From NCBI GenBank assembly GCA_903813345.2, contig CAIIXF020000008.1, positions 36,354,867-36,418,866 on the forward strand: DNA of 64,000 nt, read 5' to 3'. Each line of letters begins with the position of its first letter. Within the stretch, counting starts at the first letter, position 1. The translations under genes were made by a program, and so were the position numbers. Below, in pieces: positions 1 through 64,000 of the stretch. Under the pieces are notes generated by a model, which was not told the DNA's origin, did not search any database, and worked only from the letters and a program-made list of their open reading frames with translations. This DNA is from Owenia fusiformis (Eukaryota > Annelida > Polychaeta > Sabellida > Oweniidae).

Positions 1-87
1 TTCATTATATATATATATATCTTTTATTGACTCTTTAGATGTCATGACCTGACATATTAGTCATTACAAAATGAAATTTTACAAAAA

Positions 88-120
88 CTACACTACACTA
101 CACTACACTACACTACACTA
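88..120 (-). repeat. (TAGTG)n 3' tail of the LINE
   Basis: Six to seven copies of a 5-bp unit, TAGTG on the minus strand, lie just beyond the stop codon and short 3' UTR of the minus-strand retrotransposon. Short tandem repeats instead of poly(A) are the usual 3' ends of CR1/L2-like and some other LINEs, so this is probably the 3' terminus of the element. A (TA)n tract follows at 7-22. Confidence 0.7.
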
Positions 121-195
121 ATATATACAATTTATACAAAAAACTTGTTATTTACATATGTTATAATATACTTTAGGTGTGATGCATCCAAAATG

Positions 196-3100
196 TTAAT
201 CCCCAGGCAAGTTTAAGTTTTTGAATGATTTCGTAATAAAACTTCCAACTTGCTTTTGCACATATTTATCTTTTGAAGAAATTAACATAATGAATGTATT
301 TTCAGGATCATGTTGATCAACATTAATTTTGCTAGTGATGTTGTCAAACAATATTCTTCTATTTTCTCTATGTATTTGGCATTTAATCATGAAATGAACC
401 TCATTTTCTATTTCCCCACAAAAGTTACACAATCTTTCATATTCAGGTTTTGGCCGTGGTTTTACATGTCTACCCAGTTCTATTTGTAATTTATGTGAAC
501 TTAATCTCAGTTGTGAAATTGATTGCCTGTGATTTTTGTTTTGAAGGCTTAAATATTGTTCTCTTTCGAAAATTGTTTTGAATTTAATGTATGTTCTTAA
601 AACTGGGTATAATTGTAAATCACACTTCCATTTCTCCTTATAATTTTGGTGCAATGTTTTAGTTAGATTCTTTTTGAATACATAGTCATCATCAACAACT
701 TGTTCATTCCAAGTGCTTTCAAGATTACAATCTTTTAAAATATTATGAACCTTACTTGACCAAGTATTTTTAAATCCTAAACTGTACATTTCATAGTCAT
801 ATAGATATGCTTTATAAAGGAGGTTATCTGGACAAAGTTGTATAAGCCGTATCCAATATTTAATAAGATTAATATCAAAGCACAAACTAAGGGGGAAACG
901 ACCCAGCTCCCCATAGACTGCTAGGGTTGCAGTTGATGTTTTCACACCAAGAATGCTTTTTAAAAAGGACAGGTGAATAGTTTCAAGTGACTTGATATGT
1001 TTTTTACTTGACCATATTTCTGAACCATACATCAAAATTGGTTGGACAAGTGAATCAAATAAATGTAAGGCAACTGATATGGGAATGTCATTAAACTTGT
1101 GATATTGTTGCTTTATTTTGAATAAAGCTTTTCTAGATTGTTCTTTAAGATAGCATATTTGTTTATCAAAATTATTTTTACTGTTGAAGATACACCCTAG
1201 GTATTTGTAGTCTTCTACACATGCAATCACTTCATTATTGAATTTAAAAGTTTCATCTGATTTAGAGTTAAAAATAATAGCCTTTGTTTTAACAGTGTTG
1301 ACAACAAGATGATAATTTCTGCAAAAATCAAAGAGAGAGTCTAGCATAGATTGTGCCCCAGATTTAGAGCTAGCTATTAATACTAAGTCATCAGCCCAAA
1401 GTAGATGGTTTAAAGAAACACCTTCAAACTCTATACCATGTTCTGAGGGAAGAAAATCTTTCAAGTCATCCAAAAAATGGTTGAAAAGATATGTACTGAG
1501 AACAGAGCCCTGCATAACGCCAATTCCAGTATTGTACGTTGGAGTAATGCCATCTTTAAGTTTGAGACATGATTTCGATTTTTTATACATGCTATCAATA
1601 ATTTTAAACATTTTTGAACTTGGATGTATCCCTGATTTACATAATTTATAAAGAAGTGCTGTCCTGTTGACATAATCAAACGCTTTCCTAAAATCTACCA
1701 TTATACAATATAGAGGCTTTTTCTGCCTCTTAAAATGTGAAATAATAGTGTTTAAAATGAACAAATTATCTGTTGTACGGTGACCAGATTTATAAGCACC
1801 TTGTAATGGGTCTTGAATATTGAGCATTTCTGCATTGAACACTAATCTTGTTTGAATGATTGTATCAAAAACATTTCCTAGACAAGCAAGTACATTGATT
1901 CCTCTGTAATTATCTGGATTGAGACGTGATCCTTGTTTGTAAAGAGTGGAGAGCATACCGATACTCCATTCTTCAGGGTAATCTCCTCTATCAAAGATAA
2001 AATTAAATAGTGCAGTAAAATCTAATGATAGAGCTTTACAATTTTTAATAATATTAGATGGTAAGCCATCAATACCTGGTGATTTATTAGCATTAATTTT
2101 ATTTAAGGCATTTAGAACCTCTTTTTCATGTATAACATTGTTAAGTAAATGATCACTAATTTGTAATGAATCTGTATATGAATTATGCATGTTATATTCC
2201 AATATAAAGATTTGCATTTTCACTAAAGCTTCATAATCAAAGAAGTCATATTTAGGTGCTTTACCAAGGTTTTTGAAAGTATCCAAAAGTACAGAGGTTG
2301 AAATTGGTATATCTCTGCTTTCATTTTTACCAGGGATTGAATGTACCATTTTCCAAAATTCTGTGGGATTATGAGCTTTAAAGTTTAATAATGATTTCAA
2401 TAAGTCAGTTTGATATGCTCGTTTTTCTCTTTGCTTTGTCTGATTATATTTTTTCTGAATAATTGAAATTTCTAAGTCTGAATAATTTTCTTTAATTGCA
2501 TTCCGTAATTGTTGTTTTAACATTTTACACTCATCATTGAACCAGGGATTAACTGGGAATTTCTTTTTAGACTTTTTAAGTTGCTTTAACTGCAGAGTGC
2601 TTTCAGATGCATGATAAATAACACGTTTAAGAACATTCAACAAGCTATTTGAATCAATGTTTTGTCCCATTTTACAATAAAAATCATCTAAAATATCACT
2701 GCTAATATTGTCATGAAGAATTTCAATAAAATTATCTTTTGCTTTAAAATCCCATTTAAAATATGAATATGGCAAAATGTTAGTTTTAACATTTTTATCT
2801 GACTGGGAAGTGCTTTTTGAATGCTTAATATTAAGACTAAAGTGAATTGGTGCATGGTCCGAGTCAGGATGCCTGTCATGAACCTTAAAATCTGAGAAAA
2901 AATTAAAGAGATCAGGTTGTGAAAGTACATAATCTAATACTGATTTCCCTTTGCTATTGTCTAAGTCATTTTGTTCCTGATATCGATAATAAGTGAATTT
3001 TCCAATACCTTTGTCTTGAAAAAATCTACCATTCAAAATCCTTAAATTGGATGATTTACATAAATTGATGAGTTCACGACCGTGAGTTTGATATACAGCT

Positions 3101-3990
3101 TTAAGGTTTTTATCCATTGAAACCCTATTAGAAGTAACCCCATGCGATGCATCTTGGTCAATATGATTATATGGTGTCAAATTTTCATCAGATCCACATA
3201 CCAGAGTATTGCAGTCAGATAATTCTGCTGTTCGAGCATTTAGGTCTCCAACAATAATTGTATTGCCTAACAACTGATATAATGCAATTGATTTTTCTAA
3301 AATTTCCATATTATCTACATGTTCAAATTTTGAACCTTTATGTGGCATATATACAAAACAAATATAAATATCTTTGGCTAAATTGTAAAATGATGACTTG
3401 AGCTTTAGCCAAACAAAAAAGTCATGTGTTTGTTTAATCAATTCTACACTAGTATTGAATAATTCATCTTTTACAAGAACAGCTAAACCTCCTGAAAATC
3501 CATTGGAATTTGCATTTTTAGACTGTCGAGCAAGATTATGTACAGTAAAACCATCTAAAGTAAATGTTTCAAGTGGGTTTAACCAGGTTTCACATAGTAA
3601 TACAATTGAGTACTTGCTAAAAAGCTCTTTAATGTCATACCCATTATGTAATTTATCTGATAAACGATTAATGTTCCACATAAGACATTTTAAGTCAGTT
3701 GAATTTTGATTTTTGTGGAATAATGAAACATCATCAGACGCTAAGAGCTTACTACATTCATGTATTAACTCATTGTTATTTGAAAACGTAATATCATTCT
3801 CACTAATTACAGAGCAACTATCCATCTTATTACTACTATATGTACAATCTTTTGAGTTCATCTTACTATATACAGTTAAACCTTCTTTTTTAACACTGAT
3901 GCCTTTGTTTGTGCATAAATCAGCATCATCATTATTACAAGTCATATCATATGTACAGTTGCTATTATAATTCCAGGATGCATCACACAC
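196..3990 (-). CDS. LINE ORF2: endonuclease / reverse transcriptase
   Basis: An open frame of 1264 codons. Residues about 100-390 are an APE-like endonuclease: WNINRLSDKL near 105, ETW near 135, GDLNARTAE near 248 and the catalytic SDHAPI near 377. Residues about 630-930 are the reverse transcriptase: NKSPGIDGLPS near 635, QGAYKSGHRTTDN near 730, DFRKAFD near 766, GVMQGSVLS near 824 and the active-site box WADD near 865. The C-terminus has a CCHC-like cluster (CNFCGEIENEVHFMIKC, about 1188-1204). The 5'-most codon that could initiate is GTG; the first in-frame ATG is residue 16 (about position 3945). The frame is open about 35 bases upstream of ORF1's stop, so ORF2 may be made by reinitiation or frameshifting. 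The exact clade is not resolved by eye. Confidence 0.93.
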   Translation of the reverse strand: MCDASWNYNSNCTYDMTCNNDDADLCTNKGISVKKEGLTVYSKMNSKDCTYSSNKMDSCSVISENDITFSNNNELIHECSKLLASDDVSLFHKNQNSTDLKCLMWNINRLSDKLHNGYDIKELFSKYSIVLLCETWLNPLETFTLDGFTVHNLARQSKNANSNGFSGGLAVLVKDELFNTSVELIKQTHDFFVWLKLKSSFYNLAKDIYICFVYMPHKGSKFEHVDNMEILEKSIALYQLLGNTIIVGDLNARTAELSDCNTLVCGSDENLTPYNHIDQDASHGVTSNRVSMDKNLKAVYQTHGRELINLCKSSNLRILNGRFFQDKGIGKFTYYRYQEQNDLDNSKGKSVLDYVLSQPDLFNFFSDFKVHDRHPDSDHAPIHFSLNIKHSKSTSQSDKNVKTNILPYSYFKWDFKAKDNFIEILHDNISSDILDDFYCKMGQNIDSNSLLNVLKRVIYHASESTLQLKQLKKSKKKFPVNPWFNDECKMLKQQLRNAIKENYSDLEISIIQKKYNQTKQREKRAYQTDLLKSLLNFKAHNPTEFWKMVHSIPGKNESRDIPISTSVLLDTFKNLGKAPKYDFFDYEALVKMQIFILEYNMHNSYTDSLQISDHLLNNVIHEKEVLNALNKINANKSPGIDGLPSNIIKNCKALSLDFTALFNFIFDRGDYPEEWSIGMLSTLYKQGSRLNPDNYRGINVLACLGNVFDTIIQTRLVFNAEMLNIQDPLQGAYKSGHRTTDNLFILNTIISHFKRQKKPLYCIMVDFRKAFDYVNRTALLYKLCKSGIHPSSKMFKIIDSMYKKSKSCLKLKDGITPTYNTGIGVMQGSVLSTYLFNHFLDDLKDFLPSEHGIEFEGVSLNHLLWADDLVLIASSKSGAQSMLDSLFDFCRNYHLVVNTVKTKAIIFNSKSDETFKFNNEVIACVEDYKYLGCIFNSKNNFDKQICYLKEQSRKALFKIKQQYHKFNDIPISVALHLFDSLVQPILMYGSEIWSSKKHIKSLETIHLSFLKSILGVKTSTATLAVYGELGRFPLSLCFDINLIKYWIRLIQLCPDNLLYKAYLYDYEMYSLGFKNTWSSKVHNILKDCNLESTWNEQVVDDDYVFKKNLTKTLHQNYKEKWKCDLQLYPVLRTYIKFKTIFEREQYLSLQNKNHRQSISQLRLSSHKLQIELGRHVKPRPKPEYERLCNFCGEIENEVHFMIKCQIHRENRRILFDNITSKINVDQHDPENTFIMLISSKDKYVQKQVGSFITKSFKNLNLPGD

Positions 3991-3995
3991 AGTGT

Positions 3996-4796
3996 CTATA
4001 ATTTGTACTGAGCAGGCTGGTAGGTAGGGTTTTTACTTGAGAGGATACTGGCATATGTCTTGGGTATGTCACTGTTGATGCATCTTAGCATGGCCATCAC
4101 TAGGGAAGTTCGTCCTTTTGGATTAAAGTGGAGTCCATCACGATTTAGCACATCAAAATTTGGTCTGCCAGCAGTTGAGTTGTTGGCTTGGTTAATATCA
4201 ATAAATCCAATTCCCTGATTGTTACAGAAAGTTTTCATATTGCTGTTGATGTAATCAATGTCAGAGTTCATATTCTGAATGTGATGACTAGATTCTGAAT
4301 CCCCTCTGTGGTGCAGTCCTGCCATGATCAGTTTAGAATTTGGATGATGTGATCTTGCTGTTTGAGCTAAGTGTTTAAGACTATAGATAATGTCATTTGG
4401 TGAATCTGTCTTGACATTGTTTGTTCCCAATCCAATTATTTTATAGTCTGTTGATTGCTTGATATCACCTCTCTGTATAGCCTGGACTCCATGCTCAATC
4501 CTACCACCGCTGTAGACTGAGGACGTAACATTCACACTTGGTGCCTTGCTCTTCATGATTCCAGCTAATCCTCTACCATTTGAAGAATACATTATATGTA
4601 CAGATGTCATAGACTTCAACTTAGGTGGCTCTTGCATGCTATGTGGCATAGACTTGGCATGTGGTGCAGATGTCGCCTTTGGTGACGTTGAAGGCTTAGT
4701 ACATGGTGAAGGGACAGGTTTGGCATTACCTGGCTTTTGTCTGAAAAAATGCTTTGATAAAAAATGCTTTGAAAAAATGGTCACAATGAAAATCAT
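3996..4796 (-). CDS. LINE ORF1: SGNH-hydrolase (esterase-like) protein
   Basis: 266 codons ending a few bases before ORF2. The C-terminal two thirds resemble SGNH hydrolases found in ORF1 of CR1/L2-type LINEs: a serine block (YSSNGRG, where many relatives have an aspartate before the serine), the GTNN block (IGLGTNN) and a late DGLHFNPKG block supplying the Asp/His pair. The N-terminal 60 residues are Pro/Ser/Lys-rich and may bind nucleic acid. No zinc finger or PHD domain is seen upstream, and the first 20 codons (SKHFLSKHFF) are low complexity just upstream of a TTTTTTCAG tract, so the true start may differ or the element may be 5' truncated. Confidence 0.75.
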   Translation of the reverse strand: MIFIVTIFSKHFLSKHFFRQKPGNAKPVPSPCTKPSTSPKATSAPHAKSMPHSMQEPPKLKSMTSVHIMYSSNGRGLAGIMKSKAPSVNVTSSVYSGGRIEHGVQAIQRGDIKQSTDYKIIGLGTNNVKTDSPNDIIYSLKHLAQTARSHHPNSKLIMAGLHHRGDSESSHHIQNMNSDIDYINSNMKTFCNNQGIGFIDINQANNSTAGRPNFDVLNRDGLHFNPKGRTSLVMAMLRCINSDIPKTYASILSSKNPTYQPAQYKL

Positions 4797-4839
4797 CTTG
4801 GATTTCCAAGGTATGATGTTTTCATATGATTGAAAATCA

Positions 4840-7800
4840 AACTGGGAAACGAGTATGATGAAAATAGGATTTAACGAAATGATGTTTCCAATGTCAAAAT
4901 GATCATATGAAACAAAACAAATGAGAAAGTTTTACATCATTGTAAAGATGGCGCTTAGATATTTTTAATTCTATGTTGCATCTTGTATATAACGTGCTAT
5001 TTATTAGAAATGATGTCACTAACCTTGTAAAGGTGTCATTGCGATCAAATGAGATTTTCTAAAGGCACATTATTTCACAGAAAAGCACGAAAGGCAACAT
5101 TTTATTATCCATCAGAATTATACAACTAAGACAAAATCGAGCAGATGTTTAAATAAGACATTTTAGCGCCACTTCTATAGAACTACAATCAGATTAGCAT
5201 ACAAAGGATCTATTTTATTTTTCACCAAAATACGCTTTTCTAGTTTAGACGTACATGAAGTCATAGAGTGTGAGAAATCAAATGTGTGATGGCAACGTAA
5301 ACAATAAACAATATACAACTTGAGCAAATAATGAGAATGCTTGATACAGATGAAGGACACTAACTTATCAAAAATACAAATGATACCAACAAAATGATAA
5401 TTTATTTTATTTATTTTAAAGTACACTTTTATCGTAACATAAAAGACTACAGGTTCACCCGTAATTATCTCGTCCATTTAACACGATATATCGTTTACGT
5501 AACTAACTTTTACTTTCAACATAAAAAGACAAGTCCTACAAGAGCACACAAAATCGGTGCGTCCATTTAAGGTAGCCTATCACATTTATAAAATATTTTC
5601 ATTTGGCTAGACTAATCTGGACAGTAATATTATACCATGACCGGAACGAAACAGTTGTCTGTAGTCTGTTTGTTATCCTTATTGACATAAACAAGATCTG
5701 TGCAAACCAAAATGTTGTCAAATATGATAGAATCGACATGGAAATCATGTTTAACCATGAGGAAATATACAGAAGTCACTATAATGATTTTGCCAATGTG
5801 ACTGAATAAGTTCTGCACAAACAAATATATAATCAATGATTATTTCGCCACTTCCTTGCATCGTTATTCCACATTCAGTACCATTCCGGCGCATTGGAAT
5901 CTCCAATATTAAGTTGATTGATGCATCGGATTAGAAGCTTGTTTATGGTCTAGGTAGACTGACCCTGAACGACCTTCAGATAAGTAAAAACAGCAGCATG
6001 GCACGAGTAAACAAGCACTTCCTCATACCACTACTAACCACTATCCAGTATCCAGTGACCATGTACAGTACTGTACACAAACCTTGAAGAGTACTCAGAT
6101 GTTTAGCTTATTCATATAGTCCATTTGCAAAATAGTAAAATTTCCCAAAGGGTTGTTTTTTATAGAATTTTTGGGTATTTTTGGATTGGCCTGCCCATGT
6201 CTACATAAAATATTAGCAAGGAGCAAAATTCTACATGTTGAACATTTTTTTTATATAAAACGGCATCGGAATTATGTAATAATGATTCCAGAAGTGGGCG
6301 TGGCACCTTACATTAAGTAAATAGATTATGACTAACCAAATATCCGTAAATATGAAATAGATTTGATTTACTTCAAATACATTTGCTGTAATTAATGAGA
6401 AATCAAAATAAAATTGAATGTTTTTTATAACAAAGAATATCATGTGCCTGAAGGGAATTAAACAAATCTATAACTGCAGGTGATTCTCTCAGAGTGACCA
6501 CTGCGGTTCAGATAATTAATTTAACTAACCACAAGTTTAAAAAATCGGTTAAAGACTTACGATAAATATTCTTCAGAATGACACGCGTCTGGAAGTACGG
6601 ATAGAACAATAGCGATAAACCCAGACACACTTTTGTCAAAGACAATGGTCAGAAAAATATAATTTATTGTTTCCCGTATTAAGAAAAAAATATCTAAGGT
6701 TTTTATAACGGTTTTCCACGAAATGATCTTAATTTAGGAAATATGTCGGGAAAACAAAGAGAGATGGACCTAAGCATCCAATGAAAGGTGGAATTGGTAG
6801 AAAATACATGCATTTTTTGTCATCTGTTGAAGTTTTTAAATATGTTAATCCCAACATTAAAAAGTTGAAATAACAAAAGTGATAAAAAAAACATCACAAC
6901 GTGTTCAATCTGTGTTTTGTGATAACTTTACATATTTTGTAATAACATTTATACATGTAGCTCTGTAAGAAATATCTTCTTTTATTGAAAAAAATTAAAG
7001 GCTTTTTGTTACAAACCATTAAACTTATTTTTAAATTTTTAATAAAAAAACGCACCTGCCTTTTTTCCCCGTGCAGGCTTTAACAATTGATTAAAATATA
7101 ATCATTTATTATACGAGTTTATCATTTGTTGAAATTGGATTCCATTGTCTGCTAGTCGTTCCCACGGAGAGATAATGAAAGCGCATCAAAAATAATACCC
7201 ATTGTCTGTTAGTTTTTCAATAAAAAATTGACATAGGGTTAGTGGTCAAGCTCAGCGAAAGCCCATCTGCTAGAATGCCAAGTTCGCTTTTTATGTATAA
7301 AAATACAATAATTGTAAAGTATATTAACAATAGCGAGTAATTGACCGTTAGGACAATACAATTCCATTGTTATGACTGAACCCCTAACCTTATCCATTCA
7401 ATGAGAAAAATTAAACTTTTTACCTCTCTTTTTGTTAATGGTCTTAATAAAAACGGCGTCTGTTGTCATAGACCACTGGTCACTTAGAGCACAGGTGATT
7501 CTTCATATTTATGCATTAAAACACAATTATTATAAATTTTATTAAAAAAATTATTTCGATTCAAAGGAGTGTCAATTTTTGTCGAGTACCACCCATTCAA
7601 AAACTTTGAAAGCCTTACAGTATATTTATCACGAAATGGTATAACCTTTACCCCCCTATTTATACCAGAAAAACATCCTAATATTGTCCCATCTGTTTTA
7701 TTTTCAATTTAAGGAGCATGTAAAAAAAGCTAGATAAAAATAAGTTTCCAGTTGGTGTGAAATAAAGAGGCTAAATATATAAGGTAACATCAGAAAACAG

Positions 7801-9227
7801 TGCAAACAAGTGTCCGATTAATAGCATATAATGTGTATAACATTGTATTACCATCTTTAATGTATATTCTTGAAAACAATTAATTACATAACAACTTCTG
7901 GCTCTAGGCTACAAAAAAGAATTAGTTTGATTATTTTGAAAATATAAATGAACTGCTTTAAGTGATTCAGATGGAATTCACAGAACGCGCATATTGTAAC
8001 AATATTATTTAGTTTTGAAAAACGTATCTATGACTAATTTATAACTAATTAAAAATATACGAGAAATATATAGTTTCCGATTAATAGTGATAATAAAACG
8101 GCTAAAATTATAATCAAGACTAACGTGTCAGCTTTATTAAAGCATTAATGTAAAACAATAGTGTGTACTTCTGCAAACTTATCCTCTATATACGTGAGCA
8201 TATACTTTAGATTTTAATAATCGTGTAATTATCTCTAATTGTAGTTTTTCCTGCTTGCATGAGAGGAGAAAGTACTATAAAAACAATTACAAGTGCAATA
8301 GCCTTTGCTTGGATCGATTTATGGAAATTAGGAGAAAGGCCTGCGTTGCCTAATGATTATTGTGTATTACACAGTCAGAAGGTTGTGCCAGTGAACTTTT
8401 TCTGACCAGTAAGCCTAAATGTCCGGGTCATAACCCCGACCTTTCTGAGGAAACCTTGCGCAAAATGATGCACGCGGACTTGAACTTTAAGTTTGATACC
8501 GCGTAACGAATGCTACGCGTATATACGAAGTAAAGGTACATTATGTAGCTCGTGTGTTATTTTGAAATCAAGGGTTCTCAGGGTTTTTCTTGCATTCCAT
8601 CATTAATTGGTAAACGTAGTCGCTCTTTTTTAAGTAAAAACGTCTAAAGGCCCTATATACATTACGTCTCACGAGTTAAAAGTTACGCAATTAATTAATT
8701 CATTAATTGTAGTTTTCATTAATTAATTCATTAATCCTGATGATCTTGGATCTATTCCTTTTAAAATCAAAATGTTATTACTATTATTTCTAACTAGTGA
8801 ATTGTATTACATTTGCTCCATTTGTGTAATAACGAAACAGCTTCAAAAACAGCTGCGATCTGAAGGTAAAATCGAACAGTTGGTGTTGTTTTGCAAGATT
8901 ATCGAGGGATTTAGTCAGTTCTTACATAGATTTCATAATAGATTTATCATCATGAAAAACAAATACTTATAATTACGCCACTGAATGTGACCTTAGATAA
9001 CATTATAGGCTACAATCGATACACACGCGCAAGATTTCATCATTTTTCTTCGGTAATCACTTAGAATGACACTATCTGCTTGACCACTACGTGATCTACT
9101 TTAGTAGCATATTAAATCAGACAATGCCTGGTCATGTAGTCCTAATATTTATCCCTTTTACTTTGTTATTCAGCTTTTGGCTTATGTTATATATGAATGT
9201 TGCGTACCATTTGCATTCGTTTGATCT
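4840..9227. other. AT-rich non-coding stretch, no gene recognised
   Basis: No frame longer than about 100 codons shows coding character. The stretch holds A/T homopolymer runs, a short TTAATTAATTCATTAAT cluster near 8690-8735 and a nuclear-receptor-like CGGGTCATAACCCC at about 8424. I see nothing else I can support. Confidence 0.5.
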
Positions 9228-9372
9228 ATACAATACAATACAATACTTACAATGCAATACAATGCAATGTAATGTAATTACATTATAATACAATACAATA
9301 CAATACAATACAATGCAATGCAATACAATACGATACAATACAATACAATTCAATTACGATACAAAAAAATAC
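9228..9372. repeat. Degenerate (CAATA)n / (CAATG)n pentanucleotide repeat
   Basis: About 140 bp of CAATA units with CAATG and GTAAT variants. One internal part (AATGTAATGTAATTACATTA) is palindromic, so the array reads as the same motif on both strands. Confidence 0.85.
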
Positions 9373-12300
9373 AATTCGAATGTCTCGTGCACACTTCATT
9401 TACATAGGCGAATTTTTAGAAGGCTAAATATAATTTTTAAAAGTTGATTTTTTACTGAGATTTTTTAAAGTAGACACAGCCGTTCATTGGTCAATCAACA
9501 AAAATATGTTTCGAAGTAAAAAATAAGTGTAGACGATCATTTTGATTTCAGAGCTCTGGGATATGACCCATTTGGTTATTCTAAGTCAAGGTCACCAGAT
9601 TTGTGAAGGTCACGCAACAGATTTTGAGTCCGATGAAAGTGAAAGTTATGCAACAGGTGTATATCAATCTTCAGAATAAAAGTACAAACATTATGTCAGT
9701 ATTGTATTGCCCTATGTTCTATCGTGAAAGTTATAAGTAAATGAAAGACACATTTTTAGTACAGTCCTGCTGATGTGCACATGGTCAAAATATACACTGT
9801 GACAGATTAGCTGTCTGAATTCTACAGTCAATGGACTTTACAACGGTCATGGATATCTGCGACTCTTGTGGTAAACATGGACAGTCTTGAAAAAACGCCT
9901 TTGGCCAATAACTTGCCACAATTTGTACATAAAAGATCTTAGCCGAGTACATTTGGATGAAGCTCTCTTTTAGATGCAAAAAATCAATCCTTTAGAAATG
10001 GTAAATGGAATTCAGCCGCAAGTAAAATAAAACAGAACATATTGGTTAATATTGGTGGATTACTGAATTTCATTCAATTTGTTTTTTATATTTTATAATG
10101 ACACATTTATTATTTAGATGAATGCTTGTTTTTAATTCCTGTGTGAATTGCAATTTTTAGAATCGATATTGATCAATTTCCCGCATCGTCAGTCCAACAC
10201 TAATGGTTCAATCGATAATGCAAACACTGACCACTGGACGCCATAACAATAAAAAATGAAATGCTTAATTATGAAAACGGACGAAGATAAATTGATGCTC
10301 TCTCTCCTAACCAACGCTTGCAACCAACGTCCAGTTATTTACACTCAGAAATAGAGTAGTGGATATAACGTCTCAAGTATATCAATTAACAGATTTTGTA
10401 TTTTTTTAATAATAGACAGGTGTGATTATTGAATAGCCCAAGATCTTCATTAACCTAGAATTTTAAGAGTTTGCCTTTGTTTCCGATTTTTTGCTTTTTT
10501 GCTCATGGCCAAGGTTGGGGCGAGGTGACCCGGATTGTGCACAGCTGGTGATGGAGACTTGGTGGATAATATCATTAACACCTCGTAAGCACGGAGACTA
10601 ATTGTCTATTTCTTTTTGGTTCATCTTTTATATATCTACTCAATGTAAAATTAAAATGTGTAGATAACGCCATATTTAATTGTCTACGGTATCTCATATC
10701 ATATTACAGCAAGGCATTAAATACAAAATATCACCACCAGCCATTTGTTACAGAACATATTGACCATCGAACGCCAAAATGCAAAATGTCACCACCAGCC
10801 ATTTGTTGCAGACGCCCACCACTCCAACGAACGCTAACCGCCGAACAACATACACGTAAAGATTGGAGACTTTTACAATATTTTACCACTTCTTGTGGCC
10901 TGTGGTGACGTAAAATTGCAGCGAAGACACATGCTGAAATTTACCGTGAGATTTTGTTTTGAACCCCATCACTTTTGTAACATTTTGTAGAAATGTTCAC
11001 TGTCTCATATTCAGTTCGTCGGTGCAGACTTGTGTAATTAGATGATTTATCAAAATTTTAACGATAACACTATATTAATTCAATCAATAGAGTCAGATAG
11101 AAACAATATCTCATTGTGGTGAATAATTCAACATGTTTGCTAGTGTTTACTCTCGGACGCATAGCAAAAGTATTGTAGTAATTCTATTTGATAATTTATG
11201 ACTTTGTTTTGACTCGTGCAAGGCCGTTTCCATTGATTGCGCTACACATGACTAATGAAATATGATTGTTATCTCGTATTTACGTCAGAGAAAATCCATC
11301 AATGGTGTTGACAGCATATTGTCATTTTCATTTGTTAAACGTATTTCTGTTTATTCATCTGCCCAGGGGATCATTTTATATCTGGCAAATTGTTGATATT
11401 GATCCGGATTTAATTTTCATTGCGCAGATGAGGGGAGATGCGCCAAATGTATCAAAGTACATTATTAGATAGTGGGTCATCTCCCAAAATGTTATACAAT
11501 TCAATAGGTTGTCATTTTTGAATGATTTGCGCAATGTTGTAACATCTATTACAACATTGTCTCGCGTGGCTCACCTCTTAACCTCAGTTTTGAGATTACT
11601 CCGCGTTACAACATCGTGTTGTAAGTTATGCGGTAACCGTGCGATATGATAAATAGACCCCTGGATATAATACGCATTTCAACAGGGCCCCCATGGTGAC
11701 ATTTTCACCTGTCAGAAATTTAATGGAAATTTACGTCGAACAATATGTCTATAATAAACTTATGAAGATCAAGTTGACCTAGGTTGAAAGTCCACAGACA
11801 ATGGTCAATTCATCTGTCATTCTAATAGAATTTCTTTTCGTTTCATTAGCTTGTGATTACATTGCATTGTATCATTGCTGAAACATTTGTCGATCCCTGT
11901 GTTCAGATGTTGGTATGTGTAATATCAGACGTCGCACAAGTCACATTGTTTCTATATCAGTTTTGAAATGGAAGGTTCCAGGGTTGACGACAGAGTTAAG
12001 AACCAAATTGACTTTTCATATCGGATGGGGGACATTTCTTTATTGTATTGTAGTATTGAATAATTTAAAGGCGCAAAAGTAGTAGCTGTCAAGATTTTTG
12101 AGAAGTTTGACAAGGGAAAGGAATGCATCATGCTTGGCAAATCTAGTTTGTAACGATACAGTTCGCAAGTGTATAACAGTACTTTGTCCCATGGGTTAGG
12201 GATGTGGTTTGGATGCATTGAACTAACCAAAAAGTTACCATTTGATTCAAATAGCTTCAACTTTCAAATGTCTCATTAATCCGTATACTTTCTGATTTTG

Positions 12301-15300
12301 ATGAGCTCTATAAGGAGCAAAAAATTGTGTTTATAGCGCCCAAATTCTAAACCAAACTTAATATACTTATGAAGTTCGCAGTCCTGTATATCGAAAACCT
12401 TGAGCCTTATCACCAAAAGAATGCACAAACCAAAGTAAAACAAATGATTTGGGATACCAATAGCCTACAACTATTAGGTATGATGGTCCAATCTGGCGAA
12501 TTCTTGACCTTTATATGACCACAGCCAGGACATTTATTCACCTTGTAATTTAAGGTCTGAGTCCCAACAGCTAAAATAGTTTGTTGAAACAAGTAATGTT
12601 GCGGCATATTGTCCTTTGCAAATCAAACCAAATGTTTGCGCTTATCTGATAAGCATAAGACTACACTATCAGGTTATGCAAGGACATGAACTATTATAAC
12701 TCGACATTGCACAGGTTGTAAGCATGCTGTACAATGAACGGTACTGGCTTGGTAGCCAAGGCCAGGGAATGCAATTAATAGAATGTTATGAAACTATTTT
12801 TAGTCTTGCGTTATATTCATTTTTCAACTATATTTCAAAAGTGTAGTGCAATGCAGTTTAGCGACAAATAATTGTTACTTATATATTGTAGACCGTAATC
12901 AAAAAAAATCAAAAATCACCACTCTTGGCAACATTTTAAACCATGTTAGATTCGGGATACAGTAGATATTCCTACTTAATTTAAAAGTAAAATAAAGAAG
13001 AAACAAAAATGGGTTGTTTAGAGATGTAGATTAATCGCGCAAGAGAAAATCTTTATATGAGCCTGGCCATAGGAAAACCGGTCTTATCACAAAAATTAAA
13101 ATTGTGCTACAGAGCCCAAAATGTGCCCAAGATTAAGAGGAAAATGTGCTAATTTAAAATCCGACTTTTTGGTCTATATATGCAAGGAAAAATTGTTAAG
13201 ACATAAGTCATGGCTCATTTGAAAGGTATTTTTGTGCTTTTTAAGATAAACAAAAAATCAAAATATTGAAAAATTTGTGATAAGACCCCTTTCCCTGTGG
13301 CCTGGCTCATATATGTTTATTAAATTGTCATTGTATAACTTTAATTAATTAATTAATTGCATCAAATTATCAGGAACTGTGCATACTGTTTTTAAGAAGT
13401 ATTTAGATATGAATCATTCTCTTGATTTTTATCCTAAAATCTTTGAGATCTTGTTTTCAAGCTCTTTTGAAAAAAATGTTAGTTCGTATGACATAAATTT
13501 TGGGATTATTCTTTATTAAAATGTCATGTAAGCTCGGTTTAAACTTAAATCATAGAATCGCCTGAAAAGTAAAACTTTGACACTGTCCGTCTCTAAATCG
13601 TGATATGGAAAAGCGCCATGCCGCCATTTTGATTTCCATATCTCCGTTTACGTTTGTCAAGTATTTAATGCCTATTTTTATATAAACGGGGATGGCCATG
13701 TGGCTATGTATAATTATGCGGATTAGAATTAGGAAAACAAGTGCCAGAGTGGCACGAGTCTGTAGTAAGCAGGTAGATTAAACACGGGCAGCATCTCAGT
13801 AAAATAATAGCAGCTGGTACTGATAGAACGTAAGTGTTCTGCGGAGATTAGCTAACAAAACATACAACTCAAGGCTGACCTGACATAGACCTGTGGAATC
13901 TTGTTGACTGTTGGTCAGATACCAGACTACCAGACCACTGGCGAGGCGAAATTAACAATTTAGGCTGCAGTTTTTTGTTTTTGTTTTTGCCGTCAATTTT
14001 GACGTAAAACAGAAGTCGAAAAGGGGATGGGGATTAAGTTATATAAAATGCTTCATGATCCCCAGTCGACTCGAATAGTCAAGATTTTTTGTTGGTGGAT
14101 GGGATTGAAGACAACTTTGAATACTATTGTTGCTCTTTCTAACTTTATTGGTGGGCGGTCAGCCGGATATATGCACCATAATGCGGATGTTAAAGCTAAG
14201 GGGGGGGGGACATATCTATTTGACACCCTGTAGATGCATTAATATATGAAACAGAATTTGTAAAAATTGAATCAAATTCTACTACAATCAGTTTTCACCT
14301 GTTTGCAGACGGCTGTGTTTGTACATTGATTATGGCTCCTAACACTCGACTACGTAATCTAAAGAGACACGACTGTCTCCTCTTACATTAAGGACAATAT
14401 TTCAACTATCCGGCAGATCCACAGCAAGTACCCCCTTCAAACGATTCACCTTAACTGACCGCTAACCACAAAGTTCAGGTTATGTGTTCACTGTTACCAA
14501 ATACGACCCAATTGGCCCGACAAAAGTTAAACAATCAAATAACTGATTGTCATGATTTAGAAGAAGAGTTTACAAATGAATAGGGAATAACAAGCAAAAG
14601 ATAAGAAAGCATGACGCTAGTCAACTATCCGAATTGAAATACCAGGAAATCAAATGTGTCATACAAATTGAATTTTATAATAAGCATGACTTTGAAGACG
14701 GTTTACACGCGGACAAACAAGACAGTTTTGTGGTCAGTTTTACCCACGGCCTTACAAAAACGATACAAACCACAAACGGTAACTGATAATACCTAAGGTT
14801 TTGGTTGTTGATCTCGAAGCTCTCGTCTCCCGTGAAAAGATCCTCGAAGCGGCAGCCCCTGTCTTGGTGTGACCCCATAGGTCCCCCTGGGTCTTGACCC
14901 CACGGGATCTTTCGTGTGAAAGGGTGTGCGATCCCAAGCAAACGCGGAAAAAGTTCCCATGGAAATTATCTCTAGATCTCGATCGATAGGTCAAGATAGA
15001 ATAAAATGAACTGAATTGTAATTATATATCATGGCATCAACTTTAAACGAACGAGTGTAACGAGCACAACGATAAAAAATTCTCGATAATAACAATAAAA
15101 TTGTTTTCCTCATCCGTAGTTTGTTAAATGATGGTGAGTTCGTTCACGGTGGCAATACGAAAATAGGCGTTTCTCTACATAAATATGTTTTTTGGAAACA
15201 CGTCGTTTTGTTGCCATAACAATAGTTTGGTAAATACGCGCAGTTACGTCACTAGGAAATTGAAATTTCTAATGATGTTTTTATTCTATTTTGATTTCAA

Positions 15301-17389
15301 AGAATCGATGTTTTGATACCCGTTTGACGGACAATAAAAGATACATACTTCATTCAAACATTTTCGGACTTCATTATCATTGTGGGACTTATAAATAACA
15401 CGTAATGAAACTCGATACTGGAGAATTAAAACAGCAGCGTAAGGATTAATCCCGAAAGTATTTTATTTCCATCGACGGTGTGAATTAGCGGTCAAAACGA
15501 CACTGACCAAATCTACCCGCTTTATCAATACAATTTGGCGATTGATTTTTTCTGTCTGAAGTATTTACATTTGAGCAATCCATGACCAGATATCTCGGCA
15601 GTGACCATGGTTTGAACCCTTTTAGCATCTGTTTTTCGTTGTGTATTTGCAAAAGAAACATTTGTGTAATATGAGTTCATACAAGGTTAATTCGATGGCA
15701 ATTTCTGAATTTGGGAGAAAGTTACCCTTTATTTGACCCTAGGTGTTTAGGGTTTTGGAGATATGTTTTCTAAGTATTTTTGTCCCATGTTCTCAAGCGC
15801 AAACGTAGGTCATTTAAAGTCCAACTCTTTAACAACTATTCATTACCCCAACTTATATGTTAATTGTTTCCTTGTATAAAAAGGTTAAGTTTCACATACC
15901 TTCTTTTCAATGCATGTCACGAACGATATTGTAAATTATTATAAAAAATATCACAATACTATTTACCTTTACGCCTCGGGAAATTTCAATGCAGTTTTAG
16001 TTCAGTATTCTCCTCAAAATTTATGTTTCCTTATAAGAAACTTTAAGAGGACATCAAAACCATTGCACGGGCTATAAATAAATCTGTACAATGATATTTA
16101 TATAGCCGTGTCAGAGTTAAGTCAATGGAGAATAATCGAAATATTTATTTATTCATTTACATCATGTTAGTGGGTGTCAATTAGTCCGTGGTCATTTAGT
16201 CAGGAGAAAAAACTTTACTGCTGTAAAATGTTTGTTAATTTGTTGATATTTAGAGACATGATTTATGCAAGTGTAAAATATGAGTACAAGAAATCATATC
16301 AAAATACCATTATGAATTTGTTGTCATAACATTTTAAAAGCTTATGTTTTAATATCAAGAGATGCATTGGAAAGGAAAACTGACGATATGATACGCAGCT
16401 ATAGTTTGTTATTTATATTATCTAAATAAAATTCCAAACAAGTTTTGGTGCACCAGTGCAAATCATAAAAGTTGTTTCAATTTTTAAATATTTTCGGTTC
16501 ATATCATTCCTTGTCATAGTAGTATCTATTTTTCAAAAATCTATTATTTTAAAACCATAAAGATTTTTACATTAATGTGTTATTTTCCTAAAATGTGAAG
16601 ATTCACAGTTATTATTTGAGAGAATTTGTTCACATTTTTGCGCTTTTAATCTTACGTAATTTCAATATCTGATATAATAAGAAACCTTTGTACACTTCCT
16701 ATATCTAATTTTGCATTTTACTACCTACTAAGATTCGTTTTTTAAATATTTTTGCCATTCTTCTATTTAAACGTTTTACTCAACAAATAATTTTCGTGTT
16801 ATAAAGGGTCTAAAGGACAAATATACTTCAACCTGACTTAAGTATACGCAACTGGTAGCAGTCACCTTAAAGTTCAAATCATGATACTCAATATGGGGAG
16901 AGATTATTTCACAGCCTACAAGTGCTGGTGTCCTTTTATCACACTGTTTACCAAAACTGGTCTTACAAACATATGTTGTAAGAATAAATTGGAATTTGGA
17001 ATTCTAAGTTCTGTTCTGTGTAAATTCACGATGCCGATTGTATTAGTAAATGGCCTTCAGGTTACAGAATTTTCGCGTTAGCGATCTTATGTATTCCGTT
17101 ACATTACGCGTTCACGCTGTACAAACCTGAGCCATTCCAATAAAATGTGGTGAAATTTGATAAGCTTTAAAATGGTGGAATATTATTTTCTCAATGAACT
17201 CTTTAAATAAATGATGGTGTAAGTTGACGTTATTTACGAAGTCCTGAACAAATTGCTATAAGACTAAGAGTTTTTATTATTAAATGCTGATATTTCAGCA
17301 GTGTTATCTATAGGAATTGTCTGATCAGTGTATATAATTAAAAAGGAAAATATTATGTAACAAGAAAGTTATGAGTGTCTAAACTTGCC
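9373..17389. other. Non-coding stretch, no gene recognised
   Basis: No coding exon could be supported. It contains an extended nuclear-receptor half site TCAAGGTCA near 9586, an imperfect duplication of about 30 bp about 54 bp apart (CACCACCAGCCATTTGTT at about 10730 and 10789), a TTAATTAATTAATTAATTG tract near 13341 and a G-run near 14200. A locally GC-richer patch at 14800-14960 has open frames on the minus strand but no recognisable protein. Confidence 0.45.
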
Positions 17390-17566
17390 GAACTTGCATG
17401 GTGCATGGTACCCAGGGCACATTCTTTTTTCCTAAAAACGTCTCAAAAATTAAGACAATATTTTTTAGTTTATTTGCAATTGCGCTGACATTGAGGATAT
17501 AAAATTTGCTTTCAACTAATACAAATCTAAAGAATGTACCCCGGGTACCTTGCACCATGCAAGTTC
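17390..17566. mobile_element. Short MITE with about 37-bp terminal inverted repeats
   Basis: The left end GAACTTGCATGGTGCA and the following bases to about 17427 are repeated in inverse at 17530-17566 with three or four mismatches, including GGTACC cores. The inside is AT-rich and non-coding. Superfamily not determined. Confidence 0.75.
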
Positions 17567-17732
17567 CATGCATGCTTTTTTGTTACAAAACATTCTATTT
17601 TTGAAATATGTACATTGATCAGAAAATTCCCAAAGATAATACTGGTGAAATTTCAGCCTTTAATAATAAAATCTCCTGGTCTTATAACAATTAGTTCAGG
17701 ACTTATGGGACAACCCTAGTATCTTATCTTAT

Positions 17733-17733
17733 C

Positions 17734-17764
<31 letters not shown>

Positions 17765-17780
17765 TTATTCATTCATTCAT
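17733..17780. repeat. (TTTA)n microsatellite
   Basis: About eight uninterrupted ATTT units, then ATTC units at 17768-17780. Confidence 0.9.
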
Positions 17781-18903
17781 GATATATAAAAACAGAGCAT
17801 TCAGTTAAATTATGTAATTGATATCTTTATCCCGCTTATCAAGTTATATTATTGAAAACCATTGCATTCTACATGTAGCTAGTAGTCAAGTGGATTGCAA
17901 TAAATTTGTACAACGTGTATATTAGTTGTTGTTTGGCACCAAGGCCTTTCATGTTTTGCGCTTGCATTAACATTGTCCATTGTCAAAAAATAACAAAAAA
18001 AAGAATAACACTTTTGGAACTATTTTAGCTTTCATTTGTGTGAATTTATCGTAATTTGGAAACTTTTGTTTAAGTTAGATTAGTATTCAATATTCATAGT
18101 TACTTCAGATGACCGGAAGGAAAACGGCCATCCCAACAACGCAATGGTGAAAGATAAGAGCTTAATAAAGTTACGCTTCTTATGGCCACCTTTTTTGTAT
18201 GTCGATTAAGACATCCTGGTTGTGAAGTAAAAACAAAATTATAAAAAATAAGTGTTTCGAATCAGGCACGCTACACGCACAAAATGACCACTCCTTCCTC
18301 TTGTCAAAAGATCCGGGTGTTTTTTCTCTCGGACGGTAGATCAGAAGTTCAATCGCGGTGGCAAACGTTGTTTACTCATCGTACGCCTCCACTTAATAAG
18401 TGGCATGCATGATGCTGCAACTTTGCTAAAACCTTTTTTCTTCATATGTTTTCTAGAGGTCAAGATTACATGCCTTTGTATAGCTTCTTACTATACTGGT
18501 CGATCTAACATTATTTAGGCCAAAGTAATTAATTCTTAATTTTTTCTTATTTGTTTTATGACGATCGATTCGACGAGGCTTTTCACTGTATCCTGGATAG
18601 CCATTTGGCTCATCATGCAAAACGCCAAATTCCATGAAGAATCCTTGAAAAAATTAAAGTGCATTTTGGTTTCATAATGAACTCAGTAGTGTCAGTTTTT
18701 ATAAAAAGTTATAGTGATTTGAATTGCAATAAATAACCCTATAACGTTCATTGTTGAATTTAAAAGCATACACGCATGATGTGTTAACCAAACCTGTACT
18801 CGGATTCCACCATTGTGCATTATGTGTACGGGTTAGTACATGCACTAATGTTTTCAAATTTCCAATGAAGAATGGTATTGGGTTCTTTTCCCTTATTAGA
18901 TTT
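17781..18903. other. Non-coding stretch, nothing recognised
   Basis: AT-rich sequence with no coding or RNA-gene signal that I can support. Confidence 0.45.

Positions 18904-18982
<79 letters not shown>
18904..18982. repeat. (AGGC)n microsatellite
   Basis: About 19 perfect AGGC units, ending in AGAC. The reading frame through it (QAGR repeats) is an artefact of the repeat, not a gene. Confidence 0.95.
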
Positions 18983-20226
18983 ACAGGTCATTTTGGGGAT
19001 AGATATGCCAGCGAGGGAGTAACAAAAACAACCAACTTTAAATCATGAAATTGATGTGGATCATCAAAAATAAAAAATAACCATTCATTTGTTGTAAAAT
19101 ATAGAACGCATATTACATAAGTGTATTTTGATTTGCTGAAATGTGATGTGTCTAGCTATATATGAATGCCTCTTATAGTTTCCTCATCGATATAAAAGTG
19201 TCTATCCACAAAGATAACTTTTTCCCCAGGTGCCTCATGGACCTTATTTATGACGTCCTTCAAAGACGTAGGATATGCTAAACACATACTTCTTTATTCT
19301 AGCCTTATTTTCTTGAAAAACAACTTCCCACGAGTAATGAAAGGTAATTTAAAACCACTATGAATGACCATTCAAATAGAAGAAAATAAAAGTGTTTGTT
19401 GTTTTATCGCTGTTATGATCTGTAAGGGAGTGGTTCGAAAACAACAAGGCAATGGGACCATGGGGACTCCAAACTGGAGATACGAAATAACATCGATCAA
19501 TAGCCCACCTACACCCATCCTTATTAAATTAACTAAACGATAACAGCTATTTAAATTCATCAAACCGAGTAACCAGAAAAACTCATCAACGCTTCATTAC
19601 GTTGCTGTATCCGTTAATGAAGGGACAGATTAATGACGCAATGCAAGTGAATGACCGGATATCATTTGCATACGTGTACAAGAGCAAAACCGTGAAGGTC
19701 GCTGGTAATAGGAACAAAAATCCCATTACATCGTTCAGCACGTTTATCTTCGTATATATATCCTTCTTCCATGTTGTTGTTTTATGCGGAATTCAGTTGC
19801 TATTCAATGGATAGTGGATACGTTTATATCATTCACTGCATGATTTACTTAGTAGGGAAACAATACAGTAAAATTCAATTGCATTTCGATTTTCTTCTTT
19901 TTAAGTTTGGAAATTTGTTTGTTTCCGAACTATGATATGCAGTCGAATGCAAACTTCCGGTTTCCATACTCAAGGAGGGGGGGGTGTACACATTCATAGA
20001 ATGAGGCTATTTCAAGAAGAATCAGTGTTTCTTTATTACTATTTGCGATCATCTGTAATTACTAATTATTCACACTATTCGTTACTTGTTTTTACCGATA
20101 GTTTCGTAATGTCGATCGATTTTCTTTGGACGACTCAGAAAAACAAAAAACATTCGACCAACTCCAGGGGAGGATCTGATTACTTCAGTATATTACCGAA
20201 AAGAGAAACATTTAGATTGAATGGGT
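18983..20226. other. Non-coding stretch, nothing recognised
   Basis: No coding signal is seen. A G-run lies at about 19976. Confidence 0.4.
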
Positions 20227-20500
20227 AATTGAGTTACTATGTTGGTGAGTGAGTGAATAAGCGAGTGGGTGAGTGGGCAATTGATTCTGTAGGTGAATAA
20301 ATGAAGTAATTGAGTGGGAATGAGTGAGTGGGTGACTGAGTGAGCCATTGATTGAGTAAAGGAGTGAATTGGTAATTAAGTGATTGACTGAGTAAGTGAG
20401 TTTGTTATTGAGTAAGTGAGTATTTGAATGACTATAGTTAATAGATGAATGAGTAATTGAGTGAGTTTATATGTGAGTAAATGATATGGAGATTGAGTTA
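20227..20500. repeat. Degenerate (GAGT)n satellite
   Basis: Roughly 270 bp of decayed GAGT/GAAT/GATT tetranucleotide units, with short pure runs such as GTGAGTGAGTG. Confidence 0.85.
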
Positions 20501-20503
20501 TTA

Positions 20504-21166
20504 GCCCCATTTCAAGACGTCTTAGCTAAAACGTTGTAGTAAACATGGTAAAATCATGTTGAGTTTACCATATTCAAGACGTCTTACGAAATATGATTGA
20601 GTTTACACCTGTTTTTCTAAAACGTCTTAGAGATATGTAGGCATACATGTAAAATGAAAAAAGCAGTTCAGCACTGGTTGAAGGACGATTCAGTCAACAT
20701 AGCTATTCCTTTCCCGCTTCTATACTTTCTGCTAAAGAATGCATCGGTTTCAAAATAAATATGTCCTTAAGAGAGCATTGTTAAAAGCATGAAAGAAGGC
20801 AGGAAGATTTTGTGTATATATTGGGATTATGATAGAACGCTAGGCGAATTAGTTCTTCTCGATATTTTTGGATGATATTGGTAACAAAAGGATGAGACAA
20901 GAGAAAGGACCATGCTACACATGTAATCAGGAAGTTTCACATTCTTCGTTCAGCGCAACGCATAAAACCGGGCTAAGAGCACTTAGCTAAAACCGATGGA
21001 TTTACACTCGCTTGTAAAACGTTTAAACGCTAAGACGTCTTGGCCATGACTAAGGTCCTAAAACGTTTTAGCTAAGCGCTCTAATAGCCGAGAGCTCCTG
21101 AGAAAATCTGGATTTACATTACATTTGTAAAACGCTTAAAACGTTTTGGCCAAGACGTCTTGGGGC
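20504..21166. mobile_element. MITE-like element rich in AAGACGTCTT and AAAACGTTTT palindromes
   Basis: The ends are inverted copies: GCCCCA, then AAGACGTCTTAGCTAAAACG on the left, against the complement of AAAACGTTTTGGCCAAGACGTCTTGGGGC on the right in two blocks. Further AAGACGTCTT/AAACGTCTTAG copies lie near 20575, 20620 and 21036, with AAAACGTTTTAGCTAAG near 21060. There is no ORF. A target-site duplication was not found, so boundaries are approximate. Confidence 0.65.
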
Positions 21167-22850
21167 AGTGTAAATCCAACAATTGATTAATTATGTGAGT
21201 AGATGAGTGCATGTTAGCATTCGTGAATTCAGCAGCAGGTAATTTTAAACCATCAGCCGGCTGATATCTAAATGAGTTGGACATTAAATAGAGGTCATAT
21301 CGTCAGCTTACAGCCGTCGGTTGAATTCGCGACTGCTAGTTTATCAGTGACAGTCTCATGACATCACTTACTTCGCTTTCAGTGTTGTTATATATAATTA
21401 TCCTTGGCAATATAATGTCATTAACACTTTTATAACTGTAACTATTAGAATAAATAGACACTTGTTTTTCCGCGAGTACATGTATATATAAGTTTATCTT
21501 TTAATAAGTATATTGACCTGTATTCTGTTTTGTTTTTGATATAGATAACAAAAATAAGCCTTTGCTAAATTTAGTAAAGTGATAGAAAGCCAATAATCAT
21601 TGGATTTTATCTGACATGTCGCATAGGCCCTTTCTTCTTTGAATGGACAATTTCATCTATTCCTAAACTATTCTATGATCTACAATACGAAATTATTTTC
21701 ATAAGTCTATCACGTATTGTATAACTTCCTATCTTATAATGAATCAATCACGTGCACGACAAGGAGATGTAATGACGACTATCTGAATGGTGCCAGTCTT
21801 AGTTGCTCTTCATATCACATGAAGAGCATAAGACACCCTCGGTCAAATTACGGTAGTCTTATGTTACGCAATCGCGAATTAAAATATATAGTTATCGAGA
21901 ATTCACTGAATCCGCCAGTGAAACGGACGTCCTTGCAATAATGATTACTAGCACTTGCATGTAGAGAAGATTAATTGTTGTCAGTTGAGGTGTTATTTAA
22001 CATTACTAAAATTGCATTCAGCCAGCACTGACCAACATGATTCAATTATTGGACGGACATTTCGAAAAACAAAGTCACAATTTGATAGCTCGCTCTTTCA
22101 TAAATGTTTATCATCAATCTCATTTTAATATTATGCTGACAAAAAATCAATAAAAGATAAACACCAGCTGTGTACATGAACAAGTACATCATAAGCCATG
22201 CATTGTCCTTTTAAGTAGCAATTTTGCTTATGTATACGTGTTTATGCGTTTTAATAATGTAAAGTACAAATTGATTAACGGGTCAGATAAGTTAGGCCAG
22301 AGCCAGGGGGACCCGTTCTTAGTATTCTTACTTTTAATATGTTTATTGTCATTCTGGTTGACGCAATGCATGCGGATGTAGCAATAATTCTACGGACAAA
22401 TGCCCATGAATATTGAAAGTCCATGGTTGTATCAAAGTTTAGAGGGGCCGGCTGTACATATTAAAATACCATCAAACCTAATATTAATTGAGCTGGGCTA
22501 CTAGGCTAGAATTAGTACATCCACAATAAATTGCCACTGAGCTGATCATATTATGTATCTTTGGCTTAATAAATTAATAATTAATCTAAAACTTATAGTT
22601 CAATATCTCCGATTGTGTAAAAGTAGAAAATGAGTGGCCATCGGCTGTATTACTGAAGTGGTAGATAAAATCGTTAGTAATGCCGTTTAATCAATATATT
22701 TGCCATGTGGCGACCTTACCTCATGTGACCGAAGCTCTAGAGGCAGAAATAAATTGGAAATTATATAATATGCGGTATAGTGAAGCAGGGAGGTCATTGG
22801 AACCGGTATCAACAAACCCGGTTGCGTGCGCATTATAACTGAAACACACA
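21167..22850. other. Non-coding stretch upstream of the bZIP promoter
   Basis: No coding exon was recognised. It could hold distal regulatory sequence for the bZIP gene, but I cannot point to a specific site. Confidence 0.4.
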
Positions 22851-22851
22851 G

Positions 22852-22980
22852 CCAATCAGACGTGCTTAAAGTTCGGGTCGTGAAACGTCACGACCACGAG
22901 TCTTTTATGTAGTAATTGCACAAGGGGTCAGACGAAGTTCAGTATATAAAATAGTGACAGTAAATAGCCTTGGTCAGTTG
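22852..22980 (+). promoter_or_regulatory. Core and proximal promoter of the bZIP gene
   Basis: A CCAAT box (GCCAATCAG, CCAAT at 22852-22856), a dyad GTCGTGAAACGTCACGAC at 22877-22894 with CRE-like ACGTCA, an ATTGCACAA at 22915-22923 (complement TTGTGCAAT, a good C/EBP or PAR-bZIP type site), a TATA box TATATAAAA at 22943 and an initiator-like TCAGTTG at about 22974, 32-33 bp downstream of TATA. The spacing is that of a strong TATA promoter. The C/EBP-like site would allow control by bZIP proteins, including the product itself; that is inference. Confidence 0.7.
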
Positions 22981-23085
22981 CCAGATAGATATTTTCAAGG
23001 AAAGACAAGCAGTGCCTTAGTACTAAGTAAAGGAATATACGCAAGCGACAATATAAATCGAAGCCAGTGCCAAGTCCAATAATAG
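22976..23085 (+). other. Predicted 5'UTR exon of the bZIP gene
   Basis: From the predicted initiator at about 22976 to a consensus donor ATAG|GTATGC (GT at 23086). It has no long reading frame, and splicing to the acceptor at 25062-25063 places the first ATG 9 bases into the next exon. Predicted from signals only. Confidence 0.6.
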
Positions 23086-25063
23086 GTATGCTATGAATAT
23101 ATATATATCATGTATATTATTATATTTAAGTGCCATTATTGCTTTAAGATTACAACTAGGGATTAAGGAACTTATTTAACAAATTTCGCAAATGTTTCCT
23201 CATAATGTCATTGAGATTAGAGGCAAATACATGTAGTTACCAGAAGTGCAAATTATTGTTTTAGTTATAAATGCACTTAAACTGAAAATCAAATCACTGG
23301 AAAAATATATGTGCAGAGTCTGCAGACTTTATTTGATCATTGATTAATCAGAGTTTAATTACATTTCTAACGATTCATTTATTAATTTTTAGTTTATCTT
23401 TCAACATTGCTTTAACTTTTGCCAAATATACAAAATAAGAAAATGTTCAAATTCCATTCTACTTTAATGTAACGTTGCTTGAACTTTATGTGGCCTCAAA
23501 CGTCTGAATATTACGCATGTAGCAATACACCCTGCAATGTGATGCAATAGTTATCCAAGCTTTGGAACAGAGTGGTATATTGTACATTGCCCAACATAAA
23601 ATTTCATAACAATATGGTATTACTCACCAAGGCATACAATTCATACATAATTTTATCAGACATAGATAAAACCATATGAGATCACCATCATACATACAGT
23701 AAGGTAATAGAGTCACATTACATATCTATAGTTATCGGAAATTTGGGATGATGAAACAAAAAATTGGTAAGTCAGTACAATCCTTCAAAAATAAATATAT
23801 AAAGAAAATAAAGATTTCAACGTTATGGCAGAATCCATGTCTAATTAAGTTACGATGGTTTTTACCTTATTTAAAAAGAGTGCAATGATGGTGAAATCAA
23901 AGTTTGAAATTAGAATGAATAGCCAAGGTAAATATATGAAAGATCTGCACTTCGTATTGGTATTTCAGAATCCATATAAAAACTTGTTTACTCAAATTCT
24001 ATGGATCAATACAAAGTTGAGTTTTATTAATCAAGCTTTATATCTGCCATTCATCGGTCAGTAAAATATATCATTTCCAATAATGTACTGAGATTAGTAC
24101 ATAGAAATATCGATCGTGGCGTCAGAACATAAACTGTGGTTGTATCCACATCAGTATTGAACTGTTATGCAAAAAACAAAGCTGCATTTGTGAATATTCT
24201 TTGAGTATTCGCCCTTTAACCCCACCTTAACATACATATGCAACTGTTATCTCTTTCGTTGAGAGCTAATGCCATAGTCACATTTCATCTACGGTAGCCG
24301 TACGGTGGCCGCAGCTTCCCAAAAATCGAGAAAAATATGCAGCATAGAATAAGCAGTAGTGTCAGAAACTAGTACATTTGGTAGTTGAAGTTATCTTTTA
24401 AGAAACAAAATCAAACTAATTGAAAAGATTTTAAAATGAAAAAGGACACAAGGCTAGACAAATCAGGAAGTAAATTAAAAACAAGTCAATGACAATATTA
24501 TAAACTGACACCATTGATTTATTGCGTAATACTAGCAGCATTGTCATTACAAAATAAATCATCATTATTCAATGAATCAACGTTTCGATTAACCAAACAA
24601 TAGTTGAAAGAACAGTAATAACATCTGACGCAAAATATGTCAGCACTAACCTGTTATAAAAAATTATAAACTAGATCAGTAACAAGGTAAATGCCAATGT
24701 CATAAACATGTCGTAAACATCTGTAATTTAACGTTCTTGTCAAGTTCATCTCTTGTATAAAAATTACGTTATTGTGCATCAATGGCTGCAAAAGCGAAAC
24801 TTGTGACAACTCGTTCAAGCATAGGCCTACCCCCGGAGCCTATCACATCGTTATCCTATCGAGTCCAGGCATACGTTAGGTTTATTAGAAAAGAACTTTG
24901 TTGAACTAAATTGTATGAAATGTGGTATACCGCAAAATTAATAATGAAATAAAATATTAATAAAAAATACACCATCAGGCTATCGTAGATTTGACATTGA
25001 TATCATGTGGATCTCCACGCATCAATAATCTGTTTTCTGACGTCAACTATTTTATTTTTTCAG
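23086..25063 (+). other. Predicted intron of the bZIP gene
   Basis: A 1978-bp AT-rich intron between donor GTATGC and acceptor TATTTTATTTTTTCAG. A TGACGTCA-like ACGTCAAC lies close to the acceptor. No other gene is seen within. Confidence 0.6.
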
Positions 25064-25072
25064 AACTCCAAG

Positions 25073-25825
25073 ATGTCAAGTAGTGTAGAGGAAGCGCTTG
25101 ATCTGAGTAAACCAGATATCAGCAGACGGCAGTCCTTAGATGCTGGAAGAACCCCACCACACACCCCACCCACACCCACGTCACCTATACCAAGCGTATC
25201 GTCAGACTTAGACCCGATGCGCGGCTTGCATTCGGTGATTGACAGATCCTCGAGTCTCAGTTCAGACGGCCACGAAAGTGACGGTAGCCTTACCACGTCA
25301 GTGCACAGAGTTTCAGGCCCACTAACATCCGGGCACTTGAGCCCACGTGACGACTCAAGTGGTTCAGAGGGCACTGACTCCAATCGTCCATTTAAAATGT
25401 ATCCCATTGATTCTTCAGCTGGACTTAACCCTCTCGCGGGTATGAGCTCGGTGCTACCTGGACTCTCGTATGGTATGCCACCTTCAGCTATCTATGGCAG
25501 CGGGGATTCCCCTATGCTATCAACACCCCTCATGTCATACCTAGCCCAAAGAAAGCGCAAAAATGATAACAGGGACCATTTAGTAATTGACAATAAAAAA
25601 ACAAAGACCATCCCCGAGGATAAGAAAGACAACGCTTATTGGGAGCGAAGACGAAAAAATAATGAAGCGGCAAAACGATCAAGAGACACACGTCGTCAAA
25701 AGGAAGAGCAAATAGCGATGCGTGCAGCTTTCCTTGAACAAGAAAACCTAAAACTCAGAGCTCAAGTAGCAATATTGAAAAATGAAACTGCCAAATTGCA
25801 TTATATGCTGTACCAAAGATCGTAG
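25073..25825 (+). CDS. PAR/NFIL3-type bZIP transcription factor
   Basis: An intact 250-residue CDS in a single exon. I chose the ATG at 25073 because a consensus acceptor (TTTTTTCAG, AG at 25062-25063) lies just before it; upstream in-frame codons are intronic. Residues about 189-250 are a bZIP domain: [20 protein letters not shown] is the basic region with the N-x3-AA-x-R-SR signature of the PAR/E4BP4/CES-2 family, followed by the heptad-leucine zipper ending at the C-terminus. The N-terminus has EEALDLSKP, which resembles a PxDLS CtBP-corepressor motif and similar motifs in insect Giant. The middle is Ser/Pro-rich ([11 protein letters not shown]). Dimeric DNA binding to TTAYGTAA-type sites is expected. 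It is not possible by eye to choose between HLF/TEF/DBP, NFIL3 and CES-2 relatives. Confidence 0.92.
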
Positions 25826-28800
25826 CAATGTCATTGGTGATTTATAATATGTGTATATAATGCTCAAGATCTTTTTTATATTACAAGATGTACAATTGTA
25901 TGTACAAGGGGCAACATTTCAGGTGACCCATAATACGGCTGGAACAGTAAGGGTTTGACAGGGTTAAACACTATGTAAGATAAAAGTTCAGGGTTTTTTA
26001 CATTAAAACATAATAGATGTAGCGAAAACATAGTTTTAAAATGTATTTGGGACTCATACATGTCATACACAATGTTAACTCTCTGGATAAAACCAAGAAC
26101 GTGAATCAGTGAATTAAAGAACACTGCCAGGTTTTCGTGTCGACCATGATTAAAATTATGACTTTAAAATAGAGAGTGTGTACTAAATATTTTACAAACA
26201 ATCACGACACAAACTGAGCTACCTCAATAGAAGAAATATTTTTGTACAAAATCTGTATTATGCACCAAAGATAGATGTTGCCTTAGTTTAAAAGAATGAA
26301 TTCCAAATTACTTATACAGTATAGTGTAGTGGCTAGATGCCACTTTTTGTGCAATCGTGTCTCAGTAGTTTTAGTTACTAGTACGTTCAACTCATCGATG
26401 GGTTTGGAAACCTTGATTCTCAATTCAATAACATTTAAGTTATTGTCATTTGCCAGTTAAAGAAATATTTTTAACTCAACAAGAGTAAGCTACTTATTGA
26501 ATATTTTTGAATTTCCTGTACTGATCAATACTGTAATTGATCAGTTAATCAGAAAACAAAAAATAATCCTAATTGATTAATGAATGCCTTGTATTTGTTC
26601 ATCACGATTGCCAAATAATCTTATTATCACTAGTGGGCGAATATTTGCTGCTACATCATGCAGAATCGGGGTTTCCATACTTTTTAATGGTAGTGTACTT
26701 AGTTTTAATCTGTGTAGACGGCCGGTTCTGTGAAATAAGTTTAACAATAGTAAATGTTGTATCATATCTAAGGTGGTGTAAAACACTCAATTTAATCTTT
26801 CATGTAACACAATCTTTAAGGTAGGCCTCATAGAACATACTTTTAATTACGCAATTCACTTGTTGGCTTGAATATTGACGCCAAACGTATGGCACTTGGC
26901 CCACCTTAATCTGTGTCTTTAGCACATGAACCATTTGCACCAGAAACGTGCAAATTCTTCAAAGTGCATTGGTATCAAATACTATGCAGAATTATTACGA
27001 AAACGTTTACGTACATATTTGTTTAATTATTATGTAAGTAAACAGTAACTTTCGTTACCAACGTTTATTCTAGCTGGGTCAACCCAGGCTAATAATATAT
27101 CATTAAATGATGTAAAACAGAAGAACACAAACGTTCTAAATGCAAGACTTACACAAATAAGTATGACTGTACCTATTTATAAAAACCTTTTGCTGTCTGA
27201 TATTTTGAATTTGGGATGGTTACTTTAAAAAGGTTCTATCATGTTATATTGCCAACTGAATTATTCATAATACAATATTAACATTTACATTACAAATGTA
27301 CTATTATTATCTACTAATAGAGTATAAATAAATATATTGATTTCTACATAAACCGATTGAGTTCAGCTTTTCTCTCGACTGCTGTCGATAAAAATGTTCG
27401 AGCATGAACTTTAATGAAAAACATCGCTCTATAAGTCTAAATATCCAAGAAGGAATGGAAAACAAACCAAAAAAGAAAAATCTTGAAACTTTAGTATTGA
27501 CAATATTTGAAAAAGAAAGAATAGACAAAGCAACAAAGTAGCACTTGCGTGAATTCTCCACTTTGGCCAAATCAAGAACTTTAATATATGATCCTACTAT
27601 TATCTTTTAATAAGCGTTTCCCTACATAGTCCATCTACCCAATTTGCCAATGTACACGTAACATCCTGAAAACTACATCTAAGCAGACTAATACCTACAA
27701 CATTTGTAAAAGTTTATAATTAGTGGTTCCTAATCACAAAGTGATTGCCCCCGCTATCTTTCTGTTTAATAAGTGCATGTAATGAAATCAGAAGTATGTA
27801 TTTAGCGATGTACCCTTTGCATTCGTTCGACTTCTTAAAAGAGAGTTTCGTCTTCGGTAGCACACACAGGGTAAAAGCAATGGGAACTTTGTCGATAAAT
27901 CTTCAGAACGTATCATCAGACTAATTGATTATGCAATATATACTAATTATCCAAATATGGTCATCAATATGATCTCGGGTAAATTTTTGTTTTTTGGGTT
28001 AAATGACTGTGCCAGTGATACAACTAATTCTGGAGTTTTCTCAACATTTACTTTTTACTTCTTGTATTTCCATAGCCTATAATAAATGGTAATTTAAAAA
28101 GACAAATGCGGAAACGAGGTCTTCCAATTTATATTTATTCTTGGAGGTGGTCAATATGTGATGAAAATCTGAGTTTCGTTTCGATGTAGCTTTGAATGGA
28201 TGTTTGATATGTCATGATCAGATTCTGTCAGATTTCTATGATCGGTGACCGAAGGCTTGCCACAAGTCAAGATGATATAAGACATTGCGATATGACAAAG
28301 GTTTAAATGATCGGGTCATGACCCTCGAATACTAGATACTCCTACTTCTGCGATGCCATAGAGTAACCATGATGGTTCAACAATAAATAGTTTAAAATTA
28401 TTTAACTCTGACAAAGAAATATAAAATAATGTAGTTTCCAATCGTTAGATAAGTGTGAAGTGTAAATCGAGTGTGAATTGATTGATTTATGCAACTCACG
28501 ATTGAAAATCCACTAAATCCAATTCAAAACTGTGATACGAAAATGTACAAAAAGTTATTTTACAAATCAGATATGATGACGTTCAAAGCGATATTTGTTT
28601 TCTCGTATTTTAATGCAATTTTATTTGCCGTGTTTTTTATTGAGAATGACACTGGTTAATTTCATAAAGAACTGAGCGCATAATTTAATATATCTCGAAT
28701 CCCATGAGATTATATGATCGAATGATATGCGAATCTGAAAGACAACTGCAAGAATTATGCCATGGTGCCGTCATAAATTATGGATACACATTAAAAACTA

Positions 28801-31800
28801 GTGCAAATTGGAGAATACATTATTCAGCAGTACTGATAATAGGAATATCTGGCGTGCTAGATATATTTATCAATTATAGATAAGCGAAATAAATATATTG
28901 GCTTGCTTCCAACTTGTACATTGATTCTATGTACGTGTTGCATTTTTATAATATTTACATTAAGGATTTGAAATATAAACCATTCAACATACACCATACC
29001 ATTGGAAATGTTACGACATAGAAAATATTGTTATTTACCAAACATAAATCATTGTAAAGCAGCACTTATCGCTAACCCTTGCCTAACACCGAGCCTCACA
29101 CCTTTTCGCGTTGAAATAACTCTCAAAACCACTTATCAATTACGCAAACTGTTTGAATTATGTCATCATTAAAGTTAAGTCTGCGATTCAATGACAAGCA
29201 TTTAAATCGAATCAATTCCGACACGTCTAGAGGTCTGAGACAGTGACATAACACTGACAGCCAGAGGTTGCACGGTGACCAAACGTTGACCAAAATTCTC
29301 CCGATGACACAATCCAAAACAATACCGGGACATGCGTAACCCCTGGGAATTTTTACCCCTCGCATATATCACCATCTGGGTTTCATAGCATAGGAAGTTT
29401 CTACGGTTATAACCACTGCTTGGAGATTGAACATTCACATATGGTTTGATGACTTAATGTTGACCCCTCCGAAAACAAGGGTCAGGTCTTGGGAGCTTTA
29501 ATGTAACCGAGATGACATTACATAGAAATGAACAACAAAGCCACAATTTGCGCTGAATACTGAATAGCTCGCTGTTCCTTTCATTGATTCAACAGTGCAG
29601 TCTTCGATGCGATAACAGTGCCCCTACACACGCACGAGCCTTTGGTAACATGGGCTAAACTTTTACCCCTAGACGGCAATAACATCGCGTAACATACAAA
29701 ACGGTGTTGATGCAACGGGGAAATACTGTCTGGCGTGGCAATGGTCTGTATAATAGCTAGTTTTTCCAAATCTGCATACAGCCCATTGTAGACCATGCTG
29801 ACATCGAAAGTTCAAATTATGTTGCATAAATTACCTTCCCATGATGTCATGTAAATTAATTAGCTGACACTATGAGCCATTCTTCTTGTTTTTATTTTTG
29901 TATTTATTCGCCAAATTAAAAATATGAATTTAAAAACTGAGCTGGTCTAAAATAATTTTACAAAAAACGTCATGTACCCGGGCACCCCAGCAGAGGTTCC
30001 CCTTTACTTTTATCACAAATCTATTTAATATATTCAACAAAATCATGACATCAAATCATAATAGGAAAAAGAAGTTGAAACAGTAAAAACGACAGCCACT
30101 TATTAATATCCTTGTATTGGTTCAACTTTCCGTACCCCCTCCGTCTATTTCCCGACCTTGTCTTGGCGAAAAAGAAAGAGTGGAGAGGGGGGGGGGGCTA
30201 AGAGAATTAAAAATTGTAACTACTAAATATGATCTTGAACTTGGTGATATATGTGAATACTAGAATCGTGCTGAAGATGGCAAGCGTGATCTATCGACAT
30301 CATAATATTGCATAAGGGGGAGTGCCCTAGTTCGGTTTAATGACCAATTAATACTCAATGACCCTGGTATATTGAAAGATGGCCCACGTAGTCATATAGC
30401 ACATTTACATAGCTGGATAGCTATAAGTGGTAATATATATCAATAAATCGCCCCATTAATCTGTATTTCATAATTAGAATGATTTATAGGGGTTTATGTT
30501 GCGTTTTTCAGATGTTGCTAGTTGTGCTTTCTAATCGACATTGATTTTATAACTCTCAAGTCAATATGATTTGAGGCAAATAAGAACAGTTTTTATTACT
30601 GGTTTATCATTATTCTCCGAACGGAGGGGCTCCATTATGCATTCCCTACAAGGTTCTTCATGTAGACTTTAACAGTGTAGATTAAAAATCTATAGTCTCT
30701 AGATCTATATAATTGGTTCAGAACAACATCCTGTAGTATTTTGTATTGGTTATAAGCAAATAGAAGTTACGGATTTGATATTTGATTTCATTTGCGATTG
30801 TTTCTTGTACTTGTACATCAATATATTGATTCACCTACTTTTTAAATGAAAATTATTGTTGCCGTATTGGGAGGTCGATCTTTTGTATTTTGATTGTACC
30901 GATTATGTTATTTATCCTCACTAACATATTACCACAACTATTAACCCAGTTAAAGTTGTCAAATTGTTGACTAATTAAGGTAAGTGATTACGCCTCATTA
31001 CCCCATAAATGTAGTTCCAAAAATAATCAATCGATCAATAATTTCTCAATTAATTATCAATCATCGGAGCAAAATCTGTCATCAAATAAATATTAGACAT
31101 GACATATCATTTTTATTTGTAGCTATAGTTGACGTAAAACAGCTTCCAAGGTAATAACGCACCATTGTTAGATGTTATTTCACATTCGTGTTTGTTTACA
31201 TAGCCACTAATCAGTACTCTACAAACTGCATAACATCACCTGCCATCTTTCTTTAACTTCGAGTACCATTTTCGCATCTTACTGCCATCTATAAAACGTA
31301 GTAAACTTTTCTAACTAGTTGAAACAGAAAGAGAATCAGAACTGAATGGAGCATGTTTTGGTCCAACTACTCTTTGCAAAAAGTGATTATCGCCATCTAT
31401 TCTCCGAGTGTTAAGCTAAAGAAATCATCCACAGTTTTCCATCGTTCCTTCAAAAGTATGTGATCTGGAGCCCTGCGTTCGGATGACGAGTAGACCCGAA
31501 TCACGATCTATGCAGATGAATATTTGAACTTGCCGACAGTATGTCATCTCTCTCCATGGTTCTGCTCGTACGTAATTTAATTTGAGCCTGGCTGCTCTGC
31601 AGCACCCTCTTATAACGATTGCAAAATATAAATTGATAGAGTAATATTTACGCACAAACACTGTTAGGCTCTCAAACTAGTTACCGAAATGGATTCGTTT
31701 CGGTAACAAAATGTCGGAACCACGAAGGTACGACTTTTCATTTTCCTTAGTTGGCAGAATCTCCACAACATTTTTATCACAAACGTGTGTCAGTATCACA

Positions 31801-34191
31801 TGTTTAAGAAAACCTACATGTTTGGGAACAATGCAGTTAGTTCAGAAGACGGCACTGGAATCATCGATTTATACCTCGGAACGGATTAAAAGTGCAGATC
31901 TAAACAGTTTTTAAATTCCGTTTGCGTAACAAAAATGCTGTATTTTATCGATGGTGACTTATAGTTTGAAGAGTGCAGTGGAAAGACACAAGAGAAACCC
32001 CTGCAAGTGGTTAATACTGATGTGCCATCTATGTGGGTCCTCATCTTCCTCTTGATATGTCCTTCAACGAGTTTAGTACTTATCTAGTAATAACTCAAAA
32101 TAAAATAGCTAGGCTCATGGAATCACATTTGTTGATATTTCCTCGCCCAGTTTTCATCGTTGAGGGTTGCCTCAACCTGCTATAATCCGAAGTTCATGTA
32201 TGAAAACAAAATGGTTAACGTAGAAACAATTTGAATTGAATACAGAAACAAAGGCTCAAAATATGAACGTACTCAACCGTGCGCGGTGATATCTATTACT
32301 TGTTTGTTCGCAACCTACTACGAGGAAAAGTAAGGCCATGATATCGATTCTGTCAGAAAACATATTAATTTTATCATGCCTTCAAAAATGGCATTGTTCT
32401 TATCAATCTGATCTGATGCTTATTTGAGGCACGTATTAATTAACCTTTGAAATGTCAGATTCGCTACGAATATTTGTAAGCAGGGAGTAAGATCCCAAAT
32501 TAATAAATCATTGGATGGAATCGATGTTGTTACGCAAGCTGACCCTCGTGTGTCCGACTTAAGAGTTCGTCCAGTTAAGTTAAAGTCCCAAATTGACCAA
32601 GGCCGGAGCATAAGGACCGAGTCAAGATGTTGATGCCCGGGTTTTGAGTTTTGACGTTAACGCATAGACGTGATTAATTACCAATGTACATGATAGACTG
32701 ACCCCCCCCCCCCCTTCTCAATAAGTAATGGATTTAATTGTCGATGTAGGCTTACTAATAGTTCGCGTCATTCAGTTTTACTCCCTCCCCAAACGCACCT
32801 AATCAAGATGTGGGCGTATCATACATGCAGATCGAATTATCCATGTGAACTTTTACCCGACAATAAAATTTACATGCTATTTCCAAGTTGTTTATTAATA
32901 CATAATATCGTATAATCGATTTTTACCAATCAAAATGTTAACTGTTTTTAGTATAAGCTAACCACAATTACATCCCACAAATTCTTGTTGGCAATTGAAA
33001 AAGAAATTGACTTCTCTCATCAGTTAGTACGTAAAATCAATGTTATCGTTTATTGTGAAAAGGTACGTCAGCGGACGTCGTCTGTTCAAGTCTGCAGACT
33101 GGTCTGCGCCATTTCTAGACCGCCAGTGATACATGTAGTTTGATTGCGTGTCTGATTGATTTTAAACCATTTTTGATTTTAAGGTACGATATTGTTCACC
33201 CTTTGCCTAGTTTTAATCCCATGGTCAATCAAGGTCCATTAATCATATGGTCCATTTTAGACCCACATTATACCTTTTAAGGGGGGGGGGGGTGGGAGGG
33301 GGATCTGACACTTTATCTCGATAAACCCCACCTTTAGCTAATGACAAAGGAAGTTCTTTGATGTAAATTTTACGAGATATGGGCACATTGTCTTTATCCC
33401 CATCAATATAAACATAGAGAATAAAATAGAATTTCTCTGTTCATAAATTTTCTGTTTTGATGTAATAAGATTTACGTTGCGTTTCGGTGAGACCACATGA
33501 TAAATCAGTAGAATAACGACCGACGAAAATATTACAATTGTTTCAGGATGTGGATTTATCTCTCGAATAACTCAAACAAGATACGTAAAAAGGGCAATCA
33601 ATCATGGTTCAGATGATTACTTCCTTACCACACAGAGTAATTTAAAAAACAAGGTCTGAATGCAAGACAATTTGTACGCCTATTCATTATTCCAACATTA
33701 CCACATGAAGCCTTTAATCCAATCCAGTTTAGGTAGATTTGAATAAGCTGTCTATCATCCTTGTCGGGTTTCTCATCTAAGTGAGTTTCTGTGTAATATA
33801 TAGGAAGGGATTGTTCAGGGATTGTCAAGGGAAATGTTCAGTGGGAGTCTGCATATTAAAAGAAATGATTAAAGCATGTTTGATGTGATATATTCTGACA
33901 TTCGCTAGGTCGACCAAAGGGCCACGGATGATAACGCATACATAGTTAGGCGCAAAAATCCCCTGCTGGCCTTTGTTTCCTCAGTGGCATAATGTACAAG
34001 ATACATGAAATGATTACAATCGTAATTCTTGCATTCTTGAGTTATATTTATGTTTTCGAAACATTTTTAATGCGTTGCTGTAAAAATTGCAATCCATTTT
34101 TTGTCACACTTCACCAACGCGATCATCTTGATTCTCAAGGTATATGTTGCTCCAACCACAACCACCCCGGACGTCGATAATGTAGTACAAG
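25826..34191. other. Long non-coding interval
   Basis: Begins with the 3'UTR of the bZIP gene (no clear near AATAAA; one lies at about 27326). No convincing exon was found in the remaining 8 kb. Notable small items are a perfect palindromic nuclear-receptor-like GGGTCATGACCC at 28313-28324, a dispersed repeat at 27816-27885 shared with 37941-38010, a hairpin GTTACCGAAA/TTTCGGTAAC at 31680-31707, a G-run at 30186, a C-run at 32700 and a G-run at 33280. Confidence 0.5.
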
Positions 34192-34350
34192 TTATTGTAT
34201 ATTTTTCCTGTCAAGAAAGGTGTTATTGTATATTTCTCCTATCATGAAAGGTGTATATATTTCTCCTGCCATGAAAGGTGTTATTGTGTTATTGTATATT
34301 TTTCCTGTCGAGAAAGGTGTTATTGTATATTTTTCATATCAAGAAAGGTT
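34192..34350. repeat. Minisatellite, about 5 copies of a 30-40 bp unit
   Basis: Imperfect units of the form GAAAGGTGTTATTGTATATT followed by TTTCCTGTCAA. Unit length varies because TTATTG is gained or lost. Each unit carries a pyrimidine-rich stretch plus AAG and then AAAGGTG, so the units look like miniature 3'/5' splice-site pairs, although no gene is seen here. Confidence 0.8.
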
Positions 34351-34594
34351 AACTCGTTTCGAAATAGCGGAGGCCTGCAGCAGAGCAGGCTGGATGTTTA
34401 TAAAATAGAATAGTCATGGAAGCCATGAAAACTAATCTACTAATAGACACCCTGTTGAAAATTGCCTATGTGGATGAAGTAAGAATCCATGTAGTAGTAA
34501 GATCCAGAAATAATTCTGATATAATGGATGGTTAGAGTCTCGTGCAGTAGGGTTAAGGAAATATTTATAGAAACTGTTTGACGGTTTGATATTC

Positions 34595-34600
34595 TTTATT
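34595..34600 (-). terminator. Putative poly(A) signal of the ankyrin gene
   Basis: AATAAA on the minus strand, about 266 bases past the stop codon at 34866. It is the first canonical hexamer I see downstream. Confidence 0.4.
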
Positions 34601-34865
34601 AGAATCATTTGCTGATAGTAGCGTCTAGGCTAACTCTATTTGAGCTTGGCATCTTGCTCTACGAGGTTCCAACTTTGAAGTCGAAGACTAGACTCGAGAT
34701 AAAGTTGCCCTTTTAATTTCAAAGATGCGTTGAGAGCTGATTTATCTCAAGGTGGTTCATGCATGCTCAGTAATTCTTTTTAAACTAATTATCAATGACA
34801 GTACTACTTTGCCGCTATTTACAATTGCAATATGGGAAGCATCGACGTCAATATGAATCAGTCGG

Positions 34866-35621
34866 TTAAGATACAGAGCCGTTTTTAGTTGGACTTTCGT
34901 TGGTTTCGTCTTCTTTTATCGAATGTGATACAAAGGGCTTTTGTGGTAAATTGATATTTGATTTGTAATCATCACAATTTATTATCGTCTCCCTACTTAA
35001 CCATTGCTGCAATTTTGCGTTAAAGTATATCCAAGTTCGCATTAATAATCTGATTATATAGGACACTGTTTGTTTGATAAATGAAAATGCTTCTAACGAG
35101 TAATATTTTGTTAATCCCGAGAACATGAGTTTTCTGTGCAACTGTTCAATCATAACAGCGTTAAACAGTTGAGAGGTCGCAGCATCTTTTGCTAGATCGA
35201 TGGGTAAATCACCGTCATTAGTTCTTTCAAATACATCCGCGCCAAAACATATGAGCATACTAGCGACCTGTACAAAACCTGCTGCCGAAGCAGTGTGAAG
35301 GGGTGAGAAGCCATTTATGTCTCTGGAATTCACCGTAGCGCCGTGGTTTAACATTATTTTTACCGAATCCATATTATTGTTCAATACGCAGTGGTGCAGG
35401 GGCGTTAAGCCCACATGGTTCGTTTCGTTAACATTAATAGCAGCCCCACCACAAGATGGGCTATAATCCTTGTGCTTGAGGATTTTCATGATTTCTTCCG
35501 GGTCCCCATCTTGGACTACCGATTGAAATAACGCAGCTAATGGAAATGAAACTTTCCTATTTCTAGAGGCAATCTCCGGATTAGACTCGGAGTTGCTGCT
35601 TGACGTTCTTCGTAATGCCAT
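34866..35621 (-). CDS. Ankyrin-repeat PP1 regulatory-subunit-like protein (PPP1R27/MYPT-like)
   Basis: An intact single-exon ORF of 251 residues. Near the N-terminus RKVSF (residues 22-26) fits the RVxF motif that docks on protein phosphatase 1, followed by a helix (FPLAALFQSVVQDGDPEEI) as in MYPT1 and PPP1R27. Two clear ankyrin repeats follow (GLTPLHHCVLNNNMDSVKIM at about 69-88 and GFSPLHTASAAGFVQVASML at about 102-121), then a third partial one (DGDLPIDLA). The RVxF-then-ankyrin order is that of PP1 targeting subunits. Unlike PPP1R27 (about 154 residues) it has some 80 extra C-terminal residues with an aromatic, amphipathic segment (VSYIIRLLMRTWIYF) that could bind membrane, and a polar tail. 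The start is the ATG at 35621, preceded by AT-rich leader. PP1 binding is predicted, not shown. Confidence 0.85.
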   Translation of the reverse strand: MALRRTSSSNSESNPEIASRNRKVSFPLAALFQSVVQDGDPEEIMKILKHKDYSPSCGGAAINVNETNHVGLTPLHHCVLNNNMDSVKIMLNHGATVNSRDINGFSPLHTASAAGFVQVASMLICFGADVFERTNDGDLPIDLAKDAATSQLFNAVMIEQLHRKLMFSGLTKYYSLEAFSFIKQTVSYIIRLLMRTWIYFNAKLQQWLSRETIINCDDYKSNINLPQKPFVSHSIKEDETNESPTKNGSVS

Positions 35622-37396
35622 TATTTATTCGCAAGTGTAGGCGTTTTCAGGTCAATTGTTGATCGTCCTATAGTGTGTTGCACTGCTGGAAGGATTCGGG
35701 CGCTCCATTGGTGCTGTTGGGCTGCAATGCATCACTGGCCTTTACTCGGGCCTTTACTGCTTCGAAATGTATTTGTACAACGATAGAGTGATCTAAGTAA
35801 GCCCTAGTCTGTTACTCTCACCATTCCAGGGACTATGTAGTTATGGAAGACTGATGTATGCCCTAGACTCCTGATGCTGGGATCAGGTGCGATATAGCCA
35901 GTTAGATACTGAGTAATGGTTCAAGTTCGACGAGGTCCTAGCAACGAGTGTATTAACGACATGACAACGAAACCTCATTTGTATAAAAGGCAATCATCTG
36001 TGTAAACTTTTGTTCGTTCTTGTAAATATATCATCCAAATGTTCATAATAAATCCACGTAAACACGTAATTTAACTATAGGAATCAGTTGCGATGTTCCA
36101 TAAGCTTCAACGGCGTCTATTAGGTAAGTCTAACTCATGCTAAGCATAAGTGGCTATATAGCATATATTTGGATATGCTGCCCTTTCGCATCAGATGCAG
36201 TTGCCAAGCATTCCTTAGTTATGCAACCTATACTAACACTAAGTTCTTCGTTACATGATCTTACTTGGTTATACTGAAAGGAAGCGATAAAGCTAAGAAT
36301 ACGATTAATCAATCTTTATTCTTTCTTGCTACTTTATTAGCCGCTGTGATGCAACATTCAATATACCATCCTAATAAGAAAATTGCTTCAACAGGTAATA
36401 ATCATTTACGCCTTCCGTTTTATCTGCGTTCTTTTTATTGCAATGATAAATGCCGTATTAAATCATTTTATTGAATTTCGGCTTATGTAGATCATTTAGC
36501 TGTCATTGTGGTTTTCCTTGGCGATATCCCGATAATTCTATTATGAACGATAACAAGGAGCACAGTTTAATTAGTATCTCCGTTGGTGAATAAAAAAGAA
36601 GGGCATTAGAGATGTTATGGATGAGGAAAACACCTGTTTAGAAGGATAATTACATGTGTAAAAGATATTATTTCCTGGGGCCAAGGAATACGTAATAAAT
36701 GTAGTGTATGTAATATACAATCATTGGCTGCATTTTATCATACTAACGCGTGAATAAGGATGAGATAGATGAACGAAAGATTGACACACTAGTAGTATTT
36801 ACATACATACTGCTATTACAAAATGCCATTTTATAATACATTACCATTCTGATACTCATAGCATCTCTCTCTGCTGCATCACAGATATTTCTCTCCAGAA
36901 GGATAGAGATGGAGTGGGCGTGGCTTACACACGATCGGATTGTCATATATTCCTCGATTGAGGTCACACATCCTCTGAACTGTCGATGTTGCGTGACCAG
37001 AAAGCAAGCCATAATCTAAGATGAAGATCATTTCTTCATCCTAGCCATAATACACAATCAAGAGTGGCTCCGGGAAGATGTTACGCAGGCATGGCAGTTA
37101 CCCTAATTGAAAAGCAAACATACCTTTTTGCTTTTACTTAAGTTCTGTATCATTACAATCCACTTGCAAGCCATATCATAAGGAGAAAAACAAAATGTAT
37201 TATTTTATTTCTACTATACAGGTATCAAGCATGTAATGATGAAATTAGAAATCAAATATCCATCCGTACGGCCATTGCAAGGGTATAAGTATTTATGAAA
37301 TAACTAAGCATAAATGAAGTCCTTCGAAGAAGGATGTCAAATGTTCTAAAGTGATGTATACTTCCAATACATATCAATGAGATTCAAAGAGCCACG
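35622..37396. other. Upstream region of the ankyrin gene, no further gene seen
   Basis: The first few hundred bases should hold the promoter of the minus-strand ankyrin gene; no clear TATA box in the right orientation is visible. No coding exon was recognised. Confidence 0.4.
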
Positions 37397-37717
37397 CATT
37401 GGCGGATCCAGAAGCCAACAAGGGGGGGGGGGGGGGTTCAGAAGTCAACAGGGGGGGGGGCGAATTTTGAGTCTGGAAAAATTGTCCGCGCTTGCGTGAA
37501 AACAAAATCGGGCCCCTAAAACCAAAAATTGGGCTCAAATTTCGAAAATTCAAGGCCCATTTTTTGGTAATCTGGCCCAAAGAAGGCCTAAAAATTATGC
37601 CCAAAAAGAAGGCCTCACACAATTTTTAAGCCCAAAAATGTTTGAGGCCCTATAATGTTTTTCTGGGCTCACAAAAAGGGCGGGCCCCACCCCCCCCCCC
37701 CCCTGGATCCGCCAGTG
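37397..37717. mobile_element. MITE with CAYTGGCGGATCCAG ends
   Basis: The left end CATTGGCGGATCCAG and right end CTGGATCCGCCAGTG are inverted copies, each next to long G or C runs. The inside is a string of variants of GGCCC(A/T)AAA-type words on both strands. A shorter relative is at 61936-62145. Short hAT-like ends are likely, but an 8-bp duplication is not convincing, so the superfamily is left open. Confidence 0.7.
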
Positions 37718-39347
37718 CCATGTGTGTCTAATTACATGATTAGATGTTAACGTTATGTGCAATTAGATTACAACGTGTATCTAATTACCTCATTAATGAG
37801 TAATCATACGCAATGCGGACTGCAGATTGAAATATTTAGTCCACCTTTCAATGAATAATTAATTAATCAGTGTAATTATAATTTATCATGATCAGGTAGT
37901 TTAGTATTTATTTTGCATGAAAAGAACATAGAGAATTGATACCCTTTGCATTCGTTTGACTTCACTTCTTAAAAGAGAGCTTCGTCTTCGTAGTTTTACT
38001 AGACTCTGCATGCAGGGTAGAGAATTGATTGCTACATCTATTAAAAGATTAAAAGCTGTGGTAGAACTACCAGGAACACTGACCATCATGTTCAGTTGGC
38101 CTTCTTGCGTGACTCGTCCTTCCTAGTTGCCCCGCGACTAGTTTAAATACCATTCATTGTATTTCAGAGTACTAAAAATGTATCTTGGATTAAATATATG
38201 AACCCAACTAAGGGTATATTGACCTTAATAACAAATAGAGAGGTGTGGGATTAAGATGTTTAAGTTTAAGTATATTTCCTCATCGCCCATATTTGCATAT
38301 TGAGTTTGCAAAATACAAAGTATAAAAAACAAAAGTTATATATTACAATACAATTTATTGTGCAACATGTACAATATTATCACAACTAACATTACGATAT
38401 GATATAATTTTTTATTTGCTCCAATTTGGAGAGCCAAATTAATTAATACAAATTAATTAAATTACAAATATTGTATACATTAAATACAATATATGGCGAA
38501 TTGAGTAAAGTAAGGTGACATTTATTTACGATGTGAATTCCGTCTCTGGTTGATCTGATTGAGGTTCTTCATAAATTCATCAATTTTGACATCAAATTTT
38601 GACCCAATGTAATGGAGATATAACATTGAAACGTTGCGGACTTTATAGTGAATAGAATCAAGATACAGATTTATTTTCTTTATTGGGATTTCTTTTGTTC
38701 CCCGCTTAGAAAACAGTCGTTAAACAAATATGGGGGTTAACATGTAAACCTATGAGGTCCTTAACTTTTTTGAGGAGTATATTATCTATACCTTATATCA
38801 CATTAGTAACATAATTTTGAAACGCTCGTATTTCGAGCGTAATATTAGGTTTCTTACCTCAAATTTGAAGATCTATTTGTGCACTTTTAGACCGAACGAT
38901 GTATTCTTATTTGATAACGTTCCAAGATTACCACCCCAGTCTGCAGTTTTAACATAAATATTTAAATTCCATATATTCATATTTATTTATTTATGTTATC
39001 ATCTTTAAGGCTAAGTTCTTTAAGTTTGTGGTATTTGCCTAAAGCAGGTATTCATAAATATTCAAAATCACCACACAAAACTATTTGTGGTGGCTCATGT
39101 GAGATTAAAGTTAGTTTGTTTGAAGTTTTCGTAAGAAATCTATGTTGCTGATTTCCCCGGATTTGCTCCACTAGCTTGTGACACAGTGAGTACAGTGAGA
39201 TTTCTAATTATTCACATCTGACATTTGCGTATTATTGGCTATTTCGCGTTAATTCAAGCGGTCTAAAGTAAATAAAACAAGTATTCATTCAAGATTTCAA
39301 CATCGATAGATCTAGGCCTATTGATTGAAGCCATTGAACGAATTGAA
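37718..39347. other. Non-coding stretch with a dispersed repeat
   Basis: A segment near 37941-38010 (CCTTTGCATTCGTTTGACTT, then CTTCTTAAAAGAGAGCTTCG) is closely repeated at 27816-27885, showing a dispersed repeat family in the genome. No gene was recognised. Confidence 0.5.
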
Positions 39348-39382
39348 CATGGGCTTTCATTTTCAATGATTGAAAGCCCATG
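39348..39382. mobile_element. 35-bp micro-element made almost only of two inverted ends
   Basis: CATGGGCTTTCA and TGAAAGCCCATG flank about 11 bases and are themselves flanked by direct repeats ATTGAA (39342-39347 and 39383-39388). The same ends occur on the 350-bp element at 52808-53157, so this looks like an extreme deletion derivative of that family. Confidence 0.6.
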
Positions 39383-39401
39383 ATTGAAAAAACATGATAT
39401 A

Positions 39402-40306
39402 GCCACGGACGGCAAGTAAGTTTCTGGCGAAAGTTGGAGCATAGATTATAAAGAGGACTGGAAACAAGATGGCAGTCTATTTCAAATCTGCCAAGTCGTG
39501 TTGGACTTTTTAGAGTCGTGGCAATCTGCGCGAGGTTCGGTTTTTCTTTAAGTGAAGTATGTCACTCCCATGATTCAAAGTGCTTTGCTGTCATCGGTTC
39601 GGTTTAAGTTTGTACAACAAACGTCTACAAATCCAGGGCAGGTTGATATTATGTCATTACATTTGTTTTTGGTGTATATGTTTTGTTTTGACACGAAACA
39701 AAAAGATCCCCGCAAATATGGTGTATTATGGGTAAGGATTGCTGTGAAATAATGCACGTAAGTGACATCTATCTGAAATTAAATGTTCTTATTTAGTTAC
39801 TCATTGCGCATGCGTCATAATAATTTGAAACCAATTAAATTGCTAGCTTTAATACGCATGCGCCAAAAACCGAATCAAAAAATGGAATCTCGCGCAGATT
39901 GCCTCTAGTGCCTTTTTATCACTAGTCTATTGACTCAGTTGTTCATCTAGTTTTACTTACCTTAGATGCTTAGTAATCTGTTTTAAAATATTGTTTCCAA
40001 AATTATTGTCATTTGCGATAATTAGTTCTAAAAGTACTTTGTACAGGTCAGCTGCCATTTGCTTGGCCCAATCGTACCAGTCCACAAAAACAGTGAAATC
40101 ATATTAGAAATACCAATAAAACTTAAAAATTGAGGCAGATGCGATACAAAGAGACTCTATAAATATAGATATACAGGTTACAGTCACCAAGATGAGCTAA
40201 TTTCAGGCGAGATTCGGGAAATAAAAAGGTAGGTCATTCTTGTTTCCAGTCCTCTCAAATAATCTATGCTCCGGCTTTCACCAGAAACTTACTTGACATC
40301 CGTGGA
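39402..40306. mobile_element. MITE of about 905 bp with about 80-bp terminal inverted repeats
   Basis: The left arm starts GCCACGGACGGCAAGTAAG and the right arm, read in complement, TCCACGGATGTCAAGTAAG; the match continues through TTTCTGGYGAAAG, GGAGCATAGATTAT and GAGGACTGGAAACAAG. A 4-bp TATA flanks both ends (39398-39401 and 40307-40310) as a possible target duplication. No transposase ORF. Confidence 0.8.
39518..39903. repeat. Inner inverted repeat nested in the MITE
   Basis: GGCAATCTGCGCGAG at about 39521 is matched in inverse by CTCGCGCAGATTGCC at about 39888-39902, with further matching of GTTCGGTTTTT to AAAAACCGAATC. This is a second inverted-repeat pair inside the first, suggesting one element inserted in another or a multi-level palindromic element. 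Confidence 0.65.
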
Positions 40307-41400
40307 TATAGCCCATTTTACTGTTTTATTTCGTCAGTAGAACCCAAAAAAAAAGAAATCAGGGAGACACTATCTGTTGCATGACTTATGACTGACATTA
40401 CTCGAGTCTCTAGCTTACAGGCCCTTACAGCTAGATGTAACTTCATTTATTTCGTATGTAATCTAGAAAAAGTGCTACACGCACCTAGAACTCATATTTA
40501 ATAAACAAATATTTTTAAGAATATCAATTATATTTAGGATGAAGCGTTGCTTGTCTGGATATAGATATTTCAAAATTTCACTTTCCGAGTTTGACACATG
40601 GTGAAATTTTCTCGCTGTAGCTAAAAAATGGCTTCGGGTTCAAATCAAATGTAACAATAGATTCAGACGGGGATGTGAACTGATGTTCTTCAAATCTATA
40701 CATTAAGGTATATTTCATATAATTATGCTGTATTTACTGTGCGAGTGACACAATGATTTACAATATTTATAATACCAAGGCAGCTCGATCTTTCTACTCA
40801 AAGCCTGAATATAGAGAAGGCTTTGGACCGAAGTAAGCCTGTCACCATCAGTGGCGTAGCTAGGATTTCTCGAGGGGGGTGCATGAGGCAAATTTTTCAG
40901 ATTAACGAGGCAAATTTTTCTTTCAATGATGCAAAAATTCGAAAGGGCCAGGGGAGCAAAGCATGTCAGTGAGTGAAAAAGGCCAAGTAATGTGCCAAAG
41001 TCCCACAGATTGAGGCCTTACAAACTGTTTGTGCCCAAGTATACCTTTTTCAAAAGCTGATGGCTTGCTTTACATACAAAGCCCTTGAAAACTCGTACCG
41101 AAGACATCTCGTACCCAAGTATATGTTTTGAATCAAGTGTTGGACTGGGAATTGGTATTTTTTAATTATTACGTACTGTTCAAAATAGTTTAAAGTATGT
41201 AGAAGAGTTTTTTGAAGAAATAGATTTAACTTTGTGACATTTTGAGCTTTGAAAAATTAAAGTGATGACAAAATTTTTATAATAGTTCACTGTGTTCCAG
41301 ATGGAATTACTTCCAACCTAGAATTGGCTAGAGGCTCGAGTAAGTCTAGCCTATCATCTAGCCTAATCTAGCATAAAAATAAATTAAAAATCATTGATCA
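40307..41400. other. Non-coding stretch with a fragment of a GTGGCGTAGCTAGG-type repeat
   Basis: CAGTGGCGTAGCTAGGATTT at about 40851 starts a repeat with G-run and repeated GAGGCAAATTTTTC words. This end motif is common to short DNA transposons in many invertebrate genomes. The matching other end was not found. Confidence 0.5.
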
Positions 41401-41539
41401 TAGGCCCGGGAACATGTATAAAAAAGATTGAGTCGAAAATATGCCAAGTAGAAAAGATTGAGTCGAATACACCAAGTAAAGAGACCTCTTTACTTGGTGT
41501 GCTCGACTCGATCTTTTTTTATACATGTTCCCAGGCCTA
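41401..41539. mobile_element. Fold-back (hairpin) element
   Basis: An almost complete palindrome: TAGGCCCGGGAACATGTATA on the left is answered by TATACATGTTCCCAGGCCTA on the right, and the centre (CACCAAGTAAAGAG, ACC, then CTCTTTACTTGGTG in reverse complement sense) folds on itself. The left arm carries an extra partial duplication of AAAAGATTGAGTCGAA, making it about 35 bases longer. Confidence 0.8.
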
Positions 41540-41929
41540 TGTCATTGATGATTATCAGCCAAGGGAAAGGTAAAGTCAGAGGAAGTTGTACTAAGTCCTT
41601 TTTGGTCCTTTATGGATGTTTTTGCTTGTCCTCACTCTCAGTATAAGTTCTGAATTTGATTGAAAAGTAACATGACGTTGTGATATTGTCATTGTTATAA
41701 AGAATCTAGTAGCAAAACAAGGTAAAGGGGCTATATCGGGGTAATTTGGCAATATCGGTGGATCTAGCCTGCTATTCCCATTGGCTTCCAAACAAATGCT
41801 TCATTAGGTATGTTATACCTACTATTACGACCTTCACCGCCCTCTCTATTAGTCTCTATTCCTGACACTGTCTACAATCTTTTGATTCCAGCAATCTCCT
41901 GATTTTAAATGGGAGGATAAGCAGCTACT

Positions 41930-41964
41930 ATGTCAGAGGTTGCTGACAGCACATCAGATGAAAG
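41930..41964 (+). CDS. F-box/WD40 protein, coding exon 1
   Basis: The start exon of an F-box/WD-repeat protein whose first 268 residues are encoded by seven exons in this window (41930-59406). F-box/WD proteins are substrate receptors of SCF (Skp1-Cullin1-F-box) E3 ubiquitin ligases: the F-box binds Skp1, the WD40 propeller binds substrate. Here ATG at 41930 starts MSEVADSTSDE, ending in AG|GTATGA with two bases left over. The exon probably begins after the acceptor TTTGATTCCAG at 41891, so there is at least one upstream 5'UTR exon. Joining to exon 2 (43173) makes an Arg codon and keeps the F-box frame. The later WD blades are not in the window, so the gene is 3' partial here. Which FBXW subfamily it belongs to is unclear. 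Confidence 0.8.
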
Positions 41965-42630
41965 GTATGACGTGAAGCCAGATGCAGATCTTGAATTCAA
42001 ACATAACTGTATTCATGCCTTCTATAAACTGTAAACAAAGTCAACATTTTACCTGGGGTATATCCGCGAACAATACCCCTGGTAATACGCGTTATGTGTG
42101 ACGTCATAACGGCGGGTCATAGTAATTGCGGACCATAATGAATATTCGAAACATTTTGGTGAGATTTCGAATCGTAATAGACCTCAGAACAGGTGTAATA
42201 TCGTCCAATACACCCCTCAGGGCCAGGCACAAAAGCTTTCGAACCCCTCACTCCCTAGGTCTAGGTTCGGCAATATTACCCCTGCTCTTTGGTCTATATT
42301 TTTTAAATCACGATGGAGACACTTTTTAGAAATGATTTTGAAAAACTTGACCCATTATTTGGTCAGTTTTTTTGATAATTTTTTATTTATTTTTTTTTTG
42401 ATAATTGATGCCCAAATTTCCTTGACATTTTTTTAAGAAATGAACCTTTTTAAAATTACATGTAGGTCAATAATGAAAAAAATAAAAATAAATATTTTGG
42501 TCCACCTTAATGGGGCCCTCTGTCAGTGTAAGAACTTTGTAGTCTCTTCCCAACCTGAAACAACTGGTCTCTGCACCTCTTCCAATTGAACATGTAAAAA
42601 ATATATTTATAACATATTACAGTACATATA
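41965..42630 (+). other. First part of F-box/WD intron 1
   Basis: Holds a consensus CRE (TGACGTCA, 42099-42106) within a locally GC-richer patch at 42040-42290, then AT-rich sequence. The patch could be an internal promoter or a transposon fragment; nothing decides between these. Confidence 0.35.
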
Positions 42631-42962
42631 CTGCAGATACACTTAATTTGGCTCTCGTTTTCATTTTACTTATTGGCTAATTCAGAAAATCCGCCAAATT
42701 AAAAATCTGTCAAATTTCAGTTTGGTATTTTTGTCCAATGCACTTCAGAAATTAAACTTCAGGGGCCCCTTTTCCTGTCAACATGTCATCAATTCTACAT
42801 CATTCCAAAAGAAATACAGAAAATACCTTAGTGAACACCTGTCCCAATGACATCTACAAAAATTAAACTTCAGTCCTGAATCCACTAAATTAAATAGCCA
42901 CCAATATTTGAAATTGAGCAAATCCGTCAAATTAAGTAGCGTCAAAATAAGTATATCTACGG
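42631..42962. mobile_element. TA-flanked MITE
   Basis: Ends CTGCAGATACACTTAATTTG and, in complement, CCGTAGATATACTTATTTTG, flanked by TA at 42629-42630 and 42963-42964. The TA duplication fits a Tc1/mariner-type non-autonomous element. The interior repeats words like CCGCCAAATTAAAAAT. Confidence 0.75.
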
Positions 42963-43172
42963 TACTAACTACTGTTTCGATTATCTTAGATGGGATAGCA
43001 ATGCTAAATAAACCCTACATTTTACAATCTTTATTTTCTACATGAATTTGCTGTTATATTTGTGACTGAATAAACACATTTACATTTTTCTTTAAGACTG
43101 AATAAACCATCATGGTTAAGAAGATAAAATCTTATCTAATAGTAACAAATTATTTTTTTTCATCTTATCAAG

Positions 43173-43313
43173 GATTTCCTGGCCAGCTTTGATAAAAGGG
43201 TTACCAAATGAAGTGTTTGAGAAAGTCCTTTCTTATCTGAGTGCGAGTGACCTTGGCCATGCCTCAATGGTCTCCCATTCTTGGAGGGATGCTACAAATG
43301 TTGATGCATTATG
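43173..43313 (+). CDS. F-box/WD40 protein, coding exon 2 (F-box)
   Basis: Acceptor CTTATCAAG|GATT to donor ATG|GTAAGA. Encodes the F-box: ISWPALIKGLPNEVFEKVLS, then YLSASDLGHASMVSHSWRDA and TNVDALW. The LP-x-E-V-x-x-x-V-L-x-Y-L core and conserved VSHSWR tryptophan are typical. A nearer AG (GGCCAG) would break the frame, so the upstream AG is chosen. The last codon (TG|G) is completed by exon 3. Confidence 0.9.
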
Positions 43314-43827
43314 GTAAGATATATATTAAGATTTATATTAAGCACTTGTATCCTGTATGTTTCTCACTCAGACATTCTAGACATTATTGAATTAGTTGAG
43401 TAGGTTAGGCTCATGGGAAATGAAAAGCTGTTCTCACTAGACTAAAAAGTGTGGATATTTTTTTATTTTATCCTGTTTATTTCTAAATGAGGTCTGTTCA
43501 CTACAGAGAAAGATGTTCCTGTTGTCAATCAATTGGATTTTGTAAAATAAATTGCCAAAATTTGGAGACAAGCCTTCAATTTAGATGTGTTTTTGGTATT
43601 TCATTTTTTTGGTTGAGCCTACAAATATCACCGTTTTTAACTTGGTTATATGATGTTTGAGCAGGTACACACGTGACATTTACAAAACATGGGGTTCGAG
43701 CATGACCCCCCCCCTTGGCTAAAAATTCTTTCAAAATCATGAAGTTTTTACCATTCTGGCTAGAGGCCTGGTTTATCTTATGATTCTGGGGTATTTCACC
43801 CTCTTAAAGTTAACTAGCTTCAATCGC

Positions 43828-45291
43828 CTAATCCATCCAATTCAGTATAGTCCAATATACAGTCAGTCCAAATATTATGGCCATTGATGTTTTGAATGAT
43901 TTTGATGATACAGCATAAGATGTATAGCAGGCAGATATTTCATTTGTTGGCACTATGAAGTCAAAATCAATGGTGCTTTCATCATTCAGCCGATCATAAT
44001 TCCTTGTCCCATTGAGTCTGTTTAAGCGAAGGCGACTTATAGCTGGATGGACTTGTTTTATCTTAGTACAACTGAACACAACATCAGTGTATTTGTCTGT
44101 TATCTCCAAGATTGTCATTCTGTTTATTTTTCCTGGTATCCCGGTAGCATTAAACGCATGCATTTCATTAGGAGTTATTCTACACAGTTCCATAAGGTCT
44201 TCTTTGTTGAGTAGCGTCCATTGTTCTCTGACATCAGTATCATTAGATTTGATTTTACCACATTTGATGGCGTCTACAGTTGACCAGCAAATATGCCCGT
44301 TGAGGTAGTCAAGTAGGGTATTCCCAGGAAGTCTGTGTTTGTGATCGCGATGGATAATATCAGCTTTGCCATTTGTTGATATCCTCCAGAGGTCCATGCT
44401 TGCTGAAGTTGGCATGTTCCAAACCTGTATGAACAATACGACATCCCCACTCTCTGCATCCCCACTCTCTGCATCCCCTCTCTCTGCATTGAGGTTCTGG
44501 TTAGTGATTGCATATTCATAAGGCATTTGGTCTGCTTCAAGAGCTGATAGCTCCTGCATCTTTGTTGGTATTTCTGATGGGATACCTTCCAAGATTTTCA
44601 CAATCACAGTAGAGCATGTGAAAATATTGAAATTTCCACTAATCCTTTTACATGTTGGATCAACGATCCTCAACTCAATTTTTATTTTTGTGTTTCCATT
44701 GTTGTACTTGTAAAATGTCCGTGAAACAAAATAGATTTTGGAGTCATAATAGGCAAAGTAATCAAGATTATGATCGTCAAGCTTGTAAACCTGACTTGTT
44801 TTAATACTGGCTCTTAACTCTCCCGGAATTGTCATATTCAATGGCATTTTTTCAATCAGCATTTCTGGCTTACGATTATTCATTTCCCCGCATAGTTTAC
44901 TTTTTGCAATCCATATGAACACCTGATTATCGTTCCTTTCGTACCTAGGCTGCCCTAAAATCATCAAAACCTCTCTTGATATTGGATCGTATGAGGCTTT
45001 GATTAAAATTAAATTGCTTTTAAAGAAAAATGATTCACCAAATTCGGTGAAGTATCTTCCAGTGAGTAAGTTGTCTCCGTTGAGTAAGTTGTCTCCATTG
45101 AGTAAGTTGTCTCTGTTGAGTATGTTGGTAGCACTTACATCATGTTCCCAAGTTGTATCATTAATTTCTACTCCTTTTAGTTTGTGTCCAAAAACAGAAC
45201 AGGAATAATATAAGAAAACAGCTACATTTTCTGGAAGTACAATAGTCACCAGATATACCAAGAGAATCACATGGCAACACTTGTCACCCAT
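43828..45291 (-). CDS. Unrecognised secreted or GPI-anchored-like protein, nested gene
   Basis: An intact single-exon ORF of 487 codons on the strand opposite the F-box/WD gene, inside its second intron. Residues 1-25 (VILLVYLVTIVLPENVAVFL core) are a signal peptide or anchor. The middle has paired cysteines and five or so N-glycosylation sequons (NDT, NMT, NDT, NAT, NGT). The last residues are a hydrophobic run (SMAIIFGLTVYWTILNW) followed only by MD, as in GPI-anchor signals, preceded by small residues (SSKS). Strand-rich patterns such as YFAYYDSKIYFVSRTFYKY suggest a beta-propeller or beta-sandwich ectodomain, but I recognise no family. Two in-frame minisatellites are translated: three 18-bp units (LLNGDN) near residues 60-80 and three 15-bp units (AERGD/AESGD) near 268-283. 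A minus-strand AATAAA lies about 347 bases downstream. Confidence 0.75.
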   Translation of the reverse strand: MGDKCCHVILLVYLVTIVLPENVAVFLYYSCSVFGHKLKGVEINDTTWEHDVSATNILNRDNLLNGDNLLNGDNLLTGRYFTEFGESFFFKSNLILIKASYDPISREVLMILGQPRYERNDNQVFIWIAKSKLCGEMNNRKPEMLIEKMPLNMTIPGELRASIKTSQVYKLDDHNLDYFAYYDSKIYFVSRTFYKYNNGNTKIKIELRIVDPTCKRISGNFNIFTCSTVIVKILEGIPSEIPTKMQELSALEADQMPYEYAITNQNLNAERGDAESGDAESGDVVLFIQVWNMPTSASMDLWRISTNGKADIIHRDHKHRLPGNTLLDYLNGHICWSTVDAIKCGKIKSNDTDVREQWTLLNKEDLMELCRITPNEMHAFNATGIPGKINRMTILEITDKYTDVVFSCTKIKQVHPAISRLRLNRLNGTRNYDRLNDESTIDFDFIVPTNEISACYTSYAVSSKSFKTSMAIIFGLTVYWTILNWMD

Positions 45292-45339
45292 GATTATTAG
45301 GTGTGGCCTTTTTGAATTACCATAAACTACAGGTTCATG

Positions 45340-45645
45340 CTAACATCATGTTCATGTAACTCTGTAACACCAGTTATGTCTGTGTAACTGTAACATCAGT
45401 TGTATCTATGTAGTTATGTTCATGTAACACCATTTTTGCTGACCAATTATGTCTCTGTAACATGAGTTCTATCAATGTAAAGCCATTTATATCAATATAA
45501 CACCAGTTATGTTCATGTAACCCTATAACACCAGTTATGTCTCTGTAACATCAGTTATATCTATTTAACACCAGTGATGTTCATGTAACCCTGTAACACC
45601 AGTTATGCCTCTGTAACACTAGTTATGTTCAAGTAACGCTACATT
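45340..45645. repeat. Degenerate minisatellite upstream of the nested gene
   Basis: About a dozen imperfect units of the type GTAACACCAGTTATGT followed by TCATGTAACCCT or CTCT, with lengths around 20-30 bp. It ends within about 50 bases of the nested gene's start codon, so it covers the region where its promoter or leader would lie. Confidence 0.8.
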
Positions 45646-46032
45646 TATATCCATATGTCATCAGATAATTCCATGTAATGAATAGGCCAGTCTATATTTA
45701 GCAACTCCTGTATATTCTTCATTTACAGTCAACCATCAACCAGAAATTACTGAAACTGAATGTAAATCCTGAACATCTTTCCATATTTGGAACTGCAATA
45801 TCTGATTTCTTAATCATACTGTATATCAGAATTTAGAATTAAGCACATATGTTTCAGATGCTCGTAATTGTGTACTAAAACACCATTCGTCATTTCTAAA
45901 ACATAACATCTTTGTTGCCAATGAGGCTCTTGTTAATTGAATCCTCTGATAATCAAATCTCATAATTAATTTAACCACCTGGAGAGAAAACAATCTGGAT
46001 TTTTCTGCATGCAATATTAACGCTTGGCAGTA

Positions 46033-46190
46033 CAGTGAAACCTGTATATCCGAATACCTAATCTGAACACCTCTTAATGTGAACACATTTTGGTTCTGTT
46101 CTTTTGATCTCCCATAGACTTACATGTTAAAGAAAACCTTGAAATGTGAACACCTGCCATTCTAAACACATCTGGCCTGTCACAGTGGCA
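46033..46190. mobile_element. Partial TA-flanked MITE related to 55052-55235
   Basis: Starts TA, then CAGTGAAACCTGTATATCCG, and shares GTGAACACCT and CTTACATGTTAAAGAAAACC words with the complete element at 55052-55235. The other end is not clear. Confidence 0.5.
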
Positions 46191-46230
46191 TTTGGATAAG
46201 ACAGGTAATATTTTACGAACATGCTTAGTC

Positions 46231-46346
46231 GGTTCAGGATATTGGGATTATCCCTTGGCCAATATATAATATATCTGCCCTTAAGACCTGCAGACCTTGG
46301 AAAGATATATTATATTAGGTGTTGGATAATCCCAATATCCTGAACC
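46231..46346. mobile_element. Hairpin MITE with perfect 23-bp ends
   Basis: GGTTCAGGATATTGGGATTA then TCC at 46231-46253 is exactly inverted at 46324-46346. A second, inner inverted pair (AATATATAATATATCT / AGATATATTATATT) lies between. No ORF. Confidence 0.75.
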
Positions 46347-47104
46347 TCATATAGGATAATCTTTATCTATATTAGGGTTATTTAACGGGAGGTTTTGGAT
46401 ACAGGGTATATCCTGAGAGAAATACAATATATCTATTTCAGTGACCATAGGGATCGAGAGTAATACCATGTACTCAAAACCGAGCATTGAATAACTGATT
46501 TATCCTATGCTAGTTGCTTCGTTTGTATTGTTCAGTGCAAGAATATGCACTGACGAAATTCCGAGGATTGCTGAGCGGGAGATACATCCAATTGTATTCC
46601 CGCATGTCATTTTCCTATGACACTACTTAGTTTAGGATAAATGTGGGTATTGCCTGTGTTTTCTATTTTTGCATTTATTGATTATATTTACAAGGCTGTG
46701 GCAAATAAATGAAATTTGTTTCCTCCTAGATCTATTTTTAACTGCTTAATATAAAAGGTCTGTACTGAGGTGTGTATTTATAAGAAATAAACCAGAATTC
46801 TAGGTACTAGTCTATTAAATAGGCATCAGCCTGACGTGAATAGCCTAATAACAGGATGAGATAACAGATAAATAACTTCTCTTTTAGAACAATGCTAAAC
46901 ATAGAATAAGGCCATTAAGGTTAATTTCGGAAATATGATTTTTTCTGATAGATTCTTCAATTCTTGTTGATTCCTCGATGTTTCTTGAACTAAGTGAAGT
47001 GGGGTGGGCGTTTATTAGAGGGTGGGTGCATGGTAATTACAGAGAATATGGTATGTGTGTAATGTCCTGTTGAGATATGTCATATCTTTGGGGAAATAAC
47101 ATTA
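46347..47104 (+). other. Intronic sequence between the hairpin MITE and the Harbinger element
   Basis: No coding signal was recognised. The TTA at 47102-47104 is the left target-site copy of the Harbinger insertion. Confidence 0.4.
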
Positions 47105-47217
47105 CCCCCCTATCACACCAAACTCGTTCTTACCCGTTCTTGCCAGTCCTGCGAAAATGTCGTAAAACGGGCTCAATCTGGCTGCGGTCGGGATATATGT
47201 CTAAAATAATTAGCTAC

Positions 47218-47605
47218 TTCGTTCATAAACAGTCTTCAGTACGTCAATCTCATTCGCAGTTCGTTCAGGTCGCACCACGTCGGTGTGCAACGTAGTACAA
47301 ACTGTCCCTTAGTCTAGAAGGTCATCATGACCTGATTACAGAACGGTATGGTCGCCATCGAACTTTGAATCGATTCAAAATTCTAAATCACATTCCCCGT
47401 CCGGGAAAGTCCATGGAGTTCGTAAACAGACCGTAGAACGTTGTAGGTACGTTCATTCAGTCCGCACACAGTTTAAAACGGATTCGGCAACTTTTTGAAG
47501 AACGCAGTGACAACTGGTTCTGGTGTGATAGCTATTTTTGTTAATTCGTTCATAAGCAGTTTTTAATACGTTCATCTCGTCTTTATTCCGTCTGCAGTAC
47601 GTTGG
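47218..47605. repeat. Internal duplication in the left subterminal region of the Harbinger element
   Basis: TTCGTTCATAAACAGT at 47218 recurs as TTCGTTCATAAGCAGT at 47545 with matching downstream words (TACGT, ATCTC). Between them, GTGACAACTGGTTCTGGTGT and GATAGC at 47507-47531 is a copy of the right terminal repeat in its normal orientation. The 47105-47531 segment therefore looks like a small element with both ends embedded in the larger one. Confidence 0.55.
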
Positions 47606-47947
47606 TATCAAGTTTAGATCGTGTTAAATTGTGCGTTCGTCTCGTCTACACAACGTATCCAAGCAGTTCAATTACGTCCTTAATCAGTTTAAACCAGTTG
47701 ACAATAAGTTGTACCTCGTTCTCAATACGTCCTAATATGTTACTGAAATTTGCACCAAATTTTCATACGGTTGAACTCGTTCTAAAATAGTAAACAACGT
47801 GTCCCTAATCCGTGCAGAACGCATTTATAATCCCCTATTTTCCTGATTGCGGAAATACTCAGTGCGATGTTTTCCGTATTAACTCATGTTCGCCAACTCG
47901 TAGGAACACATCGGACATCATAACATCCACGTGTACGATCGATCGTC

Positions 47948-48430
47948 ATGCCTCCAAAGAAAAGTAAATGCAAAAAGAGAAAAAGCGAAGATGGAGACGT
48001 CCATGGGCCTCCTGTCCCTCACTGTGTGGTGCAAGAAAAGCAACAACCCAAATCGCCTGTTGCATCTGGGTCAGAGGGCCATGACTCTGAGATAGACAGT
48101 CAGGAGGGAAAGAAAAAAAAACAAAGAACAAGAACACACCCCAATATGACAAAAGAAAACCAACAACTTATGGTAGAATGGCTCAAGCAACACGTAATAT
48201 TATACAACAAAAAAAACTATATTTGGCAGCAACAAGCAGATGCTCTTGGAATAAAAATAGATGAGCTGAGGGTGTGGTATACAAGCTTGAGGACCCGGTT
48301 TACGAAATTAAACAAGAAGAAGTCGGGAGATGGCTTGTCTGAGATGACCGAAAGAGACCAATGGGTGCTGGATAACTTTTGTTTTCTAGCCCCATTTACA
48401 TATGAAGTTAAGAAAAGGACAGTAGTTAGT
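47948..48430 (+). CDS. Harbinger MADF/Myb-like protein, exon 1
   Basis: A 161-codon exon starting MPPKKSKCKKRKS with a basic nuclear-localisation-like N-terminus. Residues about 70-150 (NQQLMVEWLKQHVILYNKKN, then YIWQQQADALGIKIDELRVW) are a MADF/SANT-like three-helix domain, the DNA-binding partner protein of PIF/Harbinger elements that brings the transposase to the ends. It ends at AGT|GTAAGT and joins in phase 0 to exon 2. Confidence 0.8.
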
Positions 48431-48842
48431 GTAAGTATATCTTGCAAGAACAACGTTAAATCAGAATTTTATTAAATAATTTTGACTTATTATTTCTAGT
48501 TATTTCAAGGTACAAATAATTCATGCTAAACATGTTCGAGAAAGTATTATCTATAATGTATGAAATGTTAGAAAAATATGAATATAAGCCATATATAATA
48601 TTAGAATTAACAGTACAAGGGAATCTGAAAGGGTGGGGAAAGTGGAAATCGCTGGATTATCACGTCGCACTGACTATGGTTCTATAAATATGTGGATCAT
48701 CCTTAAATTGTTTCATGTATATAATTATCGATACGTAGACATTGTTATGTGTATTTTACCATTATGTCTTCATAATAAGAAAATGTATCACTCATTTATT
48801 TATGTTATTATTAATTGTTGTGGTTAATTTTTATTTTTTCAG

Positions 48843-49355
48843 CTCAAGTCCAAAATACCTCCACCATCAGCTTCAAGCATCGACCTCGTAGATGATGAGC
48901 TTCGTGATACTCCATCTGGGGAAATGACAAGTCAGGAGTCTGGTAATCAGAAGCAGGTGATCCCTAATCAAACTGCAGCCTCTGCTTACTCAATTTCCTC
49001 AGCACCAAAACCCTCAGATTCATTCAGCTCTGCCATAAGCGGGAAGATGGAACAATTTATTGAGATGCAAAACCGCATAATGCAACAAATGGTTAGGCCT
49101 AAGACAGATAGAATGAAGGAGGTATTCATTGACTATATCAGGGAGTCTGTTTATGACATCCATCCGACATTGTGGATAGACCTGCACAGAGACATAATGA
49201 AGACGTTGCTTACGTATAAAGACAAGGACGGTGAGTTAAAAAAGGTCCAACAGCGAGATTCGCGATCATCAGATACGTCTTCAATAGAACCTTGTGGGTC
49301 ATCCGGTTGGCAGCCACCTCCTGAAACGTGGCCATCAACAGTCCATAATCCGTGA
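48843..49355 (+). CDS. Harbinger MADF/Myb-like protein, exon 2
   Basis: Acceptor TTTTTTCAG|CTCAAG continues the frame for 170 codons (LKSKIPPPSASSIDLVDDEL, a Ser/Pro/Gln-rich linker, then a helical segment MKEVFIDYIRESVYDI, a BESS-like position). The frame ends with a TGA at 49353 just where a second frame with fitting composition takes over, indicating a frameshift near 49350. Confidence 0.7.
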   Translation, partial: LKSKIPPPSASSIDLVDDELRDTPSGEMTSQESGNQKQVIPNQTAASAYSISSAPKPSDSFSSAISGKMEQFIEMQNRIMQQMVRPKTDRMKEVFIDYIRESVYDIHPTLWIDLHRDIMKTLLTYKDKDGELKKVQQRDSRSSDTSSIEPCGSSGWQPPPETWPSTVHNP

Positions 49356-49567
49356 GTGTGTTTAGGTCCACTGAGCCTGAGTGGGTGCAACAGCAATTCC
49401 CCCAACAACAGCAGTTGACGATACCTACACTGGCCTCCGCAACTCTAAACAACCAGCGTCAGAGGATGTATCCTTCTGGAGCAAGAGCATTTGTTAATAG
49501 TAAGCAGCAACATCATCACCAACAGGAGAACGAACAAGAGCTTTCTCAATTTGAAGATAGTGATTAG
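49352..49567 (+). pseudogene. Displaced C-terminal tail of the MADF protein
   Basis: In the neighbouring frame, about 71 Gln-rich codons (EPEWVQQQFPQQQQL ... NEQELSQFEDSD) follow directly on the premature stop. Composition and position suggest that it was the original C-terminus, cut off by a small indel. A 14-base GTGAGTGTGTTTAG between the two frames looks like a mini-intron but is too short to be spliced. Confidence 0.6.
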
Positions 49568-50876
49568 ATTGACATAGCTGCAGTGTCACTGACACAATTT
49601 CAATATTATGAAAATGATGAGTGATTGTGACTTAAATACAGTGTGACCCTAAAATATATTACCCCTTATTTTTTGAAAATTTCTATCACTAATGATTTTC
49701 TGTAGACACTTTGATAGATTAGGTGTAATTATGGTACATATGATGACATGTGTCATGCGTTTTTCATTGATAAACATTACATATAGAAATATTGTTATTC
49801 GATGATGTGTTTAATGCTTTATTATTTTCAAGTATTACTTGAAAATTATATAAATACTAACAGATATATGGTCCATCCCGTTTCCCTGATTCATCGCTGA
49901 TATCTAGTGATCAGAAAACCACATTTGTTATTCACAATATATGAAAATAAAAATTATGTTTAATACTTTAAAGGCACATTTGTACTTTAAATACCATAAA
50001 ATGGTAAAGAATAGTCCGGCTTCGGACATAATTACATGGTCTAAAATAATCTCAGAATATTTCATTTAGAAATATACGAACATCCAAAGTAGATTGTTTA
50101 CCTTTACATATTTTGAATAAGGATTACAAATTATTGTGAAAACTGTCCGCTAATTTCTATTTCACTAAACTGGAAATAAAATTTAGAGACGATATAAGAT
50201 AAACCAGAGAAGTGAAAACGTAGTTTTTATTTGGAAATTACATGTATTTATAATTCAATCTTATAACATAATTTTATGAACAAACATGTCTTTTTTACCC
50301 AATATCTGATTAAATATTATATTGTACTTTCAATCTTGTTGATTTTTAATTGGAAAATTGACATGTCATGAATATATCAAGATCGTTTGGTGTCCCACGA
50401 AGGAATAAAACTGCAATATTTCTAACGGTCGTAATTAATTTAATAGAAGTAACGATATTGCAAGTAAAGATCAAAATTTATTGTCGATTTTAGATCAAGT
50501 AATTTTAACTTGTTCCCTTTACAAACAAACTAAAACACCATTAATGACAGGGTCACATTTGATCCGATTCATTGGCCGGCGCCCGACCGATGGAGCATCA
50601 GATACATCTTCGAAACTGAATACACTCTTAAACAAAATACACTCTTAAACAAAATACTTAATTGGCCGTGCAAAGGCCGATGAATCGGGGCAAATGTGAC
50701 CAAGGCAATAGCGGGTCCATTTTACTTTAAACAAAATACACATTTTATTTGTGAATATACTTTAACATATGTAAATCATTGAAGATATAATGCCATATGT
50801 ACTTTATAAATGTAACTTTAGTAACGTTTATCTCATAACCGATGTCCTTGGTTATCTTGATATATGGAATTCATAG
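49568..50876. other. Central spacer of the Harbinger element
   Basis: AT-rich sequence between the two convergent transposon genes. It should contain both 3' ends; AATAAA-like words occur on both strands. It includes an inverted repeat at 50551-50701. Confidence 0.5.
50551..50701. repeat. Inverted repeat nested in the Harbinger element
   Basis: GGTCACATTTGATCCGATTC then ATTGGCC is inverted at 50664-50701 (GGCCGATGAATCGGGGCAAA then TGTGACC) with a few mismatches. Between the arms, TACACTCTTAAACAAAA is directly duplicated. Probably a small MITE. Confidence 0.6.
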
Positions 50877-51615
50877 TTAAATCATTCCATCCTGCCATGG
50901 TACACTTCCCGCTGGGCTGTTGAAATAGGCCTTTAAATAGTCCCTCTGTCTCTTAGCCAGAAATGTGTCCCTGTTTCCACCCTGTGGAACGTTCAAGTCT
51001 GGCAGGTTAGCATCGATTCTCCAAGCACCAGGTATAACGTTATATTCGGCGTCTTCTGCATCCAATTGTATGTTCTGAATGGTTGGATTTCGGAGCCGAA
51101 TAAAGTTATGAAGGCACACGCAACATTCAACGATAGTCTGTATGGTGACTACTCTCTGTTGCATTGTGGATAAGAGGACTCTCCATCTTTGTGCCAAAAT
51201 TCCAAATGCATTTTCGACTATACGTCTGCCTCTAGAGATACGATAGTTAGCTATCATCTCTTCTCTTGTCAGATTGCGGGCTGAATATGGCTTCATCAGG
51301 TAAGTGCGGAGACCGAAAGCGTCATCGCCCAGGATAAAATAGGGAAAGTCCTGTGTATCATTTGGCAAGGGGTTGGGCGGAGGGAGTCCGATGGACCCAT
51401 CTTCTAAGCAATCTCTGAGTTCTGACTGGTTGTAGATTTTGGCATCCGACTGACTTCCACAACCACCAACATCTATCCACATGAACTTATAATCGGCATC
51501 TACTAGGGCCATAAGGACAATAGAAAAGAAGCCTTTATAATTGTGGTACATGCTTCCAGTTTTTGCAGGCTTTTTAATGGCTACATGCTTTCCATCTAGG
51601 GCACCGCAGGAATGT
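50877..51615 (-). pseudogene. Harbinger transposase, C-terminal (catalytic) part
   Basis: An open frame from about 51615 to the stop at 50877. It begins FPHSCGALDGKHVAIKKP, the first catalytic Asp box of DDE_Tnp_4 (HARBI1-like) transposases, and continues ALVDADYKFMWIDVGGCGSQ, SDAKIYNQSEL, FILGDDAFGLRTYLMKPY (second Asp) and NYRISRGRRIVENAFGILAQ then RWRVL (the catalytic Glu in VENAFG). The triad is thus intact in this part. Its N-terminal half is in another frame, so the gene as a whole is broken. Confidence 0.88.
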
Positions 51616-52126
51616 GGGAATGTGGATCCTTAAGCACCATCACCAACGCCTCACAGACGTCTTTCACCAACAAGGAGATTGTATTTTGGGCTACTCGGAA
51701 TTCATATTGAAGGCTTACATATGAATTTCCTGTTGCCAAATGACGCAAGATAATAGCAAGTTTCATTCCTGGTTGAAGAGCCTTTCTGTAGTTGGTGTCT
51801 TGTTTTTTAATGAAGGGGGTGATACGTTCAACAAGTTCGTCAAACATAGGTGGGGTGATCCTCAAAAAGTTATGAAACGTATTTTCATCATTCAGTCGAA
51901 GTTCCTCCATCAGCTGATGATAATGTCCTACAGCTATTCTCCTTTCAGGTGTCAGCCAATTCCTCACCCAATACGTTCTTGGTGTTCTATTTTGTCGCGT
52001 TACAATCCCATTGTACTCCTGCTCTGCTTCCATCAACAACTGCATATAACCAACGTTCACAATATTAAGGGCTGCAAAGACACCCATGGTTCCCATCGTT
52101 CTTGGCAGTTTATTGAAAATCTTCAC
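51596..52126 (-). pseudogene. Harbinger transposase, N-terminal part
   Basis: 176 codons upstream of the catalytic part: RTYWVRNWLTPERRIAVGHY, FHNFLRITPPMFDELVERIT, YRKALQPGMKLAIILRHLAT and GNSYVSLQYEFRVAQNTISL are the standard N-terminal helix-turn-helix region of PIF/Harbinger transposases. It ends in a stop in the wrong frame (HSHIPAVP) that overlaps the start of the catalytic frame. Relatives have roughly 30 more residues here, so a deletion plus frameshift at about 51600-51630 is the likely break. Confidence 0.82.
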
Positions 52127-52807
52127 GTAGAACAGATGTGTATTGCCTGATATATCTTGACCAAATGATGTATGTATGAGAAACGGTCTAACATGCTACA
52201 TTCTCATATTGTATCGTATTGCGAACGGAGAGGACGTATTAATGACTGTGTGAGAACTACACGGACGTTCTTAGAACTTTATGAGAACCTAGTTTGAACC
52301 TTTATAAACGGGAAGGACGTTATTCGGTCGATTTGGGTCTGTCTACGAACAGAATGAACGAGCTAAAAAACGGACTAGAGTGGGGAACTCACGATTGCAA
52401 TTTACGCCTGACTACACAACGTCGTAATACGTCCCTAGTAAGATTGAAGTACGACACTTCCGTTCGTAGTGTGTCCCCAGTGCGTCCAGGTCGTCTTAAG
52501 TACGTTGTCACCCGTTCTGATTGCAGAACGTGACAATCACCAGAAAATTTTGAGCATGCTCCAAGTTCTCGAGGACCTACTCGTTCGAGTACGTTCAAGA
52601 AGTTTGTAAACAGATCCTAAACGGTTCTTAGTGGGTTCTTAGTACGTCAAATCCGTTCGTACACAGTTTAAGCCCGTTTCCGAGAACGTAGTGAGAACTA
52701 GTTTGGTGTGATAGTAGGGTTACTTAGAGATGAGGAACTGATAAAATAACCCAATTATCGACTTTTTAGTTTAGATGATTATGATGCTGAAATACAATTA
52801 GTTATAG

Positions 52808-53157
52808 CATGGGCTTTCAAAAGTAAACAAAAATGACCAATAAGAATAAGAGGTATCGAGATGTTCTCTTCAAGTATTGCATTATGGGTAATCATTAAAG
52901 AACACATTCCAATAAGAACATAATTTGTGGGAGAATGTTCACTTTTTATATTGTCATAATTATGATGAATACCATTTTTATTAAATTATCAACATGTATG
53001 TAGATAATCATGTTTTTATTTTTGAGTTATTTCTTTAAATCATCCATAAAAAGTACAAAATAGGATTTTCTTGGAATGTGTGCATTCTCCAATTTTGGAA
53101 ACCCAAAGGCGTACGAAATATGGGAAGTATGCCTACCCTTCTAGTTGAAAGCCCATG
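52808..53157. mobile_element. MITE with CATGGGCTTTCAA ends
   Basis: The left end CATGGGCTTTCAA and right end TTGAAAGCCCATG are perfect inverted repeats, flanked by 7-bp direct copies GTTATAG (52801-52807 and 53158-53164). It is just outside the Harbinger element. The 35-bp micro-element at 39348 has the same ends. Confidence 0.75.
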
Positions 53158-53164
53158 GTTATAG

Positions 53165-53756
53165 AGATCACAATTTTGAAGTTTCAGTGGTCATTTTAAT
53201 TCAACAAGTGCATTGGTGAGAGTGCCTTCCAAATGTTTGCCCCAATCACAATCAAGCGAGAGAAGAGAGTACATTAAACATATATTTCACTATGAATGTC
53301 CTTTCACAGCTTGCGCCTGGGAACCAGGGCTGGATTATTTTGATGAATTGCTTTCCAAATGATCAGATTAATATTGTATAAAAAACAAGACTAGCTCTAT
53401 TTGATGTTACACCTGACTGGGTATGTTCTTAAGAAAAGTCTATAAAAACATGATTTATTGAGAAAATCAATAAAAACATGAATAGTTATTCCGCATTCAC
53501 TATTATGTATAAGGATATATGACATTGGAAAACCAGGGGTTTTTGGCTTTGAAGCTTGACATATGAGGCCATGCAAGGATGGACATGTGTCTAATTTATT
53601 TTACAAGTGAATACTCAAATAATCAACACTCTCCTTTAACATTTACTTTTCATTTGGCATTCACCCCCTCTCCCTTAAATTGCCTTAAATTAACTTCATT
53701 CTCTTCAACTGATGACAGCTACTATTCAAAACTACAATATTTTTAATCTTTTTCAG
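53165..53756 (+). other. End of the F-box/WD intron before exon 3
   Basis: AT-rich intron sequence ending in the tract TTTTTAATCTTTTTCAG. Nothing else was recognised. Confidence 0.5.
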
Positions 53757-53878
53757 GATTCATCTGTGCCTAGTAAATAACTGGATGAAATTTGGTTTAA
53801 ATACTCACATCTTATCTGAACCTGACATTCCACTCGACAAAGCAGTATCACACCATTCTCCCAGTTTCACCTATAAAG
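53757..53878 (+). CDS. F-box/WD40 protein, coding exon 3
   Basis: Acceptor CTTTTTCAG|GATT to donor TATAAAG|GTAAGT. It completes the Trp codon split from exon 2 and encodes IHLCLVNNWMKFGLNTHILS, then EPDIPLDKAVSHHSPSFTYK, the linker after the F-box, ending with one base of a Val codon finished by exon 4. The last 25 bases (53854-53878) are the first unit of the 30-bp tandem array, so the donor and the last eight codons belong to the repeat. The frame stays open through the array, so a later donor could add ten-residue blocks. Confidence 0.82.
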
Positions 53879-54678
53879 GTAAGTATTCTCTCAGTTTCAC
53901 CTATAAAGGTAAGCATTCTCCCAGTTTCACCTATAAAGGTAAGTATTCTCTCAGTTTCACCTATAAAGGTAAGCATTCTCCCAGTTTTACCTATAAAGGT
54001 AAGCATTCTCCCAGTTTCACCTATAAAGGTAAGCACTCTCCCAGTTTCACCCATAAAGGTAAGCATTCTCCCAGTTTCACCTATAAAGGTAAGCATTCTC
54101 CCAGTTTCACCTATAAAGGTGAGCACATTCTCCCAGTTACACTTATAAAGGTAAGCATTCTCCCAGTTTCACCTATAAAGATAAGTAATCTCCCAGTTTC
54201 ACCTATAAAGGTAAGCAATCTCCCACTTTCACTTATAAAGATAAGTATTCTCCCACTTTCACCTATAAAGGTAAGCAATCTCCCAGTTTCACTTATAAAG
54301 ATAAGTATTCTCCCACTTTCACCTATAAAGGTAAGCATTCTCCCAGTTTCACTTATAAAGGTAAGCATTCTCCCAGTTACACTTATAAGGAATAAGTATT
54401 CTCCCACTTTCACCTATAAAGGTAAGCATTCTCCCAGTTAACCTATAAAGGTAAGCATTCTCCCAGTTACACTTATAAAGGTACACACTCTCCCAGTTTC
54501 ACCTATAAAGGTAAGCATTCTCCCAGTTAACCTATAAAGGTAAGCATTCTCCCAGTTACACTTATAAAGGTACACACTCTCCCAGTTTCACCTATAAAGG
54601 TAAGCATTCTCCCAGTTACACTTATAAAGGTAAGCATTCTCCCAGTTACACTTATAAGGAATAAGTATTCTCCCACTA
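53854..54678 (+). repeat. 30-bp tandem array carrying the exon 3 splice donor, about 27 copies
   Basis: The unit is GTAAGCATTCTCCCAG plus TTTCACCTATAAAG. Each unit therefore has a 3'-splice-site-like TTCTCCCAG and an AAAG|GTAAG donor. GT donors occur at 53879 and every 30 bases to 54119 (nine sites, all in the frame of exon 4), then after a 32-bp unit at 54151, 54211, 54271, 54331, 54361, 54422, 54451 and further to 54630. Units at 54181, 54241 and 54301 have AT instead of GT. About 20 units keep GTAAG or GTGAG; two have GTACA. Confidence 0.95.
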
Positions 54679-55051
54679 AAGCTGAACACTCATCCAATTA
54701 TCGCTTCTGATTCTCTAACCAGTGAACAACTACAGTACCTTGATTGCCAGGTAAAATGAATTTTCCCAAGATAGAAAAAAGCTGCTAATGAAACTCTAAT
54801 TTTAGATATCTATTCTATAGTAGCGAGGTATTACTTCCGAATGGACGTGGGCATTAAGTCATTCAAATTGGCAACATAGATTAGTCTGAATCCTGATATG
54901 CAGATTCAATTTACTAGTCTCAATTTACTGTCTTCTAACTGTCACCTAGAATTGCTTTTTCACACAAAATGACTTCTCACTTTACACAGTTGTTACTGAA
55001 TTAATAAATGTTATTTTTCAGAGCTTAATTTCCATAATTGTGAATTCACTA
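54679..55051 (+). other. Intron sequence after the donor array
   Basis: Starts with a 24-codon open stretch that ends at CAG|GTAAAA (54750). As an exon it does not fit the phase of exon 4, so it is treated as intron. Confidence 0.5.
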
Positions 55052-55235
55052 CAGCAAAACCTGTCTAATCCTTCTTATTGTTAGTGGGACCAGCAAAAGT
55101 GTTTGCATTTGTAGGTGTTCATATTTCAAGGTTCTTAATGTTTGAGTCAATGGAAGAACAAAATCAGGACCAAGAAAAAGTGTTTACATTAAGAGGTGTT
55201 CTAATCAGAGAGGTGTTCGGATATAGGTTTTAGTG
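55052..55235. mobile_element. TA-flanked MITE, 184 bp
   Basis: Starts CAGCAAAACCTGTCTAATCC and ends GGATATAGGTTTTAGTG, with TA on both sides (55050-55051 and 55236-55237). It fits the Tc1/mariner-type CAGTAAAACCTG family also seen at 46033 and 56414. Confidence 0.75.
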
Positions 55236-55333
55236 TACGTTTGAAGAGAGGACTGGCATTTAAATACTGTATAAAGATGGATTTGTTCTATTTGAGTTCA
55301 TCCTATCTTCATAAAAGTAGGATTAACTGAATA

Positions 55334-55865
55334 CTGTAAAACGGGTAATTTTGACACCAGGAAATTTTAGCGATTTTTCAATTTTAGGGGGTTTTAGCGC
55401 GGGAAATTTTAGCGAAATGAAGATTAATCTTTAAAAAATCAAATTAGCGAAATGCATAGGTGTATAGATTCTATTATATATATATAGACTTTGATTTTGA
55501 AAGTGATCCTTTACTCACTTATGGTACGGGAGAATTTAAGCAATATCATTGGTTGTTGAACCGTGTTCAATTAACACCTTTTATCTTTATATTTACTACT
55601 AATACTATTTCACTGATGGATGACTATTTATCCTTCAGATATTGAAAGAAACATACGATTTAAAAATATTTACCTTTTTCAAATTACAAACCGGAAGTAG
55701 AGCACTGAACGAAAAGCTCCTTAAATACTAGTATTCATGTAGTTTCCAGGGAATTTGCAAATTTTAGCGCCCGGTTTATTTTAACCCCGGTTTATTTTAG
55801 CGAATTGAATTTTTAGCGAAACTATAGCGATCGCTAACAATCGCTAACAATTACCCGTTTTACAG
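55334..55865. mobile_element. TA-flanked MITE, about 530 bp
   Basis: Ends CTGTAAAACGGGTAATT and AATTACCCGTTTTACAG are perfect inverted repeats with flanking TA (55332-55333 and 55866-55867). The subterminal parts repeat TTTTAGCG and AAATTTTAGCG words. Confidence 0.85.
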
Positions 55866-56206
55866 TACACTTTTTATTATGATATGGTAATCAGGTTCAA
55901 TAAAGTGAGAGAGACATTTGTTCTGGAACAAACCCCCTTAATTTCAGCATTAACAGGTCTCATGTTTAACTTTGACCATGGTAAGTGACTTTCTCTACTT
56001 GACTCAATGTTAAACTGTTTGAGCGAGAAAGGGCTTAGTAAATTTCAATGGAGGCAAATTGTTACCCATAATGCATTGCTCTACATTTCAACCAATAAAC
56101 ACCTGATCGTCAATTGTGTTTTTCTTCTGTTTTATCGCACATGTTTATAACACGCTCAATCCCAGTGTAGTGTCATATAAATGAGTATTTGCACATTTCA
56201 TTCCAG

Positions 56207-56359
56207 TGCCAAAAAGCATCAGTCTTCCGTCCCCATGCAAGTGGAAAATGACTTACATGCGCTGCCTCCATCTAATGAGAAACTGGCAACATGGGAGATA
56301 CGTAGTGGAGCCAATATTACGGGGACATAAGGAAAAAGTCTTAGCACTAGATTCTAATG
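56207..56359 (+). CDS. F-box/WD40 protein, coding exon 4 (linker and first WD blade)
   Basis: Acceptor CATTTCATTCCAG|TG to donor AATG|GTACAT. Encodes PKSISLPSPCKWKMTYMRCL, HLMRNWQHGRYVVEP, then ILRGHKEKVLALDSN. The W-K-x-x-Y-x-R ... N-W-x-x-G-R-Y pattern is the typical helix between F-box and propeller in FBXW proteins, and LRGH (about residue 138) opens the first WD repeat. Phase 1 in and out. Confidence 0.92.
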
Positions 56360-56413
56360 GTACATAATTTTCATTTTATATTATGGTATTTATAATGCAG
56401 TCTCAAATGAATA

Positions 56414-57279
56414 CAGTAGAACCTGTGTAAGTGGAACACCCTCCGTTCTGCCAAAAAGCGTTCCACTTAGGAGGTGTTCCACTTACGGAGGTTTTGAGTT
56501 CGCGGGGATTTGTAAACACACAAGATCAAACATTGGGTTTATATGTATCATGGAAAATACGATTCTCCGTTCATTGCAGGGCAGCAATATTCCATTAACT
56601 ATCCATTTGTTTTACTCAAAAAGGTATCTGACATTCGTAATCCTCCTCATTCTGCCAAAAATGTTTTCTGACATTCTTAATCCTCCTCATTCTGCCAGAC
56701 TCGGGCACAAAGATTTGGCAATTAAGTTTTAAAGACTTGTTCCAACTGCTCATAATTCATTTGTTTTTAACTGACATTCTTAATCTTACTTATCAAGTTT
56801 GAAACAAACAGCAAGGGGTATTAATTAGAGGTAGCATCACTTGTCCATCTCTACAGGAGGTTAATCCAATTTGATGAATGATAATCTTATGAAATCCTTA
56901 TTTGCTAATTATCGAATTAATTAGTGGTAGCATCACATGTTTATCTACAGGAGGTTAATCCAATTTGCTATATGGTAATCTGTTAAAATCCTAATTTGCC
57001 AATTATCACGTTATTACCTGTTTTCAAACCCAGATATCACTGGAGGAGGTTAATTCTGTTTACATAAGTATCAATATTCAAATTCATGGAAAGTTGACTG
57101 TTCCACTTAGCAGGTTAATTTTCCAATATGGGGTGTTCACTGTTCAAGTTTGGAGGTGTTCCACTTACAGAGGTTCAATTAATATTAAGTCAATGGGTTT
57201 TTAAAACGGGACTTTGAAAAAGTGTTCCACTTGCGAGGTGTTCCACTTACGGAGGTGTTCCACTTAGCAGGTTCTACTG
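56414..57279. mobile_element. TA-flanked MITE, about 866 bp
   Basis: Starts CAGTAGAACCTGTGTAAGTG and ends CACTTAGCAGGTTCTACTG with TA on both sides (56412-56413 and 57280-57281). GTTCCACTTACGGAGGTGTT words are repeated near both ends. Two internal segments (TTAATTAGAGGTAGCATCAC near 56820 and TTAATTAGTGGTAGCATCAC near 56917) are a tandem duplication. Confidence 0.85.
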
Positions 57280-57888
57280 TACTTGTTTTTCTCAATCTCA
57301 AATTAGTTTTTGTTTTTGTGAAAATTTTCTCTGATTGACAAATGTATGAATGTATTTCTACATTGTCTGAAACTGACTGAAAGATAAATTATATATTAGA
57401 AATCTTGACAGAGAGCATGACATATTTATCATCCATTTTTGTTTAACATGGTTGCAAATTACATTTTATGAATAAAACTTGACAGAGATATTCAAACAGA
57501 TTATTTATCATTGCATAGTCTGACTTTCAAACTACAATAGGAAATGCTGAAACAGGTGGAACGCATAATAGCCAAACATTACATAAAACCTAATCTGAAT
57601 GGCACTTGATTTGACCAAAAGTGTTTGGATTTGCAAGTGTTCACATGAAAATCTATGGTAGACTATAATTTCTGCAATACATTTGAAGTCACGCTAGTTT
57701 TTTTTACGTGACAGAATATGTCACGCAAATACCCATTTTACCTGATTATTGTCAGGCAAAATTATTTCTGTAGAAAAATTTCAAAAAAAACCCATCGCAT
57801 TTCGTTCTGACTTGTCACGCGGATACAGTATATGTCATATGTTAGGTGTTCCCAAGTTGACAGGCCTGAAAAAGCATTCATAATGAGA
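57280..57888 (+). other. Intronic sequence with MITE fragments
   Basis: AAAAGTGTTTGGATTTGCAA and GTGTTCACATGAAAATCTAT near 57620 resemble the interior of the 55052 element. No coding signal. Confidence 0.4.
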
Positions 57889-57970
57889 GATATTCCGATA
57901 AAAAAGGTATACTGATATAAAAGGAATCCGATATAAAAGGTATTCCGATATAAAAGGTATTCCGATATAC
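57889..57970. repeat. Minisatellite, about 5 copies of a 17-bp unit
   Basis: GATATAAAAGGTATTCC repeated with small changes, ending about 30 bases before exon 5. It runs into CATGTTTTACTGTA, a CAGTAAAACCTG-like MITE end, so it may have grown from a MITE terminus. Confidence 0.8.
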
Positions 57971-58000
57971 ATGTTTTACTGTAATATAATGCCATTGTAG

Positions 58001-58122
58001 ATACTGTGATTGTCAGTGGTGGAGCTGATTCCCGTCTTAGGATATGGGACATTGAGTCTAGACTCTGCCTACATGACATCCAGGTGCCAAATAATGATGC
58101 TATTAATGCAGTGAAAATAATT
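58001..58122 (+). CDS. F-box/WD40 protein, coding exon 5 (WD blade)
   Basis: Acceptor GCCATTGTAG|AT to donor ATT|GTAAGT. Encodes TVIVSGGADSRLRIWDIESR then LCLHDIQVPNNDAINAVKII. SGGADSRLRIWD is a clear WD signature with the Trp-Asp at about residues 166-167. The first codon (Asp) is split with exon 4; the exon ends in phase 0. Confidence 0.93.
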
Positions 58123-58161
58123 GTAAGTACATGTACATCACTGTTCCACAGCTGGATGACT

Positions 58162-58263
58162 CTAACTGCAGTTAGCTTCATTCAAGACGGTTGCCGAAAT
58201 TAGAGGTTAAACGAAATTGAAAGAAATTTGGCAACCATCTTGAATAAAGCTAACTGCAGTTAG
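58162..58263. mobile_element. 102-bp hairpin MITE
   Basis: CTAACTGCAGTTAGCTTCAT then TCAAGACGGTTGCC is inverted at 58230-58263 with two mismatches. CTAACTGCAGTTAG is itself palindromic. It lies in the intron after exon 5. Confidence 0.75.
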
Positions 58264-58470
58264 AAATGCTCTCATGTCAGAACATATAGAGTTCTTATAT
58301 TCACATACAATGCTTAGTATTATAGCTATATCTTAAACTAATTTTGAGATAAGGTTGTCATGGTAACCTGTATTAATCTCTGCTTTCAAACCAATAAAAT
58401 AAAAGACAATTTTATGTTCCGATTTTTTATTTTTGATGTAATTTGCTACTGTGCTTACACATGTGACTTC

Positions 58471-58841
58471 AGGAAGACACTATTGCTGCCTTATTTACCA
58501 CGGCAATTCTAGGAAGACACTGTTGCTGCCTAATTTGACTCTGGTTAATTCAAGAAGACATTATTGCTGCTTAAATTTACTCTTCCCTTTCCAGGAAGAC
58601 ACTATTGCTGCTTAATTTTACTCTGCCCTTTTCAGGAATACACTATTGCTGCTTAATTTTACTTTGCCCTTTTCAGGAAGACACTATTGCTGCTTGATTT
58701 TACTCTGCCCTGTTTAGGAAGACACTATTGCTGCTTAATTTTACTCTGCCCTTTTCAGGAAGACACTATCGCTGCTTAATTTTACTCTACCCTTTTCAGG
58801 AAGACACTGTTGTAGCAGGCTGCTCAGATGGTAGTATTAAA
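58471..58841 (+). repeat. 41-bp tandem array carrying the exon 6 splice acceptor, 9 copies
   Basis: The unit is GAAGACACTATTGCTGC, then TTAATTTTACTCTGCCCTTT and TCAG. Copies of the exon start begin at 58473, 58513, 58554, 58595, 58636, 58677, 58718, 58759 and 58800; spacing is 41 except the first (40). The last copy is the real exon 6. All except the third (AA for AG) have an AG, most with TTTCAG or CCAG and a TTAAT branch-point-like word. An upstream copy used as exon start would read EDTIAA and stop at TAA in most units. Confidence 0.95.
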
Positions 58842-58951
58842 GTATATAATGCTTACACAGCATCTCTGGTGGCCACTCTCTGGTCTCATATAGGGAGTGT
58901 CGATCACATAGCATTTGATGGCAGAACTGTGACCAGTTGTAGTGCAGATAA
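58800..58951 (+). CDS. F-box/WD40 protein, coding exon 6 (WD blades)
   Basis: Acceptor CCCTTTTCAG|GAAGAC to donor GATAA|GTATGC. Encodes EDTVVAGCSDGSIKVYNAYT, ASLVATLWSHIGSVDHIAFD and GRTVTSCSAD. The blade ends KVYN instead of the usual WD. The ninth repeat copy is chosen as exon start because only it keeps frame with exon 5 (phase 0) and reads into WD sequence; it departs from the array after GAAGACACTGTTG. Confidence 0.93.
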
Positions 58952-59327
58952 GTATGCATCAACTTCATTTTAGAAATTTTTAAAGTAATTAATTTCTAAA
59001 AAGTTGTAATATGTTTACAGGTTATAGGAAATGTACAATTTTAAATTATGAATTGATTTGATAGTTCGTTCAATATCCCCATATCTTATTCAATCAATCC
59101 ATTGGCAAAACCTGCTGATAGAATTCATACTGCAGCGAAAGATGCAGAAGCACAATGGGCAATATTTGAAACACACAACACAAATGATACCTATAAAGTT
59201 TATTTAAGAAATTATTTTTTTGTGCAAAAGGGTTTATAAATTTAAAAATTGGGATTCTTTATTGTAACAATAATGTTTTAAGTTTGAAATTTCATTTCAT
59301 TATCTCTTTTTATTTTTATTTATTTAG
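58952..59327 (+). other. Intron between exons 6 and 7
   Basis: AT-rich with no repeat array at either junction. The acceptor is TTTATTTATTTAG. Confidence 0.6.
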
Positions 59328-59406
59328 AACCCTAAAGGTTTGGGATTTGTGTCAAAGTATTGGGAAATTAAAGTACACACTACATGGTCACACAGATGAG
59401 ATAGAG
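59328..59406 (+). CDS. F-box/WD40 protein, coding exon 7 (WD blade)
   Basis: Acceptor TTATTTAG|AACC to donor GAG|GTATAT. With the split Lys codon it reads KTLKVWDLCQSIGKLKYTLH then GHTDEIE: the end of one WD repeat (KVWD, about 245-248) and the GH that starts the next. It ends in phase 0. At least three more blades are expected for a seven-bladed propeller and are not found before 64000, so the gene must continue past the window. Confidence 0.92.
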
Positions 59407-59764
59407 GTATATGTTACATTTTATTATTGTGGCTTGCTTTTGTGACTTAGATGTTTATTGTGGTAAGGTTCAACGTTACTGAGTGTGTCACAACAATTTT
59501 CGAATTTGAATCAAAGACCATTTCAGAATTTTCTCATACGTGTGAATAAAACAACCAGATGAAGACAATTTGAAATAATACTACGATAAAAACTCTGAAT
59601 ATTTGAAAATTTAAACCTTCTCTTTGTGATAAATCTATTTAAAGTAGAACTTCAGTGTCAATCAGCTTTTTTCAAGGAGAAAAATATTCTGATGGATATT
59701 AGAATATGTATTGTGAAAATAAGAAAGATTGGCCATTTGGTTATTTCTAAAAACATTATTTTAA
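59407..59764 (+). other. Sequence after exon 7, no further exon seen
   Basis: Non-coding, presumably F-box/WD intron. Confidence 0.4.
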
Positions 59765-59943
59765 CCTCTTGACTACCTGGAGTGACGAGATTTACACAAA
59801 AATTGTTTTAAAATGTGTAGAAATTTTACTAGGTTGAGTATTTAAAGTTGTAAGTTGTATAGGTATGCAGTAAAATGTCAAAAGGTGGCAAAAATGAAAA
59901 ATGCTCTGGTTTCAACAGATTTTAGACTCTGGGATTCAAGAGG
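59765..59943. mobile_element. piggyBac-like MITE, copy 1
   Basis: Starts CCTCTTGACTACCTGGAGTG and ends GGGATTCAAGAGG, flanked by TTAA at 59761-59764 and 59944-59947. TTAA duplication with CCTCTTG ends is piggyBac-like. It lacks about 100 bp present in copy 2 (62932-63210). Confidence 0.8.
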
Positions 59944-60261
59944 TTAAACTTACATTGCTTTTCATGTGTTTCTGTGTTTTTTCGTTTAGAAATTATCAGC
60001 CATTTTGATAATCATTGTTGCACTTTGCTTGCTGCGTTCTGTTTGTTTTAGATACTCATAATTTAAGAAAATGTTATTAACATATTAAAGGGTCACTCAA
60101 ATCTGTTATGCTGTGATTGTTTGTTATCTTTTAAAACCTCTTGTTCAAGTTAATGAAATTGTGATTAACCATACGCAATTCACTTGACAGAACATTTTAT
60201 AACTTATTAAGTACAAGTTGAAATTAATAGATGTGACATGTGATGCAAGGTACAGAATACA

Positions 60262-60720
60262 TTTTTTTATTTTTTTATTTTTTTTTATTGGAATCACTAA
60301 CAAACATGCTTATACAATTACAGTCAAAATTAAAATACATAAGAATGTCACTAAAGTAACATCAATCCTTATTTTAAGGAATATATATTGTTTTCAGATA
60401 TTTTTTAAAACACTTATCTAAATCACCTTGGTCATTTCCCCAATCAATGAAAGCTTTATCACCCATGGTCAAGCATATTTTAATTTGAATATTATCGGAA
60501 ATAAGGCTAGATGACAATTGTTCATTACAGGAATTGATCACATTCAGAAAGAAGTTGGTTCTTTTATTGTCCAAATGAGGACAAACAAACATACAGTGCA
60601 GGATAGAGTCCTTGACATTGTTCCTTTGGCCCCATTCAGTCAGTATTCAGACCAAAGCACCCTGATCTTAACAGCATATATTCATGATTTATTTGCACTT
60701 GTAATCTTTTATTGATTAAT
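60262..60720 (-). mobile_element. 5'-truncated LINE 3' end with A-rich tail
   Basis: On the minus strand, a frame from about 60640 to a stop at 60374 reads NNVKDSILHCMFVCPHLDNK then RTNFFLNVINSCNEQL, the C-terminal pattern seen at the end of LINE ORF2 proteins (H-x-x-x-x-C-P ... R-x-x-F). It is followed by a short 3' UTR and an AATAAA-plus-A-rich tail (plus strand 60262-60289). Upstream frames are interrupted (TGA near 60650). It differs from the LINE at 196-4796, which ends in TAGTG repeats. Confidence 0.55.
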
Positions 60721-61465
60721 GCCACTCCTCCTTAATTTTATCCAGTTATTTTTTGATAAGTCTATCTTTATTAACATGTAGAAGTGTAACCCTATTTAAT
60801 TGAGGTTTCATGATTAATGTCATATTTTTTAGGGAACCCCCCTAAATAACTTTAAAATAAATGGCGAGTAAACTTAAGAAAACTATTCACTTATAATTTA
60901 AGGAATATAGGTCTAATACACATTCTGTGAAAATTTGAAGACAACTGATTAGGCCATAAGAAGTAGGTTATTTGTTTTGCGTCATGGCAAAATCCTAATC
61001 ATGCAAGGGTACAAGGAAAACAAACACAAACTCAAGAAAAAACACAAACTTGTTTATGGGCATATAAAGGAATGACATGCCAATTTGCAGTGATTACAAA
61101 CACATATCTATACATCCTATACAATATATTTAAGCATAGCTATTATTCAAGGGTACAAAATAAGAAAATACACAATGTATGCTAAAGTAATCAATAACAC
61201 TGTCAATTTTGACGCACATCAAATGATCTGCCATTTCGTCCGATTCTGATTGAATGAAATGCGATGGTACTTTCAAACCCTTGTAATTGTTATTTGTATG
61301 TGTTTGTTTTTTCTGATTTACTCAAAATCGTGCAAGCAAGGGGACGCAAAACAGAGAATGTACTTCTTATGGCCTTATTCAAAATATTACTATAGAAAGC
61401 ATATACCTAAAACACCAATGTGACATTTTACAAGATTTTAGGTACTTTTAGGTAATCTTTTGTCT
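60721..61465. other. Non-coding stretch
   Basis: No exon was recognised on either strand. Confidence 0.4.
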
Positions 61466-61471
61466 TTTAAT
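61466..61471 (-). terminator. Putative poly(A) signal of the LDLa-containing gene
   Basis: ATTAAA on the minus strand, about 91 bases after the stop codon and just past the 16-bp repeat array. Confidence 0.4.
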
Positions 61472-61492
61472 TCTACAATGAATATGTTCTGT

Positions 61493-61572
61493 GATAATCA
61501 ATATTGTAGATAATCAATTTTGTAGATAATCAATTTTGTAGATAATCAATTTTGTGGATAATCAACTTAGTC
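61493..61572 (-). repeat. 16-bp tandem array starting at the stop codon, 5 copies
   Basis: On the plus strand GATAATCAATTTTGTA in four near-perfect copies (61493-61556) plus a fifth diverged copy (61557-61572) that contains the last codons and TGA stop (62-64 of the 61500s) of the minus-strand gene. Each unit carries the same TTGATTATC, so the stop codon has been copied into the 3' UTR. Confidence 0.85.
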
Positions 61573-61775
61573 GATACCAAACTGCATGTGAGCAAAGCTT
61601 CTTTAACTCATTACCGTAGTAATAATCACCTGTTGCAAGTTTGGGTTCTGAAGCAAGGTAGTAGGGCATAATTCCATATCCTGTTATATTAAACCTGTCG
61701 GCTGTATGTTTCCAGGTTGTTTCCCTTGATGCGAAATTGTAGGAAAACTCATATTTCACAATGCCATCAACGTTC
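61562..61775 (-). CDS. LDLa-containing gene, terminal coding exon
   Basis: Acceptor CAAATGTGTTTCAG|GAACG. It completes an Arg codon from the previous exon and encodes NVDGIVKYEFSYNFASRETT, WKHTADRFNITGYGIMPYYL, ASEPKLATGDYYYGNELKKL and CSHAVWYRLS before TGA. One N-glycosylation sequon (NIT). I recognise no domain family; the aromatic-rich strand-like pattern suggests an extracellular beta domain. An in-frame Met upstream lies before the acceptor and is not the start. Confidence 0.75.
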
Positions 61776-61935
61776 CTGAAACACATTTGAGTTGGAGTAT
61801 TATCAAAGATCATCTAACTTGAAAACAAAAATGTTGTTACTGAAGTCATTACAATACATGGACTTAGTATCTACAGCTTTAAAACTTAATATTGTATTGT
61901 ACAGCTATCGCTGATGTTTTGAGTATTGGGTATCA

Positions 61936-62145
61936 TGTATTGTAAATTGGGCCCTTAAAAATTTTGGGCGAAAAAAGGCTTTAAGGCCCCAAAAAGTGGG
62001 CCTTATTTTTTAATATCAGGCCAAATTTTGAAGAAAATGGGCCTCAAAATTTCAAAATATGGGCCCACTTTTAGGTTTTATTTTTTTCTCTAACCTGAAA
62101 TTTGGCCCCCCCCCCTGTTGGTTCCCAGATCCGCCCCTGCATCTA
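61936..62145. mobile_element. Fragment of the GGCGGATC-end repeat family
   Basis: Read on the minus strand it starts TGCAGGGGCGGATCTGGGAA, then a G-run, followed by GGCCC/AAAATTTTGGG-type words as inside the element at 37397-37717. It lies in the last intron of the minus-strand gene. Confidence 0.6.
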
Positions 62146-62170
62146 TGACTGAAATAAAACACATATTTAC

Positions 62171-62357
62171 CTTCCGTCGCTATCTCTAAATGTATATATC
62201 CCTATGGCAGTTCCTAAAACAATCTGTGGAAAATATTCCAAGCTCTTCAAACTTTTTATTGTTGAAGTCATTGTAACAAATGAATAAGCATCCAGGATAC
62301 ATTGCTGTTTCCAAGGAAGAACTGTTTTCCAATTGTCGCCAATCTTGAAAGGGTTAA
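62171..62357 (-). CDS. LDLa-containing gene, penultimate exon
   Basis: Acceptor GCAACTTTCAG|TTAACC to donor GGAAG|GTAAAT. Encodes NPFKIGDNWKTVLPWKQQCI, LDAYSFVTMTSTIKSLKSLE, YFPQIVLGTAIGIYTFRDSD. Phases agree on both sides (Ile codon with the LDLa exon, Arg codon with the last exon), which strongly supports the three-exon chain. No family recognised. Confidence 0.75.
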
Positions 62358-62931
62358 CTGAAAGTTGCAATTAGTGAGGAGTTAATTCAAGAATTATGCC
62401 TAATGGGTGTAGAACTTCTGCTTGAGAAGGAATTTTCAATATGGCTGTTCAATTCAAAATGGCTGCCATTTTTTATTGAAAACGTAATCTTAAGTAAATC
62501 AAATCAAAGTGTAGTAGAGTGACACTCTATTATGACAATTTGGCCAATAGGGCCATTTTCAGAAATGGCAGCCATGGCTGTTCAAGGGAATTTCCTAAGC
62601 TTTTTCGTTTCTTTTATCTAGTTAAATATTCCTCAGTGTCATCTGGACAATTAAAAGTTGTTCACATTTTGCAGAACAAAATTAACTTGTCATGTGTGTC
62701 AAATTGTGACGATTCTTTTGTCAAGTGTCATGTTTACAAGGTCAAATAATCTACAAATGTAGGTGAGATGATCATAATTTTTGTGAATAAATGATTTGTA
62801 GCTGTCATTAAGGATCTATTATAGAAATGCTCAGAATTTTAGATATTTTTTAATCACATCCAAAAAGCACTTTGACTTTACAAATACAATGTAAGGAAGT
62901 TCATATCCCAGATTTTGAAATGTGTTTTTAA

Positions 62932-63210
62932 CCTCTTGGCTACCTGGAGTGATGAGATTTCTCATCGCCTCAGAAATGACCTTGAAACCCAGAGTGACGA
63001 GAAAATCTGTCACAAAATTTTTCACTAAAATTGCTCTTATTTGAATCCAATTTACACAACAATTGTTTTAAAACGTGTAGAAATGATCTCTGCTGTCCAA
63101 TTTTACTAAGTTGAGCACCTAAAGTTGTATGATGTATTAAAATGCGAAAAGGTGGAAAAAATGAAAAATTCTCTGGTTTCAACCGATTTTTGAGCCTGGG
63201 ATTCAAGAGG
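62932..63210. mobile_element. piggyBac-like MITE, copy 2
   Basis: Starts CCTCTTGGCTACCTGGAGTG and ends GGGATTCAAGAGG, flanked by TTAA at 62928-62931 and 63211-63214. It has a central segment of about 100 bp missing from copy 1. It lies in an intron of the minus-strand gene. Confidence 0.85.
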
Positions 63211-63340
63211 TTAAGCTTGGGCTACATGAACGAGGGGAAAAGCTGGCAACTGGCTGATATAGTCAGAGTTTTATTAATCTTTGTATAATTGGAGTCTTAT
63301 CAGTTTTGAATATTTGTAATTTGTTATCAAATGAACTCAC

Positions 63341-63398
63341 TGCATGATGTGTAAGACTCGTCAGATCCATCTAAGCAGTCCACTATGCCATCACAGCC
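63341..63398 (-). CDS. LDLa-containing gene, exon with second half of an LDL-receptor class A module
   Basis: Acceptor TTGTTATAG|GGCTGT to donor TGCA|GTGAGT. Encodes GCDGIVDCLDGSDESYTSC, the calcium-binding second half of an LDLa repeat (C-D-G-x-x-D-C-x-D-G-S-D-E-x-x-x-x-C). The first half with the other three cysteines should be in an upstream exon that I did not find before 64000, so this gene is 5' partial. Modules of this kind occur on extracellular or membrane proteins that bind ligands. Confidence 0.85.
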
Positions 63399-63848
63399 CT
63401 ATAACAATGTACAAGATAGTATGAATACTTTAAAATATAATCCTGTTTTGTTAATCTGAAACATAGAATCAAATGCTAAAGTCTGATGTGAGAAGCCAAA
63501 AGTCACTCAACCTCGAACCCTTGAATCCACAAAAATGTGATCCTGTTTATAATTTATTAATGTGGTGATTGCCTAAATAGTTGATTCAAAGAGATTTTAA
63601 AGGCTTCAAACAAATGGGATTCAGATGTTGAAAAGTTTAAAATTATGAAATCATGGATTGGGTCAAACATCATTGAAGTTCCATATTAATTCAATAATAT
63701 TTAATCCCTTTTAATTGAAAAGGAACACTTTGTCAGTTGAAATGATTATTTTTGAAAGTGAAATTAAATTCTATCTACACTCTGTGGAAACAGAAAACTG
63801 GAGGGTAAAGAAAGGTGAAGTAGGTTTTGTTTAAGATTAGTCTAGAAG
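63399..63848 (-). other. Intron of the LDLa-containing gene
   Basis: AT-rich, no exon with LDLa-type cysteines seen on the minus strand. Confidence 0.4.
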
Positions 63849-64000
63849 TTGTGAAAGGTTTCTCACCCATAGTGGATGAATTCATTCTCTTGATTCTGAA
63901 GTTGTGAAAGGTTACTCACCCATAGTGGATGAAAACATTCTCCTGATTCTGACGTTGTGAAAGGTTACTCACCAAAAATAATGAATTCATTCTCCTGATT
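63849..64000 (-). repeat. 52-bp tandem array with a splice-donor motif, at least 3 copies
   Basis: Plus-strand GTTGTGAAAGGTTACTCACC recurs at 63849, 63901 and 63954 (first copy TTTCTCACC). On the minus strand each unit reads ATCAGGAGAATG, about 16 bases, then G|GTGAGTAACC. The copy next to the window edge reads NQENEFIIF in one frame before its donor and is the likely real exon end, with the other copies inside the intron. The array is cut by the window end. Confidence 0.85.

Follow-up and report, generated by a model that had tools for sequence, protein, structure and literature searches.

Tandem arrays in two neighbouring genes

The window, the whole stretch of 64,000 bp of annelid DNA that was analysed, carries four tandem arrays in two neighbouring genes, three on splice junctions and one on a stop codon. 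The first is an FBXW7-like gene: residues 52-205 of its joined exons match F-box/WD protein 7 (E 4.2e-45), and a WD40 match (7.6e-17) identifies its exons as coding. Its coding exon at 53757..53878 (+), recognised by an acceptor (TTTTTCAG|GATTC), an open frame and an in-phase join to 56207, ends on a 30-bp donor-junction array (53854..54675, +; TRF 30 bp x27.3). The donor, cctataaag|GTAAG at 53878|53879, sits in the 5′-most copy, and the gene model predicts that this copy 1 is the functional donor and that the other copies are intronic. The next coding exon (56207..56359, +; joined-exon match, splice signals) leads into the WD repeats, which continue in an exon at 58001..58122 (+; WD40 match, splice signals). 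A 41-bp acceptor-junction array (58468..58812, +; TRF 41 bp x8.4) precedes a further WD-repeat coding exon at 58800..58951 (+; WD40 match, joined-exon match). Here it is the last copy that contains the acceptor, cccttttcag|gaagacactg at 58799|58800; by the gene model this is the predicted functional acceptor, and the upstream copies are assigned to the intron.

The second gene, which its predicted protein marks as haemoglobin-linker-like, bears a 52-bp donor-junction array. Its intron-distal copies occupy 63845..64000 (-), where the end of the window truncates the array and TRF reports 53 bp x3.0; it extends beyond the window to 64639 (L001 1-639, 639 bp, 12.3 copies). The donor, CTTCTG|GTGAG at 64598|64597 with 64598 as last exon base, also lies outside the window in L001, and since this is the functional donor the copies within the window are intronic. 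The exon ending at 64598 is an LDLa exon and joins in frame to 63398-63341(-); the joined exons match Ldl_recept_a (1.4e-10), which defines an LDLa second-half exon, GCDGIVDCLDGSDESYTSC, at 63341..63398 (-). The last coding part of the gene was placed at 61565..61775 (-) from a TTTCAG acceptor read in the sequence, an open frame and the linker alignment; the alignment of the joined protein to a haemoglobin linker reaches residue 201 of 236. A 16-bp array (61493..61576, unoriented; TRF 16 bp x5.2) overlaps the stop TGA (61562-61564, - strand) of this gene, in an 83-aa open frame that gave no Pfam match of its own in a Pfam search.

TRF and the gene models confirm the three splice-junction arrays of the initial annotation, with unrelated units. 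The extra copies run away from the exon in both F-box/WD arrays, as had been noted, and also in the 52-bp array. The stop-codon array had been counted as the same phenomenon; this part of the claim is not supported, as short-unit arrays show no excess at exon edges (see below), and the array is probably a coincidental short-unit repeat unrelated to the junction arrays. Nor does the local cluster of four stand out: one or more junction arrays occur in 14 of the 64 loci sampled, with three in one myosin locus and two in one kinesin locus (automatic count).

Arrays and exon edges in sampled loci

The comparison of array overlap with random placement that the initial annotation had proposed was run on a sample of 64 loci with 327 exons and 652 exon edges, from conserved genes including dynein, kinesin and myosin. 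Family matches inside the fetched loci numbered 141/172 and 141/232 in the two samples, and 27 and 9 exon pairs, respectively, were left unbounded. The window and a kinesin array picked for its array (L066/L067) were excluded from the counts. Of 25 arrays with a unit length of 28 bp or more and at least 2.4 copies, 17 crossed an exon edge against 4.9 expected (P=4e-8), an expectation for which 202 or more of the 652 edges were taken from the ends of matches and are not established splice sites, and which unknown exons would raise somewhat. Leaving out three exons identified by eye at arrays (two in L006, one in L010) gives 14/25 against 4.8 (P=2e-5), and leaving out also the marginal L020, which is counted among the 17 yet by eye merely abuts its acceptor, gives 13/25 (P=1e-4). 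L048 and L062 6254-6401 were not counted, though by eye they include the splice signal. The two L006 exons, when joined, match Myosin_head (2.3e-6); the L010 exon had no myosin match in the profile comparison and was read as an exon from a sequence motif.

In sample 1, 11 of 16 such arrays cross an edge against 3.3 expected (8/16 against 3.3 without the by-eye exons, P=0.006), and in sample 2, 6 of 9 against 1.5. The long-unit, multi-copy rule was chosen after sample 1 had been seen and was written down before sample 2, as 30 bp, 4 bp and bounded introns; the main count uses 28 bp and 3 bp instead and includes every exon edge. Within introns, with array expansion removed from the null, 9 of 11 arrays cross against 3.9 expected (P=0.0004). 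Under the rule as written, sample 2 alone gives 5/6 against 1.9 (P=0.003), and a wider reading, in which two arrays with base periods of 16 and 20 enter by their longer periods, gives 5/8 against 2.1 (P=0.013). Sample 2 overlaps sample 1 in that 16 of its 31 regions are neighbouring dynein-gene exons, nearly all used earlier; five of its six crossing arrays sit in kinesin genes.

The excess over random placement is confined in this sample to multi-copy arrays of long units. Short units (<28 bp) in the same loci crossed an edge in 1 of 48 cases against 2.3 expected. Long units (≥28 bp) with fewer than 2.4 copies did so in 2 of 12 against 2.7, a small class that rises to 3/12 if L055 is counted by eye and differs from 17/25 at P=0.03 (Fisher). 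Since boundary-crossing long arrays exceed chance, a non-random process behind the junction arrays is supported in this sample.

We also scanned the genome for AGGTAAG occurring three times at a spacing of 15-45 bp, with the reversed word as control. This gave 942 hits against 516 for the reversed word, hits being overlapping windows of arrays. Among the matches listed, 17 distinct donor-word arrays (C1 and C2 to 31 Mb), counted by eye with nine loci of one dispersed family left out, compare with about 20 for the reversed word (C1 and C2 to 29.6 Mb; two of them irregular); because distinct donor-word arrays are no more numerous than reversed-word ones, the scan does not show a genome-wide excess. 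At least seven of the 17 lie on apparent coding donors (L070, L072, L073, L076, L077, L082, L084), a check that covered the donor-word arrays. The best supported of these calls are HSP90/TRAP1-like and AIMP1-like exons (HSP90 7.5e-8, tRNA_bind 3.5e-12). Support is weaker for matches to carbonic anhydrase (0.037), hydrolase (0.055-0.085) and aminotransferase (0.27-0.95, outranked by unrelated partial matches), and L072 and L077 were called from an open frame and splice signals alone. The other donor-word arrays lie in a dispersed repeat (L068, L075) or elsewhere (L080, L081, L083), have their upstream edge outside reach (L069, L071, L074, L079) or are ambiguous (L078). The proposal that junction arrays are a recurrent, non-chance feature is partly supported: both samples of conserved genes show the excess, and the heptamer scan does not.

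Shared structure and known counterparts

In sequence and gene model, the repeat unit of a junction array spans the splice site, with intron sequence on one side and, on the other, a portion of the exon or no more than its final bases. The copy used would be the outermost one, adjoining the full exon, and the remaining copies would be intronic; functional sites were read from sequence and gene models that assume normal splicing. Both intron ends are affected, as 9 donor and 9 acceptor arrays were classified by eye among 18 sampled arrays. None of the nine crossing long arrays in bounded introns covers both ends; each covers one. The fraction of the unit that comes from the exon is evenly distributed (n=17, KS P=0.65), and breakpoints take no set position with respect to the splice site. 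Unit lengths are indifferent to the reading frame (9 of 22 are multiples of 3), which agrees with the copies being spliced out and rules out coding repeat peptides. A single repeat family is likewise ruled out by units unrelated in sequence and length, and whole-exon duplication, as in mutually exclusive exons, by window units that do not contain the complete exon; the 260-bp unit of L006, long as it is, also departs from the exon sequence short of the exon's end. Genuine exon copies do occur elsewhere (L038).

Junction arrays are more homogeneous than the arrays compared with them (median TRF score per bp 1.79, n=18, against 1.18, n=12; P=0.0008). In L034, L062_D57, KIN_A159 and WIN_D52 the extra copies share more with one another than with the exon copy, which is not so in some other arrays; since extra copies resemble each other more in several arrays, the exon copy does not homogenise them. 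A first comparison, with end copies included, found exon-proximal copies more alike in 13 arrays, with 1 opposite and 4 tied (P=0.011). With both end copies left out, this held in 8 of 11 arrays, with 2 opposite and 1 tie, and because P is then 0.11 we do not claim polarity within arrays.

The initial annotation knew of no system like this in the literature, a statement that does not hold. In amphioxus, so-called "mirages" are minisatellite-like repeats in which the boundary between exon and intron is tandemly duplicated, in Adh3 and the globins BflGb6 and BflGb9, with units of 10-72 bp and 150-160 bp at either intron end and many copies keeping AG/GT (PMC3087553). The window arrays match them; the structure is therefore already known, in a few amphioxus genes. 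In both systems the unit spans the boundary of a real coding exon (here in the three window arrays and in 17 of the 25 long arrays, or 14 if by-eye exons are dropped), duplication can affect the 5′ or the 3′ boundary, and many but not all copies keep AG/GT (here 133 of 139 among the extra copies of 18 arrays, against 127.5 expected, a count of copies that are not independent because they share descent). The amphioxus report covers a handful of cephalochordate genes and includes RT-PCR and haplotype or somatic length change; in mirages the copies within a cluster evolve in concert, the boundary copies excepted, and regular splicing proceeds undisturbed. Our arrays come from an annelid, with 652 exon edges counted and a statistical excess, and are known from the sequence of one assembly. 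New here are the annelid host and the measured numbers, together with a hint that expansion or retention, rather than birth, is junction-biased.

Introns have reportedly been derived from tandem arrays by Zhuo et al. in 2007. According to the accessible parts of the reports on introns gained by tandem genomic duplication, a duplicated segment with splice signals supplies both intron ends (PMC3443670, PMC3629103), whereas our arrays cover one end only. Human genes in segmental duplications carry internal tandem repeats at exon-intron boundaries in recent paralogues; these are also minisatellites with units near 30 bp, longer than other repeats, but as described in the accessible text they lie in exons or at boundaries and can form novel introns, whereas ours lie beside existing introns of conserved genes (PMC2812944). 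Earthworm metallothionein genes, also annelid, have minisatellites in a repeat-filled intron 1 and extra exon 4 copies that are not in the transcript; these repeats differ in their monomers of ~180 bp and their restriction to one gene family, and the accessible text describes no junction link (PMC12783039).

Origin of the junction arrays

The initial annotation had offered two explanations, growth of minisatellites from junctions and coding selection that preserves one copy. Because two-copy duplications show no excess, the evidence leans towards the second. We see an even chance that these mirage-like arrays reflect random duplications turned into a junction excess by tolerance, coding selection and reseeding. 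Slippage, template switching or unequal exchange would produce small tandem duplications randomly. Those lying across a junction would be tolerated because splicing, which defines the whole exon, would use the copy on the full exon. Coding selection would hold this exon copy, so that its sequence could seed expansion repeatedly, and a duplication wholly within the intron would decay. In this way expanded arrays would stay over-represented at junctions. Counting against this account are the arrays whose extra copies resemble each other more than the exon copy, the small size of the two-copy class, the heptamer scan and the partial overlap of sample 2 with sample 1. Tentatively, and with less conviction, we suggest that junctions are permanent minisatellite seeds across bilaterian genomes, with spare-site arrays at a few per cent of splice sites. 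If this is true, coding selection is a cause of the non-coding repeat landscape, and junction arrays amount to a large stock of cryptic splice sites and of new introns.

A possible but less probable source is mutation specific to junctions, in which a pausing polymerase, R-loops, replication conflicts or the composition step between exon and AT-rich intron promote duplication and expansion at borders. The excess at both donors and acceptors, the younger look of the homogeneous junction arrays and the presence of several arrays in some genes (L006, L062) would fit such a process. However, the two-copy long duplications, which are nearest to new events, show no excess, the short-unit arrays of the same loci show none either, and breakpoints are not fixed relative to the splice site.

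It is unlikely that chance and tolerance suffice, that is, that neutral crossings in a minisatellite-rich genome with short introns equal random placement. Introns are indeed short (medians 318 and 336.5 bp) and arrays abundant, a first comparison using current intron lengths and units of at least 10 bp was not significant (5/23 against 2.8 expected), and among the matches listed distinct arrays are as numerous for the reversed heptamer as for the donor word; yet both nulls reject this account for long multi-copy arrays. That selection retains the extra splice sites for some use, as decoys, redundancy, recruiters of splicing factors or regulated alternative sites, is very improbable. The GT/AG of the extra copies is intact slightly more often than expected, but the units ignore frame and differ between genes, copies share descent, the 41-bp acceptor unit of the window carries an in-frame stop as read from its sequence, and GT is lost in 5 of the 26 extra copies of the 30-bp donor array. 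Least probable of all is that the arrays are introns being born by tandem duplication of exonic AGGT segments, which would likewise start from a duplicated segment that carries splice signals (PMC3443670, PMC3629103, PMC2812944), but which is mostly refuted for crossing long arrays in bounded introns by their coverage of one end only.

Among the literature found, boundary minisatellites had been single-gene reports from amphioxus or recent human duplications. Measuring an excess in conserved genes for dynein, kinesin and myosin in a distant animal suggests that it is a general feature of genomes. Two old questions become testable: how splicing copes with as many as dozens of nearly equal splice sites in succession, and whether such arrays start intron growth and new introns. 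The arrays are also a warning for gene prediction, as introns can hold as many as 27 repeats of an exon fragment together with its splice signals.

Junction arrays in two neighbouring genes

All four tandem arrays that the initial annotation had placed at gene-structure boundaries were recovered at its positions by TRF. The 30-bp array (53854-54675) starts within a coding exon (53757-53878) that ends in cctataaag/GTAAG and is joined to 56207 in matching phase. Residues 52 onward of the joined exons align with F-box/WD protein 7 (E 4.2e-45), and Pfam WD40 is found in the F-box/WD exons (7.6e-17). According to the gene model, the working donor lies in copy 1, and the intron holds 26 further copies. 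In the 41-bp array (58468-58812) this arrangement is mirrored, the working acceptor of the gene model (58799/58800) lying in the last copy.

The second gene (61565-64000, minus strand, continuing into the contig stretch past the window end, L001) is haemoglobin-linker-like, with an LDLa domain and a linker-like C-terminal part, and is only weakly similar to known linkers. It aligns with residues 25-201 of haemoglobin linker chain L1 in PDB entry 2gtl, presumably an earthworm protein (E 6.3e-12, for which the LDLa domain accounts in part), and LDLa is its only Pfam domain above cut-off. Eryth_link_C, which we take to represent annelid erythrocruorin linkers, has three matches elsewhere in the genome, all above cut-off, and this makes an annelid host probable. 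The 16-bp array spans the stop codon of the linker-like gene together with 12 bp of its coding end. The 52-bp array crosses the window end and, in a further 5 kb of contig, was followed to 64639; it contains 15 copies of GGTGAG. Its working donor in the gene model, CTTCTG/GTGAG, belongs to an LDLa exon with 64598 as last base, which joins 63398-63341 (minus strand) to give the peptide ...GECIHSLL-GCDGIVDCLDGSDE (Pfam LDLa, 1.4e-10). Since the copies inside the window are intronic, the direction guessed for this array, away from the exon, was correct. G+C content is 0.35, and at least twelve contigs are 32-62 Mb long.

Long multi-copy arrays at exon edges

Sample 1 comprised 16 myosin and 17 dynein regions picked by exon density, and sample 2 comprised 16 dynein AAA_6 and 15 kinesin regions, the dynein regions being neighbouring exons of genes nearly all in sample 1. 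Together they cover 64 loci, 246,363 bp, 327 exons, 652 exon edges and 225 fully bounded introns. The rule of long units in multiple copies was derived from sample 1, in whose repeat list units with internal splice sites were already visible, and was recorded before sample 2 was read; in the placement test, long multi-copy arrays had a unit of at least 28 bp and at least 2.4 copies. For the placement null, every array was reduced to a single unit, which was then placed at random; wholly exonic placements were discarded.

Across the 64 loci, 17 of 25 long multi-copy arrays cross an exon edge, against 4.9 expected (P=4e-8), and these are spread over 14 loci. Sample 1 gave 11/16 (3.3 expected), a count including three exons added by eye at arrays, and sample 2, unaffected by this addition, gave 6/9 (1.5 expected, P=0.001). 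Without the by-eye exons the figures are 14/25 overall (4.8 expected, P=2e-5) and 8/16 in sample 1 (3.3 expected, P=0.006). A harsher null, which moves each array only inside its own intron cut to pre-expansion length, gave 9/11 against 3.9 (P=0.0004); for sample 2 it gave 5/6 against 1.9 (P=0.003), or 5/8 against 2.1 (P=0.013) under a wider reading of the rule. Over the same 64 loci there was no edge excess for units below 28 bp (1/48, 2.3 expected) or for long units at fewer than 2.4 copies (2/12, 2.7 expected).

A genome-wide scan for donor-heptamer triples returned 942 raw hits, against 516 for the reversed word. Among the matches listed, however, distinct arrays numbered 17 for the donor word and about 20 for the reversed word (counted by eye); this is no surplus, and the distinct-array count gives no support to a genome-wide excess. 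At least 7 of the 17 followed arrays lie on apparent coding-exon donors, with firm homology for two (HSP90/TRAP1-like and AIMP1-like) and weak homology for others. As these extend beyond myosin, dynein and kinesin, the structure is not confined to motor proteins. In the open literature searched, no paper was found that compares the number of boundary arrays across a genome with a null expectation.

Anatomy and proposed origin of junction arrays

Donor and acceptor arrays, classified by eye, are equally frequent (9 each). The exonic portion of the unit is uniformly distributed, and unit length is independent of reading frame (9/22 divisible by three). GT/AG is retained in 133 of 139 extra copies against 127.5 expected, about like other bases, and therefore spare splice sites are not purged. 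Within bounded introns, crossing arrays occupy one end only. Junction arrays are more homogeneous than other arrays, and in some the copies resemble each other more than the exon copy. The extreme cases come from kinesin: an acceptor array with 18 copies of a 159-bp unit, and locus L062 with three arrays, one of them seen by eye only.

The window and sample arrays share most sequence-testable features of amphioxus mirages, the exon-intron boundary minisatellites of PMC3087553; for concerted evolution the picture is mixed, copies being closer to each other than to the exon copy in some arrays and not in others. Two related phenomena are human boundary repeats (PMC2812944) and introns arising via tandem duplication (PMC3443670, PMC3629103). 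They differ from the present arrays in that the repeat either remains exonic or gives rise to the intron itself.

The junction bias of expanded arrays and its absence from two-copy duplications favour a model in which duplications would be born at random positions and their expansion or retention would then be biased to junctions. We give this model about an even chance, because the two-copy class is small. Its main rival, a mutational process specific to junctions, appears rather unlikely. Under the favoured model, selection would never release the exon copy. Exon definition is known in splicing to confer tolerance, and may do so for these junction arrays.

Other repeats and duplicated exons

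A muscle-type myosin gene (G000:C9:37986009-37994334, minus strand, on contig C9 of this genome) has 12 consecutive separate matches to about positions 18-84 of PF00063, a candidate mutually exclusive exon cluster. At L038, a dynein locus, one exon (about 56-164 of PF12774) is present in three tandem copies (1362-1662, 2528-2846 and 5877-6189). Minisatellites at three unrelated sites, locus L016 (89-295) and the heptamer-scan arrays L081 and L083, have the core AGGTGAGGCAA in common, and a dispersed family with AGGTAAGGAGGAGGT units occurs at G000:C1:2960661 and at eight more loci among the matches listed. Within the window, a 446-aa open frame lacking a Pfam match (44002-45339, minus strand) contains a pair of minisatellites that are coding and in frame, one of 18 bp x3.6 and one of 15 bp x3.2. 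Open frames likewise lacking a Pfam match (47924-49564) adjoin a DDE_Tnp_4 transposase (50880-51629, minus strand, E 1.9e-31), presumably Harbinger-like.
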